NCBI GenBank assembly: GCA_020072645.1
Contig: JAIQGK010000003.1
Location: 434,001 to 498,000, forward strand
Length of the DNA: 64,000 nt
Source of the DNA: Terriglobia bacterium
GTDB taxonomy: Bacteria > Acidobacteriota > Terriglobia > Terriglobales > Acidobacteriaceae
Reading direction: 5' to 3'
In this document: positions 1 to 64,000 of the stretch, in pieces
How positions within the stretch are numbered: the first letter of the stretch is position 1
Layout: every line of letters begins with the position of its first letter
The notes under the pieces: model-generated
The model's database searches: none
What the model was told of the DNA's origin: nothing
The model's input: the letters and a program-made list of their open reading frames with translations, nothing else
Translations under genes and position numbers: made by a program

Positions 1-242
1 AAGGCTACTACGTCCCGTTCTCGGCTATCGTTGACGCTCCGTACTGGCACTACAAATTTGGCCAGGGACCCAAAGCGAATAATTCTGCGGGAACCATTCC
101 CAAGGGTGGCCTCATCCACGTGCAAGGCCCGGCGGGTGCCTGGGGCGGTACGCACCAGAGCGCATACCTGATGGGCGTGGGAAGGATCATTGTGAAGATC
201 GGCGATTTCCAGCCAGCGCCGGCGCTGACGACGAATTCCTGA
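1..242 (+). CDS. C-terminal end of an unrecognised protein (5' truncated by window)
   Basis: Frame 3 is open from the window edge to a TGA at 240-242, giving a 79-residue tail rich in Gly, Pro and aromatic residues (for example YVPFSAIVDAPYWHY and the segment GPAGAWGGTHQS). I do not recognise the family and the N-terminus lies outside the window, so no function is given. It reads toward the TonB-C/TPR gene that starts 42 bases later and could share its transcript. Confidence 0.5.
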   Translation, partial: GYYVPFSAIVDAPYWHYKFGQGPKANNSAGTIPKGGLIHVQGPAGAWGGTHQSAYLMGVGRIIVKIGDFQPAPALTTNS

Positions 243-284
243 CGATGCATTCTTATTGCTCTATTTCTTTCGAGGGAAACGCCT

Positions 285-1229
285 ATGGTGCGATCAGCTG
301 TAGTCATCGTTGCCCTGGGGTTCATTTTCGGAATCCGACTGCTTGATGCTCAAGTGCCTCGGCTTCCAAGATTGACACAGGAAGAGCTAGCGAGTCATCT
401 CAGGAAGTATGTCCCGCCCATTTACCCAGCAACCGCAAAGTCGGCTAAAGTGCAGGGGGATGTTGTCATCAACGTTGAGATTAGTCCAGACGGTATGGTG
501 AGGTCGACACGGGTTCTCAGCGGACCTACCATGTTGAGGGATGCTGCGGCATCTGCTCTAAAGCAATGGCGATATTCTCCATTTCACAGCGGCGAAGGAA
601 CTACTGCAGTGATCGGAAATGTTCTGGTGAGCTTCACTTTGCGCGAAAAACCAGAGGTACACACTCCGCACGAGTCCTCGGCAAACGGCAGTTACTCAGT
701 CTCTATAAGATTTCCGCCCAACGATCATCAAGGAGAGTCCGATGCAGAAGTTGCGAAGCGGTTCGATATCCCATGGGAAACATGCACACGTGGCGTGATC
801 GCGGATGCAACAGACGAGGGAACGGCGAATGCCTGCAAGGAGGCTGCGGCCATTGCGGACGAGTTCCCCCCAGATCGGCGCTTCACAGAACGAAGGCGCG
901 CCTATGTCTATGCGGCTACGGTTTATGCCAATCTCCGTGATCTCAATACCGCGCTTCATTACGCGGACAAGGCTGTAGAAGTTGTGAAGCTCGGAAACGG
1001 AGACGTCGCCGGCGTTGAGGCAGCGTATTCAATTCGCGGAGAAATCCGGGCTCTTTCTGGTGATATGGAAGGCGCTGATAAAGACCTATCTATCGCAGAG
1101 GATATTAGCCGCAAAGGCCAGCTCTTCGGTGCGCTCAAACGCGACCTACAGTTCCACGCAGAGTTGCTGACGCGTATGAATCGATCCCAGGAAGCCCAGG
1201 CCAAGCTTGCCGAGGCCGCCATGCTGTAA
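285..1229 (+). CDS. TonB C-terminal-domain protein with TPR-like tail
   Basis: This 314-residue protein has an N-terminal hydrophobic signal or anchor (about residues 4-22). Residues about 35-120 form a TonB C-terminal-like domain, shown by PPIYPATAKSAKVQGDV, VEISPDGMV and ALKQWRYSPF, the usual TonB-C landmarks. The C-terminal half (about 190-310) is helical with repeated Ala/Tyr/Leu spacing typical of TPR units. Such energy-transducer-like proteins sit in the envelope of many Gram-negative soil bacteria; this one has no ExbB/ExbD partner nearby. The ATG at 285 follows a GAGGGAAA ribosome-binding site. The specific role is unknown, and it looks like an ordinary flank gene rather than part of the biosynthetic cluster. 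Confidence 0.7.
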   Translation: MVRSAVVIVALGFIFGIRLLDAQVPRLPRLTQEELASHLRKYVPPIYPATAKSAKVQGDVVINVEISPDGMVRSTRVLSGPTMLRDAAASALKQWRYSPFHSGEGTTAVIGNVLVSFTLREKPEVHTPHESSANGSYSVSIRFPPNDHQGESDAEVAKRFDIPWETCTRGVIADATDEGTANACKEAAAIADEFPPDRRFTERRRAYVYAATVYANLRDLNTALHYADKAVEVVKLGNGDVAGVEAAYSIRGEIRALSGDMEGADKDLSIAEDISRKGQLFGALKRDLQFHAELLTRMNRSQEAQAKLAEAAML

Positions 1230-1252
1230 ACCGTGAATGGCCAAGGGTCGTC

Positions 1253-1280
1253 CTGAGCGCCTGTGGCTCAGTGGCTTTTT
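1253..1280 (+). terminator. Rho-independent-type terminator between convergent genes
   Basis: CTGAGC (1253-1258) and GCTCAG (1266-1271) form a perfect 6-bp stem with a 7-base loop, followed by TGGC and a run of five T (1276-1280). It lies just after the TonB-C/TPR gene and overlaps the 3' end of the opposing gene. The short stem keeps confidence moderate. Confidence 0.45.
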
Positions 1281-2077
1281 ACTTCATGCCCAGAGAATGC
1301 CAATTCCATGTGCGTTGGGGCGCCGTCCATCACGCTGTCCAGTACCAGGCTGACTGGTAATTGCAGCCCGCTAATAGGCTGGTGATCAATCTTGATCGCC
1401 AGTTTTACCACGCCGGATCCTGAAGTAGGCTTGTAATCCGCGTCATATCCGGTCAGGACAAACCCTTTAGCTGTGTGCACAAATTGCGGCCGCACTGAGC
1501 TGCTAAATTCCGCCGAATTTACCTTGATATCCGTGATGATCAGGTTTTTTCCCATCATGGTGACGACGTCCGAGGACCCGTCTTTATACGAAAGCTGGTA
1601 CTGCGTGCCAAGATTTTCCAGCGTGTAGTTGACTTCAGGCGCGGGGAACGGAGAGTTCAACATAAACAAGGACCATGTGGTGAAAAAGCCGTTGATGGCC
1701 TGGTCCATGCCAGAATAGATATCTTCAAAGCCCTTGCGCTGCTGTTCATTCACCGGCTCGGTGTCCGCGTGGTGGCTCACCGTCACTTTGTCCGTGTGGT
1801 CCAGCAGCATGGAAAAGTGTATTCCGTTCAAAAGTTTCAGCCCGGCTTGCGCGCTGGCAGGATCGGACGCGAGCTGGTCTTTCAGCACCAGTTCCCAGTT
1901 CGGCTTCACGGTGGCGCGGAACTCATCCAATCCCGCCGCGCGCAGGCTGTAATATGCATGCCGCGCATCGTCCATCACCTTCTTGCTATCTGCTACAGGG
2001 GTCTGGGATTGGGCCATCGATACAAGACAGCAGGCCATCAGCAACGGCAGGCAAAGTCCGCGCCAGAAAGGTTTCAT
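1268..2077 (-). CDS. Secreted protein of unknown function
   Basis: A 269-residue protein with a clear signal peptide (MKPFWRG, a hydrophobic LLMACCLVSMA core and a cleavage-like AQSQ site). The reading frame extends 26 codons further upstream, but the ATG at 2077 is preceded by CTGGAG at good spacing and places the signal peptide at the N-terminus, so I chose it. The mature part has alternating beta-like segments (for example ENLGTQYQLSYKDGSSDVV) and an Asp/Gly-rich C-terminal half. I recognise no catalytic motif. It is convergent with the TonB-C gene and divergent from nothing obvious; it looks like an exported orphan protein and probably has no link to the cluster. Confidence 0.65.
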   Translation of the reverse strand: MKPFWRGLCLPLLMACCLVSMAQSQTPVADSKKVMDDARHAYYSLRAAGLDEFRATVKPNWELVLKDQLASDPASAQAGLKLLNGIHFSMLLDHTDKVTVSHHADTEPVNEQQRKGFEDIYSGMDQAINGFFTTWSLFMLNSPFPAPEVNYTLENLGTQYQLSYKDGSSDVVTMMGKNLIITDIKVNSAEFSSSVRPQFVHTAKGFVLTGYDADYKPTSGSGVVKLAIKIDHQPISGLQLPVSLVLDSVMDGAPTHMELAFSGHEVKSH

Positions 2078-2210
2078 AAACACTCCAGAAGTTATTTTCT
2101 TGGGGGCAGCCCCTATTATGGCCCCTTTGTTGACCGAAAGCAGAAGGAAACTCAAACTGGCCAGGTTACTGAGGTTTGCGGATCTAAGAAGCGGATTCCA
2201 GGGTTCTTGC

Positions 2211-2498
2211 TTATTGATCCGCCGATTTCTTCTTTTTTGAGGGAAGGCGCTTTTGCGTGGGTACTAGTCGAAAGATTTCAGAAGGGGGAACGGCGAGCCC
2301 GTAGGAAAGCTGGAGAAGGCCATCAAAAGAAACGGTTTGCTCGGCGCGCTCGATTCTTCCTATCTGGTTGCGGTGAAAGTCACACATCTCCGCAAGCTTC
2401 TCCTGGGAGAGACGCCGTTCAATTCTTAATCTTCGGACTTGTTTGCCTAACAAAATCAATGCGCTGCGCACGCCGTATAGTCTTTCGGCAAGCCGCAC
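2211..2498 (-). CDS. XRE-family helix-turn-helix regulator
   Basis: A 95-residue protein with one Cro/C1-type helix-turn-helix: RRLRIERRLSQEKLAEMCDF, then HRNQIGRIERAEQTVSFDGLLQLSYGLAVPPSEIF, which matches the five-helix XRE fold almost end to end. The tail is Lys-rich. The start is a GTG at 2498, so the exact N-terminus is uncertain. It is divergent from the small gene at 2557 across about 58 bases, so it may control that gene and itself. No other DNA-binding or sensor domain is present. Confidence 0.75.
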   Translation of the reverse strand: MRLAERLYGVRSALILLGKQVRRLRIERRLSQEKLAEMCDFHRNQIGRIERAEQTVSFDGLLQLSYGLAVPPSEIFRLVPTQKRLPSKKKKSADQ

Positions 2499-2536
2499 AA
2501 ATCTACATCCTGACTAGATAGCACCTTGATTAGGTG

Positions 2537-2542
2537 TATAAT
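2537..2542 (+). promoter_or_regulatory. Perfect -10 hexamer between divergent genes
   Basis: TATAAT lies 14 bases before the ATG of the small gene at 2557, so the transcript would have a leader of only about 8 bases or be nearly leaderless. No convincing -35 box is seen at the right distance; CTGACT at 2510-2515 is too far upstream. No Shine-Dalgarno sequence precedes the ATG either, which fits a near-leaderless transcript. Confidence 0.4.
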
Positions 2543-2556
2543 TTGCCGCGAACGCT

Positions 2557-2838
2557 ATGGCTGCAAATACACCAGAAATCAGCTACGTTGCCTGTTTTAC
2601 CGAGGACGATGGCGTTTATTCCTGCGGACATCTTCATCCAAGTATCCGAGAGGCGATGAACTGCCTGGTTCCGGATGGCGGGAGCTTTATTCGCGCCCAT
2701 GACGCGGGGACCTTCCGTTCTCTTTCGAATCGGGAGTTTATCGACTTCCTCGAATCGCTGGAGCAGATGCCCTGGAGCCGGCGAAATAAAGCTCACGGAG
2801 GCGCGCCCGCTGTTCCAGCTGCAGAGCGCGCCGAATAA
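2557..2838 (+). CDS. Small orphan protein, 93 residues
   Basis: A compact acidic protein (ISYVACFTEDDGVYSCGHLHPSI, then FIRAHDAGTFRSLSNREF). The two Cys and two His in the CF...YSCGHLH stretch could bind a metal, but the spacing is not a classical zinc ribbon. It has no signal peptide or membrane segment. I do not recognise the family. It is divergent from the XRE regulator at 2498 and has a TATAAT just upstream, so the pair may form a small regulated unit. Confidence 0.5.
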   Translation: MAANTPEISYVACFTEDDGVYSCGHLHPSIREAMNCLVPDGGSFIRAHDAGTFRSLSNREFIDFLESLEQMPWSRRNKAHGGAPAVPAAERAE

Positions 2839-3151
2839 AGGAGCCGCCAGGGCGGGACTGAAAATTCTTCCGCGCTTTATTTGGAGCGCCCAACCCCTTG
2901 CCTCTAGTTCGTAGCCATCTAAATGCAAATAAAAGGCAAAAGTACATTCCGAATCAATGCCGAAAATAAATCGAAAATTGATTTCGTCGTTAGGATTGAT
3001 CTTTCGAGGTGGTCGGATGCTGCAGTGCTGTGTGCGGATTGCTTTATTTTCAATGATCTATAAGCTTTCACCCCTCAGGGCAGAATAATATAGTAGCGCA
3101 ATCTTAGAAGCGAATCAATAGCGAATAAAATTTTAAAGGCGGATTGTTTCT
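2839..3151. other. Intergenic, AT-rich, no gene seen
   Basis: This 313-base stretch becomes AT-rich toward its right end (about 2985-3140) and has stops in all frames I followed. I see no RNA gene and no clear terminator. The composition change marks the start of the decayed region that follows. Confidence 0.4.
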
Positions 3152-3420
3152 TTGCATTTTGGAGCCGAGGAGGATTTAGGGTTGGGCGACCTGATGGTCC
3201 TGGCAAAGTACAGGTTTTATCGGCGCGATTCACCACGAGGAACAACGCAGGCATCCGTGACGCTGGGCCCTAAACTTCCCACTGGCCGTACCAACCTAAC
3301 CGGTAGAACTGGGCTTCTGCTTCCGGCGGGATTACAGCCCGGGTCGGGATCTACTGACTTGTCTCTGGCCGCCAGTTGGATATACACGGGACTCTTCAAC
3401 CTTCAGCGACTGGTGGCCGA
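3152..3420 (+). pseudogene. Fragment of an outer-membrane transporter-like protein
   Basis: The translated segment LGDLMVLAKYRFYRRDS, followed by LGPKLPTGRT and QPGSGSTDLSLAAS, resembles the beta-barrel 'transporter' family (MetA-pathway/phenol-degradation type). In that family a KYRFYRRDS strand, an LPTG turn and a PGSGS/W turn recur. Here there is no signal peptide, no credible ATG and only about 90 recognisable residues of a protein that is normally over 250. The frame then continues without homology across the start of the TlpA-like ORF. I therefore read it as a remnant truncated at both ends. Confidence 0.5.
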
Positions 3421-3495
3421 TGAAGACTTTCATTCTTTGCTTCGGTCAAAAGGCACCCAGGCGACGAGGCTGAGCAGCGATCTGGAATCACGCTT

Positions 3496-3879
3496 TTGGC
3501 TTTACGCGGGCGCAGGATATCTTCCGCCGATCTTTGCGGCAAGGTAGTGCTGATCGATTTCTGGGCCACATGGTGCCAGCCCTGCAAGAAAGAAATGCCG
3601 GGATATGAAAAATTGGCGGACCGGTATGGATCGCGAGGATTTGTTGTGACCGGATTCAAGCTGGATACCATGGCTGACACGGAAGAGCCGCGCTTTTGCC
3701 CGGCGCATCGCATACATCACCCGCTGGCCGTCGCAACCGATGAGATCAAAAATAAATTCGGAGGCATTGAAGGCCTGCCAACAACCCTTCTCTACGATCG
3801 GCAAGGCATTCTGCGGCAAAAGATCATTGGATTTGAATATACGGATGTCATTGAGAAGGGCTTGAAGAAACTGCTTTGA
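3496..3879 (+). CDS. TlpA/ResA-like thioredoxin-fold protein without signal peptide
   Basis: The protein keeps the thioredoxin core: GKVVLIDFWATWCQPC with the CxxC redox pair, a GFVVTGFKLD strand, the cis-proline GLPTTLLYD and a C-terminal helix. TlpA/ResA family members normally act in the periplasm and start with a signal or anchor; here the frame opens at 3424 after a stop and the first possible start is TTG (3496). No export signal is visible. It runs directly out of the transporter remnant, so it may be a 5'-truncated copy brought there by a deletion. The active-site residues are intact, so a cytoplasmic reductase cannot be excluded. Confidence 0.5.
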   Translation: MALRGRRISSADLCGKVVLIDFWATWCQPCKKEMPGYEKLADRYGSRGFVVTGFKLDTMADTEEPRFCPAHRIHHPLAVATDEIKNKFGGIEGLPTTLLYDRQGILRQKIIGFEYTDVIEKGLKKLL

Positions 3880-3943
3880 GGATCCGAAAAACCTTTTGAT
3901 TCCTCCGCGTTATCTCAGGACAACCTGGATGTGGTCTGCCCGT

Positions 3944-4780
3944 TCAGCTATTCGAGCACGGTGCTGCCACAAAGGAGGATCTGCGAGCAAAGGTCGCGAG
4001 GGCTGCCGCGTACTGATTCGGAGCATCATAGAACAAGAAATGGTTTGCATTCGGTATTTCGATGACAGTGCAGTCGGATTCCCGGAGTCGCTGCAGGTAA
4101 GAGAGGTGGCGGTTCTCTGAACCGTACAAGAAATAGGTTGGAATCGGGAGACCCAAAAAGCGCTGCAGCAGGTTACCGTGATCTGAGTATTCCACGGTCT
4201 GAAATGCGTAATCATAGTAGGCGCGCGGGTTGGCTTTCGCCAGTACCTTTAAATGTTGCTCAAATCCCCGGCCTCTTCTGGCGGACACGGCCTTCTTGAT
4301 TTGTGGGAATATTACTTTTTCGAAATGCTGGTAAGGATGAGGGATTACATTCCGGCTGAACATGCAGTCTTCAGGAGCAAGATTGCCCTCCACATTTACA
4401 AATCCAGTTATTCTGTTCGAGTTCCGTTCCGCGTATAGAAGTGCCACCAGCCCGCCAAGGCTGCCGCCCACAAGCAGAAACGGACCCAGCCCCAGCTTGT
4501 CCACAAAATTCTCAATGAGACTCACAATTCCATCAATATTCAATGGGTGGTCATGATCATAAGGTGAGTCACCACAGCCGGGGTGGTCGGCAGAGATCAG
4601 GCGAAACGACTGAAGCTCCGGAGCGGCAGCCATTTCCAGGAAATCATCCTTTGAGCAGCCTAGTCCATGAATATAGAGGATCGTTGGCCCCGGGCCCGGT
4701 CGGTCAAAGTAACGTAGTAGGTAAGGTCGTCCCGCGGTACTGACCGTCATCTCCGAGAATTGTGGCAGTTCTCCTGGCAT
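3944..4780 (-). CDS. Alpha/beta hydrolase
   Basis: A 278-residue alpha/beta-hydrolase-fold enzyme. Counting from the ATG at 4780, the oxyanion-hole loop HGLG is near residue 38. The nucleophile elbow GGSLGG places Ser at about 107, the likely acid is Glu near 222 in YGSEN, and the catalytic His is about 247 in ANHF. The frame extends to a GTG at 4789, but the ATG at 4780 has AAGGG at 8-base spacing. It lies 67 bases downstream of the KAS III-like gene on the same strand, so the two probably form an operon. The substrate is unknown. Since the synthetases carry no thioesterase, a trans-acting (type II-like) thioesterase role is possible, but distance and orientation argue for caution. Confidence 0.75.
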   Translation of the reverse strand: MPGELPQFSEMTVSTAGRPYLLRYFDRPGPGPTILYIHGLGCSKDDFLEMAAAPELQSFRLISADHPGCGDSPYDHDHPLNIDGIVSLIENFVDKLGLGPFLLVGGSLGGLVALLYAERNSNRITGFVNVEGNLAPEDCMFSRNVIPHPYQHFEKVIFPQIKKAVSARRGRGFEQHLKVLAKANPRAYYDYAFQTVEYSDHGNLLQRFLGLPIPTYFLYGSENRHLSYLQRLRESDCTVIEIPNANHFLFYDAPNQYAAALATFARRSSFVAAPCSNS

Positions 4781-4847
4781 ATGCAGCACCCTTAAAATGA
4801 TTGCTCTGCTTTAACGACGTTACATTCAGTTTGTCAGAATCCCCTGA

Positions 4848-5774
4848 TTATCCGATGTACCGCAACACTGCCGCACTCACAACATGCGACGACCACGCAG
4901 TAAGCATCACGTGATCGTTTGGAGCCAACGGATGTTTGGTGGAGTAATTTTTCAGGCTGATCAAGTTATCGCAGGAATGCAAGTGTCCGTATTCGGCTAC
5001 GTCGTCCTCGTAAACTTTGTCGAGAGGCATCCCGGCAGCCTGTGCCATGAAATTCAGGTGCCCCAGGCTGGCATTCGTTCCAAAAAATGCACGTATGGTT
5101 TTGGCTTGCACTCCTGATTTCGCGTAGACCTTTCGGCTAAGCTCCCTGAGATCAAGAAGGCCGCCCTGAGTTTGCGCAATATTGCCGGCGCGTCCCATAC
5201 TGCCTAAAAAGGTATTGATCATGCTCTCAATCGCACAAATTTCAAACTCACCACCGTTCGCGGAAACAATGCAGGATGCAGCTCCGTCACTGAAGATTGT
5301 ATTGGCCTGAGGCCCAAGCCTATTGGCTTTCTTTTTTCCGAAAATGATTACCAGTGCCTTCTTCGCCGGATCATTGATCAAGTCACACGCAATTTGAAGC
5401 GCTTCGCCACAGGCACTGCAGGCCTGTAATGTCAAACCGATAATGCGGGTCTTCGCAAATCCGGCGGCGTGAAGAGCGGCAAAAAGCGCGGTCTCATCAT
5501 CATCTGCAACCAGGCCATCGGAATTCGAGCTGGTGAATACAACTGCATGGATATGGGCTGGCGTAAGATTTGCCGCCTTGAGTGTTTGCTGTGCACTGGC
5601 CAGACACATCTCGGGAATCGTCCTGCTGTCTTCGCAAAAATTCCTTAGCCCGCGTGATTTGAGCGTATTTAGCAGCTCAGCACTTACATTCTCTGCTCTA
5701 GCCAACTCATCGATAGGCTTGATGTTGCCCACACTGTAGGCCAAACCAGACAAAAAACAATTAGCGCCATTCAT
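4848..5774 (-). CDS. KAS III-like (FabH-related) acyltransferase with altered triad
   Basis: A 308-residue thiolase-fold protein. The N-terminal half has the FabH-type layout with the nucleophile in LQACSACG (Cys about 119) and an IFSDGAAS stretch like the FabH core. The C-terminal half keeps the fold, but the HQAN-type segment reads FGTNAS, with Thr where the catalytic His should be. The Asn-containing YGN segment reads YGHLHS, placing a His there. The Cys-His-Asn triad of FabH is thus rearranged, as in KAS III relatives that transfer acyl groups without decarboxylative condensation. The ATG at 5774 follows GGTGA and is preferred over a TTG 15 bases upstream. It is probably in an operon with the downstream hydrolase. 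Confidence 0.7.
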   Translation of the reverse strand: MNGANCFLSGLAYSVGNIKPIDELARAENVSAELLNTLKSRGLRNFCEDSRTIPEMCLASAQQTLKAANLTPAHIHAVVFTSSNSDGLVADDDETALFAALHAAGFAKTRIIGLTLQACSACGEALQIACDLINDPAKKALVIIFGKKKANRLGPQANTIFSDGAASCIVSANGGEFEICAIESMINTFLGSMGRAGNIAQTQGGLLDLRELSRKVYAKSGVQAKTIRAFFGTNASLGHLNFMAQAAGMPLDKVYEDDVAEYGHLHSCDNLISLKNYSTKHPLAPNDHVMLTAWSSHVVSAAVLRYIG

Positions 5775-5991
5775 GAATGTTTCACCCAAAGATCAGAAGT
5801 CAACCAACTTTGATAGATACTACTCTAATTTATTCGTCACCACATCATTCGGGTTAAGCCGTAATCTTTATCGACTCTATAATATTGTTTTCCCTTTTCG
5901 GGCAAACATGCGTGCTTGTGTCATATTGGATATAGTGTTAGTAAGATTGTTAAATCCAGATAAGTAAAAAAGTTTTTGCACTAACCTAATC

Positions 5992-6819
5992 TTGCAGATC
6001 GGTCCATCGGCTCTGCAGAATGATCGCGACTACAAGGTGACTGCTGTGCTCTACGGATACTTTGCCCTGAGCGGCGACCAGGGAGAATCTGCAATTTGTT
6101 GCCTTGATGGCTTTATTGCCGAGGCTGACGATTGGAATGAATTTGATCATGCCTGGAACTCATCGCTTCCGGACCCGGTTGTTGGTTTCGATGCTACAAC
6201 GTGTTTCGACGGCTCAGGTGCTTTTCAGTCCTGGGATATTCGCCGGCGCTATGCCGTGGTTGCAGGCTTCTCTGAAGTTTTGGCACGTTCTGCGCTAGTT
6301 CCCGTGGGAACCTTCGTGGTGCGAAAACATTTCTCGAGCTTATCTTCTGCGGATCGCGCAATTTTGTCCGCGGAAGGCATTGAGAGCCCGCTCGATCTCA
6401 TCTTTTACGATTGGACCGAGCGAATTATATTTCGAGTTCATGAGCAAAGCGAGAAAATCAGCCTGGTTTTGTGCCATGACTCACAAGCAGAGCAATATCG
6501 CAAGCTCTTCAACAAACATTTGAGCCGTTATCTGCTGGGGCCTCATCTTACCGGGAATCTGGGCTTTGCCAGACTCTGCGACTATAACCATCTTCAGGCC
6601 GCGAAACTGCTGAGCGAAACGGCTCTTCTGATAGAGACCCGAAAGCGCTTTCTGCGGCCGGCTGAAACTCCGTTTCCGATTCCTAAGTTCTTGCAGCAAA
6701 TAGCCGACCAGGTACTTCAACAAGGCAGGTTTGATGCTGCAGAATTGCATAAGCTCACGGAAAGGCTCAAAGGCCTGGCTAAAACCAATCCATATCGAAA
6801 ACGCGACCCCCGCAGCTGA
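5992..6819 (+). CDS. Unrecognised protein, weakly DUF3800-like
   Basis: About 275 residues with no signal peptide or membrane span. The N-terminal part (YGYFALSGDQG, then LDGFIAEADDWNEFDHAW) recalls DUF3800 proteins, which start with a short Asp/Ser strand and then a 'G-x-h-A...W..F...W' segment, but I cannot confirm the acidic active-site set. The C-terminal third is Lys/Arg/Gln-rich and helical. The apparent start is TTG at 5992; the frame opens after a stop at 5965-5967 with no better codon, so the N-terminus is uncertain. It converges on the flavoprotein gene with one base between the stop codons. Confidence 0.45.
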   Translation: MQIGPSALQNDRDYKVTAVLYGYFALSGDQGESAICCLDGFIAEADDWNEFDHAWNSSLPDPVVGFDATTCFDGSGAFQSWDIRRRYAVVAGFSEVLARSALVPVGTFVVRKHFSSLSSADRAILSAEGIESPLDLIFYDWTERIIFRVHEQSEKISLVLCHDSQAEQYRKLFNKHLSRYLLGPHLTGNLGFARLCDYNHLQAAKLLSETALLIETRKRFLRPAETPFPIPKFLQQIADQVLQQGRFDAAELHKLTERLKGLAKTNPYRKRDPRS

Positions 6820-6820
6820 A

Positions 6821-7453
6821 CTAACTCTCCTCGGATCCAGTTTCTTTGTCCGGAATCACGGGCGGCTTCGTCAGATCAACATCGACTACTGTGCTGTTTT
6901 CCAGCGTGCTTCGAGCGATCAGCCAGGCCCGTGGGTGGGCACGATAATCGTTTTCCCACAGCTTCGAGCGGTTCAGCGCCTTGCCACAATGAATAAAGGC
7001 CCAGGTGACGGTTACAACGATTACGGTATTTGGTTGTTGCCCCTGCGCTTCTGCCGCAGCCAGATATTCAGGCTCGCGGCTCAGGCGTGCCGTTCCCTTG
7101 ATTCTGAGTGTTTCATGCACTCCTGGAATCATGAAAAAGAGTCCGATTTCATTATTGACCAGCAGATTGGTCATCGAGTCCAGACGATTATTACCGCGGC
7201 GGTCGGGAATAACGAGTGTATGGTCATCGAGCACGCGTACAAATCCCGGTGCATCGCCTCTCGGACTTATGTCGACGCCGTTGCCTGGCTGAGTGGTGCC
7301 GATAATCAAGATGGGGGAATGTGCAATAAACAAACGGCAGCTTCTGTCGAGCTGGTCTAGAACAGGCAAAAAGCGAGGTGAAGCATAACGCGACCTTAGC
7401 GTTTCTTCGTCCTCTATTGCAATGCATGATGCAAGATCGTCAACTTCACTCAT
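6821..7453 (-). CDS. PPOX-type FMN-dependent flavoprotein (pyridoxamine 5'-phosphate oxidase family)
   Basis: A 210-residue protein with the split-barrel flavin fold of the MSMEG_1061-like branch of the pyridoxamine-phosphate-oxidase family. The diagnostic runs are GVDISPRGDAPGFV, VIPDRRGNNRLDS, an IGLFFMIPG strand and TLRIKGTARLS. These proteins bind FMN or F420-type cofactors and reduce small molecules; the substrate cannot be told from sequence. The ATG at 7453 has GGAGG at 5-base spacing. It faces the cluster promoter region and is transcribed away from it, so it marks the probable left boundary of the cluster. Confidence 0.8.
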   Translation of the reverse strand: MSEVDDLASCIAIEDEETLRSRYASPRFLPVLDQLDRSCRLFIAHSPILIIGTTQPGNGVDISPRGDAPGFVRVLDDHTLVIPDRRGNNRLDSMTNLLVNNEIGLFFMIPGVHETLRIKGTARLSREPEYLAAAEAQGQQPNTVIVVTVTWAFIHCGKALNRSKLWENDYRAHPRAWLIARSTLENSTVVDVDLTKPPVIPDKETGSEES

Positions 7454-7903
7454 ACTTCCTCCACTGTATGGACATAATCATAATCCTGAAATACCGTCAG
7501 TGACGACAAAACATTCTTGTTCGGTAAAAAGTTTTATTATGCGATGACTAGCATCAGAAATTATTTTGCGCTGATTACTATAGAGCAAACTAGTTAAGAG
7601 CCTACCAATTCCATCCGATGCTTTCTATATATCCATAAAAGTCATGCAGCGTATTCCCATAATGGAACAAATCTATCAATAAACATATTTTATAACTTAG
7701 GGTAAGCTGAACCATCGAGGGTGCAGACAATACGAAGTCCGCTTTAAATCGTGCTGGGCGCTGATTTCGCTGATCGGAAGCTATTTGTCTTTTTCAGAAA
7801 TGATTTCTGGCGTCTCAGTGCATGCCAGTAAATACTATGCTGCAACTAATCCGCAACTCTGTTCCATATTGAAACGGAAAATGAGAAATATTTTGTGATT
7901 GCA
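7454..7903. other. Long intergenic region upstream of the cluster promoter
   Basis: A 450-base stretch, AT-rich compared with the genes on both sides, lies between the divergent flavoprotein gene and the cluster promoter. I see no ORF with a credible start and no RNA gene. It probably holds upstream regulatory sequence for both directions. Confidence 0.4.
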
Positions 7904-7931
7904 TTGACTATGCCGCATCCGTCCCTATACT
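7904..7931 (+). promoter_or_regulatory. Sigma70-type promoter driving the front operon
   Basis: TTGACT at 7904-7909 and TATACT at 7926-7931 are separated by 16 bases, each one mismatch from consensus. Transcription would start near 7938, giving a leader of about 98 bases before the ATG at 8036. This is the best promoter I found by eye in the window. Confidence 0.65.
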
Positions 7932-7947
7932 AGAAAAAGTGTTTCTA

Positions 7948-7966
7948 CCAACCGCCTCTTGGTTGG
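7948..7966 (+). other. Stem-loop in the 5' leader of the front operon
   Basis: CCAACC (7948-7953) and GGTTGG (7961-7966) form a perfect 6-bp stem with a 7-base loop (GCCTCTT), about 10 bases after the predicted transcription start. No T-run follows, so it is not a terminator. It may stabilise the transcript or be recognised by an RNA-binding protein. Confidence 0.4.
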
Positions 7967-8035
7967 AGTTTCATCCAAAACATTCGGTTGAGCGCATCTC
8001 CTGGGCTCATGTTCACCGACGTTGGAGAAGATGCA

Positions 8036-10465
8036 ATGGCGAATTTCGATTGCCTGCTAGTTGGACACAACGAGCTGGAGTTTCAGCAATACTTCAACAT
8101 TCTTGAAAACATGGCTTCTTCGGGCGGACGCGATCATGTGGCCTTTACTGACATGCAGCTCAATTGCGTTCGCTATAAGGGCAAGCCCTACCAGGCAATG
8201 GACATCCTCACCGAATTCTATAATGAGGGGCTCGACCGCAAGGACCATAAAGATTTTTACAACGGCGATTGCCTGTGGACTGGGATTACCTATCTGGGTA
8301 GCTACCTCGCGAAGCGAGGATACACATTCGATTACATCAATTTGTTTCATTGGGAAAAACAGCAGCTCAAGGAAAAGCTGAAGGCTAATAACTATGCTCT
8401 GATTGTCCTTACCGGCACAATGTACGTCTTTGAGCAGAACATTTGGGAAATTATTACCTTCATTCGTAAAGTAAAGCCGGATGCAAAAATCATTGCCGGC
8501 GGCCCGTACATCTCAAAAGAAGCCGAAGAACGGGAGCCAGAATATGTCAAGCCTCTTTTCCGTTATTTGAATGCTGATTTCTACTGCTACAGCCGCGAGG
8601 GTGAACAGACACTGGTCAAACTGATCGACGCCCTAAAAAACAACATCGACGTGAGCACTGTCCATAATATTGCTTATAAAAAAGGCAAAGACTATCTTGT
8701 CACTCCCCGCCTGCGGGAGACGAATCCGCTGGCGGACAACATGATTGATTATCCGCTGTTTGCCGAAGGGTTCGCAAAATCCGGTTGGGCCAACGTGCGG
8801 ATTTCTGATGGCTGTCCGTATGCATGTGGTTTTTGTTCCTTCCCTGAGCATGGCAATGAGCGCTATGTAATCATGAACCTTGAGCGTATCGAGCGGGAGT
8901 TCGATTCCATCAAAGCTGCTGGCACAATCACTCATATTTTCTTCATTGATGCCACCATGAACGTTCCTCCCAACCAGTTCAAGGCCATGCTGCGCATGAT
9001 GATCAGGAAGAACTATAGCTTCACATGGCACTGCTTCTTCCGCTGCGACCAGACGGATGAAGAGACCATCCAGTTAATGAAGGAAGCGGGCTGTATGGGA
9101 GTTTTTCTGGGCCTCGAATCTGCCAATGAGACGGTACTTAAGAACATGGACAAGACCGCTCACAAAGCGGACTTCCGCAGGACGATGCCCTGGTTCAAGA
9201 AATATGGGCTGCGCCAGATGATCTCCGTGCAAGTAGGCTTTCCTGGAGAAACATATGAGAGCCTGCAGGAATCGTTCGACTTTATTGAGGAAATCAAGCC
9301 CGATTACACACGAATCCAGATCTGGTTCTGTGATGCCACCACTCCTGTGTGGCGCAAGCGAGACAAATTTGCGCTGAAAGGCAAAGCGTATGGCTGGTCA
9401 CATTACACCATGAATGCCGAAACAGCCGTTGAGTTGGTCGTTCGATCGTTTATGGCTTTGGAGCATGTCTCCTGGGTGCCTGATCCCGGATATAACTGGG
9501 TTTCTTTTTACCTCAATGAGACGCGAGGCATGTCCATTGAACAGCAGAAGACCTTCATTAAATTCTTTGTCGCAGCAGCCAAGGAGAAGCTCCTGAAGCC
9601 AAACCTTAAGCAAATCTCCCCAGCGTTGCTGGAAAACTTTAAATTAAGTGCCCAGTTTGATCGCCCTGGAAAACCGGACCTGAGCGTACTTGAACCCTAT
9701 TCCGGAGCAAGGTATGTTTCTGCCGAAAAGTTCTGGCTTGATGAGTTCAGGCAGGCACGCCGGCCCGCAGCGGCCCCTAAATTGGGAAGTGGAGCATCCA
9801 CTTCAGTTGCCCGATTTGTGAACAAGCAATTACTGAATCAGCTCAGCTCGTCGTACAAGGTGGATTTTGCGGAACTGATTTTCGCCTGCTACGGCGCTTT
9901 GTTGGCCAGAACCTTGGGCCAGGACGAGGCTGTGGTGGTTGCTTCGCTGGATGACAAAGAGCCGTTCCCGGTTCTCTTCCACTCTTCTGACCAATCAACC
10001 TTCGCTGAATTTGCCCATGCCTCGAGTGAAAAGCTGCAGCAGGCGCGTATTCATCGTCTGTTTGCCTTCTTCATTCTGACGAATCCATTGCGCCTGAAGG
10101 AGTTCGGAAGCACATGCCCGTCATTTACCGCGGGCTGTGTCGTGTCGGATTCGCCAGAAGTCACTATGAGTGGGCGGCTGGAGCACTATTCAGCAGTCAA
10201 TAAACAGATAGATCTGCTGCTCAAGCTCACCACCGGAAGCGATGGTACGTCATTTGAAGTTTCCTGCCCGACGGGCCGTTACTCTCAAGCTCAAGTAGAG
10301 AAGATCGCCGAAGACCTTATGTCTGCCATGGAGGTCCTGAGCACCAATATGGACCTTAAGCTCAATAGTTTTGCCTGGGACTACACACTCGCAGAGAGGA
10401 AAGCTGCGGCAGCAGCCTCTCATCAGGTCCTCGATGTTCCCGCTGCCGTACAACAGGAAAGCTGA
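8036..10465 (+). CDS. Cobalamin-type radical SAM enzyme fused to a half condensation-like domain
   Basis: 809 residues. About 1-210 form a cobalamin-binding-like alpha/beta domain (FDCLLVGHNELEFQQYF; IIAGGPYIS) like that of PhpK-type class B radical SAM methyltransferases. About 240-480 form the radical SAM barrel, with the cluster motif CPYACGFC (Cys260, Cys264, Cys267) and a downstream GLES motif. About 560-790 resemble the C-terminal half of an NRPS condensation domain (EKFWLDEFRQ; FAELIFACYGALLARTLGQDEAVV), lacking the HHxxxDG half. The family alkylates or rearranges unactivated carbons. Here the half-domain may dock the enzyme on a carrier-bound substrate, most likely that of the adjacent A-T protein 26 bases downstream. 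The ATG at 8036 has GGAGAAG upstream and fits family N-termini; the frame extends back to a TTG at 7988. Confidence 0.8.
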   Translation: MANFDCLLVGHNELEFQQYFNILENMASSGGRDHVAFTDMQLNCVRYKGKPYQAMDILTEFYNEGLDRKDHKDFYNGDCLWTGITYLGSYLAKRGYTFDYINLFHWEKQQLKEKLKANNYALIVLTGTMYVFEQNIWEIITFIRKVKPDAKIIAGGPYISKEAEEREPEYVKPLFRYLNADFYCYSREGEQTLVKLIDALKNNIDVSTVHNIAYKKGKDYLVTPRLRETNPLADNMIDYPLFAEGFAKSGWANVRISDGCPYACGFCSFPEHGNERYVIMNLERIEREFDSIKAAGTITHIFFIDATMNVPPNQFKAMLRMMIRKNYSFTWHCFFRCDQTDEETIQLMKEAGCMGVFLGLESANETVLKNMDKTAHKADFRRTMPWFKKYGLRQMISVQVGFPGETYESLQESFDFIEEIKPDYTRIQIWFCDATTPVWRKRDKFALKGKAYGWSHYTMNAETAVELVVRSFMALEHVSWVPDPGYNWVSFYLNETRGMSIEQQKTFIKFFVAAAKEKLLKPNLKQISPALLENFKLSAQFDRPGKPDLSVLEPYSGARYVSAEKFWLDEFRQARRPAAAPKLGSGASTSVARFVNKQLLNQLSSSYKVDFAELIFACYGALLARTLGQDEAVVVASLDDKEPFPVLFHSSDQSTFAEFAHASSEKLQQARIHRLFAFFILTNPLRLKEFGSTCPSFTAGCVVSDSPEVTMSGRLEHYSAVNKQIDLLLKLTTGSDGTSFEVSCPTGRYSQAQVEKIAEDLMSAMEVLSTNMDLKLNSFAWDYTLAERKAAAAASHQVLDVPAAVQQES

Positions 10466-10491
10466 GAAGCGCTTGATTGGAGAGATGCCAG

Positions 10492-12399
10492 ATGCAACCT
10501 TCGAGCTCTGAACTACAGGTGCTGACCATCGACTCTCAGCACCAGATGATGACGGAATGGAACAACACGCACGCTGATTATCCCAGTGACAAGTGCATGC
10601 ACGAGCTGTTTGAGCAGCGCGTCTCCGAGACACCCAGCGCGGTCGTCGTGGTTTGCGGGTCCCGGCAATTGACGTATCAGGAATTGAACCAGAAAGCGAA
10701 TCAGTTGGCGAACTACTTGCGGAAACTGGGAGCGGGCCCAGACGTTCTTGTGGGTATTTGCATGCATCGTTCGCTGGAAATGATCGTCGGAATTCTGGGT
10801 ACACTCAAGGCCGGCGCTGCCTATGTTCCCCTTGATCCCGGCTATCCGCAGAAGCGTCTGGCATCGATGATGGAAGACGTTGATTTGCGAGTGTTGCTCA
10901 CCACCCGTGATATGGCAGCTGTCTTGCCGGAGACCAAGCTGAAGCAGGTATGTCTGGACAGTGAGTGGCCGCAGATTGCCGGGGAGAGCGGCGACAATCT
11001 GCCAGCGACGACATCTGTAAGAAATCTGTGCTATGTCATCTTCACCTCCGGATCAACCGGGAAGGCAAAGGCTGCGGCCGTCTTCCATGGCGGCTGGACC
11101 AATCTGATGCACTGGTTTGTCACCGAGTTTAATATCGCGCCGGTCGACAAGGTGCTGGTGATCAGCTCTTTCAGCTTTGACATAACTCAAAGAAGCATTG
11201 TTATGCCCCTGATTACGGGAGCACAACTACACCTGCTGGCCTCACCTCACTACGATCCTGCATTGATTCTGCAGACGATAGCGGAGCAAGGCATCACCCG
11301 CATGAACTGCGCTCCCAGCACTTTCTATCCCCTGGTTGAGAATTCAAGCAAGGCTTTTTCCAAGCTGAGTTCCTTGCAGACATTATTTTTGGGCGGCGAA
11401 GCCATTTCCGCCTCGCGGATCCGCGAATGGGCTCAGTCTCGCGAGTGCAATGCGAAGATAGCCAACGTGTATGGCGCCGCGGAGTGCAGTGATGTCTCCA
11501 CTTTCTATGTGTTGAAGAACTATGACAAGTATGTAGAGAGCTCCGTTCCTATCGGAAAGCCCATCTTCAACACACAGGTCTACCTGCTGGATGATTCGCT
11601 GAATCCTGTGCCTTCTGGACAAGCCGGAGAGATCTGCATTGCCGGCGATGGTGTTGGCTCCGGCTACATCAATGATCGCGCGTTGACAGAACAAAAATTT
11701 GTCGCCAATCCCTTCAACACCGGATCATCCCCCCGACTTTACCGCACCGGAGACCTCGGAAAGTTTTCGTCCGATGAGAACCTGGAATTTATTGGCCGGG
11801 TTGATCACCAGGTGAAATTGCGGGGATTCCGTATCGACTTGGGCGATATCGAATCCAATCTGCGCCAGCACAAAGAAGTAAAAGAAGCTGTGGTATTAAG
11901 CAAGACATTCAGCGAGCAGGACCAACGTTTGGTTGCATTCGTGGTGCCGCGGCATCGCGGCGGCTCGCGTGACCAGACCGGAAGCCAATTGAGGTCTTTC
12001 TTGAAGGAACGGCTGCCTGAGTACATGGTGCCAAATGATGTAGTTATTCTCGAGGAAATGCCGCTAAGCCCCAATGGCAAGACCGACCGCAACGTCTTGT
12101 TGAGTATGGATATTCTCGCCATGGGCACGAAGGCGGGACCAGAAGAGCCCCAGACTCCTGCGGAGCACGACCTTGCAGCCATTTTCGCCAAAGTATTGAA
12201 ACTCGAACGGGTCGGAATCATTGATAACTTCTTCGACCTGGGCGGACATTCATATCTGGTTACTGAAACCCTGGGCTGCATTGCGGATCACTTTCATGTG
12301 AATCTGTCGATATTTGACTTCCTTGCCAACCCCAGAGTTACGGATCTTTTGAAGCGCATAGAAGAAGTGCAACAGGAAGACGCAGTTTTGGAGCATTAA
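10492..12399 (+). CDS. Free-standing NRPS adenylation-carrier (A-T) protein
   Basis: 635 residues: an adenylation domain (about 30-530) and a carrier domain (about 560-630) with the phosphopantetheine Ser at about 587 in LGGHS. There is no condensation or release domain, so it activates one amino acid and holds it for modification. The core motifs deviate: the P-loop reads SGSTGKAKA rather than ...PKG, and motif A5 reads YGAAE instead of YGPTE; the A10 Lys (NGKTDR) is present. Specificity residues picked by eye give D-I-R-N-F-G-V-D-V-K, which I cannot assign. The ATG at 10492 follows GGAGAGA with 8-base spacing. It lies directly after the radical SAM fusion and before a cupin and an aldolase-like gene, which suggests it carries their substrate. 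Confidence 0.85.
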   Translation: MQPSSSELQVLTIDSQHQMMTEWNNTHADYPSDKCMHELFEQRVSETPSAVVVVCGSRQLTYQELNQKANQLANYLRKLGAGPDVLVGICMHRSLEMIVGILGTLKAGAAYVPLDPGYPQKRLASMMEDVDLRVLLTTRDMAAVLPETKLKQVCLDSEWPQIAGESGDNLPATTSVRNLCYVIFTSGSTGKAKAAAVFHGGWTNLMHWFVTEFNIAPVDKVLVISSFSFDITQRSIVMPLITGAQLHLLASPHYDPALILQTIAEQGITRMNCAPSTFYPLVENSSKAFSKLSSLQTLFLGGEAISASRIREWAQSRECNAKIANVYGAAECSDVSTFYVLKNYDKYVESSVPIGKPIFNTQVYLLDDSLNPVPSGQAGEICIAGDGVGSGYINDRALTEQKFVANPFNTGSSPRLYRTGDLGKFSSDENLEFIGRVDHQVKLRGFRIDLGDIESNLRQHKEVKEAVVLSKTFSEQDQRLVAFVVPRHRGGSRDQTGSQLRSFLKERLPEYMVPNDVVILEEMPLSPNGKTDRNVLLSMDILAMGTKAGPEEPQTPAEHDLAAIFAKVLKLERVGIIDNFFDLGGHSYLVTETLGCIADHFHVNLSIFDFLANPRVTDLLKRIEEVQQEDAVLEH

Positions 12400-12489
12400 C
12401 CCGAGTTAACACGTTCTGAAGCCCGCTGAATCACGTTGGTCGATTGAACTTCAGCGACATCTGTAAGTCCATACAGAAAGGAAAGAACG

Positions 12490-12768
12490 ATGGCCTTGCT
12501 CGCAGCGAACACCGAACATCATCGGCACATACATGAATCGTTACTCGCTGTCGTCAAGAGCAAGGGGCGTGTGCTGGTGGGTGATTTCGCCGTCGAGGCT
12601 GGACCCGGAGATACGGTGTTTGTCCCGCGATGGTCGATGCATCAGACCCAGAATGCAACGGATGAACCCATGGAACTTCTGGCGGTTACGGATTATGGCC
12701 TCACGAGGCAAGCGTATCTCGGCGATCATCTCCGTACCGCGAGGATGAATTCCAGAACGCGACGTTGA
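12490..12768 (+). CDS. Small cupin-domain protein
   Basis: A 92-residue single-domain cupin. Motif 1 is HRHIHE (His11, His13, His15, Glu16) followed by KGRVLVGDF. Motif 2 is PGDTVFVPRWSMHQTQN, with the conserved Pro, His and Asn. Enough ligands remain to bind a metal. Small cupins act as dioxygenases, isomerases or binding proteins; the reaction here is unknown. It has a good AAAGGAAAG ribosome-binding site and lies 90 bases after the A-T protein in the front operon. An action on the carrier-bound or released amino acid, or on a small precursor, is inference from position only. Confidence 0.75.
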   Translation: MALLAANTEHHRHIHESLLAVVKSKGRVLVGDFAVEAGPGDTVFVPRWSMHQTQNATDEPMELLAVTDYGLTRQAYLGDHLRTARMNSRTRR

Positions 12769-12842
12769 TTCGAAGTAGACGTCAAAAAAAGGTTTGTGAG
12801 ACAGACTTGAATCCAATGTGACTTTCCGGTTCAGTCTTCAGG

Positions 12843-13643
12843 ATGTGGATGGTTATGCTACGTATAAGCCAGGCGATAAGTCATTTCCCAAAGCGACTGG
12901 GCCACAACTGGTTGGATTTTGCCTCATGGCAGCGGCTGCGCGAACGATTGAGATCGAAAGAGAAACGCAGCTGCGAGCAGTTGGTCGATTTTGGCAAGCT
13001 GCTCCATCAGCAGACATTTGTGTCCGCCACCGACGGTAATTTGTCGCTTCGTCTTGATGACCGTCGGATTCTCGCCACGCCAACCGCGATCGGAAAAGCG
13101 ATGATGCGCGTCGGCGATATGGTCATCGTGGATGGAGACGGGGTCAAACTCAAGGGGAGTCGGGATGTTTCCAGCGAGATTGAGATGCATCTGACAATTT
13201 ACAAACTACGTCCGGATGTTCAAGCCGTGGTGCACGCGCATCCTTGTACGGCGACCGCATTTGCCTGTGCGGGTATTGCATTGGATGAGCCCTTGTGCTC
13301 AGAACTTGTCATGACCCTGGGCGCCGTGCCGCTGGCGCCTTATGGCACCACCGGCACCTCTGAACTGAGTGAATCGCTGCTGCCCTACATCCCATATAAC
13401 AATGCAATATTGATGGCAAATCATGGAGTGGTCGCATATGGCAAGAGCCTGTGCGAGGCGTATTACAGGATGGAAGCGGTAGAGCATTTTGCGCGGATTA
13501 TGTTAGGGACGCGGCAGATAGGCAAGCAGACTTTGTTGGATGAAGTCAAAATTCAGAAGCTACTGCAAGCCAAGAACCGCTATAGCGTGTCCGCCTTCGG
13601 ATCAGGCAAGCAGGATCGTAGACGTTCTGTTGCTGGAAATTGA
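12843..13643 (+). CDS. Class II aldolase/adducin-family protein
   Basis: About 266 residues in the fuculose-phosphate-aldolase fold: FVSATDGNLSLRL, then SEIEMHLTIY, then the metal pair HAHP (His131, His133) and a third His at about 194 in ANHGVV, with the catalytic acid likely in SEIE. Family members make or break C-C bonds of hydroxy-aldehydes through a bound zinc, or act as epimerases or decarboxylases. The first 40 residues are not typical and the true start may be at a later Met or Val; no strong ribosome-binding site is seen. It follows the cupin by 74 bases. In this setting it may supply or process an unusual building block, or be a metabolic passenger. Confidence 0.7.
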   Translation: MWMVMLRISQAISHFPKRLGHNWLDFASWQRLRERLRSKEKRSCEQLVDFGKLLHQQTFVSATDGNLSLRLDDRRILATPTAIGKAMMRVGDMVIVDGDGVKLKGSRDVSSEIEMHLTIYKLRPDVQAVVHAHPCTATAFACAGIALDEPLCSELVMTLGAVPLAPYGTTGTSELSESLLPYIPYNNAILMANHGVVAYGKSLCEAYYRMEAVEHFARIMLGTRQIGKQTLLDEVKIQKLLQAKNRYSVSAFGSGKQDRRRSVAGN

Positions 13644-13748
13644 TCCTGGATTGCAAGACAACAGAGAAAGACAACAGAAGCACTGTTTCTTTATGAGACA
13701 GCTGCACTTAAAAAACGGCGAAAAGGGTGCACTGCAAGTGCTTCAAGT

Positions 13749-13811
13749 GCGGTAGCTCTGCCTTCCTCAGGATGCCCTTCGAAACAATGAAAGCTAATCG
13801 CGCGGTAGATT
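13749..13811 (+). promoter_or_regulatory. Two ops-like elements before the RfaH-type gene
   Basis: GCGGTAGCTCT (13749-13759) and GCGGTAGATT (13802-13811) match the core of the RfaH-recruiting ops element (GGCGGTAGnnT) except for its first G. GCGGTAG also occurs at 13476 and 13886, inside the flanking genes. The last site has the full GGCGGTAG. The clustering is suggestive, but I have no evidence that ops works outside Proteobacteria. Confidence 0.3.
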
Positions 13812-13828
13812 CAGTTTGTGAGTAAAAA

Positions 13829-14323
13829 ATGAACCTTGGCTTATCGTGGTATGCAATTCGCACAAAACCTCGCCAGGAGGAACGGGCGGTAGAGAATCTG
13901 ACCTCCTGGGGAATAACAACGCTGGCGCCCCGGATCAAGAAAACCAGCGCCTGTCGCGATTCACACTTGTTCCCCGGATATATATTCGCGCGCTTTGAAG
14001 GCCCCAAGATGCTGCACAATATCCACTTTACCCGTGGAGTCGCTTATGTTGTCAGCTTCGGCGGAGTTCCGTCTGCGATTAGCGATGAATTAATTGCCGA
14101 AATTCATACCCGCATAGACGAGAACGGCTTTGTCATCCGCAATACGCCTGCCTTGAGTCCGGGTGACCACGTAGTCATAAGATCAGGCTTTTTGCGTAAT
14201 TTTGTAGGAGTATTCGAACGGGATTTATCGGGAAGTGAACGCGTGCAGATACTTTTGCACACCGTGTCGTACAGCGCTCATGTGGAAATGTCCCGGTCAG
14301 AAGTGGCAAAACTTGCTAGTTAG
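13829..14323 (+). CDS. NusG-paralogue transcription antiterminator (RfaH/TaA type)
   Basis: A 164-residue NusG-family protein: an NGN domain (WYAIRTKPRQEERAVENL, LFPGYIFARF, then TRGVAYVVSFGG) and a C-terminal KOW domain (about 110-160, PGDHVVIRSGFLRNFVGVF). The TRGV...V.FGG.P segment is closer to RfaH and to TaA of myxobacterial antibiotic clusters than to housekeeping NusG, which usually carries longer linkers. Such paralogues load on RNA polymerase at the start of very long operons and prevent premature termination. It sits immediately upstream of a 6,716-codon gene and some 40 kb of collinear genes, a setting that fits this role well. It is the last gene of the front operon. Confidence 0.85.
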   Translation: MNLGLSWYAIRTKPRQEERAVENLTSWGITTLAPRIKKTSACRDSHLFPGYIFARFEGPKMLHNIHFTRGVAYVVSFGGVPSAISDELIAEIHTRIDENGFVIRNTPALSPGDHVVIRSGFLRNFVGVFERDLSGSERVQILLHTVSYSAHVEMSRSEVAKLAS

Positions 14324-14512
14324 CGGGTGTGCCGAGGTGCTTGAGCTTTGCGGCAACTTTGCCGAGTCCCAGACGCGCCATATGCTTTCAGCCGAAGAGG
14401 AATTGCGAACTCTCCTTTCGGTGTTCGACCGGTTGGAACTTCACCGCATTACCGCACCGGAGAATGCGTGAGCCCAAACGTTTTATTTAGATCGTTGCTT
14501 CCAAATTGAATT

Positions 14513-14528
14513 GATAGCCATGGCTATC
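14513..14528. promoter_or_regulatory. 16-bp perfect palindrome upstream of the main synthetase
   Basis: GATAGCCATGGCTATC is a perfect 16-base inverted repeat, 190 bases after the antiterminator gene and 177 before the large synthetase. As DNA it looks like an operator for a dimeric regulator; as RNA it could form a 6-bp stem with a CATG loop. No T-run follows. Confidence 0.4.
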
Positions 14529-14626
14529 CCTTCATCTCATCATTTGGCGATAACGAACCCAACGGGAAACGAAATGAACACCTCTGCGGTTGATTGGGAT
14601 ATCGCCTCCCATCAACCGGAACACAG

Positions 14627-14671
14627 CCTCAACGTGCTTTTGAAATCAGCGCGCTGTTAAGCGTGTTGAGG
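14627..14671 (+). promoter_or_regulatory. Leader hairpin before the giant synthetase gene
   Basis: CCTCAACGTGCT (14627-14638) pairs with AGCGTGTTGAGG (14660-14671) to give a 12-bp stem, 7 perfect pairs plus two G-U pairs. The loop contains a perfect 10-base palindrome CAGCGCGCTG (14647-14656). It ends 34 bases before the ATG at 14706. No T-tract follows, so it is not a classical terminator. The position suggests a target for the antiterminator or an attenuator. Confidence 0.4.
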
Positions 14672-14705
14672 GGAACGTGTAACTTAACCATCCGCTCTTA
14701 AGACA

Positions 14706-17700
14706 ATGCCAAATAATTTTAGTAACTTGAATGAACTGCTTCTCTGGCGGACGGAGCACAGTTCCGGCCAACCGGTCCTGACCTTTCTTCAGAACGGCGA
14801 GAAGGAAGAGGTTAACTGGAACTATGAGGAATTGACGCGCCGTGCCTGGTCCATCGCTGCGCTTTTGCAATCATCCGGTTCCTCTGGAGAAACCGTACTG
14901 CTGCTGTATCCTCCCGGACCGGATTTCATCGCTGCGTTCTGGGGGTGTCTGGCCGCGGGAGCGATTGCGGTACCGGTTTATCCTCCGCGATCGAATCGCA
15001 ATCTACTCCGGCTTAAGGCGGTAATCCAGGACTCGCAGGCCCACACAGTTCTTACCACGCGACAGACGCGGGCCAAAGTCGCTCCTTTCGCGGACCTTGA
15101 TCCTCAGCTTGGTTCTCTCCGATACCTGACAACCGATGACTTGGCCCAGGACCTTGTCCGCGAATGGAAACCACCAAACGTAACCGGAGACTCGATCGCG
15201 TTCCTGCAATACACTTCTGGATCTACCGCGACCCCCAAAGGCGTCATGGTAAGTCACTCCAATCTCTTGGAGAACGAGGCCCTGATTCAGGAGGCATTTC
15301 GTCAAACTGAAAAGTCTGTGGTTGTCGGTTGGCTTCCGCTTTATCACGATATGGGGCTCATCGGGAACATGCTCCAGCCAATCTATGCGGGCGCCCGCTG
15401 CATCCTCATGCCGCCCATGGCATTTTTGGAACGTCCCTTCCGCTGGCTAAACGCGATAACACGTTACCGGGCAACAACCAGCGGCGGTCCCAATTTTGCT
15501 TATGACCTGTGCGTTCGAAAGATCGCTGAAGAAAATCTGTCCACGCTGGATTTGAGTAGCTGGGAAGTCGCCTTCAATGGCGCCGAACCTGTACGCGGCC
15601 AGACAATGAGAAGGTTTGCGGAGAGATTCAGTCCGGTCGGCTTCAAGTCAAAAGCCTTTACTCCTTGTTACGGCCTGGCTGAGGCGACCTTGCTTGTTTC
15701 CGCTCAAGCAACGGAAGACGAGCCGCTGATCGCGGAGCTCGATACGGATGCCTTAGGGCGCCATGAGGTGCGCTTTCCATCTGACGAAAGCGGCGTTACG
15801 CGGGTCGTTAGCTGCGGCCAACCGGCGCGAGGGAGTACCGTGAGGATTGTTGATCCGGAAACACTCCTTCCATGTTCGCCCAATCAGATCGGAGAAATTT
15901 GGGTCTCTGGTCCGAGTATGGCTCTCGGTTATTGGAATCTACCGGCAGAGACCAAACATACATTCCAGGCTCAAATGCTCGGAAGCGACGACGGGTCGTT
16001 CCTGAGAACGGGGGACCTTGGTTTTCTGCGTGATGGACAGCTCTTTGTTACCGGCCGGTTGAAAGATCTCATCATCATCCGTGGGCGCAACTATTATCCG
16101 CAGGGTATTGAAGAAACCATGGCAACGGCCCATCCTGCGTTGCGGGTCGGATGTGGCGCAGCCTTTGCAATCGAGAAGGACCGAGAAGAGCAACTGGTAT
16201 TGGTGCAAGAGGCGACCATTCGTTCAGATGACGAACTGGACAAAGCCATCCAGAGCATTATCCGGAATATTGCTGACGTCCATGAATTGAGCGTCCATTC
16301 CATCGTCCTCATACAGTCAGGCACGCTACCCAAAACTTCCAGTGGCAAGCTGCAACGGCACGCCTGTAAGAAGGATTTCCTGAATCAGCGACTTGAAGTC
16401 TTGAGAGAGTGGCGCGATACAGCAGAGACGAGACAAGCTCCTCAGGCAAGACGATCCCAGGAGCCAGCCAAGAGAAGTGCTGTAGAGACATGGGTGATTG
16501 AGGAATTAGCCAGACGAACAGGAATCGAGCCGGCCGAAGTTGATGTGCGTCAGCCGCTCATGGGTTTTGGGTTGAATTCTCTCACTGCCGTCGAGCTTTG
16601 CCACAATCTTCAGGTACGTTTTGGCGTTGAGATCGCCAGCGCGGACGTTTTTGATGGGTTAACCATCGCGGACATCGCGAAGAGGACAAATAAGGTAGCT
16701 CCGCTCTTAACCAAAAGCCATGCGGAACAGCCCTCCACTTATCCGCTTTCGCATGGTCAACGAGCGCTGTGGGTCTTGCATCAGATGGCGCCTGAAAGCG
16801 CTGCCTATAACATTTCGCGCGCCATCAGGATCACTACTGGCGTGGATATTGAGGCGCTCCGGCGCGCATTACAGGCGCTTGTTGATCGCCATCCCTGCCT
16901 GCGCACGGTGTTTGTGGACACCACGGGCGAACCGGTCCAGCAAGTTGCCGATAAAGCTGAGGTTTGTTTTGAATATTTTGATGCCGCTTCCTGGAGCGAA
17001 ACAGAACTCGGGAAAAGGCTGGTCGAGCAGAGCCATCGTCCCTTTTCCCTGACACAAGGGCCACTGTTTCGAGCCGCTGTTTATGGCAGATCGGATAATA
17101 ATCACCTGCTGCACGTTGCGGTGCATCACATTATTGCCGATTACTGGTCTCTTACCCTGCTTCTGGAGGAAGTCGGGAAGCTCTACCAGGCATATCACAG
17201 CAAAGCGGAACCGCAACTGCCTCCGTTGGAATGCAGTTATGCGAACTTTGTGGAATGGCAGCGCGAGAATCTTGCCGGTCCTGAGGGAGAACGGCTCAGG
17301 AGCTATTGGAAAGAAGAGCTGTCAGGAGAACTGGCGCCTCTTAGCCTGCCCGCAGATCATGCCCGTCCTCCAGTCCAGACATTTCATGGATATTCCTTTC
17401 CATTTGTTCTCGAAAGCGAGTTAACCGAAAAGCTCAAATTATTTGCGGCTGAGCACCAGACAACGCTCTTTTCGGTGCTTCTGGCGGCCTTTCAAATCCT
17501 GTTGTATCGCCTGACCTCGCAAAAGCAAATTACTGTCGGATGCCCGGTAGCCGGTAGATCGAGAGCGGAATTTGCGAATACCGTCGGCTACTTCGTCAAT
17601 GCCGTGCCTCTGCGGGCGGATTTCCAGCAGCGCCAGACATTCACCGATTTCCTTTCTCAAATTCGTCAACGGGTTCTGCATGCCTTTGCGCATGATCAAT

Positions 17701-20700
17701 ATCCATTTTCGCTGATGGTCGAACAGCTCGGGATTGCTCGCGATCCAGCCACGTCACCGGTTTATCAAAGCATGTTCGTCTTTCAGCAGACTTATGGAAG
17801 TCATTCAGACGATTTTGTGCGTTTTGCACTGGGGCAGCCGGGGGCGCGCGTAGCTTTAGGCGGCTTGCAGTTGGAGTCTGTGACTGTCGAACAGCAGACG
17901 GCGCAGTTTGATCTGACGCTGACGGCCGGAGAATGTCCAAATGGCCTGATCGGGGAATGGGAGTACAACAGCGATCTGTTCGAGAAAGCCACGATCGCTC
18001 GCTGGGCTGGGAGCTTCTCCATTCTGCTGGAAGGAATCCTCTTGAATCCTGAAACTCCGGTGAGCCAATTACCGGTGGTCTCAGTAAGCGAACGCAACCG
18101 GCTGCTTGAGGAGCTTAATTGCACAGAATTCGAATATGACCGTGAGCAGTGTCTGCATGAGTTGATTGCGGCGCAGGCCAAGAACAGGCCTGGCGAGACA
18201 GCGATTGTCTGGGGCGAAACGGAAATTACCTTTGCAGAATTGAATGCCCGGGCGAACCAGCTGGCGCGGCGCCTTGTGCGCATGGGAGTACAGAAAAAAG
18301 AAGATCTCGTAGGAATTTGCATGCGACGCTCACCGGACATGGTGGTGGCAATGCTGGCCATTTGGAAGGCCGGTGCGGCGTATGTGCCTCTGGATCCTCA
18401 ATACCCTGCGGAAAGATTGCGCTTCATGCTGGAAGATGCAGGTGCAAGAGTCGTGATCACTGAAGAAGTGTTGGGCGAGAGGGTCTATGGAGGAGCTGCT
18501 ACCGTTCTGTGCTTTGACCGCGAAAGGGAATTGATACAAAACGAGAGCAGGGAACAAATCAATGAAGCAGTCAGCAGTCGGCAACCGGCTTACCTGATCT
18601 ACACCTCGGGATCTTCCGGAGTGCCGAAAGGAGTGGTGCTCACTCACAGAAATGCCACGGCATTTGTGGCGTGGGCGCAACGCACTTTTACGCAAGAGGA
18701 GTTCAGCGGCGTACTGGCGGCGACATCAGTCTGTTTTGATCTTTCGATCTTTGAGTTGTGGGCAACGCTCGGCTGCGGCGGCACCGTCGTGCTGGCCGAC
18801 GATGTGCTCGGATGGTGGGAAAGCCTGAGGGAAGGAAAAATCTCCAACCGCGTGCGTTTGGTGAATACCGTACCCTCGGCAATTGCCAAACTGATCGAGC
18901 AAACACGGTTGCCGAATGAGGTGGTGACGATCAATCTGGCGGGCGAAGCGCTAAAGAGCGAATTAGTAACAGAATTGTGGCAGTCGGGAAATCTCAAACG
19001 TGTCAACAATCTGTACGGGCCCACAGAAACAACCACCTACTCGAGTTGGACAACCGTAGAACCACAAAAGAAAGTAACCATCGGGCGCGGTACAGGCAAT
19101 ACACGCCTTTATGTGATGGACCAGGAGTTGGAATTAGCGCCGTTTGGGGTGGTTGGCGAGCTTTATATCGCAGGCGCGGGCGTAGGGCGTGGATACTGGA
19201 AACGCGCCAGCCTGACAGCCGAGCGATTCCTGCCTGATCCCAACAGCAAAATACCCGGAGAGCGTATGTACCGCACCGGAGACCTGGTGCGATGGAACAA
19301 TGCTGGTGAACTGGAATATCTGGGGCGCGCTGATCAGCAAGTGAAGTTGCGTGGCTATCGGATCGAACTGGGCGAGATTGAAGCTGCTTTGAGTTCCCAC
19401 TCGGCTGTGCGTGAGAACGCGGTTGTCGTTAAGGAAAGCGGCCTTGAGAAATGGGTGGTGGCCTATGCTGCTCCGCGGCCAGGGATGGACATCAACGAGG
19501 GACAGCTGCGCGAGTATCTGCAAGAGAGAATACCGCGTTTCATGGTTCCTTCTCAATTCGTAATACTGGAGAATCTGCCAAAAACCCCCAACGGCAAAGT
19601 TGACCGAAAGTTGCTGCCCGACCCGGTACGCAGCATAGTAAAGGGACGAAAGCCGCAGAATGAAACAGAAGAGACCCTGGCGGCTATCTGGGCACAGGTG
19701 ATCCATCTTGAGCAGGTCGGCATAGACGAAAATTTCTTTGACTTGGGTGGGCACTCACTGCTGGCAACGCAAGTAATGTCTCGCGTCCGGCAAGTTTTTG
19801 GTGTGGACTTGCAGCTTCGCTGTCTCCTGGAGAACCCCACTGTCGCCGGGCTGGCGCTCCAGGTTGAAAAAGCAACCCGGATCACGGCTCCTCCTCTGCG
19901 GCCCGTTCCGCGGAAAGAACATGCGCGACTGTCCTTTGCCCAGGAACGCTTGTGGTTCCTCTCGCGCTATGAGACTGAAGCGAGTCTGTATAACGTGCCG
20001 GTAGCTTTGAGGTTGCAGGGGCCGTTGAATAAGCGGGCGCTGCATGCCGCCTTGCAGGAGATCGTTGATCGCCATGAAGTGCTCCGGACCAGTTTCCCGG
20101 AAAACGAGGGTGCAGCCGTACAAAGCATCGCTCCAGTAATAGATTTGCCTATGCCTGTTCTGGAGATGCTTGAGACCGAAATGCCTCAATTTTTACGGCA
20201 TGAGTCACGGCTTCCATTCAATCTTGCCACTGGACCGGTCATTCGCGCTTCTTTACTCCAACTCAGCAACCAGGACCATGTTCTCGTCGTGGTGCTCCAT
20301 CACATCGTGTGCGACGGCTGGTCGATGGGAATCATGTTGCAAGAGTTGACCGAGCTTTATGATGCCTTCAGCCGCGGCGACTCCTCTCCTCTGGCGCCAC
20401 TGCAGGTTCAATATGCTGACTTCGCGGAGTGGCAGCGCGAGTGGTTGCAAGGCGAACTGCTGGAAAAACAAACGGCCTACTGGAAGGCTCAGTTGGCTGG
20501 AGTGGAGCCACTGAACCTTCCGACAGACCGTCCACATCCTGCCAAGCCCGTATTTACTGGAGGCTCAGAGGTTGCGATTTTGGCGCAATCAGTGACCGCG
20601 GAGGTGCGCTCGTTCAGCCGCCGGCAAGCTGTCACGCTATTTATGACTTTGCTGGCTGCTTTTAAAATTTTGCTTCGCCGTTACAGCGGGCAAACTGATA

Positions 20701-23700
20701 TAGCCGTCGGCTCTCCGATTGCCAACCGCGCTGTACCGGAAACAGAGCCGCTCATCGGTTTCTTTGTAAACACTTTGGTATTGCGTTCGGCATCAGCGGC
20801 TGATAGTTCGGTAGCCGAGCTATTGCAACAGGTCCGCGAAGTCTCATTGCAAGCTTATGCGCATCAGGACGTTCCCTTCGAGCGGTTGGTCGAAATCCTG
20901 GATCCAGCACGTAATCTCGGCCGCACACCTCTTTTTCAAACCATGTTTGTGCTGCAGAACACGCCGCTGCCCAACCTGCCGTGGAATGGCCTGAAAGCAA
21001 CACCGCGGATGCTGGAGACCGGCACCTCGAAGTTTGACATTACTTTGGCCGCGCGCGAGAGGGACGAAGAATTAGAGCTCTCTCTGGAGTACAGCACCGA
21101 ATCATTTGACGCCGAGCGCATGAAACGGCTGCTGCAGCACTATCAAAACCTCCTCCAGGGGATGATTCTTTCCCCCGAGAGATGCGCGGGCGAAATCGAC
21201 ATCCTGAGCGCCGCTGAAAGAAAGCAACTGCTCGTGGAGTGGAAGGGCGTCGAACTGGAATATGAGCGAGAGAAATGCCTGCCGGAATTGCTGGAAGAAC
21301 AGGCAAGAAGGACCCCGGAGGCAGTAGCTGTAGTCAGTGCCGATGGACAATTGACGTATGCGGAGCTAAATCGGAAAGCTAATCAACTGGGTCAATACTT
21401 GCGGCAATTGGGAGTGGGCCCAGAAGTCCGCGTGGCAATTTGCCTGGAACGTGGGCGCGACTTGATAGTGGGTTTAATGGGGATCCTCAAAGCAGGAGGA
21501 GCGTACGTACCTCTGGATGGAAGCTATCCCAAAGAGCGATTGCAATACATGGTGGAGGATGCAGAGGCAGCCGTCGTACTGACGCAAACCCATCTCTTGG
21601 GAGATTTGAATGGGTTTGGTGGACGTGTGGTGCTGTTAGAAAAGGACCGGGAAACGATAGAGCAGGAGAGTGGAGAAACCCTGAAAGCACCAACGACACC
21701 GGAAAATCTTGCCTATGTGATCTACACCTCGGGCTCAACGGGTAGGCCAAGGGGAGTGGCAATCACACATCGCAGCGCAACCGTGCTTCTGCACTGGGCC
21801 AGAGAATCATTTTCGGCGGAAGAGTTAAGCGCTGTGCTGGCTTCAACTTCAATCTGCTTTGATCTGTCTGTTTTCGAGATCTTTGTGCCGCTCAGTTGTG
21901 GCGGAACAGTGTTCGTAGTCAAGGATGTCCTGGAACTGGCTAAGATGCCGGAACCTGATGCAATCAAGTTGGTCAATACAGTGCCGTCTGCCATGCGGGA
22001 GCTGGTGCGGATCAAGGCAGTCCCTCAGTCGGTGCGGACGGTCAATCTAGCTGGAGAGGCATTGACCTGGGGATTAGTACAGGATGTTTATGGACTTGGA
22101 AGTGCTGCTCGAGTCTGCAATCTGTACGGTCCGTCAGAAGACACCACATATTCGACCTATGCATGGTTGTCGAAAACTCCAGATGCCCCGGCCGTGCCAA
22201 TAGGAAAGCCACTCGCCAATACACAAGCTTATGTGCTGGACGGGCGCATGGAGCTACTGCCGGTAGGTGTGGTAGGAGAGCTCTATTTGGCCGGAGCAGG
22301 ACTGGCGCGAGGCTACTTAAATCGGCCGGAGTTGACAGCAGAAAAATTTGTGCCCAACCCTTTTAGCACGATTATTGGCCAGCGCCTGTATCGCACTGGG
22401 GACCTTGCCTCTTATCGCCCGGACGGGAATTTGGATTATCAGGGACGCATTGACCATCAGGTCAAGGTGCGTGGCTATCGGATCGAGTTGACTGAGATTG
22501 AAGCCGCGCTCGAAGAGATAGTCGGTGTCACTCAGGCAGTAGTTGTGGCTGCGGATGATTCTGGGGAGAAGAGGCTGGTGGCTTATGCGGCCGTTGAAGA
22601 AGGAATAAATCCACCGCAGTTGAAAACAGCACTCAGAAAACGGCTGCCGGAGTTCATGGTACCGTCCGACTTTGTTTTACTGGATCGATTGCCGCTGACG
22701 CCGAACGGAAAGATTGACCGTCGCGCGTTGCCATCGTTCCGGAAACAAAGAGATGAAGGCTCAAGTTATGCTGAACCACGCACTGCCGCAGAAGAGCTGA
22801 TCGCGCAAATCTGGGAGGACCTGCTGGGCATTGAGCATGTAGGTTTGCACGATAACTTCTTTGTGCTGGGTGGGCACTCTCTGCTGGCAACGCGGATGCT
22901 TGCGCGGGTGAGGGAGACATTTCATCGCGAAATAGAATTGCGGGCAATTTTCGAATTTCCGGTTCTTCAGGATTTAGCGACACACGTTGACAGTTTGACC
23001 GGTGAATGGCAGGCAGATACAGCCCTGCCCCTTGTCCGTGTCCAAAGATTGGGGCCGTTACCCCTTTCTTCCCAGCAAGAGCGCCTCTGGTTCCTTGATC
23101 TTTTTAACTCCAGCGGAGCAGCGTATAACCTGCCGGCAGCAGTGCGCCTGAAAGGCAATCTGAATCGGGAAGCGCTCGAGTGGAGTTTCCAGGAAATTTT
23201 GCGGCGCCATGAAATTTTGCGCGCCCGTTTCGTACAGACTGGAGCCAAGCCACAGTTGGAGATAGACGAAGGGTTCAGGGTTGAATTGCCGCAAATAGAT
23301 GTTCCAGATTCGACCGCTGGAATAGCAGCACAGGACTGGATACATCGCGAACTGACAGAAGAGGCGGCCCGTCCATTTGAATTGGCCGAAGGGCGGTTGT
23401 TCCGGACGAAGCTACTGCGACTCGGGGAGAATGAATACATACTGCTCATTACCGTCCACCACATCGTTTTCGATGGATGGTCGGTTGGTGTGCTGGTCAA
23501 CGAACTGCGGGCGCTGTATGAGACATATAGCACGAAAAGCCCGTTACCTCTGCCCGATTTGGAAATTCAATATGTGGATTATGCAAGTTGGCAGCGGGAG
23601 TTGCTGGAAACCGGAAAACTGGCAGAAGGATTGGGATATTGGAAAAAATACTTGCAAGCGCTCCCGGTGTTGGAACTGCCTTCTGATTATCCCCGGCCTG

Positions 23701-26700
23701 CGGTTCAAAGCTTTCGTGGAGCCAATGAGGAATGGGTGCTTGCAGCCGAAGTGAACACGGGGTTGAAAGCCCTGGGCCGCGAGCATAGGGTGACCCTCTT
23801 CATGTCCTTGCTGGCAGGATTGCAGATTCTACTGGCACGCTACAGCGGCCAGGAGGACATCGCCGTGGGTTCGCCAGTTGCGAATCGACCTCATGCTCAG
23901 TTGCAAAGCCTGATTGGCTTCTTTGTGAATACTCTGGTATTACGCGGCGATTTGAGCGGCAATCCGCCGGTTCGGGAGGTCTTACATCGAACCCGCGAAA
24001 CGTGCTTATCAGCTTATAAACACCAGACCGTTCCTTTGGAGAAGTTGGTGGACTCGTTGGAGCCGCAGCGGGACCTGAGCCGAAATCCGTTATTTCAGGT
24101 GGCGATGATATTGCAGAACGCTCCTGCCGGCACTATGCAGTTGCCGGGTTTAGAGATGACTTTGCTTCGTCCGGCCGCCACGGGAGCAAAATTTGACTTG
24201 ACCTTAGTCATTGAAGAGGGCCCGCAAGGTCTGCATGGATTCGCTGAATACTGCGCTGATCTGTTTGAACCAAAGACAATTCGGCAGATGCTGGGGCATT
24301 ACAGCCAAATTCTGCGCGAAATGGTCCGCGATTTCCAACAGTGCGTTTCCACCTTGCCGTTACTGACAGAGGCCGAGCACCGGCAGTTATTGTTTGACTG
24401 GAATGAGACGACGACAGTTTTTGCCTCGCGCTGCATTCATGAATTGTTTGAAGAGCAGGCAAGGAGCACTCCGGACGCAGTTGCGTTGGAATACGAAAAA
24501 CAGGAGTTGAGTTATGCAGAGCTGAACCGGCGCGCGAACCAGTTGGGGCATTACTTGAGAAAGCAGGGAGTAGGGCCGGAAACGCGGGTAGGAATTTGTC
24601 TGGAACGCAGCTTCGAAATGGTGGTTGGATTACTTGGCATACTCAAAGCCGGTGGGGCCTATCTGCCACTGGATCCTGGTTATCCGCAGGAACGGCTAGC
24701 CTATATGCTCCAGGATGGAAAAGTTCCGGTGCTGCTGACCCAAGAACGATTCCGCTCGCAGCTCAGGAGCTTCGACGGAAAAGTAGTAGCGCTGGATGAG
24801 CAGTGGGACGGCATTACCACGGAGAGCGCCGCGAACCCGAAAAACATTACGAGCCTGCAGAATCTGGTTTATGTGATCTACACCTCGGGTTCGACAGGGC
24901 AGCCCAAAGGTGCAATGAACATCCACGGCGGCTTGTGCAACCGGTTGCAATGGATGCAGCAGCAATATGGACTCAACGCTGGCGATCGGGTGCTGCAGAA
25001 AACCCCATTCACCTTCGATGTTTCAGTCTGGGAATTTTTCTGGCCGCTGATCACCGGTGCGCGGCTTGTGATGGCTCGGCCGGGTGGTCATCAGGACGCT
25101 GACTATATAAGCACCACCATCCAGAGCTCAAGTATTACCACAATCCATTTTGTTCCATCCATGCTAAGTGTGTGGCTGGAGAGTGAAGGCGCCGCAAGCT
25201 GCACTTCTTTGAAGCGGGTGATCTGCAGTGGCGAAGCCCTGGGTTTGGAGCTACAGAAGAGATTCCAAGGGAAAGTCGGCGCCGAGTTGCATAACTTGTA
25301 TGGGCCGACAGAAGCTTCTATTGATGTGACCTTCTGGCATTGCCAGAACGATGAAAGCAGATTCTTCGTACCTATCGGAAGGCCCATTGCAAATACTCAG
25401 GTTTACGTTTTGGACAATGCATTGCAGCCTGTTCCGGTGGGAGTGAAGGGAGAGTTATACCTGGGCGGCATGGGATTGGCGCGTGGCTATCTGGCGCAGC
25501 CGGGCATGACCGCAGAAAAATTCATTCCTCATCCTTTTAGCCTGGTCGGAGGCGAAAGGCTTTATCGGACCGGAGATGCGGTGAGATGGCGGAAAAAAGG
25601 AGAGCTGGAGTATCTTGGCCGGTTAGATCATCAGGTGAAGCTGCGAGGGTTCCGCATTGAGTTAGGAGAGATCGAGACCCGGCTCTTGGAGCACGAGGCC
25701 GTCAGCGAAGCAGTAGTGACCGTGCGTGAGGACACGCCGGGAGATAAGAGACTGGTTGCGTACCTGGTGCCGGACAGAAATTGCGCTCATCCTGTAACGC
25801 AATTCTTAAAGTTCGATCAGAGCGGAGAATTCCCGCGAGCAGCACGTTACGAATTACCGAACGGGATGGTGATCAGTCACCAGAACAAGAACGAAACAGA
25901 TTTTGTCTATCAGGAAATCTTCGAGCGGCGGACTTATTTACAGCACGGCATCACTCTAAGAAACGATGCCTGTGTTGTTGACGTAGGCGCTAACATTGGC
26001 TTATTTACGCTATCAATACTGGAAAGGGCCCCCCAAGCCAGGATTTATGCGTTTGAGCCGATCCCTCCAGTCTTCGAAAACCTCAGAATCAATTCTCTTC
26101 TGGCCGGCGGGGACATCCATCTGTTTAACTGCGGACTTTCCAGTGTGTCTGGAACGGCTGACTTTACGTGGTTCAAACATAACTCTGTGATTTCAGGTCG
26201 TTACGCCGATCTAAAGAAAGAGCAAGGCACCATTAAGACGTTCCTTAAGAACCAGAACGGCGCAGAGCTATCCGAAGAGACTCTTGAGACGCTGATTGAG
26301 CAACGCCTGGATCACGAAAAGTTTCGTTGTACGTTGCGGACACTATCCGAGGTGATCGCGGCGGAACGCATTGAACGTATTGACCTTCTGAAGATTGATG
26401 TGGAGAAAAGCGAACTGGAGGTCTTCGAAGGAATTGAGGATAAAGACTGGGCCAAAATCCGCCAACTCGTAATCGAGGTTCACGACATCGAAGGCAGATT
26501 AAGGAAAATGCGGCATCTTTTGGAGGTGCGCGGCTACGAGGTGAGCGTCGAACAGGATGACGAACTGGCGGCCACCGATCTCTATACGATCTTCGCCCGG
26601 CGGCCGGAGACAATCAAGCAGGGGAACGGGTCGTACGCTCCTTCGTCAAGGGTCGAACGAGTGTACTGGAACTCAAAGCAATTGGAGACGGCACTTCGCG

Positions 26701-29700
26701 CGCACCTCTCAGCGAAGCTGCCGAGCTATATGGTTCCCAACGCGTTGGTATTCCTTCCCGCAATGCCCCTTACAGCCAACGGCAAAATTGATAAAAAGGC
26801 ATTGCCTGCACTCAAGTCCGCGTCCAAGCCTTCCCCGGGACCAAAACTGCCGTTGGGAGAAACGGAGCGCATTCTCGCGCAGATATGGAAACAGATTCTA
26901 AGGATTGATGAAGTTGGTATAGAGGACAAGTTTTTTGATGTCGGCGGACATTCACTGCTCATTCCCGAGCTACGTCTAGAGGTACAAAAAGCCTTTGGGA
27001 AGAACTTGCCTATAGTTGATTTCTTCCAGTATCCGACCATCCGCTCGCTGGCTGAGCGCTTAGAGGGCGGCCGCAGCATTGTTCGGGTTGAATCAGGACG
27101 CCGAAGTGAGATCGTCGAAACAGGGCAGCCGGGAATTGGCACAACAGAGTTCGCCATCATTGGAATGGTTGGCAGATTTCCGGGAGCGGCCAATCTGGAA
27201 GAATTTTGGCAGAACCTTGAGGCGGGAGTTGAATCCATCACCGACTTTTCCGATGAAGAATTGCGAGCTGCGGGCATTAGCGAGGAACTGTTGGGTTCTC
27301 CGAATTTCGTCAAGCGCGGTCCAGTGGTGGCCAACGTTGACCTGTTTGATGCCCGGTTTTTTGATGTCAGTGCGCGCGAAGCAGAGATGATTGATCCGCA
27401 ACAGCGGATCTTCCTGGAATGCGCCTGGGAAGCACTGGAGAATGCGGGATACGCGGCCAGGAATTATCCCGGCAAGATCGGACTCTATGCGGGAAGCGGA
27501 CCTAACACTTATGTTTTCAATTTATTGGGCGAGGGAAATTTCCTCTACTCCAAGGATGCCGCTCCCATCTTATTCGCTAATAGCAATGACTTTCTGGCTA
27601 CGCGAGTGTCCTACAAGCTGAATTTAACCGGACCGAGCCTCACTATACAGACAGCCTGCTCGACCTCCCTTGTAGCCGTTCATATGGCCTGCCGGGCCCT
27701 GTTCAATCATGAATGCGATATGGCTCTGGCCGGGGGAATCACCATCCGAACTCCGCAGAAGGTCGGCGATATCTTCCAGGAAGGGAGTATTGTCTCTCCT
27801 GACGGCCACTGCCGGACCTTTGATGAGCAAGCCCAGGGCACAGTAAGAGGCAATGGCGCGGGAGTAGTCGTTATCAAGCGATTGGAAGACGCGCTGCGGG
27901 ACCGCGACCATATCCGTGCAGTCATTAAAGGTTCGGCCATCAACAATGATGGTAGCGACAAAGTAGGTTATACAGCCCCGAGCATTACCGGCCAATGCAA
28001 CGTAATTCAAGAGGCACTGCGGGAATCAGGCGTAAAGCCGGAGACGATCACATGTCTGGAAGCGCACGGAACCGCAACGCCCCTGGGCGACCCCATCGAG
28101 ATTTCTGCTCTTACACAGGCATATCGCGGGATGGGTGCTGAAAAGAATGCGTTTTGCGCGATTGGTTCAGTCAAATCCAATATTGGCCATGCCGACTCGG
28201 CCGCCGGCGTTGCAGGACTGATCAAGACCGTGCTGGCGCTCGAGCATAAACAGATTCCTCCTACTCTCCATTGCGAGCGAACTAATCCTCAAATTGATTT
28301 CGACCATAGCCCGTTTTATGTGAATACGAAGCTTGCAGAGTGGAAGCCCGAAAGTTTGCCACGCAGGGCAGGGGTGAGTTCGTTTGGGATCGGCGGGACC
28401 AACGCGCATGTCATTCTAGAGGAGGCGCCGACCGATGATGCTGTGTCCGCGTGCCGTCCCTGGCAACTAGTGCTGTTATCCGCGAAGACAGCGACAGCCC
28501 TGGAATCCGCAGTCGAAAATCTGGAAGCATACTTGCGAAAGAATCAATCGGCCCATCTTGCGGATGTTGCACACACTCTTCAAGTGGGACGCGCGACCTT
28601 TGCTCATCGTTGTCTTGTAGTGGCGGAAAGTACCGCAGAGGCAACCGAGAGATTTAAGACCCGGCACACAAAACCCTTGCCGGCCTCAGTTGTTTCCCAT
28701 GAGGGTTTGCGGCCAGTCTTTGTGTTCCCAGGACAAGGGACACAGTATGTCAACATGGGTAAGCATCTTTATGCTCATGAGCCGCTTTTCCATGAAGTGG
28801 TAGATCAGTGCTCGGAACTGCTTCGGCCAGAATTGCAATTGGACTTGCGCAGTGTGCTCTATCCGAGCCCGCAAGAATCCCAATGGGCTGAGACCGAGTT
28901 GCGGGAGACCCGGACTACTCAGCCCACGATCTTTGTCATTGAATACGCCCTGGCCAGGATGTGGATGTCCTGGGGCGTCATGCCCGACAGCATGCTGGGG
29001 CACAGCATCGGAGAATACGTGGCCGCATGTCTTGCAGGGGTGTTTTCGCTGGAGGATGCCCTGAAGTTGGTTGCCGTTCGTGGCCGCCTGATGCAGAGCT
29101 GTGAGCGCGGCGGAATGCTGGCTGTGGCAGCTTCCGAGAATGAAGTCCAAATCTACTTAAAAGCAGGATTGGAGTTGGCCGCGATTAATGGATCGCGTTC
29201 ATGTGTATTGTCGGGGCCACTCGAATCTTTGGAATTGGCTGAAAAGGAACTGGTAAAGCAGCAAGTTGTCCATCGGCGTCTGGCATCGTCTCACGCTTTC
29301 CATTCCGCGATGATGGAACCGATCGTTGATCAGTTTGTTCAGCAGGTGAGACGAGTTCGTCTAAATGCGCCGCAGATGCGCTATCTCTCCAATGTTACGG
29401 GTGACTGGATAGCCGCGGAGCAGACTACGGATCCAGCTTATTGGGGCAAACAACTCCGTCACACCGTTCAGTTTGCCGACGGAATTCGAAATCTATGCAG
29501 TGCTGGCGCGCGGGTCACTCTGGAGGTTGGGCCTGGCCATACCAGTCATACGGCCATGCGTCAGACAATAGCCAAAGCAGATCTGCCGACGATGCTGACA
29601 TCGTTGCCGGAGTCCCAGACTGGTGAATCAGATGTAAAGCACGTGCTTACGACGCTGGGCCATCTGTGGCTTCAGGGCGCAAGAATTGATTGGAATGAGT

Positions 29701-32700
29701 TTGCGTCAGGGGAGAAGCGCAGAAGAATCCCGTTGCCCACCTACCCGTTCGAACGCCAGCGTTTCTGGGTTGACGCGCCGGGTTCCCGCCTGTCCCATGC
29801 AGAGGGTTCGCGAAAGCAGCTTAAAGACTGGTTATATCTGCCGTGTTGGAAGGAAACAGCACGAGTCGCTCCAGCGAGGAAAGCCGAAGGTTCTGAGAAG
29901 ACACGATTGTTGGTGTTCTCCCCCAATTCGAGAATAACGTCGATGCTCGTTGAGAAATTTGAGCAAAGACGGTACGAGATCGTAAATGTCGTCGCAGGAC
30001 AGGAATTTGCCAGAACTGGCCCGGAAGCCTATGCCATTCGTCCTGCTGCTCGGGCGGATTACGACACACTGTTTTCCGTGTTGCAAGAGCAGGGACAGTT
30101 TCCGCAGAAGATTCTTCATCTCTGGAATACCGGCCCTGCAGGCTCACTGGAATACGAACTGGATCGTGCTCTATATAGTCCGCTGCATGTTGTGCAGGCA
30201 GCTACGGCAATACCCGGCGTGGGCCGCATTCAGTGCATGGTGGTCTCCAGCGGTTTGCATGAGATTACCGGAAATGAAGACGTATCCCCTGCCAAGGCGA
30301 CGCTTCTGGGTTTGTGCAGGACGGTCTCTCAGGAACTACCTGATTTCGTATGCAGAAGTGTGGATATTGAAGTGCCATCTGAAGGCTCATGGATGGAGCA
30401 CGCCTTACTCGATCAACTGATCTGCGAATTCGAATCCGAGGAACAACAGCCAATAGTGAGTTACCGCGGGGCCCGGCGCTGGATCCAGACCTTCGATCAG
30501 GCCCTTCTCGAAGCAGGTGAGCCGGACTTGGTTCGTGAGGGTGGAGTTTACCTGATCACGGGCGGGCTAAATGATGTAGGTTTTCAATTCGCGGAATGGC
30601 TTGCTTCTCAAATGCATGCTTCTGTTGTGCTTGTGGATCGTCGTTCGTTCCCCTTACGAGAGCATTGGAGCGTCTGGCCTGAGACCCACACAGGTGACCC
30701 TGCGGTGAAGCAGATCAATCGAATCCGCAGTTGGGAGCAAAACGGCGCCAGGGTTCTTATTTCCAACGCCGATGTTGCGGACGAAGACCAGATGCGGGAC
30801 CTCTGCAAACACGTGCGGGCCGAGTTGGGAGTGATTCATGGAGTAATACATGCTGCAGGCGTCTTTGAAGCGGAACCCATTGCGGCAATGACGGATGATC
30901 ATGTGTCCGCGCTCCTTACCCCCAAAGTGCACGGTGCGCTTGTTCTAGACAGGATATTCGCCGAACAGGACCTGGATTTTATGGTCTTCTGCTCATCTCT
31001 GGTCTCAATGATCGGCGAAGCCAAACATGCGGGCTATGCGGCAGCCAATGCTTTTCTCGATTCCCTCGCGCGACGGAATTTCTTCCGTAATCGCTGCTTC
31101 GTGTTGTCAATCAACTGGGATGCATGGACATTGTCGGACGACTCAAGGTCCTGCGCTGTCACGGGCGCTTCCGAAGGGATCAGGCAGGAGGAAGCGGTTG
31201 AGGTTCTGCGCCGGTTGCTTCGCGCCAAACCAGGTCCGCAGGCCGTTATTTCAACCCGAGATCTGGCATGGCTCGCCCGAAAGAAGACTAGTGTGGAGGA
31301 AGAAGCAGCGGAGGCAACAGAGCGTGCCTACGCTCGTCCGAACCTTGATCACCCCGTCGAGCCGCCAACCAACACCACCGAAACTTTATTGGTCCGGATA
31401 TGGACAGAAGTGCTCGGAGTATCGCCCATAGGCATCAATGATGACTTCTTTGAATTGGGCGGCGATTCGCTGATCGGCCTAAAGCTGACAGCGCGCTCTC
31501 GTGATTTGGGCATACAGATCGCGGTTGCTCAATTGTTCCGTAATCGCACGATCCGGGAATTGGCCGCCGCTGTTGATCAAGTGGCTTTGGCGGAGAAGAT
31601 TCCCCCCATCGTGCGGATTCCTCGCAATGGAACGATCCCTCTGTCATACACACAACAAAGAGTGTGGTTCATAGACCGCATGACTCCAGATGGGTCGGCC
31701 TATAACATCCCAGCCGCTGTTCGTATTAAAGGTTTTCTTGATTTGACCGTATTGGAACGGGTACTGCACGAAATCATATCGCGCCATGAGTCTTTGCGTA
31801 CTCGATTTGAAATTGTGGATAGTGGGCCGCGACAGGTCATTGACGACACAATCGCTGTACCTCTTTCTGTTATTGACTTGAGTTCCGGTACGGAGGATGT
31901 GGAAAAAACCGCTCGAATAGTAGCGCGCGACGAAATACAAAAACCGTTTGATCTCCAGCGTGGACCGCTTATCAGGACATGCCTGCTCAGACTGGCTGAA
32001 CAGGAGCATGTGCTGGTGATGACCATGCATCATACTGTTTCAGACGGCTGGTCATTAGGCATCCTGGTACGAGAAGTTTCTGTGCTCTACAAGGCATTTA
32101 GCGCGGGCGAACCCTCGCCACTGGCGGAATTGCCCATTCAATATGCAGATTACAGTGCCTGGCAGCGGCAATGGATCAGCGGCGACGTGCTGGAGCAGCA
32201 ACTCAATTATTGGAAACAGCAGTTGGCTGGTGTGCCTGTCTTGGATCTGCCTACCGACTTTGCCCGGCCCCTGATACAGAGTCAGAGAGGCGGCATTGTA
32301 CGCTTCAAAGTATCGCTTGAGCTGACAGTCAAGTTGAAAGAGATATGCCTGCAGCATGGGACAACGCTGTATATGACACTGCTGGCGGCATTTCAAACGT
32401 TGATGTCACGTTATAGCCGGCAGCATGACATCACTACCGGCACGGCAATTGCCGGGCGCCGCCGTACCGAGACCGAAAGCTTGATCGGTTTCTTTGTCAA
32501 CACTCTTGTGCTAAGAACTGATTTGTCCGGTGCGCCTGCCTTTGCCGCACTATTACAGCAGGTCAAGCAAACCACGCTCGAAGCCTATGCTCATCAGGAT
32601 GTGCCATTTGAAAAGCTGGTAGAGGTCCTCTCGCCGGACCGGGATCTGGGACGATCTCCCTTGTATCAGGTGATGTTCGGTCTTCAGAATGCTCCTTATG

Positions 32701-34856
32701 CCACCCTGGAACTTGGACAGGCGAAGCTGGAGCGATATGACCTCGAAAACCTTTCCGCCGAATGTGATCTTAATTTCGATATCGCAGAAACTGCCGACGG
32801 AATGGGCGGCTACATCAGGTACAGCGCTGATCTGTTCGAAGCGGACACCATCTCTCGCTGGATCGAACATTTCAAGGTCTTGCTAGCAGGCATTGCCGCC
32901 GATCCTCAACAGTCCATTGCGACCATAGCCTTGCTTACGTCCTTTGAGCGCCGGCAATTGGTGGAAGACTGGAACCAGACAGAAGTCGCTCGTCCGAATG
33001 AAAAACTTCTGACGGATCTGATAGAGGAGCAAGCCCACCGTAAGCCCAACGCAATTGCAGTGAGTAGCGAAGAAGGCCATCTCACGTATGCTGAGCTGAA
33101 TGCGCAGGCCAACCAGATTGCTCGTTATCTGCGCCGGTTTGGCGTAGGTCCTGAGGTTCCCGTTGGCATGTGCATGGAACGCAATCTGGAGATGGTGAAA
33201 GGACTATTGGGGATTTTTAAAGCCGGTGGAGTTTACCTGCCTTTAGATCCGGCCTACCCACTGGAAAGATTGCTGGATATTGCCGCGGACTCAAAAGCTC
33301 GCGTGATGCTGGTGCAGGAAAAACTCGTCAAAGAGCTTCCCCGTGGCAATGGCAAATTAATAAAGGTGGGTACTGATTGGCCCCAGATTAGCCAGGAAGA
33401 ATCAGGAAATCTCGAGATAAAACTAAGTGCAGACAATCTGGCCTATGTAATTTACGCGTCAGGTTCCAGCGGCGGCCCGAAAGGAGCCATGAACACGCAC
33501 GCCGGAATTCTGAACCGCCTGCTTTGGATGCAAGACAGATTTAGCCTTAAGGAAGACGATCATATCCTGCAAAAAACTCCAATCTGCTTCGACATCTCTT
33601 TGTGGGAATTCTTCTGGCCATTGTTGACTGGAGCGGAATTGGTTATGGCTAATCCTGGGGGACACCTTGACCCGGATTATGTGGCGAAAGTGATTAGAGA
33701 GAAGCAGATCACTACCCTGCATTTTGTTCCTTCAGCGTTGCGCATGTTCCTGGAATCATCAGTCGCGGAGAAGTGTGGAAGCTTGCGACGCGTGATTTGC
33801 AGTGGAGAAGTCTTAACCGCGGATTTGCAGTCTGCATTCTTCGGCCAGTTTCAGAGCGAGCTGCACAATCTTTATGGACCTACTGAAGCGTCTATTGACG
33901 TTACTTCCTGGAGCTGTGAACGAAGCCATAACAGGCCAGGCATTCCCATAGGCAAGCCGATTGCCAATACTCAAATCTATGTGCTGGATGAGTTTATGGA
34001 ACCTGTGCCCGTGGGAGTGACAGGAGAACTCTTCATTGGCGGTGCTGGGCTATCGCGTGGTTATCTCGGCCAGGCGGCGTTAACTGCGCAAGGTTTTGTT
34101 CCCAATCCCTTTAGCACTGTACCGGGAGAGCGCTTGTACCGCACGGGAGATTTAGCGCGGTTCCTGCCGGACGGTAACATCGAGTTCCTGGGAAGAATTG
34201 ACAATCAAATCAAATTGAATGGTCACAGAATCGAACCGGGAGAGATCGAAGAGATCATCCAAAGCTATCCCGGTGTGCACCAAGCGGTCGTGGTGACGGA
34301 TCAGGATGATAAAGATGTTACGCGGCTTGTCACTTATGTGATGCCTCGTGTGGGACAGGTGGTCAATGCTGTCGAGCTCAAGAATCACATCCGGCAGAAA
34401 CTGCCGGAAGCCATGGTGCCTGGTGTGATTGTTGAAATCGCCGAATTACCCTTGACCGCCAGTGGAAAGATAGACCGAAAGCGTCTGCCCAAGGTTGAAC
34501 GCATGAGCATGGGCGGAGCGGACACTGATAAGGCGCCCCGTACAGAAATCGAACGCTATATTGCCGAAATCTGGCAGCAGGAATTGCAGCTCACCAGCAT
34601 TGGTGTTCATGACAATTTCTTCGATTTGGGCGGTCACTCGCTTCTGCTTGTGACGATTCAGGAAAAGCTCGCTGTCCGCTTCAATGATCAACTAACGGTG
34701 ATCGACCTGTTTACTTACCCGACCATTGCTACGCTGGCCAAATTTCTTGAGCAGCCACAGGACGACGCTCCACTGGAAATGGCGGCAACAGAGCGGGCCG
34801 ATCTCCAGCTACAAGCTTTTGCCGCTGTAAGGGGAGGTCGCAGTGAAGACCAATAG
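14706..34856 (+). CDS. Giant hybrid NRPS/PKS: FAAL-ACP-C-A-T-C-A-T-C-A(MT)-T-KS-AT-KR-ACP-C-A-T
   Basis: 6,716 residues starting the assembly line. FAAL (about 10-570, P-loop YTSGSTATPKG) activates a fatty acid for the ACP (Ser625 in GLNSL). C1 (HHIIADY from 807), A1 (code DLFNNALTYK, Ala-like), T (Ser1684). C2-A2 (DLFNNALTYK), T (Ser2725). C3-A3 (DVWHISLIDK, Ser-like) is interrupted by an FkbM methyltransferase at about 3700-3970; T (Ser4083). KS (Cys4318), AT (Ser4767, HAFH from 4863, malonyl type), KR (Tyr5444 and second Ser intact, though the nucleotide loop reads TGGLNDVG), ACP (Ser5588). C4-A4 (DIWHISLIDK, Ser-like; A3 motif YASGSS), T (Ser6645). No E, DH, ER or TE domain is seen. Codes were picked by eye. 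The next gene overlaps by 14 bases. Confidence 0.92.
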   Translation: MPNNFSNLNELLLWRTEHSSGQPVLTFLQNGEKEEVNWNYEELTRRAWSIAALLQSSGSSGETVLLLYPPGPDFIAAFWGCLAAGAIAVPVYPPRSNRNLLRLKAVIQDSQAHTVLTTRQTRAKVAPFADLDPQLGSLRYLTTDDLAQDLVREWKPPNVTGDSIAFLQYTSGSTATPKGVMVSHSNLLENEALIQEAFRQTEKSVVVGWLPLYHDMGLIGNMLQPIYAGARCILMPPMAFLERPFRWLNAITRYRATTSGGPNFAYDLCVRKIAEENLSTLDLSSWEVAFNGAEPVRGQTMRRFAERFSPVGFKSKAFTPCYGLAEATLLVSAQATEDEPLIAELDTDALGRHEVRFPSDESGVTRVVSCGQPARGSTVRIVDPETLLPCSPNQIGEIWVSGPSMALGYWNLPAETKHTFQAQMLGSDDGSFLRTGDLGFLRDGQLFVTGRLKDLIIIRGRNYYPQGIEETMATAHPALRVGCGAAFAIEKDREEQLVLVQEATIRSDDELDKAIQSIIRNIADVHELSVHSIVLIQSGTLPKTSSGKLQRHACKKDFLNQRLEVLREWRDTAETRQAPQARRSQEPAKRSAVETWVIEELARRTGIEPAEVDVRQPLMGFGLNSLTAVELCHNLQVRFGVEIASADVFDGLTIADIAKRTNKVAPLLTKSHAEQPSTYPLSHGQRALWVLHQMAPESAAYNISRAIRITTGVDIEALRRALQALVDRHPCLRTVFVDTTGEPVQQVADKAEVCFEYFDAASWSETELGKRLVEQSHRPFSLTQGPLFRAAVYGRSDNNHLLHVAVHHIIADYWSLTLLLEEVGKLYQAYHSKAEPQLPPLECSYANFVEWQRENLAGPEGERLRSYWKEELSGELAPLSLPADHARPPVQTFHGYSFPFVLESELTEKLKLFAAEHQTTLFSVLLAAFQILLYRLTSQKQITVGCPVAGRSRAEFANTVGYFVNAVPLRADFQQRQTFTDFLSQIRQRVLHAFAHDQYPFSLMVEQLGIARDPATSPVYQSMFVFQQTYGSHSDDFVRFALGQPGARVALGGLQLESVTVEQQTAQFDLTLTAGECPNGLIGEWEYNSDLFEKATIARWAGSFSILLEGILLNPETPVSQLPVVSVSERNRLLEELNCTEFEYDREQCLHELIAAQAKNRPGETAIVWGETEITFAELNARANQLARRLVRMGVQKKEDLVGICMRRSPDMVVAMLAIWKAGAAYVPLDPQYPAERLRFMLEDAGARVVITEEVLGERVYGGAATVLCFDRERELIQNESREQINEAVSSRQPAYLIYTSGSSGVPKGVVLTHRNATAFVAWAQRTFTQEEFSGVLAATSVCFDLSIFELWATLGCGGTVVLADDVLGWWESLREGKISNRVRLVNTVPSAIAKLIEQTRLPNEVVTINLAGEALKSELVTELWQSGNLKRVNNLYGPTETTTYSSWTTVEPQKKVTIGRGTGNTRLYVMDQELELAPFGVVGELYIAGAGVGRGYWKRASLTAERFLPDPNSKIPGERMYRTGDLVRWNNAGELEYLGRADQQVKLRGYRIELGEIEAALSSHSAVRENAVVVKESGLEKWVVAYAAPRPGMDINEGQLREYLQERIPRFMVPSQFVILENLPKTPNGKVDRKLLPDPVRSIVKGRKPQNETEETLAAIWAQVIHLEQVGIDENFFDLGGHSLLATQVMSRVRQVFGVDLQLRCLLENPTVAGLALQVEKATRITAPPLRPVPRKEHARLSFAQERLWFLSRYETEASLYNVPVALRLQGPLNKRALHAALQEIVDRHEVLRTSFPENEGAAVQSIAPVIDLPMPVLEMLETEMPQFLRHESRLPFNLATGPVIRASLLQLSNQDHVLVVVLHHIVCDGWSMGIMLQELTELYDAFSRGDSSPLAPLQVQYADFAEWQREWLQGELLEKQTAYWKAQLAGVEPLNLPTDRPHPAKPVFTGGSEVAILAQSVTAEVRSFSRRQAVTLFMTLLAAFKILLRRYSGQTDIAVGSPIANRAVPETEPLIGFFVNTLVLRSASAADSSVAELLQQVREVSLQAYAHQDVPFERLVEILDPARNLGRTPLFQTMFVLQNTPLPNLPWNGLKATPRMLETGTSKFDITLAARERDEELELSLEYSTESFDAERMKRLLQHYQNLLQGMILSPERCAGEIDILSAAERKQLLVEWKGVELEYEREKCLPELLEEQARRTPEAVAVVSADGQLTYAELNRKANQLGQYLRQLGVGPEVRVAICLERGRDLIVGLMGILKAGGAYVPLDGSYPKERLQYMVEDAEAAVVLTQTHLLGDLNGFGGRVVLLEKDRETIEQESGETLKAPTTPENLAYVIYTSGSTGRPRGVAITHRSATVLLHWARESFSAEELSAVLASTSICFDLSVFEIFVPLSCGGTVFVVKDVLELAKMPEPDAIKLVNTVPSAMRELVRIKAVPQSVRTVNLAGEALTWGLVQDVYGLGSAARVCNLYGPSEDTTYSTYAWLSKTPDAPAVPIGKPLANTQAYVLDGRMELLPVGVVGELYLAGAGLARGYLNRPELTAEKFVPNPFSTIIGQRLYRTGDLASYRPDGNLDYQGRIDHQVKVRGYRIELTEIEAALEEIVGVTQAVVVAADDSGEKRLVAYAAVEEGINPPQLKTALRKRLPEFMVPSDFVLLDRLPLTPNGKIDRRALPSFRKQRDEGSSYAEPRTAAEELIAQIWEDLLGIEHVGLHDNFFVLGGHSLLATRMLARVRETFHREIELRAIFEFPVLQDLATHVDSLTGEWQADTALPLVRVQRLGPLPLSSQQERLWFLDLFNSSGAAYNLPAAVRLKGNLNREALEWSFQEILRRHEILRARFVQTGAKPQLEIDEGFRVELPQIDVPDSTAGIAAQDWIHRELTEEAARPFELAEGRLFRTKLLRLGENEYILLITVHHIVFDGWSVGVLVNELRALYETYSTKSPLPLPDLEIQYVDYASWQRELLETGKLAEGLGYWKKYLQALPVLELPSDYPRPAVQSFRGANEEWVLAAEVNTGLKALGREHRVTLFMSLLAGLQILLARYSGQEDIAVGSPVANRPHAQLQSLIGFFVNTLVLRGDLSGNPPVREVLHRTRETCLSAYKHQTVPLEKLVDSLEPQRDLSRNPLFQVAMILQNAPAGTMQLPGLEMTLLRPAATGAKFDLTLVIEEGPQGLHGFAEYCADLFEPKTIRQMLGHYSQILREMVRDFQQCVSTLPLLTEAEHRQLLFDWNETTTVFASRCIHELFEEQARSTPDAVALEYEKQELSYAELNRRANQLGHYLRKQGVGPETRVGICLERSFEMVVGLLGILKAGGAYLPLDPGYPQERLAYMLQDGKVPVLLTQERFRSQLRSFDGKVVALDEQWDGITTESAANPKNITSLQNLVYVIYTSGSTGQPKGAMNIHGGLCNRLQWMQQQYGLNAGDRVLQKTPFTFDVSVWEFFWPLITGARLVMARPGGHQDADYISTTIQSSSITTIHFVPSMLSVWLESEGAASCTSLKRVICSGEALGLELQKRFQGKVGAELHNLYGPTEASIDVTFWHCQNDESRFFVPIGRPIANTQVYVLDNALQPVPVGVKGELYLGGMGLARGYLAQPGMTAEKFIPHPFSLVGGERLYRTGDAVRWRKKGELEYLGRLDHQVKLRGFRIELGEIETRLLEHEAVSEAVVTVREDTPGDKRLVAYLVPDRNCAHPVTQFLKFDQSGEFPRAARYELPNGMVISHQNKNETDFVYQEIFERRTYLQHGITLRNDACVVDVGANIGLFTLSILERAPQARIYAFEPIPPVFENLRINSLLAGGDIHLFNCGLSSVSGTADFTWFKHNSVISGRYADLKKEQGTIKTFLKNQNGAELSEETLETLIEQRLDHEKFRCTLRTLSEVIAAERIERIDLLKIDVEKSELEVFEGIEDKDWAKIRQLVIEVHDIEGRLRKMRHLLEVRGYEVSVEQDDELAATDLYTIFARRPETIKQGNGSYAPSSRVERVYWNSKQLETALRAHLSAKLPSYMVPNALVFLPAMPLTANGKIDKKALPALKSASKPSPGPKLPLGETERILAQIWKQILRIDEVGIEDKFFDVGGHSLLIPELRLEVQKAFGKNLPIVDFFQYPTIRSLAERLEGGRSIVRVESGRRSEIVETGQPGIGTTEFAIIGMVGRFPGAANLEEFWQNLEAGVESITDFSDEELRAAGISEELLGSPNFVKRGPVVANVDLFDARFFDVSAREAEMIDPQQRIFLECAWEALENAGYAARNYPGKIGLYAGSGPNTYVFNLLGEGNFLYSKDAAPILFANSNDFLATRVSYKLNLTGPSLTIQTACSTSLVAVHMACRALFNHECDMALAGGITIRTPQKVGDIFQEGSIVSPDGHCRTFDEQAQGTVRGNGAGVVVIKRLEDALRDRDHIRAVIKGSAINNDGSDKVGYTAPSITGQCNVIQEALRESGVKPETITCLEAHGTATPLGDPIEISALTQAYRGMGAEKNAFCAIGSVKSNIGHADSAAGVAGLIKTVLALEHKQIPPTLHCERTNPQIDFDHSPFYVNTKLAEWKPESLPRRAGVSSFGIGGTNAHVILEEAPTDDAVSACRPWQLVLLSAKTATALESAVENLEAYLRKNQSAHLADVAHTLQVGRATFAHRCLVVAESTAEATERFKTRHTKPLPASVVSHEGLRPVFVFPGQGTQYVNMGKHLYAHEPLFHEVVDQCSELLRPELQLDLRSVLYPSPQESQWAETELRETRTTQPTIFVIEYALARMWMSWGVMPDSMLGHSIGEYVAACLAGVFSLEDALKLVAVRGRLMQSCERGGMLAVAASENEVQIYLKAGLELAAINGSRSCVLSGPLESLELAEKELVKQQVVHRRLASSHAFHSAMMEPIVDQFVQQVRRVRLNAPQMRYLSNVTGDWIAAEQTTDPAYWGKQLRHTVQFADGIRNLCSAGARVTLEVGPGHTSHTAMRQTIAKADLPTMLTSLPESQTGESDVKHVLTTLGHLWLQGARIDWNEFASGEKRRRIPLPTYPFERQRFWVDAPGSRLSHAEGSRKQLKDWLYLPCWKETARVAPARKAEGSEKTRLLVFSPNSRITSMLVEKFEQRRYEIVNVVAGQEFARTGPEAYAIRPAARADYDTLFSVLQEQGQFPQKILHLWNTGPAGSLEYELDRALYSPLHVVQAATAIPGVGRIQCMVVSSGLHEITGNEDVSPAKATLLGLCRTVSQELPDFVCRSVDIEVPSEGSWMEHALLDQLICEFESEEQQPIVSYRGARRWIQTFDQALLEAGEPDLVREGGVYLITGGLNDVGFQFAEWLASQMHASVVLVDRRSFPLREHWSVWPETHTGDPAVKQINRIRSWEQNGARVLISNADVADEDQMRDLCKHVRAELGVIHGVIHAAGVFEAEPIAAMTDDHVSALLTPKVHGALVLDRIFAEQDLDFMVFCSSLVSMIGEAKHAGYAAANAFLDSLARRNFFRNRCFVLSINWDAWTLSDDSRSCAVTGASEGIRQEEAVEVLRRLLRAKPGPQAVISTRDLAWLARKKTSVEEEAAEATERAYARPNLDHPVEPPTNTTETLLVRIWTEVLGVSPIGINDDFFELGGDSLIGLKLTARSRDLGIQIAVAQLFRNRTIRELAAAVDQVALAEKIPPIVRIPRNGTIPLSYTQQRVWFIDRMTPDGSAYNIPAAVRIKGFLDLTVLERVLHEIISRHESLRTRFEIVDSGPRQVIDDTIAVPLSVIDLSSGTEDVEKTARIVARDEIQKPFDLQRGPLIRTCLLRLAEQEHVLVMTMHHTVSDGWSLGILVREVSVLYKAFSAGEPSPLAELPIQYADYSAWQRQWISGDVLEQQLNYWKQQLAGVPVLDLPTDFARPLIQSQRGGIVRFKVSLELTVKLKEICLQHGTTLYMTLLAAFQTLMSRYSRQHDITTGTAIAGRRRTETESLIGFFVNTLVLRTDLSGAPAFAALLQQVKQTTLEAYAHQDVPFEKLVEVLSPDRDLGRSPLYQVMFGLQNAPYATLELGQAKLERYDLENLSAECDLNFDIAETADGMGGYIRYSADLFEADTISRWIEHFKVLLAGIAADPQQSIATIALLTSFERRQLVEDWNQTEVARPNEKLLTDLIEEQAHRKPNAIAVSSEEGHLTYAELNAQANQIARYLRRFGVGPEVPVGMCMERNLEMVKGLLGIFKAGGVYLPLDPAYPLERLLDIAADSKARVMLVQEKLVKELPRGNGKLIKVGTDWPQISQEESGNLEIKLSADNLAYVIYASGSSGGPKGAMNTHAGILNRLLWMQDRFSLKEDDHILQKTPICFDISLWEFFWPLLTGAELVMANPGGHLDPDYVAKVIREKQITTLHFVPSALRMFLESSVAEKCGSLRRVICSGEVLTADLQSAFFGQFQSELHNLYGPTEASIDVTSWSCERSHNRPGIPIGKPIANTQIYVLDEFMEPVPVGVTGELFIGGAGLSRGYLGQAALTAQGFVPNPFSTVPGERLYRTGDLARFLPDGNIEFLGRIDNQIKLNGHRIEPGEIEEIIQSYPGVHQAVVVTDQDDKDVTRLVTYVMPRVGQVVNAVELKNHIRQKLPEAMVPGVIVEIAELPLTASGKIDRKRLPKVERMSMGGADTDKAPRTEIERYIAEIWQQELQLTSIGVHDNFFDLGGHSLLLVTIQEKLAVRFNDQLTVIDLFTYPTIATLAKFLEQPQDDAPLEMAATERADLQLQAFAAVRGGRSEDQ
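25800..26610 (+). other. FkbM-type methyltransferase domain inserted in a Ser adenylation domain
   Basis: Between motif A8 (HQVKLRGFRIELGEIE) and motif A10 (TANGKIDKKAL) of A3 lie about 270 extra residues. They carry a SAM-binding VDVGANIGLFTLS, a FEPIPPVFENL helix and IDLLKIDVEKSELEV, the hallmarks of FkbM methyltransferases. FkbM-type insertions in adenylation domains are known to O-methylate side-chain hydroxyls, as in the kutzneride Ser domain. With a Ser-type code, O-methylserine is the straightforward prediction. Confidence 0.8.
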
Positions 34857-37800
34857 CAGCCCGCCAGAATACGCTGCCAGTATCGCTGTCATCGGCAAGT
34901 CCGGCCGTTTTCCTAAAGCTGGGAATTTGAACCAGTTTTGGGAGAACCTGTGCACTGGAAGAGAATGTATATCTTTCTTCACGGACGAAGAACTTTTATC
35001 CGCAGGTGTTGATGCAGAAATGTTGCACCGGCCCAACTATGTAAAGGCATTCGGTATTGTGGAAGACGCCGAGTTCTTCGACCCCCAGTTCTTTGGCTAC
35101 ACTCCACGCGAAGCGCAAATGATTGATCCGCAGCAACGCGTGTTTCTCGAGTGTGCGTGGGAGGCGCTTGAAGATGCAGGCTACGCCTCCGACGATCCCG
35201 GAATGGTTGCAATCTACGCCAGTTCCACGATGAGCACCTATATCAGGAATCTGCTGGCCAACCCCGAAATTCTCGGCTCGTCGGATATCATGCAACTCGT
35301 TTCCGGCAATGACAAGGACTATGTGCCGACGCGCGTCTCCTACAAATTGAACCTCAGGGGACCGAGCGTATGTGTTCAAAGCGCCTGCTCCAGCTCGCTT
35401 GTCGCTATTCACCTGGCGTGTCGCAGCTTGTTGACCTATGAATGCGATCTCGCCCTGGCAGGGGGCGTTTCAATTGGAGTCCCTCTTAAACAGGGTTATC
35501 TCTATGAGGAGGGCGGGATTACATCGCCGGACGGGCACTGCCGGGCCTTTGACGCTAAGGCGAATGGCACCATCCTGGGATCCGGATGCGGCATTGTCGT
35601 ACTGAAGCGGCTTTCTGAGGCCATGAAAGACGGCGATAACATCCAGGCAATTATTCGCGGCTCAGCGATTAATAATGATGGCTCCAGCAAGATCGGCTTT
35701 ACGGCCCCAAGTGTGGATGCGCAGGCTGAGGTAATTCGCGCCGCCCTGGCGATGTCCCGCGTCCCCTCGGATACCGTTACTTATGTGGAGGCCCATGGCA
35801 CGGGAACTCCGCTGGGTGATCCCATTGAAGTCACGGCCTTATCGAAAGCTTATCGGTCAGGCAATGGAAGAAAGTCCCCCTGCGCTATCGGTTCACTCAA
35901 AAGCAATATTGGCCATCTGGATGCTGCCGCCGGAGTGGCCGCAGTAATTAAGACAGTGCTGGCCCTGGAACACAAGAAACTTGTGCCCAGCTTGAATTTC
36001 GAAAGCCCCAACCCTAAAGCTAATTTCGACGCGAGCCCGTTCTATGTGAATACCGCTCTTGGCGACTGGCCGGCGGCGGGAATCCCCAGGCGCGCCGGCG
36101 TGACCTCGTTAGGAATCGGTGGGACCAATGTTCATGTAATTTTAGAAGAGGCGCCTGAAGTCGAGAGACAAGTTTTGGATCGCAAGCAGCATTTGCTGGT
36201 TTTTTCAGCCAAGAGCATGGCGGCGTTGGAATCCATGACTGCCAAAATGGCAGAGCATCTGCAGACCAACTCCGACGTTCCGCTTTCGGATGTCGCTTAT
36301 TCCCTTCAGGTGGGCAGGAAAGCATTTCCTTGTCGCCGCGTGGTAGTGTGCGAAACAGCTGCGGAGGCGATTGGGCGGCTAAGGCAGCCGCATGGCGACG
36401 GAACCGCTACTGGAACGGCTAACGTGCGAAATCGCCCGGTAGTGTTTATGTTCCCGGGAGGCGGAGCGCAGTATCCGGGGATGGGACGCGAACTCTATCA
36501 GCAGGAACGCGTCTTCCGCGAGAGCTTTGATAAGTGCACTGAGATGCTCCGGCCGGTACTAGGCCGGGATTTGAGAGCACTGGTTCATCCAGACGCGAAG
36601 GAAAGCGAAGCAGCCGCAGTTGCCCTGGCGCAACCGTCCCTGGGCCTGCCCGCCATTTTCACGATCGAATATGCAATGGCGCAGTTATTCATGTCCTGGG
36701 GTATCAAGCCCAAGAGCATGATAGGACATAGCCTGGGCGAATACGCCGCAGCCTGTGTGTCCGGTGTGTTTTCCTTGCCGGATGCCCTGGCGCTGGTCGC
36801 ATTGCGCGGAAGACTGTTTGAAACTCTCCCGGCAGGGGCGATGCTCAGTGTCCAAATGCGGGAATCCGATTTGGCGAAGCTCTCTTTGCAAGGTGTGGAC
36901 ATTGCCGCCATTAACGGACCGGACAATTGTGTGATCTCCGGCAAAGTCGGCGCCATCGAGCAAGCCACAGCGATTCTCGAATCGAAAGGAATCGAATTCC
37001 GCCGATTGCATATAGATACCGCTTCGCATTGTTCCATGGTGGATCCTATCGTGGAGCAATTGCGTTCTTTCCTCGGTCGGCTCAAGCTCAGCGTTCCGAA
37101 GATTCCGTTCATCTCAAACCTCACTGGCACCTGGATCACCCCAGAACAGGCCGTTGATCCAGGTTACTGGGCGCGGCATCTCCGGCATACAGTCAGATTT
37201 GCAGATGGAATCGCCGAGTTATTGAAGGAGCCGGAAATTGCCTTGGTTGAGTTGGGTCCCGGACACATTCTTAGTACTCTGGCCCGTGTCCAGGCCAGAG
37301 AAAAATCTGTTCCGGTCATCTCGTCCATGAAACATCCCCACGAAGCTCTTCCGGAGACGCATGTGCTTTATTTGAGTCTTGGCCGGCTGTGGCTTTCAGG
37401 GACTGATGTGGATTGGAAGACCTTGCACGCTGGTGAAAAATGCCGGCGCATTTCGCTTCCTGTTTATCCTTTTGAAAGACAGAAGTATTTTGTTGAGCCT
37501 GCGCGTTCTGGCGAAGCGAAGCCTGCGCCGCATCGAAAAAAGCCTGACATCACGAACTGGTTTTATGCGCCTTCCTGGAAGCAAATGTTCTCTTGGCAGC
37601 CCAGACAGGTGGAGTCCAGCACATGGCTGGTATTTTCCGGTGGCGGCCATCTGGAATCGGATTTTGTGGAAGAGTTGAGAAAGGCAAATCATGAAGTCAG
37701 CGTGGTACTGGCAGGTGCGAAAGCAAGCGCCTTTGAGCAGATGGATCCTCATGAATTTCGAATAGATCCTGCCAACGCTGGTCACTATAGCAGCCTGTTT

Positions 37801-40800
37801 GCTTCGTCGGGATCTGGCCCCGCCAATTTTGTCCACTTTTGGAGTTTGAGTCCCGACTCGGACCCGCAGGAAACTTTTTATAGTCTCTTTTTCCTGGCCC
37901 AAGCCATTGGCGAAGTGAATATTGCGGAACAAAAGAACATTTGGATTGTGAGTAATGGTGTAGCACAAGTATCTCAAGACGATCTGCCCAGCCCAGATAG
38001 AGCAATGCTGCTGGGACCATGCCGGACCATACCGCTCGAATATTCGAATCTGCATTGCGCGTTGATTGACGTTGGATCATCCGAGCAAAAGACCGCAACT
38101 ACGCTGCTTCAATACTGTGCCAGCCAGCCTCAATCCTCATTGGTGGCCTATCGCATGGGACGGATTTGGAGCCAATGCGTGGAGCCACTGCCTTTACCCT
38201 CAAGTGGTGGGAGCCTGCGACCCAATGGTGTCTACCTCATCGTCGGCGGTCTGGGTGGAATAGGTCTGACGCTGGCGTTGCATCTGGCCAGAAAAACAGA
38301 AGCTAAATTAGTTTTGGTGGATGTCGCCACCGCTCCTTCTCGTGAGGATTGGGACCGTCTCCTGGAGAGCAAGTCCACACCGGCTGCGGTGCGCTTTCAA
38401 ATAGATGCCTTGCGTAATCTTGAAGATCTCCATGCACCTCTTCTCATGGCGCAGGCCGATGTTTGCGACGCACGTCAGATGCAGGACGTTGTTGAAGAAG
38501 CTACGCAAAAGTTCGGCGCCATCCATGGAGTGATTCACGCTGCTGGAATGCCTGGCGGAGGAATCATGCAGTTCAAGACCCCCGCGGAGATTGATGCTGT
38601 GCTCGCGCCCAAGGTGAGAGGCACGCGCGTTCTTGAGCGTATCTTCAAGGACCTCAATCTTGATTTCTTCATTGCCTGCTCCGGAGTTACCTCTGTGCAA
38701 GGTGAGTTTGCGCAGGTTGATAATTGCTCGGCAAACGCTTTTCTTGATGCTTTTTGTTTGAACAACAGCTTCAAACCTTCCACCCGGACCATGTGTATAG
38801 GATGGGACACGTGGAAAGAAGCTGGAATGGCCCAGAATGCGGTCCTCTCACCAGACCTGGAGCATCTGCGCAATCAGAGATTCGCGATAGCTCTTTCCAA
38901 TGCGGAGGCAGTTGAGATCTTCGACCGCATTCTCGATTTCGATGTCCCGAGATCTCACGTCCTGGTTTCCACTGTAGATTTGGATATCTCTCCACGCCGG
39001 TCGAATTCAACGGTGTCGGTAGAAGATACAGTTTCAACGGAGACGCTGGAGCTGTACTCCAGGCCCGAAGTGACCAGTACTTTTGTCGCGCCAAGGGATG
39101 ACATCGAACGTCAAATCGCAGAAGTTTGGCAGTCCGTGCTGGGCTTGAAAGAGATTGGCGCTTATGACAGCTTTTGGGAACTTGGAGGTCATTCACTCCT
39201 GGCTACCCAGGTAGTTTCCCGGTTAAAAGAGAAATTTCACATACCACTTCCGCTGCGTGCTCTCTTTGAGATGCCGACCATTGAAAAGCTGGGCGAAGCA
39301 ATTCGACTGCAATTGGAATCAGCAAGCTCGGAGATTGCCTCCGCGCCTCTGGCCGGGTCTGAAGCGCATAAGGCGCCCATTCGTCGGGTGGATCGTAACG
39401 GGAAGTTGGCGTTGTCTCATTCACAAGAACGTTTGTGGTTCATCAACCAGCTTGAGCCGGAAAATACGGCTTACAATGTGCCGCAGGCAGTCAGGATCCA
39501 GGGTCCTCTGGAACCGAAGGCGTTGGAGAGAACTCTGCGAGAGATCGTGCGCCGGCATGAATCGCTGCGCACCCGCTTCGTAAGCCTGAATAGCGAACCG
39601 CAGCAGATCATTGATTCCAACCTATCCGTGGAACTGCCAGTGACCGATCTGGGCCATCTTCCGGAAGCAGAGCGTGTGGTGGAAGCGCAAAGACTGGCAC
39701 AAGAGGACGCGCTACGGCCCTTTGATCTGGCGCGTGGACCGGTGTTCCGAATGAAATTGCTGCGTCTGGCCAGCCAGGACCATGTGCTGGTCTTCAACAT
39801 GCACCATGTCGTGGCTGATTCCTGGTCCACGGTTGTGCTGCTGAAGGAGGTCGCGGCGATCTACAGCAGCTATACCAATGGGCAGCCTTCTCCCCTGCCC
39901 GAGCTGGATATTCAATACGCCGACTTCAGCGCGTGGCAGCGCGAGTTGTTGAGTGGGCCGTTGCTGGAAAAACAATTGGAGTATTGGAAGCGAAAACTTG
40001 CCGGGGTGGAACCTCTGATGCTTCCTACCGACCGGCCGCGGACCGGTATCCAGCGCCCTGACGGAGCCATTAGTCGTTTCGCGGTACCTATGGAACTCAC
40101 GGAATCATTGAGAACTCTGAGCCGGAAACAAGGCGCCACCCTTTATATGATTCTGTTGGCGGCTTTTCAGTCGCTGCTTGGGCGTTACAGCGGGCAATCT
40201 GACATCGCGGTCGGATCACCCATCGCGGGACGCATGCGGACCGAGACCGAGGGGTTAATCGGTATCTTTATTAATACGCTGGTATTGCGGGCCGATCTCT
40301 CCGGCCAACCAGATTCGCTGGAATTATTGCGGCAAGTCAAGGAAACCACCTTGGAGGCATATGCCCATCAGGACGTACCCTTTGAGAAGCTGGTGGAAGT
40401 GCTGCTGCCGCAGCGGGACCTAGCCAGATCACCTCTGTTTCAGGTGCTGTTTGTTCTCCAGAATGTTCCCTGGACGGCATTTGAATTGGGGGCGGCGAAG
40501 ATGACGCCTCTTGAGCTAGATAACGGCGCAGCTCAATTCGAGATTTCGCTGATTCTGGTAGAGACCAGTGCCGGAATGGAAGGTTACGTTACGTACTTCA
40601 CGCAGATGTATGACGCGACCACCATTGGCCGGATGATCGAGCATTACCAGATGTTGCTCAGCGGTATTGCGGCGAATCCGAAGCAACCCATTGCCTGGCT
40701 GCCCCTGTTGACGGATAAAGAAAGAAAGCAGGTGGTGGAGGACTGGAACCGCACGGAGCTGCAGTATCCGCGGGACAAGTGCTTACACGAGCTGTTTGAA

Positions 40801-42684
40801 GAGCAAGTTGTGAGGACGCCGCGGGCGATCGCGGTGGTCGATGAGGACCGGCAGCTCAACTACGAGGAGTTGAATCGGCGTGCCAATCAAATAGCCCATT
40901 ATCTGAGGAAGTTGGGAGTGGGGCCGGATGTGGTAGTCGGCCTCTGCACGGAGCGGAGTATAGAGATGGTGGTCGGGGTTGTGGGCATTCTGAAGGCGGG
41001 TGGAGCCTATATGCCCCTCGATCCAGAGTACCCGGCTGAACGGCTAGCCTACATGCTGCAGGATGCTCAACTCAATTTCCTGCTGATCCAGGAACGGCTC
41101 CGCGATATCTTCGGCAGTTTTAACGGTCATGTGATATGCATTGATTCGCCCAGTCTGGGAAAGGTTCTGGAAGAACAAAACGATGCTAATGCGGATAGAT
41201 CGCATGTCGATCCGGAGAACCTGGCGTATGTTCTCTATACTTCAGGCTCTACAGGCAGGCCCAAGGGTGTAGGGATGACGCAGGGCCCGCTGTGCAATCT
41301 GGTGGGCTGGCAATTGATGTCGAGCCCCGGCCCGCGACGTACTTTGCAGTTTACTCCGTTAACGTTCGACGTTTCCTTTCAGGAAATATTCGTGACCTTG
41401 TCTTCCGGGGGGGCCCTTGTATTGATCGGCAATGACACTCGTCGTGACCCTTCAGAGTTGTGGAAAGTCCTGTGCGAGAAAGAAGTCGAAAGGTTGTTTC
41501 TGCCGTTTATCGCCTTGCAGGGATTGGCTGAAGCCGCGTGTGTGGCTGAATGGGAATCTGCAAGTTTGCGTGAAGTGATAACTGCTGGGGAGCAGCTCAA
41601 AGTTACCCCTGCCCTGCAACGCTTCTTCGATCGTTTGTCCATAGCCATGCTGGAAAACCAGTATGGCCCAACTGAATGTCATGTGGTGACTGCGCACCGC
41701 TTGCAGTCTGCTCCCAAAGAATGGCCGCTGTTGCCGCCCATCGGCAAGCCAATTACGAATGATCAGGTATATGTCCTTGACGAGAACAACACTCCTCTAC
41801 CCGTCGGAGTTCCAGGAGGCCTGTATCTAGCTGGCGCAGGAGTGGCGCGAGGCTATTTGAACCGGCCGGATCTGACGGCGGAGAAGTTCGTACCGAACCC
41901 GTTCAGCGTGTGCGCTGGTGCGCGCATGTACCGCACGGGCGATCGGGCGCGCTGGCTGCCGGATGGGAACCTGGAGTTCCTGGGGCGTGCGGATCATCAA
42001 GTTAAGATTCGCGGGTTTCGCATTGAACTGGGCGAGATCGAAGCGGCGCTGCAGGAGCATGGCAGCGTGCGTCAGGCCGTAGTAATAGCGCGGGAGGATG
42101 AAACGGGGGATAAGCGGCTGGTGGCGTATGTGGTGCCCGAGTTGGAGGACGAGAAGAGCGTCAACGGCAGCAGGAGAGCGGAACTGCAAATCAGCGAACT
42201 GCGAGAGCACCTGCTGGGTAAATTGCCGGAATACATGATGCCAAGTGCATACGTGCAGTTGGAAGGACTGCCGCTGAACCACAATGGGAAAATCGACCGC
42301 AAGAACCTGCCGCAACCGGATATGCATATTTCGGAGCAAGAATATGTAGGGCCGCGAAATGCCGCAGAAGAAACTCTTTGCGGGCTGTGGCAAGAAGTAT
42401 TGCGACGCGAACGTGTGGGAATTCACGACAACTTTTTTAAGATCGGCGGGCATTCTCTTCTGGCCGCGCGGGTGGCTACCGGGATGCGTGAAACCTTCAA
42501 GGTTGACATTCCGTTACGCCGGATGTTCGAATCCCCGACCATCGCCCAGTTGGCTGAAGTAATTGATCAAATCAAGCAAACCATCGGAACGAACGGCGCA
42601 AACGGTGCGAACGGTGCGTCCTCATATAGCCGACCGGCCATCAAACGGGTTGCGCGCAAGGCCGCTGTGGTAAATGTGGATTGA
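34843..42684 (+). CDS. Hybrid PKS/NRPS: KS-AT-KR(inactive)-ACP-C-A-T
   Basis: 2,613 residues. KS (Cys182 in QSACSSS); AT (about 530-825, Ser630 in GHSLGEY) with TASH at 726-729 where malonyl ATs have HAFH, so the extender unit is uncertain and could be branched. The KR fold (about 1126-1383) keeps VGGLGGIG, but the catalytic Tyr is Asn1294 (QVDNCSAN) and the second Ser is Gly1281 (CSGV), so no reduction is expected. ACP (Ser1451); C5 (HHVVADS); A5 with code D-V-Q-L-I-A-Q-V-V-K, one change from the Pro code DVQLIAHVVK; T (Ser2538), then a short NGANGANGA linker. The start is GTG 34843 with GGGGAGG upstream, overlapping the previous gene. It adds a ketide, probably left as a beta-keto group, and a Pro-like residue. 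Confidence 0.9.
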   Translation: MKTNSSPPEYAASIAVIGKSGRFPKAGNLNQFWENLCTGRECISFFTDEELLSAGVDAEMLHRPNYVKAFGIVEDAEFFDPQFFGYTPREAQMIDPQQRVFLECAWEALEDAGYASDDPGMVAIYASSTMSTYIRNLLANPEILGSSDIMQLVSGNDKDYVPTRVSYKLNLRGPSVCVQSACSSSLVAIHLACRSLLTYECDLALAGGVSIGVPLKQGYLYEEGGITSPDGHCRAFDAKANGTILGSGCGIVVLKRLSEAMKDGDNIQAIIRGSAINNDGSSKIGFTAPSVDAQAEVIRAALAMSRVPSDTVTYVEAHGTGTPLGDPIEVTALSKAYRSGNGRKSPCAIGSLKSNIGHLDAAAGVAAVIKTVLALEHKKLVPSLNFESPNPKANFDASPFYVNTALGDWPAAGIPRRAGVTSLGIGGTNVHVILEEAPEVERQVLDRKQHLLVFSAKSMAALESMTAKMAEHLQTNSDVPLSDVAYSLQVGRKAFPCRRVVVCETAAEAIGRLRQPHGDGTATGTANVRNRPVVFMFPGGGAQYPGMGRELYQQERVFRESFDKCTEMLRPVLGRDLRALVHPDAKESEAAAVALAQPSLGLPAIFTIEYAMAQLFMSWGIKPKSMIGHSLGEYAAACVSGVFSLPDALALVALRGRLFETLPAGAMLSVQMRESDLAKLSLQGVDIAAINGPDNCVISGKVGAIEQATAILESKGIEFRRLHIDTASHCSMVDPIVEQLRSFLGRLKLSVPKIPFISNLTGTWITPEQAVDPGYWARHLRHTVRFADGIAELLKEPEIALVELGPGHILSTLARVQAREKSVPVISSMKHPHEALPETHVLYLSLGRLWLSGTDVDWKTLHAGEKCRRISLPVYPFERQKYFVEPARSGEAKPAPHRKKPDITNWFYAPSWKQMFSWQPRQVESSTWLVFSGGGHLESDFVEELRKANHEVSVVLAGAKASAFEQMDPHEFRIDPANAGHYSSLFASSGSGPANFVHFWSLSPDSDPQETFYSLFFLAQAIGEVNIAEQKNIWIVSNGVAQVSQDDLPSPDRAMLLGPCRTIPLEYSNLHCALIDVGSSEQKTATTLLQYCASQPQSSLVAYRMGRIWSQCVEPLPLPSSGGSLRPNGVYLIVGGLGGIGLTLALHLARKTEAKLVLVDVATAPSREDWDRLLESKSTPAAVRFQIDALRNLEDLHAPLLMAQADVCDARQMQDVVEEATQKFGAIHGVIHAAGMPGGGIMQFKTPAEIDAVLAPKVRGTRVLERIFKDLNLDFFIACSGVTSVQGEFAQVDNCSANAFLDAFCLNNSFKPSTRTMCIGWDTWKEAGMAQNAVLSPDLEHLRNQRFAIALSNAEAVEIFDRILDFDVPRSHVLVSTVDLDISPRRSNSTVSVEDTVSTETLELYSRPEVTSTFVAPRDDIERQIAEVWQSVLGLKEIGAYDSFWELGGHSLLATQVVSRLKEKFHIPLPLRALFEMPTIEKLGEAIRLQLESASSEIASAPLAGSEAHKAPIRRVDRNGKLALSHSQERLWFINQLEPENTAYNVPQAVRIQGPLEPKALERTLREIVRRHESLRTRFVSLNSEPQQIIDSNLSVELPVTDLGHLPEAERVVEAQRLAQEDALRPFDLARGPVFRMKLLRLASQDHVLVFNMHHVVADSWSTVVLLKEVAAIYSSYTNGQPSPLPELDIQYADFSAWQRELLSGPLLEKQLEYWKRKLAGVEPLMLPTDRPRTGIQRPDGAISRFAVPMELTESLRTLSRKQGATLYMILLAAFQSLLGRYSGQSDIAVGSPIAGRMRTETEGLIGIFINTLVLRADLSGQPDSLELLRQVKETTLEAYAHQDVPFEKLVEVLLPQRDLARSPLFQVLFVLQNVPWTAFELGAAKMTPLELDNGAAQFEISLILVETSAGMEGYVTYFTQMYDATTIGRMIEHYQMLLSGIAANPKQPIAWLPLLTDKERKQVVEDWNRTELQYPRDKCLHELFEEQVVRTPRAIAVVDEDRQLNYEELNRRANQIAHYLRKLGVGPDVVVGLCTERSIEMVVGVVGILKAGGAYMPLDPEYPAERLAYMLQDAQLNFLLIQERLRDIFGSFNGHVICIDSPSLGKVLEEQNDANADRSHVDPENLAYVLYTSGSTGRPKGVGMTQGPLCNLVGWQLMSSPGPRRTLQFTPLTFDVSFQEIFVTLSSGGALVLIGNDTRRDPSELWKVLCEKEVERLFLPFIALQGLAEAACVAEWESASLREVITAGEQLKVTPALQRFFDRLSIAMLENQYGPTECHVVTAHRLQSAPKEWPLLPPIGKPITNDQVYVLDENNTPLPVGVPGGLYLAGAGVARGYLNRPDLTAEKFVPNPFSVCAGARMYRTGDRARWLPDGNLEFLGRADHQVKIRGFRIELGEIEAALQEHGSVRQAVVIAREDETGDKRLVAYVVPELEDEKSVNGSRRAELQISELREHLLGKLPEYMMPSAYVQLEGLPLNHNGKIDRKNLPQPDMHISEQEYVGPRNAAEETLCGLWQEVLRRERVGIHDNFFKIGGHSLLAARVATGMRETFKVDIPLRRMFESPTIAQLAEVIDQIKQTIGTNGANGANGASSYSRPAIKRVARKAAVVNVD

Positions 42685-42740
42685 TTGAAAAAACCCAAAT
42701 CAGGATCTTCCAAAACTCTCGTAAATACGCCCAGGTAGCC

Positions 42741-45700
42741 ATGACTTTGACAGTATCTGATCTCCGCCAGCTAAAGGCACAGGAAATGGTGTGCTTTCCT
42801 GCTTCATTTGCCCAGCAAAGATTGTGGTTTATTGACCAACTCACTCCCGGGAGAGCAACCTATAACCTCCCCGGTGCGTTACGCGTCCGAGGGAAGCTGG
42901 ATGTGAACGTATTGGAGAAGGCGTTGCAAGAAATTGCGCGCCGGCATGAAACGCTGCGCACGCGTTTTGTTGCGGTGCGGGGCGAGCCCCAGCAAGTCAT
43001 TGAGGATCAAGTCAATGTTCAACTGCACGTTCTGGACTTAACCGGTATAGCCGGAGAAGAGGAACGAGAAGCAGAAGCTATGCGGCTGGCGCGCGAAGAG
43101 GCGCAACAGCCGTTTGATCTCCAACAAGCACCGTTGATGCGGGGAAAGCTGTTGCGGCTTGGTGCGCTGAACCATGTGCTTCTGTTTACCATGCACCACA
43201 TCATTTCTGATGCCTGGTCCATGGGAGTACTGATCGAAGAAGTATCGGTCCTTTATGACGCATTCAGCGGAGGCCGGTCTTCACCCTTGCCGGAACTGCC
43301 TATTCAATACGCAGACTACACCGTGTGGCAGCGGGAGTGGCTGGAAGGAGGAGTGCTGGAGCAGCAACTAGCCTATTGGAAGAAGCAACTGGGGGGAAGC
43401 AGCATGTTGCAGTTGCCCACCGATCGGCCCCGGCCAACCTCACAGAGCCAAAATGGAGCAACCTGCGACTTTGTGATAGGTGCAAATGTTACTCAGAACC
43501 TTAAAAAATTGGCGGAAGAGCAAAGCGCTACCTTATTTATGGTTCTGGTAGCCGCATTTCAGGTTTTGCTCTATCGGTATAGCGGACAACACGACATAGC
43601 AGTAGGAACGCCGGCCGCCGGGCGCAGCAGCGGGGAAACGGAAAAGCTGATTGGCTTTTTCATCAACACTTTGGTGCTGCGAGTGGACCTTTCCGGTACC
43701 CCCAGCTTTACCGAACTGCTGGAGAGGACAAAGGAGGTGACGCTGGAGGCCTACGCTCACGAGGACGTTCCTTTTGAGAAGCTGGTCGAGGTCATATCGC
43801 CGGAGCGGAACCTGGGTAGCACGCCACTTTTCCAGGTCATGATTGTTCTGCAAAATGCGCCCCAGTCCGACTTGCGACTAGGCGCCGCGACGCTCCAACC
43901 CTTTAACATTGTTGACAATGGGACATCGAAATTCGATTTGTTGTTGCAGCTCGGAGAAGATGGATTCGGGAAACTGACGGGTTCATTGCAATACAGCACG
44001 GACATTTTTGACGCGGCAACAATTGGCCGGATGACAGATCATTTCCGGATGTTGCTGACCGGTATCGTCACCAACCCATCCCAATCCATTGACGTGCTTC
44101 CGCTCCTGGCTGCCAATGAACGCAGGCAGGTTATCGAGGCATGGAACCGGACGACGGTAGAGTTTCCGCGAAGAAAGTGCTTGCCCGGCCTGATTGAAGA
44201 ACAGGCCGCCAGAACCCCAGAAGCGATGGCGGTTGAGTATGAAAGAGTGCAACTTCGCTACTGCGAATTGAATGCTCGCGCTAACCAACTGGCTTGGCGG
44301 TTGAAGGAGTTGGGTGTCGGACCAGAGACGCGCGTCGGTGTGATGGTGGAACGGAGCCTGGAGATGGTAATCGGTCTGCTGGGTGTGCTAAAGGCCGGAG
44401 CCGCCTATGTTCCCCTGGATCCGGACTATCCACCCGAGCGATTGAGCTACATGTTTGAGAGTTCGCAAATCCAAGTGTTATTGACGCAGCAGCGCCTGCG
44501 ACAACAGCTGCCGCTTTTTGATGGCAAGGTGTTGGAGCTGGATGGGGATGAAGAACGGTCCCGAATGGCTGAACAAAAAGAGAACAACCTGAATGTTGCG
44601 ATTGAACTGGAGAATCTGGCCTACCTTATATATACGTCCGGCTCAACGGGTAGGCCCAAAGGGGTCATGAACACCCATGGCGGGCTGCTGAACCGGCTGC
44701 TGTGGATGCAGGAAGAGTATCAATTAAAGTCCGAGGATGTCGTGCTGCAAAAGACTCCATTCAGCTTCGATGTTTCGGTGTGGGAATTCTTCTGGCCTCT
44801 TATGGAAGGGGCGAAGTTAGTGGTGGCCCGGCCAGGCGGACATCAGGATCCCGCCTATCTGGCCGCGCTGATTGAGGAGCAGCAGATCACGACGCTGCAC
44901 TTTGTCCCATCGATGCTGGCGGTGTTTCTCGATGAGGAGAGGCTGAAGCAGTGCAAGAGTCTGCGGCGGGTGGTGTGCAGTGGAGAGGCATTGCCTCAAG
45001 AGCTTGCGCGCCGGTGCCTGGCCGGCATGCCATGGGTGGAGCTTCATAATTTGTATGGTCCAACAGAAGCGGCGATCGATGTGACGTACTGGAAGTGCTT
45101 GGCGGACGATACCCATGCCAGCGTACCGATAGGAAAGGCAATCGCGAACATGCGCGTGTATGTGGCGGACAAGGGAATGCAGCCAGTACCAGTGGGAGTG
45201 CCTGGAGAGCTGTGTCTTGGAGGAGTAGGACTTGCGCGAGGGTATTGGGGACGAGGCGATCTGACGGCGGAGCAGTTCGTTCCTGACGGGTTGAGCGGCA
45301 AGAGCGGAGAGCGGCTGTATCGGACTGGGGACCTAGTGCGATGGCTAGAGGAGGGGAACCTGGAGTACCTGGGCCGGCTGGATCATCAGGTCAAGATTCG
45401 CGGATTCCGCATTGAACTGGGCGAGATCGAAGCCGCTCTGCAGGAGCATGACAGCGTGCGTCAGGCCGTAGTAATCGCGCGGGAGAACGAGGCAGGCGAC
45501 AAGCGACTGGTGGCTTATGTGGTGTCCGAACTGCAGGACGAGAAGAGCGACAACGGGAGCAGGAGAGTGGAACTGCGGATCAGCGAGTTGCGGGAGCATC
45601 TGCTCGGCAAGTTGCCGGAGTATATGGTGCCAAGCGCGTATGTGCAGTTGGAGAAGTTCCCGTTGAACCACAACGGAAAGATCGACCGGAATAACCTGCC

Positions 45701-46055
45701 GCAACCGGATACGGATACGCCGGAGCAAGAATATGTGGGACCGCGGAACGCCACGGAAGAAACGCTGTGCCGCCTGTGGCAAGAGGTGTTGCGCCGGGAA
45801 CGTGTAGGAGTTCATGACAACTTCTTTAAGATCGGTGGGCATTCTCTCATGGCCGTGCAGTTGGCTACTCGCATTCGCGAAGGCTTCAAACTGAATATTC
45901 CGTTACAGCGAATATTCGAATCGCCCACCATCGCCCAGTTGGCTGAAGCAATAGATCAAGCGCTGCAAGCTGGAATCAACGGTGCGCCGTCGCATCTTCT
46001 GCCGGCCATCAAGCGAGTAGAGCGCAAGGCTGCTTCGTTGCGGGCAGCCAACTGA
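42741..46055 (+). CDS. NRPS module C-A-T (Ser-like)
   Basis: 1,104 residues: C (about 14-455, HHIISDAW), A (about 470-987, code D-V-W-H-V-S-L-I-D-K, Ser-like), T (Ser1035 in IGGHS). The open frame starts at a TTG overlapping the previous stop (42681). The ATG at 42741 is preferred because the protein then begins MTLTVSDLRQ, matching MTSSLSDLRQ of the next gene, and AGG lies at proper spacing. It is near-identical in DNA to the first module of the next gene, showing a recent duplication. It adds one Ser and accepts the chain from the Pro-like module by order. Confidence 0.9.
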   Translation: MTLTVSDLRQLKAQEMVCFPASFAQQRLWFIDQLTPGRATYNLPGALRVRGKLDVNVLEKALQEIARRHETLRTRFVAVRGEPQQVIEDQVNVQLHVLDLTGIAGEEEREAEAMRLAREEAQQPFDLQQAPLMRGKLLRLGALNHVLLFTMHHIISDAWSMGVLIEEVSVLYDAFSGGRSSPLPELPIQYADYTVWQREWLEGGVLEQQLAYWKKQLGGSSMLQLPTDRPRPTSQSQNGATCDFVIGANVTQNLKKLAEEQSATLFMVLVAAFQVLLYRYSGQHDIAVGTPAAGRSSGETEKLIGFFINTLVLRVDLSGTPSFTELLERTKEVTLEAYAHEDVPFEKLVEVISPERNLGSTPLFQVMIVLQNAPQSDLRLGAATLQPFNIVDNGTSKFDLLLQLGEDGFGKLTGSLQYSTDIFDAATIGRMTDHFRMLLTGIVTNPSQSIDVLPLLAANERRQVIEAWNRTTVEFPRRKCLPGLIEEQAARTPEAMAVEYERVQLRYCELNARANQLAWRLKELGVGPETRVGVMVERSLEMVIGLLGVLKAGAAYVPLDPDYPPERLSYMFESSQIQVLLTQQRLRQQLPLFDGKVLELDGDEERSRMAEQKENNLNVAIELENLAYLIYTSGSTGRPKGVMNTHGGLLNRLLWMQEEYQLKSEDVVLQKTPFSFDVSVWEFFWPLMEGAKLVVARPGGHQDPAYLAALIEEQQITTLHFVPSMLAVFLDEERLKQCKSLRRVVCSGEALPQELARRCLAGMPWVELHNLYGPTEAAIDVTYWKCLADDTHASVPIGKAIANMRVYVADKGMQPVPVGVPGELCLGGVGLARGYWGRGDLTAEQFVPDGLSGKSGERLYRTGDLVRWLEEGNLEYLGRLDHQVKIRGFRIELGEIEAALQEHDSVRQAVVIARENEAGDKRLVAYVVSELQDEKSDNGSRRVELRISELREHLLGKLPEYMVPSAYVQLEKFPLNHNGKIDRNNLPQPDTDTPEQEYVGPRNATEETLCRLWQEVLRRERVGVHDNFFKIGGHSLMAVQLATRIREGFKLNIPLQRIFESPTIAQLAEAIDQALQAGINGAPSHLLPAIKRVERKAASLRAAN
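42757..45485 (+). repeat. Duplicated C-A module DNA, copy 1
   Basis: From CTGATCTCCGCCAG at 42757 to about 45485 the DNA is highly similar to 46133-48862 (offset about 3,376-3,378 bases), with many identical runs of tens of bases, including third positions. Similarity drops around 44540-44640 (before the A3 motif) and after the A8 motif. Part of the 3' section (about 45370-45845) instead resembles 41990-42450 of the upstream gene, a mosaic typical of gene conversion. Confidence 0.8.
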
Positions 46056-46116
46056 ACAAATACGGAAATTAAGGTTTCAGGAAGCACAGCCAGAAGTTTC
46101 AGGTACAAAACCAGCC

Positions 46117-49100
46117 ATGACATCGTCCCTATCTGATCTCCGCCAGTCACCGGCAGAGGAAGTGGTCTTTTTCCCTGCGTCATTTGCCCAGCAAAGATTG
46201 TGGTTTATCGATCAACTCATCCCTGGGAAAGCGACCTACAACATACCCGGTGCGTTACGGATACGAGGGAAGCTGGATGTGGACGTATTGGAGAAGGCGT
46301 TGCAAGAAATTGCGCGCCGGCATGAGACGCTGCGCACGCGCTTTGTGGCGGTGCGGGGCGAGCCGCAGCAAGTCATTGAGGATCAAGTCAATGTTCGGCT
46401 GCAAATTCTGGACCTAACCGGTATAGCCGGAGAAGAGGAACGAGAAGCAGAAGCTATGCGGCTGGCGCGGGAAGAGGCGCAACAGCCGTTTGATCTCCAG
46501 CAAGCACCGTTGATGCGGGGAAAGCTGTTGTGGCTGGGCGGGCTGAACCATGTGCTTCTGTTTACCATGCACCACATCATTTCTGATGCCTGGTCCATGG
46601 GAGTACTGATCGGAGAAGTATCGGTTCTTTACGACGTATTTAGTGGAGGCCGGTCTTCACCCTTGCCGGAACTGCCTATTCAATACGCAGACTACACCGT
46701 CTGGCAACGGGAGTGTCTGGAAGGAGGGATGCTGGAGCGGCAACTGGCGTATTGGAAACAACAGTTGGCAGGCGTCAGTATGTTGCAGTTGGCCACCGAC
46801 CGGCCCCGGCCCACCTCACAGAGCCAAAGGGGGACCGTGTGCGAGTTTGTGATAGAGGTAAACGTTACGAGCCAACTGAAGAAGCTGGCCCAGGAGCAGG
46901 GCGCAACCTTATTTATGGTGCTGCTGGCAGCCTTTCAAGCGCTGCTTTGCCGTTACACATGCCAATACGATATAGCAGTGGGAACGCCGATCGCGGGGCG
47001 GAGCAGCAGTGATACGGAAAGATTGATTGGCTTCTTCGTCAACACTTTGGTGCTCCGAGTGGACCTTTCCGGGACGCCGAGCTTTATCGAACTGCTGCAG
47101 AGGGTAAGGAAAGTGACGCTGGAAGCTTACGCTCACCAGGATATTTCCTTTGAGAAGCTGGTCGAGGTCATATCGCCGGAACGGAATCTGGGCAGCACGC
47201 CACTTTTCCAGGTGATGATCGGCTTGCAAAATGCGCCGCAGTCTGACCTCCGACTGGGCGCCGCGGAACTCCAACCCTTTAGCAATTTTGATAATGGGAC
47301 ATCGAAATTCGATCTGTTGCTGCAACTCGGAGAAGATGGAACCGGAAAACTGGCCGCTGCGCTGCAATACAACACAGATCTCTTTGCTGCCGCATCCATT
47401 GGCCGGATGATCGATCATTATCGGGCATTGCTGACCAGTATCGTCACCAACCCATCCCAATCTATTGACGTGCTTCCGCTCATGGCTGCCAATGAGCGCA
47501 AACAGGTTATCGAGGAATGGAACCGGACAACTGTAGAGTTTCCGCGAAGAAAGTGCTTGCCCGGCCTGATTGAAGAACAGGCCGCCAGAACCCCAGAAGC
47601 GATGGCGGTTGAGTATGAAACAGTGCAACTTCGCTACCACGAATTGAATGCTCGCGCTAACCAACTGGCTTGGCGGTTGAAGGAGTTGGGTGTCGGACCA
47701 GAGACGCGCGTCGGTGTGATGGTGGAACGGAGCCTGGAGATGGTGATCGGTCTGCTGGGTGTGCTAAAGGCCGGAGCCGCCTATGTTCCCCTGGATCCGG
47801 ATTATCCACCCGAGCGATTGAGCTACATGTTTGAGAGTTCGCAGGTCAAAGTGTTGTTGACGCAGCAGCGCCTGCGGCAACAGCTGTCTCACGTTGCCGG
47901 CCCGGTGCTTGTTTTAGATGGAGCGGAAGAGCAGAGGCGGATCACCGAGCAGAAAACCGAGAACCCCGATGTGAATTTGCTGCCGGAGAACCTCGCCTAC
48001 ATTATTCATACGTCCGGATCCACCGGCCGGCCTAAAGGAGTCATGAACACCCACGGTGGGCTGCTGAACCGGCTGCTGTGGATGCAGGAAGAGTACCGAT
48101 TAAAGTCCGAGGATGTCGTGCTGCAGAAGACCCCATTCAGCTTCGATGTTTCGGTGTGGGAATTCTTCTGGCCTCTTATGGAAGGGGCGAAGTTGGTAGT
48201 GGCCCGGCCAGGCGGACATCAGGATCCCGGATATCTGGCCGCACTGATCGAGGAGCAGCAGATCACGACGCTGCACTTTGTCCCCTCGATGCTGGCGGTG
48301 TTTCTCGATGAGGAGAGGCTGAAGCAGTGCAGAAGTCTGCGGCGGGTGGTGTGCAGCGGTGAAGTCTTACCGGCTGAGCTCGCGCGCCGGTGCCTGGCCG
48401 GCATGCCATGGGCAGAGCTTCATAATTTGTATGGTCCAACTGAAGCGGCGATCGATGTGACGTACTGGAAGTGCATGGCGGAGGATAGCCACAGCAGCGT
48501 GCCCATCGGCAAGCCGATTGCGAACATACGGGTCTATGTGGTGGATGAGGGGATGGAGGCCGTGCCAGTGGGAGTGCCTGGAGAGCTGTGTCTCGCAGGA
48601 GTCGGGCTGGCCAGAGGGTATTGGGATCGGGGTGATCTGACGGCAGAGATGTTCGTTCCAGACGGGTTGAGCGGCAGAAGCGGAGAGCGGCTTTATCGGA
48701 CCGGCGACCTGGCGCGATGGCTGGAAGATGGCAACCTGGAGTTTCTGGGGCGTGCGGATCATCAGGTCAAGATTCGCGGATTCCGCGTTGAACTTGGTGA
48801 GATCGAAGCGGCGCTGGAGGAGCATGACAGCGTGCGCCAGGCCGTAGTAATAGCGCGCGAAGATACAACCGGGGAGAAGCGGCTGGTGGCTTATGTAGTA
48901 ATTGAGGCGGTAGATAACAACAATGACCAGCAAAGTACAGAATGGCTGTGGATGAATAGCTTACGTGAGTATCTGCAGGCAAAATTGCCGGAGTATATGG
49001 TGCCGGCGTTATTTGTCCAGCTTCATGAGTTCGAGCTTGATTTCAACGGGAAGATTGATCGCCGCGCACTCACCGCAATCTCAACCCAAACAATGCGGCG

Positions 49101-50826
49101 CGATGAAGCCTATGTAGCGCCGCGGACACCACAGGAAAAATTTCTCGCAGAGCTGTGGGCTGACATATTGCGCGTTGAGCGGGTTGGAATCCACGATAAC
49201 TTCTTCAGGCTTGGCGGCCACTCTCTCAGTATTACTCAAGTCATCGCGCGTATCCGTGAAGCTTTGAGTCTGGAGTTGCCGGTCCAAGCCATGTTTGAAC
49301 AGCCGACGATAGCAGCTTTGGCAAAGAAACTTCAGGATGCCGGTGGGATAAATGACGGTTTTGCTCCTCCGCGAATAACGCGTAGCTCGCGTAAAGAGCC
49401 GCTTCCACTTTCTTTCGCGCAGCAACGGCTCTGGTTCCTGGATCAGATTGAGCCGGGAAGCCGCGTACACCATATTCCTACCCTGTTGCGCCTGAAAGGA
49501 TCCTTGAACATTGAAGTCCTTTCCGCTGCTCTGGATGAAATCGTTCGGCGTCATGAAATTCTTCGTACCAGTTTTCCGGCGGTTGACGGTTACCCATATC
49601 AGAAGATCTCGCCTCCTGCGCATGTGCCCATTGAAAAGGTTGACCTGCGAGACGTGCCGCAAGAGTTCCGGGAGGAAAAGCTGCGCAGGTTGGCAGATGC
49701 GCACATCCAGAAGCCGTTTGATCTGACCCATGGCCCCATGTTCCGCGTAGCACTATACGTGACGGAAGAGCAGGAGCATGTCCTTTGCCTTACTGTGCAC
49801 CATATCATCTGTGATGCGTGGTCTGTGCCTATCCTTATAAGAGAGCTCAATGTCCTCTACAGCACATTCCTGGACCATGGCACGTCTCCTCTGCCGGAAT
49901 TGCCGCTGCAATACGCGGATGTGGCGGCATGGGAGCGGGCGTGGCTCCGCGACGAGGTCCTCGAGCGCCACGTCCAGTATTGGCGGCAAACCCTGGAGGG
50001 TGCTCCGCAATCTCTCGAGCTGCCAACCGACTTCCCACGCCCTTCCGTGCGGTCGCTTGATGCCGGCAGGAGCACGCTATGTTTGTCTCCTCAACTCTAC
50101 TCGGAACTGACGAAACTCAGCCAGCAGCTCGGCGCCACAGAATTCATGACCTTGCTCGCCCTTATGAATGTCTGGCTATTCCGTTACAGCGGGCAATCAG
50201 ACATCCTGATAGGTTCTCCAGTTTCAAACCGCACCCAGCTTGAGACGGAAGGATTGATTGGCATCTTCTTGAACACCGTAGTCTTCCGCACCAGATTTGA
50301 TGCTCAATTACGGTTCACGCAGCTCGTCGATCAGGTCCGTCTCAACGCCGTCGCCACTTATGCCCATCAGGCTCTGCCGTTTGAAAAGTTGGTTGAGGAA
50401 TTACAAGTCGTGCGCGATCCGGGAAAAAATCCGGTGTTCCAGGTCATGTTCAACATGCTGGCTAAAATCAACGATAAGCTGGAATTTGCCGGCTTGGTAA
50501 ATAGCAAAGCTATAGAAACAGATGCCGGACAGGCGAGGTTCGATCTTCACCTGAATGCTTTCCCCACCGATGCTGGCCTGGAATTGGCACTGACCTATAA
50601 CGGCGGTCTGTTCCAGCAATCAACCATCACTGGCATGTTAGAAACCTTTGCGGAGTTAGTCCGCGTGATCGTCGAAAACCCTGAATTAACTATCTCTGAG
50701 CTGCTGGAGAAAGCTATGCGCTTTGAGCAGGAAAGCGAACTCGCGCGTAAGCGTGGCCAATCCCAGCAACAGGGACAACAATTACGCACCGTTCGGCGGC
50801 GCGCAGCTTTGAACGAATCGAGGTGA
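46117..50826 (+). CDS. NRPS C-A-T-C (Ser-like module plus orphan terminal C domain)
   Basis: 1,569 residues: C7 (about 15-455, HHIISDAW), A7 (about 468-985, code DVWHVSLIDK, Ser-like; A3 motif HTSGSTG with His for Tyr), T (Ser1036), and a second C domain (about 1092-1535, HHIICDAW) with no adenylation domain after it. The extra C domain must work with the next protein, whose own first domain has lost the HHxxxDG residues. The C-terminal 25 residues are Gln/Arg-rich and may be a docking tail. The first two domains are a recent copy of the previous gene. It is followed at once by the oxygenase gene, whose ribosome-binding site overlaps this stop codon. Confidence 0.9.
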   Translation: MTSSLSDLRQSPAEEVVFFPASFAQQRLWFIDQLIPGKATYNIPGALRIRGKLDVDVLEKALQEIARRHETLRTRFVAVRGEPQQVIEDQVNVRLQILDLTGIAGEEEREAEAMRLAREEAQQPFDLQQAPLMRGKLLWLGGLNHVLLFTMHHIISDAWSMGVLIGEVSVLYDVFSGGRSSPLPELPIQYADYTVWQRECLEGGMLERQLAYWKQQLAGVSMLQLATDRPRPTSQSQRGTVCEFVIEVNVTSQLKKLAQEQGATLFMVLLAAFQALLCRYTCQYDIAVGTPIAGRSSSDTERLIGFFVNTLVLRVDLSGTPSFIELLQRVRKVTLEAYAHQDISFEKLVEVISPERNLGSTPLFQVMIGLQNAPQSDLRLGAAELQPFSNFDNGTSKFDLLLQLGEDGTGKLAAALQYNTDLFAAASIGRMIDHYRALLTSIVTNPSQSIDVLPLMAANERKQVIEEWNRTTVEFPRRKCLPGLIEEQAARTPEAMAVEYETVQLRYHELNARANQLAWRLKELGVGPETRVGVMVERSLEMVIGLLGVLKAGAAYVPLDPDYPPERLSYMFESSQVKVLLTQQRLRQQLSHVAGPVLVLDGAEEQRRITEQKTENPDVNLLPENLAYIIHTSGSTGRPKGVMNTHGGLLNRLLWMQEEYRLKSEDVVLQKTPFSFDVSVWEFFWPLMEGAKLVVARPGGHQDPGYLAALIEEQQITTLHFVPSMLAVFLDEERLKQCRSLRRVVCSGEVLPAELARRCLAGMPWAELHNLYGPTEAAIDVTYWKCMAEDSHSSVPIGKPIANIRVYVVDEGMEAVPVGVPGELCLAGVGLARGYWDRGDLTAEMFVPDGLSGRSGERLYRTGDLARWLEDGNLEFLGRADHQVKIRGFRVELGEIEAALEEHDSVRQAVVIAREDTTGEKRLVAYVVIEAVDNNNDQQSTEWLWMNSLREYLQAKLPEYMVPALFVQLHEFELDFNGKIDRRALTAISTQTMRRDEAYVAPRTPQEKFLAELWADILRVERVGIHDNFFRLGGHSLSITQVIARIREALSLELPVQAMFEQPTIAALAKKLQDAGGINDGFAPPRITRSSRKEPLPLSFAQQRLWFLDQIEPGSRVHHIPTLLRLKGSLNIEVLSAALDEIVRRHEILRTSFPAVDGYPYQKISPPAHVPIEKVDLRDVPQEFREEKLRRLADAHIQKPFDLTHGPMFRVALYVTEEQEHVLCLTVHHIICDAWSVPILIRELNVLYSTFLDHGTSPLPELPLQYADVAAWERAWLRDEVLERHVQYWRQTLEGAPQSLELPTDFPRPSVRSLDAGRSTLCLSPQLYSELTKLSQQLGATEFMTLLALMNVWLFRYSGQSDILIGSPVSNRTQLETEGLIGIFLNTVVFRTRFDAQLRFTQLVDQVRLNAVATYAHQALPFEKLVEELQVVRDPGKNPVFQVMFNMLAKINDKLEFAGLVNSKAIETDAGQARFDLHLNAFPTDAGLELALTYNGGLFQQSTITGMLETFAELVRVIVENPELTISELLEKAMRFEQESELARKRGQSQQQGQQLRTVRRRAALNESR
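46133..48862 (+). repeat. Duplicated C-A module DNA, copy 2
   Basis: This is the partner of 42757-45485. The copies share order, reading frame and long identical runs, so they arose by tandem duplication of one C-A-T unit or have been homogenised since. The T domain and everything after about 48870 diverge: the A10-T segment here is unlike copy 1. Confidence 0.8.
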
Positions 50827-50831
50827 AATCC

Positions 50832-51878
50832 ATGAAAACCGCATCTGCTTTGCTACCAAAGGTCACAGGGCTGCGTAAAGCCAGAAAGCTCAGCCAGGAC
50901 GATCTGGTGCAGACCGAGAGACTACTTCCTGAAACAGACCTTCCTCTGGCCCTGCTGCCCACTGTAGAAGACCTGGATTTGATCTCCTGGGCCGGTACAC
51001 ATCGTGAATTCATTCAATCTTTATTATTGCGACATGGCGGGTTGCTGTTTCGGAATTTCCGGATTTCCTCTGCTCCCGAATTTCAACAATTCGTTACCGC
51101 AGTCTCAGGCGAGCCGCTTGCGTATAAAGAGCAAACATCGCCACGGAGCCGGGTGGAAGGGAACATCTATACCTCGACGGAGTATCCGCCCGAACACATC
51201 ATTTTTCTGCATAACGAAAACTCATATTCTTCTACATGGCCCCTGAAAATCATGTTTTTCTGCGTAACCGCGCCTCAGGAGGATGGGGAGACGCCGATTG
51301 CCGATGTGCGCCGTGTTTTAGCGCGTATACCGGAGAAGGTGCGTGAGCGCTTCGCTCGCGATGGCTGGATGCTGGTCAGGAACTTCGGCACCGGATATGG
51401 CCTCCCATGGCAGACGGCATTCCAGACCGAGAGTAAAGAGGAGGTTGACCGGCACTGCCTTAAGAATGGCATTCAAACCGAGTGGCTTTCCGGAGACCGC
51501 CTGCGCATCCGGCAACGGCGCTGCGCGATTCGCCGGCATCCCGTGACTGGAGAAACCGTGTGGTTCAACCATGCGACCTTCTTTCATGTTTCTACCCTCG
51601 CGCCGGAAATCCGTGCCGGGCTTCAGGCCGATCTGGCCGAGGAAGACCTTCCTTACAACACTTACTACGGCGATGGCAGCCGGATCGAGCCTGACGTCCT
51701 GGATATTCTCCGCGATATTTATCAACAGGAAACCATCAAGTTTCCCTGGCAGGAACATGATCTGCTGCTGCTGGACAACATGCTCGTGGCCCATGGTCGC
51801 TCAGCGTTCCGAGGCCCGCGCAAGATCATTGTCGGTATGACCGAACCTTATTCAGGCGATCAGGAGAACTCATTATGA
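50832..51878 (+). CDS. TauD/SyrP-type Fe(II)/2-oxoglutarate oxygenase, likely Asx beta-hydroxylase
   Basis: A 348-residue TauD/TfdA-family oxygenase. The facial triad is visible as HNE (His127, Glu129) with the distal His321 in AHGR, and the 2-oxoglutarate Arg is likely Arg330 (RGPRK). The use of Glu in HxE, the FLHNENSY context and the HGRSAFRGPRK end resemble SyrP-type enzymes, which hydroxylate the beta-carbon of carrier-bound Asp. The next gene encodes a degenerate C domain and an Asn/Asp-type adenylation domain, its natural partner. The frame opens at GTG 50823; the ATG at 50832 has GAGGTGA at 5-base spacing and is preferred. It overlaps the next gene by ATGA. Confidence 0.85.
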   Translation: MKTASALLPKVTGLRKARKLSQDDLVQTERLLPETDLPLALLPTVEDLDLISWAGTHREFIQSLLLRHGGLLFRNFRISSAPEFQQFVTAVSGEPLAYKEQTSPRSRVEGNIYTSTEYPPEHIIFLHNENSYSSTWPLKIMFFCVTAPQEDGETPIADVRRVLARIPEKVRERFARDGWMLVRNFGTGYGLPWQTAFQTESKEEVDRHCLKNGIQTEWLSGDRLRIRQRRCAIRRHPVTGETVWFNHATFFHVSTLAPEIRAGLQADLAEEDLPYNTYYGDGSRIEPDVLDILRDIYQQETIKFPWQEHDLLLLDNMLVAHGRSAFRGPRKIIVGMTEPYSGDQENSL

Positions 51879-54800
51879 CTTCGACTGCGCAGCTTCAGGT
51901 TGAATCTCCTGAAGGGTTTCGGGTCTCTCCCCAACAGAGAAGGCTCTGGGGATTTATCCAGCAAAATCCGCAGGTTGCATTCTGCGCGCAATGTCATGTC
52001 AGGATCACTGGGCCGTTAAGTGCCGAACGGCTTGATGAAGCTATTCGCAGCCTGCGGAGCATGCACGAAATATTACGAACACGGTTTGTGGTCCTGCCGG
52101 GCACCAAGGCGCCGGTGCAGGTGATCGGGGATGTTGCCGCAGGATTGAACGAACAACGGTCCGTGGCACTTGAATCAGCAGTCGAATCGATTGCTGAAGT
52201 CCTGCGAGATCAGGCGCGATACACTGCTGCGGATTCAGGAGTGAACTTTACTCTCCTGCATGTCTCGGACGAGTTACATTCTCTGCTTGTGACTTCCTCC
52301 GGACTCTGTGCTGATGCGACCGCGCTGGTTGCAATGATTCGCCAACTGCGCAATACGTACTCCTCCGATCCGTTAGAGGGTAGTGAAACTCTGCAGTATG
52401 CGGACATTTCAGAATGGCAAAACCAGATCCTTGAAGGTGAAGCCAAAAAGCATGACTGCTACTGGAAGGTGGCAGATTTCTCGGAGTTGCGCTTCCCGCA
52501 TCTGCCATTTGAACGGAGGAACTCAGAGTCCGTAAACTTCACTCCCGGAGTCCTTGTTCGTGACTTCACCAACAGAATTTCCTTGTCGACAGTAACTCGT
52601 CAGGCAGGGGCCCCCACCGAAGCTGTTCTCTTCGCCATATATCAACTTCTTATTAGCCGCCTAAGCAGCTTGGAACAGTTTTTGATCGGTGTAACAGTGG
52701 ATGGACGCACGCCTGCCGAGCTGCGGGACGCTATCGGCTTGTTTGCCAAGCCAATGCCCGTAGCTGCCACTCTTGAACAGGACCAGACTTTTGTTCAGTT
52801 CGTTCAGAAAGTCAGTACAGCTTTGGAATTGGCCAGGTATGAGCAGGCGTATTTTGATGCAGAAACATTTCTTTCCGCCGAATCGCCACAACGCTGCCGC
52901 CTACCATTGGTTTTTAATGTGAGCCCGGCCACTCCATTGCCGCCGGTGGGCACAATAGATTGGGAGATCACATCACTGGAAGAGCGCCTGGAACCTTTTG
53001 AACTCATGCTCACAGTGGATATTGAAAATGGCTATCTAAAGGCCCTCAAATTTGCTTGGAATAAATCTATTTTCGATGAGCAGGAGATAACTTTCATCGC
53101 CGAGTACTACACGGACTTCTTGAGCCAAGTTACGGCTGATCCGGCCCGCTCTCTTCGTGATTTCACCCTGAGCTCTGCGATGGTTTCTCCACTGCTGGTT
53201 GCAAAATCTGTTGAAGAGAGTGCTGCTCACGGCGTGTATGCGTGGATCGAGGAGCAGTGTGCGCGCGTGCCGCAACGGGTGGCCGCGGTTTGCGGAGATC
53301 AGCAGATTACCTATGCTGAACTGAATCGGCGCGCCGCTTTGCTGGCCGCTCGCTTACGGAAAATAGGCGCTGCGCCAGATACCGTAATTGCCATTGTGGC
53401 GCAACGCTCTCTTGATTTCATCGTTGCAATCTTTGCGGTACTGAAATCTGGTGCTGCGTGGTTGCCTGTTGATCCTGATACTCCGGCGGAACGGATCAAA
53501 TATATGATCGCGCAGTCTGCGGCGATTGCTGCACTGGTGGAAAATGGCACAGATCCTGCCTGGCAGCGGCTTAACATCCCCATTATTCATATTGATGAAC
53601 CTCATGGGGACACAAATACTGTTCAGGCATCTGAAATAAAAATCCTTCCCGAACAGTTGGCATATGTGATTTTTACCTCTGGCTCTACCGGTAATCCAAA
53701 AGGCGTGGCCATCGAACATCGCCAGCTTATGGCGTATGTGCGCGCACTCAGAGCTGACTTGGATTTGCCCGATGGGGCCAGCTATGCCCTGGTTTCAACC
53801 ATGGCCGCAGACCTGGGCCATACTCCCGTCTTTGCGGCCCTGACTTCCGGTGGTTGTCTTCATGTGATTCCATCTACCAACTCCAGGGACATGACGGCCT
53901 TAGCGGAATACTTCCAGCGAACGCCCGTAGAGTGCATCAAGATTGTTCCTGCCCATCTGCAAGCGCTGTGTCAAGCATTTCCGGCGGAAGCGACATTTAG
54001 CTGCCGTGTTTTCGTCGTGGGTGGCGAGCCGCTTACATGGGAATTAACGCAGATGGTGCAGAAAATTGCCCCTGGGTGCAGGGTCGTGAACGAATACGGC
54101 CCGACCGAAACAACAGTCGGGGTAATCGCCGCCTCTGCGAAACCGGAGAAGGAATGTTTCAATACCGCAGAAGCCCCCATAGGATGGCCGCGCGCTGGAG
54201 TCTCGGCTTATGTGCTCGATCAATCGCTCACAGCAGTTCCGGCCTGGGTTCCAGGTGATCTTTATATTGGTGGCAATCATGTGGGGCGGGGATACATCGG
54301 TGCGACGGACCTGACTGCAGAGCGCTTTCTTCCTGATCCGTTCCAGTCCATTTTTGGTGCCCGCATGTACTTGACGGGCGACCGTGCACGCCGCCGTAGC
54401 GATGGTGCTCTCGAATTTCTTGGAAGAACTGACGGTCAGGTAAAAGTCCGCGGATATCGGATCGAATTGAGCGAGGTGGAAGCTGTACTTTGCCGTCATC
54501 CGCATGTGCAAGCCGCCATAGCCATGGTTATACCTGATAAGAACGGCGGCAAGCTGCTTGCGGCATGGGTAGCTGTGGGTCAGGATAAAGTTCTTCCACA
54601 GGAATTGCGGCGCTTTGTTTCGGACTCATTGCCCAGTTACATGGTTCCGAATGTATTCACCTGCGTGGATCGGTTCAAACTTACTCCCAATGGCAAGGTG
54701 GATCGACGGGGGCTGTCTCCCGCCGCAGAACCTTCCGGCGGCGCTGGCGTACCTGTCGACGAAATTGAAGAAAATCTTTTAGCAGTCTGGCGAAAAGTGC

Positions 54801-56326
54801 TTGGAAAGGAAAGCGTCAATGTGGATGACAATTACTTCGTACTGGGGGGCGATTCACTGCGAGTCATACAGGTAGTCCACGAGGCGCGGCGCTATGGGAT
54901 AAGCATTCGTGCTATGGATGTCCTGCGCTGTCAGACGATTCGTAGTTTACGCAAGGCGCTCCAGCAGGAGCGCCGTTACGAACTCTTTCCCGATGGTGTT
55001 TCAGAGGCCTTGTTGCCGGAACTGGATATTTCTTTGTTGCCTTCTGACGTCATTGATTTTTATCCCATATCTGGAATTCAAACTTTTGTATTGCAGAAGT
55101 ATGCAGAAAATCAGGGCGCAGATGGCATTTACCACATCCAGGAATGCTTCCATCTTGAAGATCAGAATTTTTCCAGGGATCTCCTGGAGGCTGCTTTTAA
55201 GGCGGTCATAAATCGTCATCCGATTTTAAGGACAGTTTTTTACCTCAAAAGCTCTCCGCCGTTGCAATGCGTGAGGAGTGCATTGCCTTGGAAAATAATT
55301 ACTACGGATATTTCTCATTTGGATGGCGCTGCTCAAGATGCTTACATTGCAGACCAGGTCAAAGCCGATCGGATAAGCCTTTTTGATCCAGCCAACATGG
55401 ATGCGCCGCTGTTTCGCATCGTTGTATTTCTCCGCTCAGCCACCCAATTCAGCGTGTTGTTTTCCTGCCATCATGCCATTATGGATGGTTGGGGACATCA
55501 GATCTTTCTCAACCATCTGCTGCAGGCATATGCAGACATAAAATCCGGCAGGACTCCTGATCTCGGAAGTCCCGATGGCACTTATCATGAATTTGTTAAC
55601 TTTGAACATGCGGTCGCCCATTCGGAACAGGCTGCAAAATTCTGGCGTTCCTATTTACGGGACGTGCAGTTCCCGCCTCTCCCCGATTTTGTTTTGCCCG
55701 CTTTAGCTGAGACGAATGATCCAATTGTCATATCGAAGCTTGAGCCGGAGCAGAACCAGGCATTGGAGCGCATTGCGCAGCAGCATGCTGTCTCCATGCA
55801 GGCGCTGCTGCTCGCCGCGTGGTTGGAACTCTTGCGGCAGTGGTCGGGTGGTCCAGTGGTGACAACCGGAGTGATCTCCAACGGCAGATCAGAATATCTG
55901 GCCGATCCTCTCTCGGCAGTCGGGCTCTTCTGGAATGTAGCGCCAGTCGTTTCACGTAAGAAACTCCCGCTATTGGAGCAAGCGGAGATTGTACAGAAAG
56001 ATCTGATAGATATTCAGCCGTATGCTTCTTATCCACTTACAGAACTCATTAACGATAATGGCGGACAAGAGCTTTTTTATTCAGCGTTCAGGTATTTGAA
56101 TTTCTGGAACTCAAAGGAAATTCCGGAGGAAAGCGGATTACGCTTTGTGGGTGCTTATGTGGTCGATCGGTATCCGTTCGCATTAACTTGCACTGCAGCG
56201 ACCGGTCCTGACGGACGATATATTCAGCTGGAATACAATTCAAAATCGATTTCTCTGGGGTTCGTTAAGGACCTCCTGAGCTCCTACAAGAATTTATTAG
56301 GGGAACTAACCCAAACTGTTAAATGA
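51875..56326 (+). CDS. NRPS: degenerate (interface-like) C - A(Asn/Asp) - T - C
   Basis: 1,483 residues. The first C-like domain (about 10-440) reads SSGLCAD at 141-147 where HHxxxDG is expected, so it cannot condense. Such domains are known as interface domains that recruit TauD-type Asp hydroxylases. The A domain (about 453-950) uses an AADLGHT form of motif A4; specificity residues give D-L-T-K-V-G-E-V-G-K, close to Asn (DLTKLGEVGK) and Asp (DLTKVGHIGK). T has Ser994 in LGGDS. The last domain (about 1040-1482) is a C domain with intact HHAIMDGW and no partner after it. No thioesterase or reductase follows, so this C domain probably releases the chain by condensation with an amine, alcohol or internal nucleophile. 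Confidence 0.88.
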   Translation: MTSTAQLQVESPEGFRVSPQQRRLWGFIQQNPQVAFCAQCHVRITGPLSAERLDEAIRSLRSMHEILRTRFVVLPGTKAPVQVIGDVAAGLNEQRSVALESAVESIAEVLRDQARYTAADSGVNFTLLHVSDELHSLLVTSSGLCADATALVAMIRQLRNTYSSDPLEGSETLQYADISEWQNQILEGEAKKHDCYWKVADFSELRFPHLPFERRNSESVNFTPGVLVRDFTNRISLSTVTRQAGAPTEAVLFAIYQLLISRLSSLEQFLIGVTVDGRTPAELRDAIGLFAKPMPVAATLEQDQTFVQFVQKVSTALELARYEQAYFDAETFLSAESPQRCRLPLVFNVSPATPLPPVGTIDWEITSLEERLEPFELMLTVDIENGYLKALKFAWNKSIFDEQEITFIAEYYTDFLSQVTADPARSLRDFTLSSAMVSPLLVAKSVEESAAHGVYAWIEEQCARVPQRVAAVCGDQQITYAELNRRAALLAARLRKIGAAPDTVIAIVAQRSLDFIVAIFAVLKSGAAWLPVDPDTPAERIKYMIAQSAAIAALVENGTDPAWQRLNIPIIHIDEPHGDTNTVQASEIKILPEQLAYVIFTSGSTGNPKGVAIEHRQLMAYVRALRADLDLPDGASYALVSTMAADLGHTPVFAALTSGGCLHVIPSTNSRDMTALAEYFQRTPVECIKIVPAHLQALCQAFPAEATFSCRVFVVGGEPLTWELTQMVQKIAPGCRVVNEYGPTETTVGVIAASAKPEKECFNTAEAPIGWPRAGVSAYVLDQSLTAVPAWVPGDLYIGGNHVGRGYIGATDLTAERFLPDPFQSIFGARMYLTGDRARRRSDGALEFLGRTDGQVKVRGYRIELSEVEAVLCRHPHVQAAIAMVIPDKNGGKLLAAWVAVGQDKVLPQELRRFVSDSLPSYMVPNVFTCVDRFKLTPNGKVDRRGLSPAAEPSGGAGVPVDEIEENLLAVWRKVLGKESVNVDDNYFVLGGDSLRVIQVVHEARRYGISIRAMDVLRCQTIRSLRKALQQERRYELFPDGVSEALLPELDISLLPSDVIDFYPISGIQTFVLQKYAENQGADGIYHIQECFHLEDQNFSRDLLEAAFKAVINRHPILRTVFYLKSSPPLQCVRSALPWKIITTDISHLDGAAQDAYIADQVKADRISLFDPANMDAPLFRIVVFLRSATQFSVLFSCHHAIMDGWGHQIFLNHLLQAYADIKSGRTPDLGSPDGTYHEFVNFEHAVAHSEQAAKFWRSYLRDVQFPPLPDFVLPALAETNDPIVISKLEPEQNQALERIAQQHAVSMQALLLAAWLELLRQWSGGPVVTTGVISNGRSEYLADPLSAVGLFWNVAPVVSRKKLPLLEQAEIVQKDLIDIQPYASYPLTELINDNGGQELFYSAFRYLNFWNSKEIPEESGLRFVGAYVVDRYPFALTCTAATGPDGRYIQLEYNSKSISLGFVKDLLSSYKNLLGELTQTVK

Positions 56327-56348
56327 GTAACCAGGCTTTTTGCAGACT

Positions 56349-56756
56349 ATGAGCATAACTTCTTCGCCAAAACTTCCGTCAGAGCGCAACTTTGGACTTC
56401 TGTTCGCGGCCGCTTTCGTCATTCTAGGGATACGCGGAGTCACTAAACACTGGAACTGGACTGCCTATGGCGGTTGCCTCCTGGTGGGTAGCGCGTTTGG
56501 CCTAATCGTACTCACGAATCCTCGGATTCTTGCGCCCCTCAACAAGGCTTGGTTTTATCTAGGCAAGTGGCTCGGGAAGATTACTAGCCCGATTGTGATG
56601 GGAATTATTTTTTTTGCCATTGTGACTCCAGTTTCCGTTTTGACCCGGCTATTTGGCCGGGATGAACTTCGATTAAAGCGTCGCACGACCAATTCCTATT
56701 GGACTGACCGTACTTCACCGGTTGAAGCAGCAGAGTCGTTCAAAAATCAGTTTTGA
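56349..56756 (+). CDS. SxtJ-like small membrane protein
   Basis: 135 residues with two to three hydrophobic spans (NFGLLFAAAFVILGI, GGCLLVGSAFGLIVL, SPIVMGIIFFAIVTPV), then a basic cytoplasmic tail with the family-like FGRDELRLKRR and SYWTDR. This matches the SxtJ family found next to O-carbamoyltransferases, including in saxitoxin clusters, where its exact role is unproven. The ATG at 56349 is chosen over a TTG 9 bases upstream. It is 22 bases after the last NRPS gene and is followed by the DUF5989 peptide and the carbamoyltransferase, giving the J-K-I set of saxitoxin clusters. Confidence 0.8.
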   Translation: MSITSSPKLPSERNFGLLFAAAFVILGIRGVTKHWNWTAYGGCLLVGSAFGLIVLTNPRILAPLNKAWFYLGKWLGKITSPIVMGIIFFAIVTPVSVLTRLFGRDELRLKRRTTNSYWTDRTSPVEAAESFKNQF

Positions 56757-56822
56757 GTGTTACGGGCGAGCAGAAGTTGGATCGAACGTCTTCAACGAAA
56801 AAACAACAGAGGTAAAAAGATT

Positions 56823-56975
56823 ATGGGCATGTTCATTAAAGAACTCTGGGCCTTCCTGCGGATTCGCAAGAAAACGTGGATCACTCCAGTCGTCGGTGTC
56901 ATGATTCTAATTGTCGCCTTATTAATCCTGGCGGAATCGTCCGTGGTTGCGCCGTTTATCTACTCTCTCTTTTAA
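56823..56975 (+). CDS. DUF5989/SxtK-like membrane peptide, 50 residues
   Basis: The peptide MGMFIKELWAFLRIRKK, then a single span WITPVVGVMILIVALLIL and SSVVAPFIYSLF, fits the DUF5989 family, which travels with SxtJ-type proteins and carbamoyltransferases. A longer open frame starts at 56757, but the ATG at 56823 begins at the conserved N-terminus and follows AGAGG. The stop is three bases before the ATG of the carbamoyltransferase, suggesting translational coupling. Its role, perhaps membrane tethering of the enzyme, is not established. Confidence 0.8.
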   Translation: MGMFIKELWAFLRIRKKTWITPVVGVMILIVALLILAESSVVAPFIYSLF

Positions 56976-56978
56976 TCG

Positions 56979-58817
56979 ATGAATATTCTCGGCCTATCAG
57001 CTTTTTATCACGACTCCGCGGCCTGCCTGGTCTCAGATGGCGATATTGTCGCTGCTGCCCAGGAGGAACGGTTCACACGCAAGAAGCACGACCCCGGTTT
57101 CCCCGCCAAAGCTGCGGAATATTGTGTAAGCTCATCTGGTCTGCAGCCCAGGGATATCGACTATGTCATTTTCTATGACAAACCGTTCCTTAAATTTGAA
57201 CGCCTATTCGAAACCTATCTGGCGTTTTCTCCAAGAGGGTTTCGGAGCTTTGCGACATCATTTCCGGTTTGGGTGAAAGACAAACTCTTCCAGAAAACTG
57301 TGATAGTTGACGATCTGAAAAAGTGCTTCGGCGAGGAGATAGACTGGCAGAAACGTTTATGCTTTTCCGAACACCATCTTAGCCATGCCGCATCGGCATT
57401 TTTTCCATCGCCTTTCGAAGAAGCGGCCATACTTACCATGGACGGGGTAGGCGAGTGGACAACAACTTCAGTCTTTAATGGTAGCGGCAATCACTTGTCG
57501 ATCCAAAAAGAGATTCACTTCCCTCATTCTCTCGGACTGCTGTACTCGGCTTTTACCTACTACACTGGCTTCAAAGTCAACTCGGCCGAGTACAAAGTTA
57601 TGGGCCTGGCCCCTTATGGGGAACCGCGTTATGTTGATCTAATCAAAAGCCACCTCATCGATATTAAAGAAGATGGGTCCTTCCATCTGGACATGAAGTA
57701 TTTTGAATATTGCACCGGCCTGACGATGACAAACGGCCGATTCAATGCGCTCTTTGGCGGGCCGCCAAGACATCCAGAGGGCGAACTTACGCAGCGCGAG
57801 ATGGATCTTGCGGCTTCGATTCAGGCCGTTACCGAAGATATTGTGATCAAGCTCGCCAAGAATGTCCAACGGACGACGCGACAGAAGAACTTGTGCCTTG
57901 CCGGTGGTGTAGCCCTGAACTGCGTTGCTAATGGGAAGCTCTTGCGAGAAGGAATCTTCGATGACATGTGGATTCAACCTGCTGCGGGTGATGCGGGTGG
58001 TGCACTAGGCGCGGCCCTCGCCGCTTACCATCTAATGCTCGATCACCCAAGGGACATCAAGCCAGGCGACAGCATGAAGGGAGCATTTCTTGGCCCCGAA
58101 TTCTGTCAATGCGAAATTGAACAACGGTTGATCAAAGCTGGAGCTGTCTTCAGGACAATATCCGAGGAAGAGCTGATTTGCTCCGTTGCCCATGCGCTTG
58201 CGGAAGGAAAGGCAGTCGGCTGGCACCAGGGACGGATGGAGTTCGGTCCGCGAGCTCTCGGCGGGCGGTCCATTATCGCAGACCCGCGCTCGCCAACGAT
58301 GCAAAAGCAGCTTAATCTAAAGGTGAAGTACAGAGAGTCATTTCGCCCCTTTGCGCCTAGCGTACTCCGGGAGGACTTACCCAATTGGTTCGAGCTTGAT
58401 AGTGACAGCCCGTACATGCTTTTGGTTGCTAATGTAGTTCAAGCGAAACAGTTAGCCATGTCTGAAGAACAAAGAAAACTCTTCGGCATTGACAAGCTGA
58501 ATGTCCTGCGGTCTGAAATTCCCGCGGTCACGCATCTGGACTACTCCGCTCGGATTCAAACCGTGCATGAAGAAACTAATCCAAGATACTACCGCTTGAT
58601 TTCCAAATTCAAGCAGTTGACCGGCTGCCCGGTCCTGGTCAACACCTCATTCAATGTGCGGGGTGAACCAATTGTCTGCAGCCCCGAAGATGCTTTTCGC
58701 TGCTTTATGGGTACAGAGCTGGATGTGTTGGCGATAGGCAATACCATTTTGCAAAAAGCAGATCAACAAAAATCCCTGGCCAGAAATAACTACAAAGACG
58801 CCTATGAACTGGACTGA
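56979..58817 (+). CDS. O-carbamoyltransferase (NodU/CmcH/SxtI family)
   Basis: 612 residues with the family's two parts. The N-terminal Kae1-like half (1 to about 370) begins MNILGLSAFYHDSAACL and has the metal-binding EHHLSHAASAF (His132/133 and His136) and MDGVGEWTT. The C-terminal YrdC-like half has GWHQGRMEFGPRALGGRS, a signature loop, plus NTSFNVRGEP. The enzyme makes carbamoyl-adenylate from carbamoyl phosphate and ATP and passes the carbamoyl group to a hydroxyl. Full length and motifs are intact. With the SxtJ- and SxtK-like genes just upstream, it should add a carbamate to a Ser, beta-hydroxyl or ketide hydroxyl of the product. Confidence 0.92.
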   Translation: MNILGLSAFYHDSAACLVSDGDIVAAAQEERFTRKKHDPGFPAKAAEYCVSSSGLQPRDIDYVIFYDKPFLKFERLFETYLAFSPRGFRSFATSFPVWVKDKLFQKTVIVDDLKKCFGEEIDWQKRLCFSEHHLSHAASAFFPSPFEEAAILTMDGVGEWTTTSVFNGSGNHLSIQKEIHFPHSLGLLYSAFTYYTGFKVNSAEYKVMGLAPYGEPRYVDLIKSHLIDIKEDGSFHLDMKYFEYCTGLTMTNGRFNALFGGPPRHPEGELTQREMDLAASIQAVTEDIVIKLAKNVQRTTRQKNLCLAGGVALNCVANGKLLREGIFDDMWIQPAAGDAGGALGAALAAYHLMLDHPRDIKPGDSMKGAFLGPEFCQCEIEQRLIKAGAVFRTISEEELICSVAHALAEGKAVGWHQGRMEFGPRALGGRSIIADPRSPTMQKQLNLKVKYRESFRPFAPSVLREDLPNWFELDSDSPYMLLVANVVQAKQLAMSEEQRKLFGIDKLNVLRSEIPAVTHLDYSARIQTVHEETNPRYYRLISKFKQLTGCPVLVNTSFNVRGEPIVCSPEDAFRCFMGTELDVLAIGNTILQKADQQKSLARNNYKDAYELD

Positions 58818-58832
58818 ATTCAGGAAAGTTCT

Positions 58833-58952
58833 ATGGATCTAAAGAGCCCAATGCGTGTCCTGAAAAATAATCCGGTCTTTGATTGGCAGCTTGAGCTGAT
58901 GAAAAAAAGAGGCCCCATTGGGCTTCGCGGCCCTTCTTACTACTTCGCATAA
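58833..58952 (+). CDS. Small ORF, 39 residues, unrecognised
   Basis: ATG 58833 to TAA 58952 in the 142-base gap between the carbamoyltransferase and the kinase-like gene. AGGAAAG lies 5 bases before the ATG, a better ribosome-binding site than many longer genes here have. The peptide starts MDLKSPMRVLKNNPVFDW, is basic and ends in GPSYYFA. No membrane span or known motif is seen. It is too short for confident coding statistics; the start site and the collinear position are the only support. Confidence 0.45.
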   Translation: MDLKSPMRVLKNNPVFDWQLELMKKRGPIGLRGPSYYFA

Positions 58953-58959
58953 GTGCAAA

Positions 58960-59733
58960 ATGAGGCTTGTTATTAGAGTTGCCGGGATCTCGATTGATCA
59001 GCGAGATGATGGTCGCCGGTTCGCCCGTGCAGTTGCGGATCTGGTGCACGACGGCCATTTTCTTGTAGTGGTCCACGGCCAATGTGCCAAGGTTGGACCG
59101 CCTGCCGCCGTGGCCGGGGAAGGCAGCAATGGCAACGGAAATCACGTCACGGAATGCACAGCGTTTGCAGCCGTAGAACGCGAAAACAGGATACTCGCCA
59201 CCTTGCTGTCACAGCAGAACGTAACCGGCATCGGGTTACGGGCCACTGATGCTGGCTTAGTCCAGTTGCGCAAACAGTACATTGGCAATGGCAAGACTGG
59301 ATTCAGAGTGGAGGTCGCACACATGGATCCTCGTTGGCTGGAGATCATTTGCAGCAATAAGGGCATACCCGTCCTCTCGAATTTTTCTTGCTGGGCCGGG
59401 GAAGATCATTTGATAGACCCCGATCAAATGGCCGCAGCTTGCGCTGCCAGTTGGAATGCTGATGCACTCATCTACATGACGGAAGAAAACGGAGTGCCCG
59501 GCGCACATGGCGGCATACTTAGATGGCTTGAGATCGGGCCCACCAGTGAACTGCAGGTAGAAGGCCTGAGCGATCAGATGCGTGGACGTCTGGAAGCATG
59601 CGCAATGGCCTTGAGGCGGGGCGTCCGACGCGTCAGGATTCTGCCTTTATCCAATGTAGATTGTTTGCCGTTATTCTATTTCTCGCCTATCGAATATGGG
59701 ACGGAAGTAATCGCCACTATTCCCCGTCTCTGA
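58960..59733 (+). CDS. Amino-acid-kinase-fold protein (acetylglutamate-kinase-like)
   Basis: 257 residues with the landmarks of the amino acid kinase fold: a first strand MRLVIRVAG, the LVVVHGQCAKVG loop, the GIGLRATDAGL segment, then PVLSNFSCWAGEDHLIDPDQMAAACAAS and ADALIYMTEENGV, the conserved C-terminal nucleotide region. Order and length fit ArgB-type kinases. The N-terminal Gly-rich loop is changed (RVAGIS rather than KxGGS), so activity may be altered. Family members phosphorylate carboxylates, carbamate or phosphates. Lying beside a carbamoyltransferase it could serve carbamate or a peptide carboxylate, but the substrate is unknown. The ATG at 58960 is preferred to an upstream in-frame start that would overlap the small ORF. 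Confidence 0.7.
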   Translation: MRLVIRVAGISIDQRDDGRRFARAVADLVHDGHFLVVVHGQCAKVGPPAAVAGEGSNGNGNHVTECTAFAAVERENRILATLLSQQNVTGIGLRATDAGLVQLRKQYIGNGKTGFRVEVAHMDPRWLEIICSNKGIPVLSNFSCWAGEDHLIDPDQMAAACAASWNADALIYMTEENGVPGAHGGILRWLEIGPTSELQVEGLSDQMRGRLEACAMALRRGVRRVRILPLSNVDCLPLFYFSPIEYGTEVIATIPRL

Positions 59734-59745
59734 AGAAACGGGGAA
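59720..59745 (+). other. Inverted repeat at the end of the kinase-like gene
   Basis: TTCCCCGT (59720-59727) and ACGGGGAA (59738-59745) form a perfect 8-bp stem with a 10-base loop that spans the TGA stop. No T-run follows and the next gene starts 19 bases later, so it is more likely an RNA stability or pausing element than a terminator. Confidence 0.4.
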
Positions 59746-59764
59746 AAAGGACTAAGAGACACTT

Positions 59765-61096
59765 ATGAACTTGGCAAAACTCAAGGAATTCTATGGCTTG
59801 AGGCATCCGTTTAACTTTCGCATAGCAATTCCGTTCTTATTAAATCTATTTTTGCTCGCCATAATATTCGTGACCTGCATCTTCATGTTTTGGCGTGGTG
59901 GCCTGAAGATCGGAACAGCGCGATTTTACTTCTTTTTGTACCTCGCCTGCCTGCTTGTCATTGCTGCTGCCTTCAGTAAGATCAGCAAATTGTCTTATGC
60001 GATTCTCGTCTGGTGCACCATTGAGCTGGGCTTGGGGCTCGGAAGCTACATTCTGAATATCAGCCCTTCTCTCTTTCCAGAAAACTATAGAACAACCCAA
60101 GACAATGTGAACAAAGACTTCGCATTCATCTACCATCCATTGCTGCAATTTGTTCCACGGCCGAACTGGCACTATACACAGCACTTGCGATTTGGACGTT
60201 TTTACGCTCGCGCTAAGGCCGCAGGAATAGATGTGGCGTCCCTGCAAGGTCAGGAGCTTACGTTTGTCCACAATTCCGTGGGGGCAAGAGGAAAGGACCT
60301 AACAAAGAGTGATTTATCTAAGGATTTAATTTTTGTTTATGGCGGATCAACGGCCTATGACCAGGGCGTAACTCAGGGTGAGACCTGGGCCGAGGACTTA
60401 CAGTCTGACCTTAACAATAAATTTACTATTGTTAATTTCGGTGTGCTTGGTCATACCACAGTAGAAAATTTGATACAGACTGCCTTTTATCAGGATACCT
60501 TAAAGAAAAAGCCGGTCTGTGCCATCTATTATGTTGGCTGGAATGATGTGGTTAATAATGCCCATATCGAAAATCTCGATAGCGGATATGCGGACTATCA
60601 CCTTCTTCTTATGGCCCAACGTAAACCCGATCTTGCCATTGCGCAATACTCACCGCTAGGGTTTTTATTGAACCAGATAGCACAGAGGCGATTTGACACT
60701 GTCCCATGGTGGCCGGACATCCTCGGAAAGCCGCCAGTCGCCGGTAGAGATGAGCACCTGGAAGCTATTGTTATTGAACATGTGAAAGCTATCGCGGCCA
60801 TTAATGAAGCAAGGGGCCTAAAGACGATTGTCATAGGGCAGATAGCCAACAGTCGCTGGTCCGATCCTCCCGAGCTTTTTTCGCCATTGGTGAAAGAAGG
60901 AGATGCGGTGCCTATGGTGGAGGGATTAAAGTCAAGCCTGAAGAGTGCCGCTGCCTCAATAGGGATAAAGTACATAGACCCAGGAGTCGCGAATTTTGAA
61001 GGTAGCGATTTTGTCGACGAAGTGCATTTTGCGCCTCGAGGGTCGCGAAAGTTTGCGTCGCTGATTTCCAAGGAGATTGGCGACTACTGCCGATAG
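59765..61096 (+). CDS. Membrane-anchored SGNH/GDSL-type hydrolase
   Basis: 443 residues. Two or three N-terminal hydrophobic spans (FLLNLFLLAIIFVTCIFMF, FYFFLYLACLLVIAAAF, ILVWCTIELGLGLGSYI) are followed by an SGNH-hydrolase domain from about 185. Block I is YGGSTAYDQG (Ser195), block III is VGWNDV, and block V is DEVHF (Asp418, His421). The Gly block fits FGVLGHTT. SGNH enzymes hydrolyse or transfer acyl esters; anchored members often act on envelope or exported compounds. It is collinear with the tailoring genes, so it may acylate, deacylate or mature the lipopeptide at the membrane. The substrate is unknown. Confidence 0.75.
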   Translation: MNLAKLKEFYGLRHPFNFRIAIPFLLNLFLLAIIFVTCIFMFWRGGLKIGTARFYFFLYLACLLVIAAAFSKISKLSYAILVWCTIELGLGLGSYILNISPSLFPENYRTTQDNVNKDFAFIYHPLLQFVPRPNWHYTQHLRFGRFYARAKAAGIDVASLQGQELTFVHNSVGARGKDLTKSDLSKDLIFVYGGSTAYDQGVTQGETWAEDLQSDLNNKFTIVNFGVLGHTTVENLIQTAFYQDTLKKKPVCAIYYVGWNDVVNNAHIENLDSGYADYHLLLMAQRKPDLAIAQYSPLGFLLNQIAQRRFDTVPWWPDILGKPPVAGRDEHLEAIVIEHVKAIAAINEARGLKTIVIGQIANSRWSDPPELFSPLVKEGDAVPMVEGLKSSLKSAAASIGIKYIDPGVANFEGSDFVDEVHFAPRGSRKFASLISKEIGDYCR

Positions 61097-61220
61097 ATTG
61101 TCATTATGACCAATTTGCCTCCTGGAAGTTGTGACCATGCAGAGAGCAGACAACGTGGGCGAAGGATGACATTCAATAAAAATATTCGCGAGCACTGCAA
61201 ATTCCAATTGACAAGGAGAG

Positions 61221-62891
61221 ATGATGCTGAATAGCGAGCCGTTGTACTTACGTCAGAATATCCAGGTCGAGCCTTTAATCGATCGTTGGTATGCGTGGCC
61301 GCAGCTCATTCCGCCCGCGAATGCGGCCAGGAATATCACAGAGAGACACATCCCCATTATGGACTCATATATCAGCAACCCGCAGGCCCATGCTTCTGCA
61401 GCCAAAAATCCCAAATTGCTGGGCGGGCCATTTGTAGATCTGGATGGCAAGCACGTTGAGGAAGTCCGGGCCCTGAGGGACCGCATCAAGCGCGACCGTT
61501 CGTCCCTGATCAAACTGTCTGCGGCGCTAAAGACCTTAGATGAATTAGTTCGGGGAAGCGCCAAAGGCTACAGCCTGCATCCCCTCTATCCCCAGGTGCC
61601 GGACATACTTCGTGGGTATGTGGAACTCGTCTATGACCTGAACAACCAGCCCTCCTTCCGGTTGTTTGAGTCGCTTCTGTATCGCAGTGAGTTTTATGAT
61701 CGTTCCCAGCAAAGCTTGATGTTATCCACCATCGGCAGCGATGACCGGCCATTCATTTTGAGCACGCCGAGGTTCGAATCTGAAGATCGCTTCCATCTGC
61801 CAGTTTGTTTCTCGGATGAAGTCGTGGATGAGCTGTTCCGATTGAAAGAAATACCGCGGGCATGGGAGGAGATTCGGGAACTGCTAAGAGTTCCTCCCGA
61901 AAGCGAGGCTCTGGTCCGTAGTTTCTTTACCGAACAAGCGCCGCCCGCTTACCCCAACTATATGGGTCCCGGAGTGCGCTGGCGTTATTTTGGGCACGCG
62001 TGCATTCTTGTCGAGTCCCAGGGCGTGTCTATTCTGCTTGATCCGGTGCTGAGTTATACCTATGAGAGTAGTATCTCTCGATTCACATATCTCGATTTGC
62101 CCGATCATATTGATTACGTGCTGATTACTCACGGCCATCCGGACCACATTCTTTTCGAAACCCTGCTTCAGCTTCGCCACAAGATCAGAACTATCCTTGT
62201 TCCACGCAACGGTGATGGCCATCTGCAGGATCCCTCGCTGAAGCTCCTGCTGGAAAACTGTGGATTCAAGAATGTAATCGAAATCAACGAAATGCAAGAA
62301 GTCCACGCCGGCAAAGTTTGCATCACCGGTCTTCCCTTCATGGGAGAACATGCCGATTTGAACATCAAGACGAAACTGGCGTGGCTGGTGAAGATGGGCC
62401 CACATTCACTGCTGTTCGCGGCGGACTCGTGCACCATTGAACCAAGGTTGTATCAGCACCTGCGCCGGGAGATTGGAGAAATCGATGCCCTGTTTCTTGG
62501 TATGGAGTGTGACGGAGCACCGCTCACGTGGCTCTATGGTCCGCTGCTCTCCCAAAAATTAGACCGCGGTATGGATGCGTCGCGCCGCTTGTCGGGTTCG
62601 AATTGCGAACAGGGAATGCACATTGCGAACACCTTCGGCTGCCGCGATGTCTACGTATACGCCATGGGCCAGGAGCCGTGGCTTAACTACATGATGAGTC
62701 TCAAATACACGGAGCAATCGCGTCCCATTGTTGAGTCAAACAAGCTCATCAAGGCATGTCACGAACAGGGAATCGTTGCGGAAAGGTTGTTCGGCGATAA
62801 GGAAATCCTGCTTGAACCCAGAATGGCGCCAGACGCCCCAGATGAAGCCCAGAGCGTTGCAGCAGGCGCACCGGAAAGGAGTATTGTATGA
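61221..62891 (+). CDS. CmlA-type diiron beta-hydroxylase (metallo-beta-lactamase fold)
   Basis: 556 residues. The N-terminal part (1 to about 230, with VEPLIDRWYAWPQLIPPA and LLGGPFVDLDG) matches the CmlA-specific N-terminal domain. The C-terminal part is a metallo-beta-lactamase fold with THGHPDH (His304, His306, Asp308, His309), Glu376 and Asp402. These lie within one residue of the CmlA diiron ligands as I recall them. CmlA hydroxylates the beta-carbon of an amino acid held on an NRPS carrier domain, in chloramphenicol formation. Two ATGs stand together at 61221 after AAGGAGAG. It is the second beta-hydroxylase in the cluster; its target could be the free A-T protein's amino acid or one of the Ser residues. 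Confidence 0.85.
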   Translation: MMLNSEPLYLRQNIQVEPLIDRWYAWPQLIPPANAARNITERHIPIMDSYISNPQAHASAAKNPKLLGGPFVDLDGKHVEEVRALRDRIKRDRSSLIKLSAALKTLDELVRGSAKGYSLHPLYPQVPDILRGYVELVYDLNNQPSFRLFESLLYRSEFYDRSQQSLMLSTIGSDDRPFILSTPRFESEDRFHLPVCFSDEVVDELFRLKEIPRAWEEIRELLRVPPESEALVRSFFTEQAPPAYPNYMGPGVRWRYFGHACILVESQGVSILLDPVLSYTYESSISRFTYLDLPDHIDYVLITHGHPDHILFETLLQLRHKIRTILVPRNGDGHLQDPSLKLLLENCGFKNVIEINEMQEVHAGKVCITGLPFMGEHADLNIKTKLAWLVKMGPHSLLFAADSCTIEPRLYQHLRREIGEIDALFLGMECDGAPLTWLYGPLLSQKLDRGMDASRRLSGSNCEQGMHIANTFGCRDVYVYAMGQEPWLNYMMSLKYTEQSRPIVESNKLIKACHEQGIVAERLFGDKEILLEPRMAPDAPDEAQSVAAGAPERSIV

Positions 62892-63823
62892 CGATATTGG
62901 AAACTGTAGCTTTGGACCAGCGACGGTGGTCAGAGACAGCCTTCAGGGTGAAGGACAGTAATTGGGCGCGCTATAGGCTCATGGCCATATTGGTTCTTGC
63001 CGGCGCAATCCTGGAAGCTGTCGCGTTGCAGACGCATACCTTGCATCCGGCAGTTTCGCAACTAGCTGGCTATGCCGGAGCGGCCGCACTGGCTCTAGTG
63101 TTGGTGATAAGGACGAAAGGGCTGCAAAGGGAGCGCGCCCAGGCTTGGGTCTTCGCCGCAGCGGCTGGGGCATCGCTCATGAGCGAAATGTATCGTTACC
63201 GGACTTCGACTGGTCCCTATTCCGGACATCTTGGAGGTAATCCCGAAGCCACGCTGTTGCGGCGCCGGGATGCCATCTTTGAAAAAGTGAAATTGATCGA
63301 AAAATACCTCGCGGAGCCAGATCCGAAATCGTTGCCTCCACTTGGGCCGCTCGATGTGGACGCTTATATCGCCGAGCGTGTCACGCGTAAGGTCAGTACG
63401 TTTCGAAGGGCCGCCAAAGAATTTTCTGAAATGCAAACCCAGTGGCTGAGAATGGAATATGTCATGGCCAGTATTGCGGCGTTAGCTGCGATTGTCTTAA
63501 CCTTCACCCACAACCAGGGGTACAGCGCATGGGTCATCATCGTCGCATTCTTCAGCCTTGTGTTGGGCGCCAGTACCAAGTTGGAACGGTACGCCACACT
63601 CATTGCCGAATTACGAACTATGCCGGATCGACTCACCGGCATTCTTGAAAGATGGCGTGCGAATCAAGGCACGCTTGAGGACCTGGTGGAGCGGATTGAG
63701 ACTGCTCATCTTGCGGAAGCCGAGAATTGGGTTGCTGTCCTGGATGAGGGGCCTCCGGAGGACGTCAGCTTGTCAGGGGTCTCTGCGCTGGAGCCGCATG
63801 ACACCGTCCATCCAGTCCACTAA
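62888..63823 (+). CDS. DUF4231/SLATT-like four-span membrane protein
   Basis: 311 residues with two pairs of membrane spans (about 31-48 and 58-75; about 185-205 and 212-232), separated by a helical basic/acidic cytoplasmic region and followed by a coiled-coil-like tail. The paired spans and the YRTSTGPYSGH and RRRDAIFEKVKLIEKYL segments resemble the SLATT/DUF4231 group, known mainly as pore-forming effectors in phage-defence and conflict systems. It overlaps the CmlA-type gene by ATGA with AAAGGAG upstream, so it is translated with the tailoring genes. A role in self-protection or membrane sensing is inference. Confidence 0.6.
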   Translation: MTILETVALDQRRWSETAFRVKDSNWARYRLMAILVLAGAILEAVALQTHTLHPAVSQLAGYAGAAALALVLVIRTKGLQRERAQAWVFAAAAGASLMSEMYRYRTSTGPYSGHLGGNPEATLLRRRDAIFEKVKLIEKYLAEPDPKSLPPLGPLDVDAYIAERVTRKVSTFRRAAKEFSEMQTQWLRMEYVMASIAALAAIVLTFTHNQGYSAWVIIVAFFSLVLGASTKLERYATLIAELRTMPDRLTGILERWRANQGTLEDLVERIETAHLAEAENWVAVLDEGPPEDVSLSGVSALEPHDTVHPVH

Positions 63824-63899
63824 GCCCCACTTTGTCCACGTAATCTTCTTCCATAAATGAAAACGGTCATTGCACTAGCAGGAATGTGCTCAGGAATTT

Positions 63900-64000
63900 A
63901 TGAATGTAATTCGATTTTTCGCGCGTAACGCACGCTCTAAACTGCTCGTTGCCGTAATCGCCGGCATAATCAGCGGCCTCAGCAGCATGGTTCTGCTTGC
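63900..64000 (+). CDS. ABC exporter start, probably cyclic-peptide type (3' truncated by window)
   Basis: The ATG at 63900 follows AGGAA and opens MNVIRFFARNARSKLLVAV, then a hydrophobic IAGIISGLSSMVLL, the usual N-terminus of PvdE/SyrD-type peptide exporters (transmembrane domain first). Only 33 residues lie in the window. The position at the end of an NRPS operon agrees with an export role. Confidence 0.55.
   Translation, partial: MNVIRFFARNARSKLLVAVIAGIISGLSSMVLL

Follow-up and report, generated by a model that had tools for sequence, protein, structure and literature searches.

Within the window, by which is meant the whole 64,000-nucleotide stretch of DNA analyzed here, the gene P0001 (8036..10465, + strand) encodes an 809-aa protein in which a radical SAM enzyme is fused to half of an NRPS condensation (C) domain. 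The next gene, which starts 11 bp past the end of P0001 (10477..12399, + strand), encodes a stand-alone A-T protein whose sequence starts within the C-A linker and which carries the A-domain code DIRNFGVDVK. Among Pfam families, this neighbor matches those of A and T domains and, weakly, profilin, and no others. Farther along the window lie two C domains that may use the product of the A-T protein in trans: the C-terminal C domain (49390..50703, + strand) of the C-A-T-C protein at 46117-50826 and, as a second candidate, the divergent C-terminal C domain (55112..56314, + strand) of the C-A-T-C protein at 51875-56326. Also present are a carbamoyltransferase gene (56979-58817) within the NRPS-PKS region and, directly before a 6716-aa NRPS-PKS gene, a gene for a NusG-family protein (13829-14323), possibly an operon-specific antiterminator.

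The radical SAM enzyme

Residues 1-548 of P0001 constitute a cobalamin radical SAM enzyme near the PhpK family. Specifically, the best NCBIfam model is TIGR04479 (PhpK-type radical SAM P-methyltransferase), which matches residues 5-511 with 564 bits, below the curated cut-off of 600 bits that is passed by the relatives L017 (651 bits), the sister of the window enzyme, and L174 (673 bits). Pfam recognizes Radical_SAM and, under the cut-offs, a B12-binding domain and the C-terminal part of Condensation. The B12-binding match, at residues 77-165 (8264..8530, + strand), is weak (25.3 bits against a cut-off of 32.1) and is accompanied by a structural match to TsrM; the fold of the enzyme part matches cobalamin enzymes in structure comparison. 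The radical SAM cluster motif CPYACGFC (8813..8836, + strand), read from the sequence, contributes Cys260, Cys264 and Cys267, and its CxxxCxxC pattern is invariant across 37 aligned rows. Among the structural kin are CysS and TokK, both of which, to judge from the titles of their entries, were solved with pantetheinylated ligands. The reaction of the window enzyme is most likely a C-methylation. A pathway of the phosphinothricin type was considered and rejected: the three PEP_mutase matches of the genome all lie on other contigs, and none on the contig of the window.

A related radical SAM gene is present in the congener G001. In Pelosinus fermentans JBW45 (L041, 6678-13295; L038, 2429-14844), about 31 kb of the chromosome holds eight radical SAM genes of the same family, and these two loci yielded no A, C or T domain.

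The half condensation domain

The C-terminal portion of P0001 (residues about 553-783; 9692..10384, + strand) was identified by profile, fold and structure matches as a half condensation domain (half-C), consisting of the C-terminal lobe only. AlphaFold2 folds this segment as the C-lobe of an NRPS condensation domain (mean pLDDT 90, pTM 0.90) and predicts it confidently together with the enzyme part (pTM 0.90), and the half-C matches the C-lobe of the X-domain structures 4tx2 and 4tx3. The HHxxxDG motif is absent from P0001, and profile comparison gives no match to an N-lobe. The protein ends in a low-confidence tail (10385..10462, + strand) without the FxF motif seen in relatives. The original prediction, made from the sequence, of a cobalamin-type radical SAM protein with Cys260/264/267, ending in half of a condensation domain that lacks HHxxxDG and lying next to a stand-alone A-T protein, is therefore borne out by the TIGR04479 match, the motif and the fold matches for the enzyme, by profile, predicted fold and structure matches for the half-domain, and by Pfam and the 11-bp spacing for the neighbor.

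Recurrence of the fusion

A profile scan of genome contigs with a three-row alignment yielded 78 loci, retained from the best 80 of 475 confirmed places. Among these loci, the window and the same-genus genome G004, C-terminal extensions of more than 190 residues occur in 11 distinct proteins, nine of which carry a half-C (eight by group profile comparison and L055_2335 by its own match). A tenth fusion was found in L174, from an uncultured Clostridia genome. With ten such proteins spread over three phyla, a sequencing error, the objection anticipated for the single gene, can be dismissed. Among plasmid records, none of the 106 matching records reached 80 percent query cover in one place, and no fusion was found.

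Two Pseudomonas members were rejected as fusions. The extensions of L030 (10001-12232) and L057 (10001-12253), from P. veronii / P. lini, are 221 and 238 residues long, and profile comparison relates neither to any part of a C domain; this is a different C-terminal extension of about 220-240 residues. The pair is left out of the fusion count yet bears the label EXT in the enzyme tree. The member from G004, L014, represents a second radical SAM/half-C gene of the window's genus and lies near a FAAL-like A-C-A-T NRPS; by sequence reading, its vicinity appears to include two carbamoyltransferases, two acyl-CoA dehydrogenases and an SbnA/SbnB-like pair.

Half condensation domains on A-T proteins

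In many NRPS loci of the relatives, the downstream A-T protein opens with a C-lobe-only half-C while the upstream NRPS protein closes with a complete C domain, and a half-C at the start of the A-T protein is commoner than one on the enzyme. Both proteins bear a half-C in L017, L019, L020, L060 and L174. A model made from 20 A-attached halves scores such halves far above a full-C model (e.g., 331 versus 164 bits in L039), as it must by construction, these halves being its own seeds. When the half-C alignment was used to scan 396 Acidobacteriota genomes, C-lobes of full C domains were also caught; two places stand out, at 263 and 228 bits, with the next at 197 bits, and places at or below that score were taken, on score, to be full C domains. 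One of the two is L060, and the single clear new place is L126. Over a line of 205 bits, set by eye and used later, 29 half-C matches, with tailed enzymes between, were counted in 16 regions (L157-L172) of G489 (Candidatus Aminicenantes CS4-C025), a genome of 10.4 Mb in which NRPS genes are very numerous. L048, once a candidate for a tailed C protein without a half-C, was rejected as such when a half-C was found in a different frame ahead of the A-T gene; the different frames of half-C and A-T (11646-12326) mean either that the two are distinct genes or that the assembly contains a frame break.

One feature that sets the halves apart from full C domains is the segment crossing over towards the N-lobe, which in our reading corresponds to the floor and latch loops of C domains treated in the available part of PMC11186497. 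Its length was compared among 20 full C domains (33-41 residues), 20 A-attached halves (16-25) and 10 enzyme-attached halves (15-31), and the shortening in the halves would fit a domain adapted to existing without its other lobe.

The enzyme-attached halves are strongly diverged. When the window half-C is compared by BLAST with the other enzyme-attached copies, E values run from 8e-15 to 2e-6 for L055, L017, L174, L019 and one L020 half, and are 0.02, 0.4 and 3.5 for L060, L009 and the second L020 half; the last three are no closer to it than full C domains are (best E 0.02), and the best A-attached half is found at 0.9. In the enzyme tree, 10 of the 11 rows labelled as extended, the Pseudomonas pair included, fall in one clade of 22 rows, and the window enzyme and L017 are sisters (SH-aLRT 100). 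In a tree of the halves themselves, nine of the ten enzyme-attached copies fall outside the group formed by A-attached halves and full C domains, on very long branches whose joins may be false. This separate grouping speaks for an old fusion, with the qualification that long branches may attract one another.

Divergence of this kind could also be expected were the half-C a functionless remnant, left when a gene fusion was followed by loss of the N-lobe. Seven copies are just 17 to 22 percent identical to that of the window, and a true half-C is found in only 8 of the 22 rows of the enzyme clade, as such an origin would allow. Nonetheless, the lobe is entire, folds with high confidence, has been kept in three phyla and possesses a shortened crossover segment, and the separate grouping of nine of the ten enzyme-attached halves, long branches notwithstanding, speaks for an old fusion. 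Taken together, these features make a remnant very improbable.

C-terminal tails

A [D/E]FxF-like motif forms the C-terminus of upstream C proteins in the relatives and of many of their radical SAM enzymes. In a first set of loci, on which the motif was defined and whose counts are consequently no independent test, the tail is found on 9 of 18 genes directly before a half-C start; for genes ahead of NRPS starts of other kinds, the count is 2 of 45 (Fisher 8e-5). The tail is present on 13 of 17 C-terminated NRPS proteins that precede a radical SAM gene, on 1 of 46 T-terminated NRPS proteins and on 16 of 599 background ORFs. The nine untailed pairs include L060, where FSF is followed by further residues, and enzymes whose upstream C protein bears the tail instead (L039, L059, L063); in many of them, the enzyme belongs to one Acidobacteriota clade and the tail is on the upstream C protein. 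A second set comprised 20 regions of two half-C-rich genomes, chosen for their half-C matches and examined with a slightly stricter tail pattern. Here, tails precede 25 of 33 half-C starts and none of 19 other NRPS starts (Fisher 3e-8), or 22 of 29 half-C starts once four pairs (three of them tailed) on three contigs that repeat first-set loci are removed, and tails also precede tailoring enzymes. Most tail counts come from two genomes and do not represent independent events.

The tail is not confined to radical SAM enzymes. In L126, a stand-alone C domain (tail DEDTFDF) is followed by a CmlA-type diiron hydroxylase (PF18456, tail SEDDFDF) and then by a half-C-A-T protein. Neither such a tail nor an adjoining half-C was found for four further CmlA-like proteins, including one encoded in the window (61221-62891, in the NRPS-PKS region). 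Judged from these sequences, the tail goes with gene position rather than with enzyme family. In the Aminicenantes genome, the tail is further borne by B12 radical SAM enzymes of other kinds and by proteins resembling U32 peptidases. The latter, of about 390-420 codons and with FxF-type tails, are encoded inside NRPS operons (L158, 12627-13796; L159, 8404-9585; L168, 11970-13226). A half-C-A-T gene in L162 is preceded by a gene (14302-16218) for a B12-type radical SAM protein that opens with a CDGSH iron-binding domain and closes with an FxF-type tail, and in L021 a YhcG/DUF1016 nuclease-like gene (11741-12859) sits between a tailed radical SAM gene and its half-C-A-T gene.

A tailed C protein, expected for L017, is found nowhere in the 58.9 kb downstream on its contig. 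AlphaFold2 was run on a tail-linker-half-C construct with a 50-row alignment; the half-C folds well, the tail remains under pLDDT 50 and no confident docking is predicted, a result that counts against simple docking as far as it goes for one construct with a short linker and no other tail rows, judged by confidence and secondary structure.

Since halves at A-T starts co-occur with C-terminal tails, borne both by the enzyme and by a separate C domain, the half-C would seem to receive tails rather than bind carriers. The window itself differs from this pattern: an FxF-type tail is found on none of its + strand ORFs of at least 250 aa, and the half-C model finds no second half-C within the window and none opening the neighboring A-T protein. 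Because both tail and A-attached half are absent, the window protein may contact A or T directly. In this more specific form of the earlier idea, the window half-C would contact the neighboring A (or T) domain and rebuild in trans the platform of C-lobe and A domain, with the radical SAM domain in the place of the N-lobe and no need for a tail. The A-T protein does begin inside the C-A linker, where a C-lobe would finish, and the half-C folds confidently with the enzyme (pTM 0.90). Nevertheless, the nearest BLAST relatives of the window half-C are other enzyme-attached halves and not A-attached ones, and the five loci in which both proteins bear halves argue against regarding the enzyme half as just the piece that the A-T protein lacks at its start. 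Direct contact is consequently considered rather unlikely, if a serious contender.

A-domain codes and substrate

The code DIRNFGVDVK of the window A domain is identical in L017, and that of L174 (DLKNFGTDIK) is near to it, for which reason these three enzymes probably act on a common substrate. The codes of other partners we take to be those for Asn (DLTKIGEVGK), an aromatic residue (DASTIAAVCK), Val, Ile, Glu, Tyr and others. Across 27 hand-chosen pairs, enzyme similarity correlates with similarity of the partner A code (r 0.305, equaled in 0 of 5000 permutations), and in 14 of the 27 the nearest enzyme has at least 8 code letters in common, compared with a permuted mean of 2.8 and maximum of 10. 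Another A domain is present in 25 loci; there, r is 0.279 for the partner, versus a mean of 0.045 and a maximum of 0.254 for a randomly drawn other A domain (300 draws). Common descent of enzyme and partner contributes to this correlation.

These data bear on the proposal that the substrate of the enzyme is either a free amino acid or a peptide already released, the half-C being a leftover or a general peptide-binding or stabilizing part. A precedent exists in DscE, which methylates released discodermins in vitro according to the available part of PMC12858407. In the present family, by contrast, enzyme similarity follows the adjacent A-domain code but not those of other A domains, and it is to the adjacent A-T protein that the enzymes are linked by tails and half-C domains, such that action off the assembly line is improbable.

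A proposed docking system

Domain identity and fold, recurrence of the fusion, association of tails with half-C domains and the tracking of A codes by enzyme similarity are all computed features of these loci. The reading we prefer, with a probability of roughly 0.45, is that they reflect a docking system for on-carrier tailoring before condensation, in which the half-C is a non-catalytic docking module and the window a reduced form; physical docking, on-carrier timing, methylation and substrate are what we infer. In relatives, the working unit would be [..T-C~FxF] / [tailoring enzyme~FxF] / [half-C-A-T]. Firstly, the T domain would be loaded by A. Secondly, the tailed enzyme would dock on the half-C and modify the aminoacyl-T, after which the tailed C domain would dock on the same half-C and condense the peptide. 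An enzyme with its own half-C could be both receptor and ligand, giving a chain of proteins, and the window would have kept the half-C on the enzyme, with the tail and the A-attached half-C absent. Of the original suggestion that the half-domain docks the enzyme on the carrier, docking for on-carrier radical chemistry survives as the best reading, while carrier binding proves too narrow given the halves at A-T starts and the C-terminal tails of the relatives.

More broadly, and more tentatively still, the half-C may be the receptor of an undescribed NRPS docking class, in which [D/E]FxF tails bring C-domain proteins and unrelated tailoring enzymes in turn to one and the same half-C-A-T module, the amino acid being altered on the carrier ahead of condensation, and radical SAM/half-C fusions serve as adaptors, docked on and docking. 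The users of the tail would then include several B12 radical SAM families, the CmlA-type hydroxylase and U32-like proteins. If true, the docking system would account for how members of this large family of B12 radical SAM enzymes locate assembly-line amino acids, would make tail and half-C start a readable mark of on-carrier tailoring in unexplored clusters, and would offer a portable docking pair with which to add trans tailoring to peptide synthetases.

Comparison with known systems

In sequence family, the enzyme part is close to the PhpK-type P-methyltransferases (TIGR04479), from which it differs in that the half-C is not in the model, the score falls below the cut-off of 600 and the contig holds no PEP-mutase match; the partner A codes look like those for amino acids rather than phosphinates. 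Identity to CysS, TokK and TsrM, cobalamin radical SAM methylases of solved structure, is low (12-20 percent), and those entries do not name a half-C. On-carrier hydroxylation by a trans enzyme on a stand-alone NRPS module is the case of CmlA/CmlP. Likewise, CysJ acts in trans to hydroxylate Asn bound to CysH, a stand-alone NRPS module, as described in the available part of PMC7966384; the chemistry of both systems is different, and that part mentions neither half-C nor tail for CysH/CysJ. DscE, from the NRPS pathway to discodermin, is also a B12 radical SAM enzyme and catalyzes C-methylation; it was shown to act on released peptides in the part of the report available (PMC12858407), which does not mention a half-C.

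With regard to docking, siderophore beta-hydroxylases and their interface domains are cited in PMC12230676, in the part available, and X domains of glycopeptide synthetases are inactive condensation-superfamily domains that recruit trans tailoring enzymes (PMC8949500, available part). The C-lobe of the X domains 4tx2 and 4tx3 is what the window half-C matches, but X domains are two-lobed, lie inside the synthetase and recruit P450s, whereas here a single lobe sits on the enzyme or opens the A-T protein. The interface domains, in work by Reitz in 2019, are reportedly a whole condensation-superfamily domain tied to a trans tailoring enzyme; the pairing is common to both systems, and by that description the whole domain sets them apart from the half-C. 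In SLiM/beta-hairpin, COM and PAX docking, a short C-terminal motif is recognized by the N-terminal part of the next protein, as is proposed here, and SLiM tails occur on oxidases too (PMC9113145, available part); the receptors there are a small beta-hairpin domain, a helix hand or a helix bundle, in contrast to the 250-residue half condensation domain proposed here. Neither a half-C docking class nor a radical SAM/half-C fusion was found in the open-access literature, where absence is weak evidence. Among the single elements, on-carrier tailoring, SLiM docking and recruitment by domains of the C superfamily are already known; a half-C in the role of receptor and a radical SAM enzyme fused to a half-C did not turn up in that literature.
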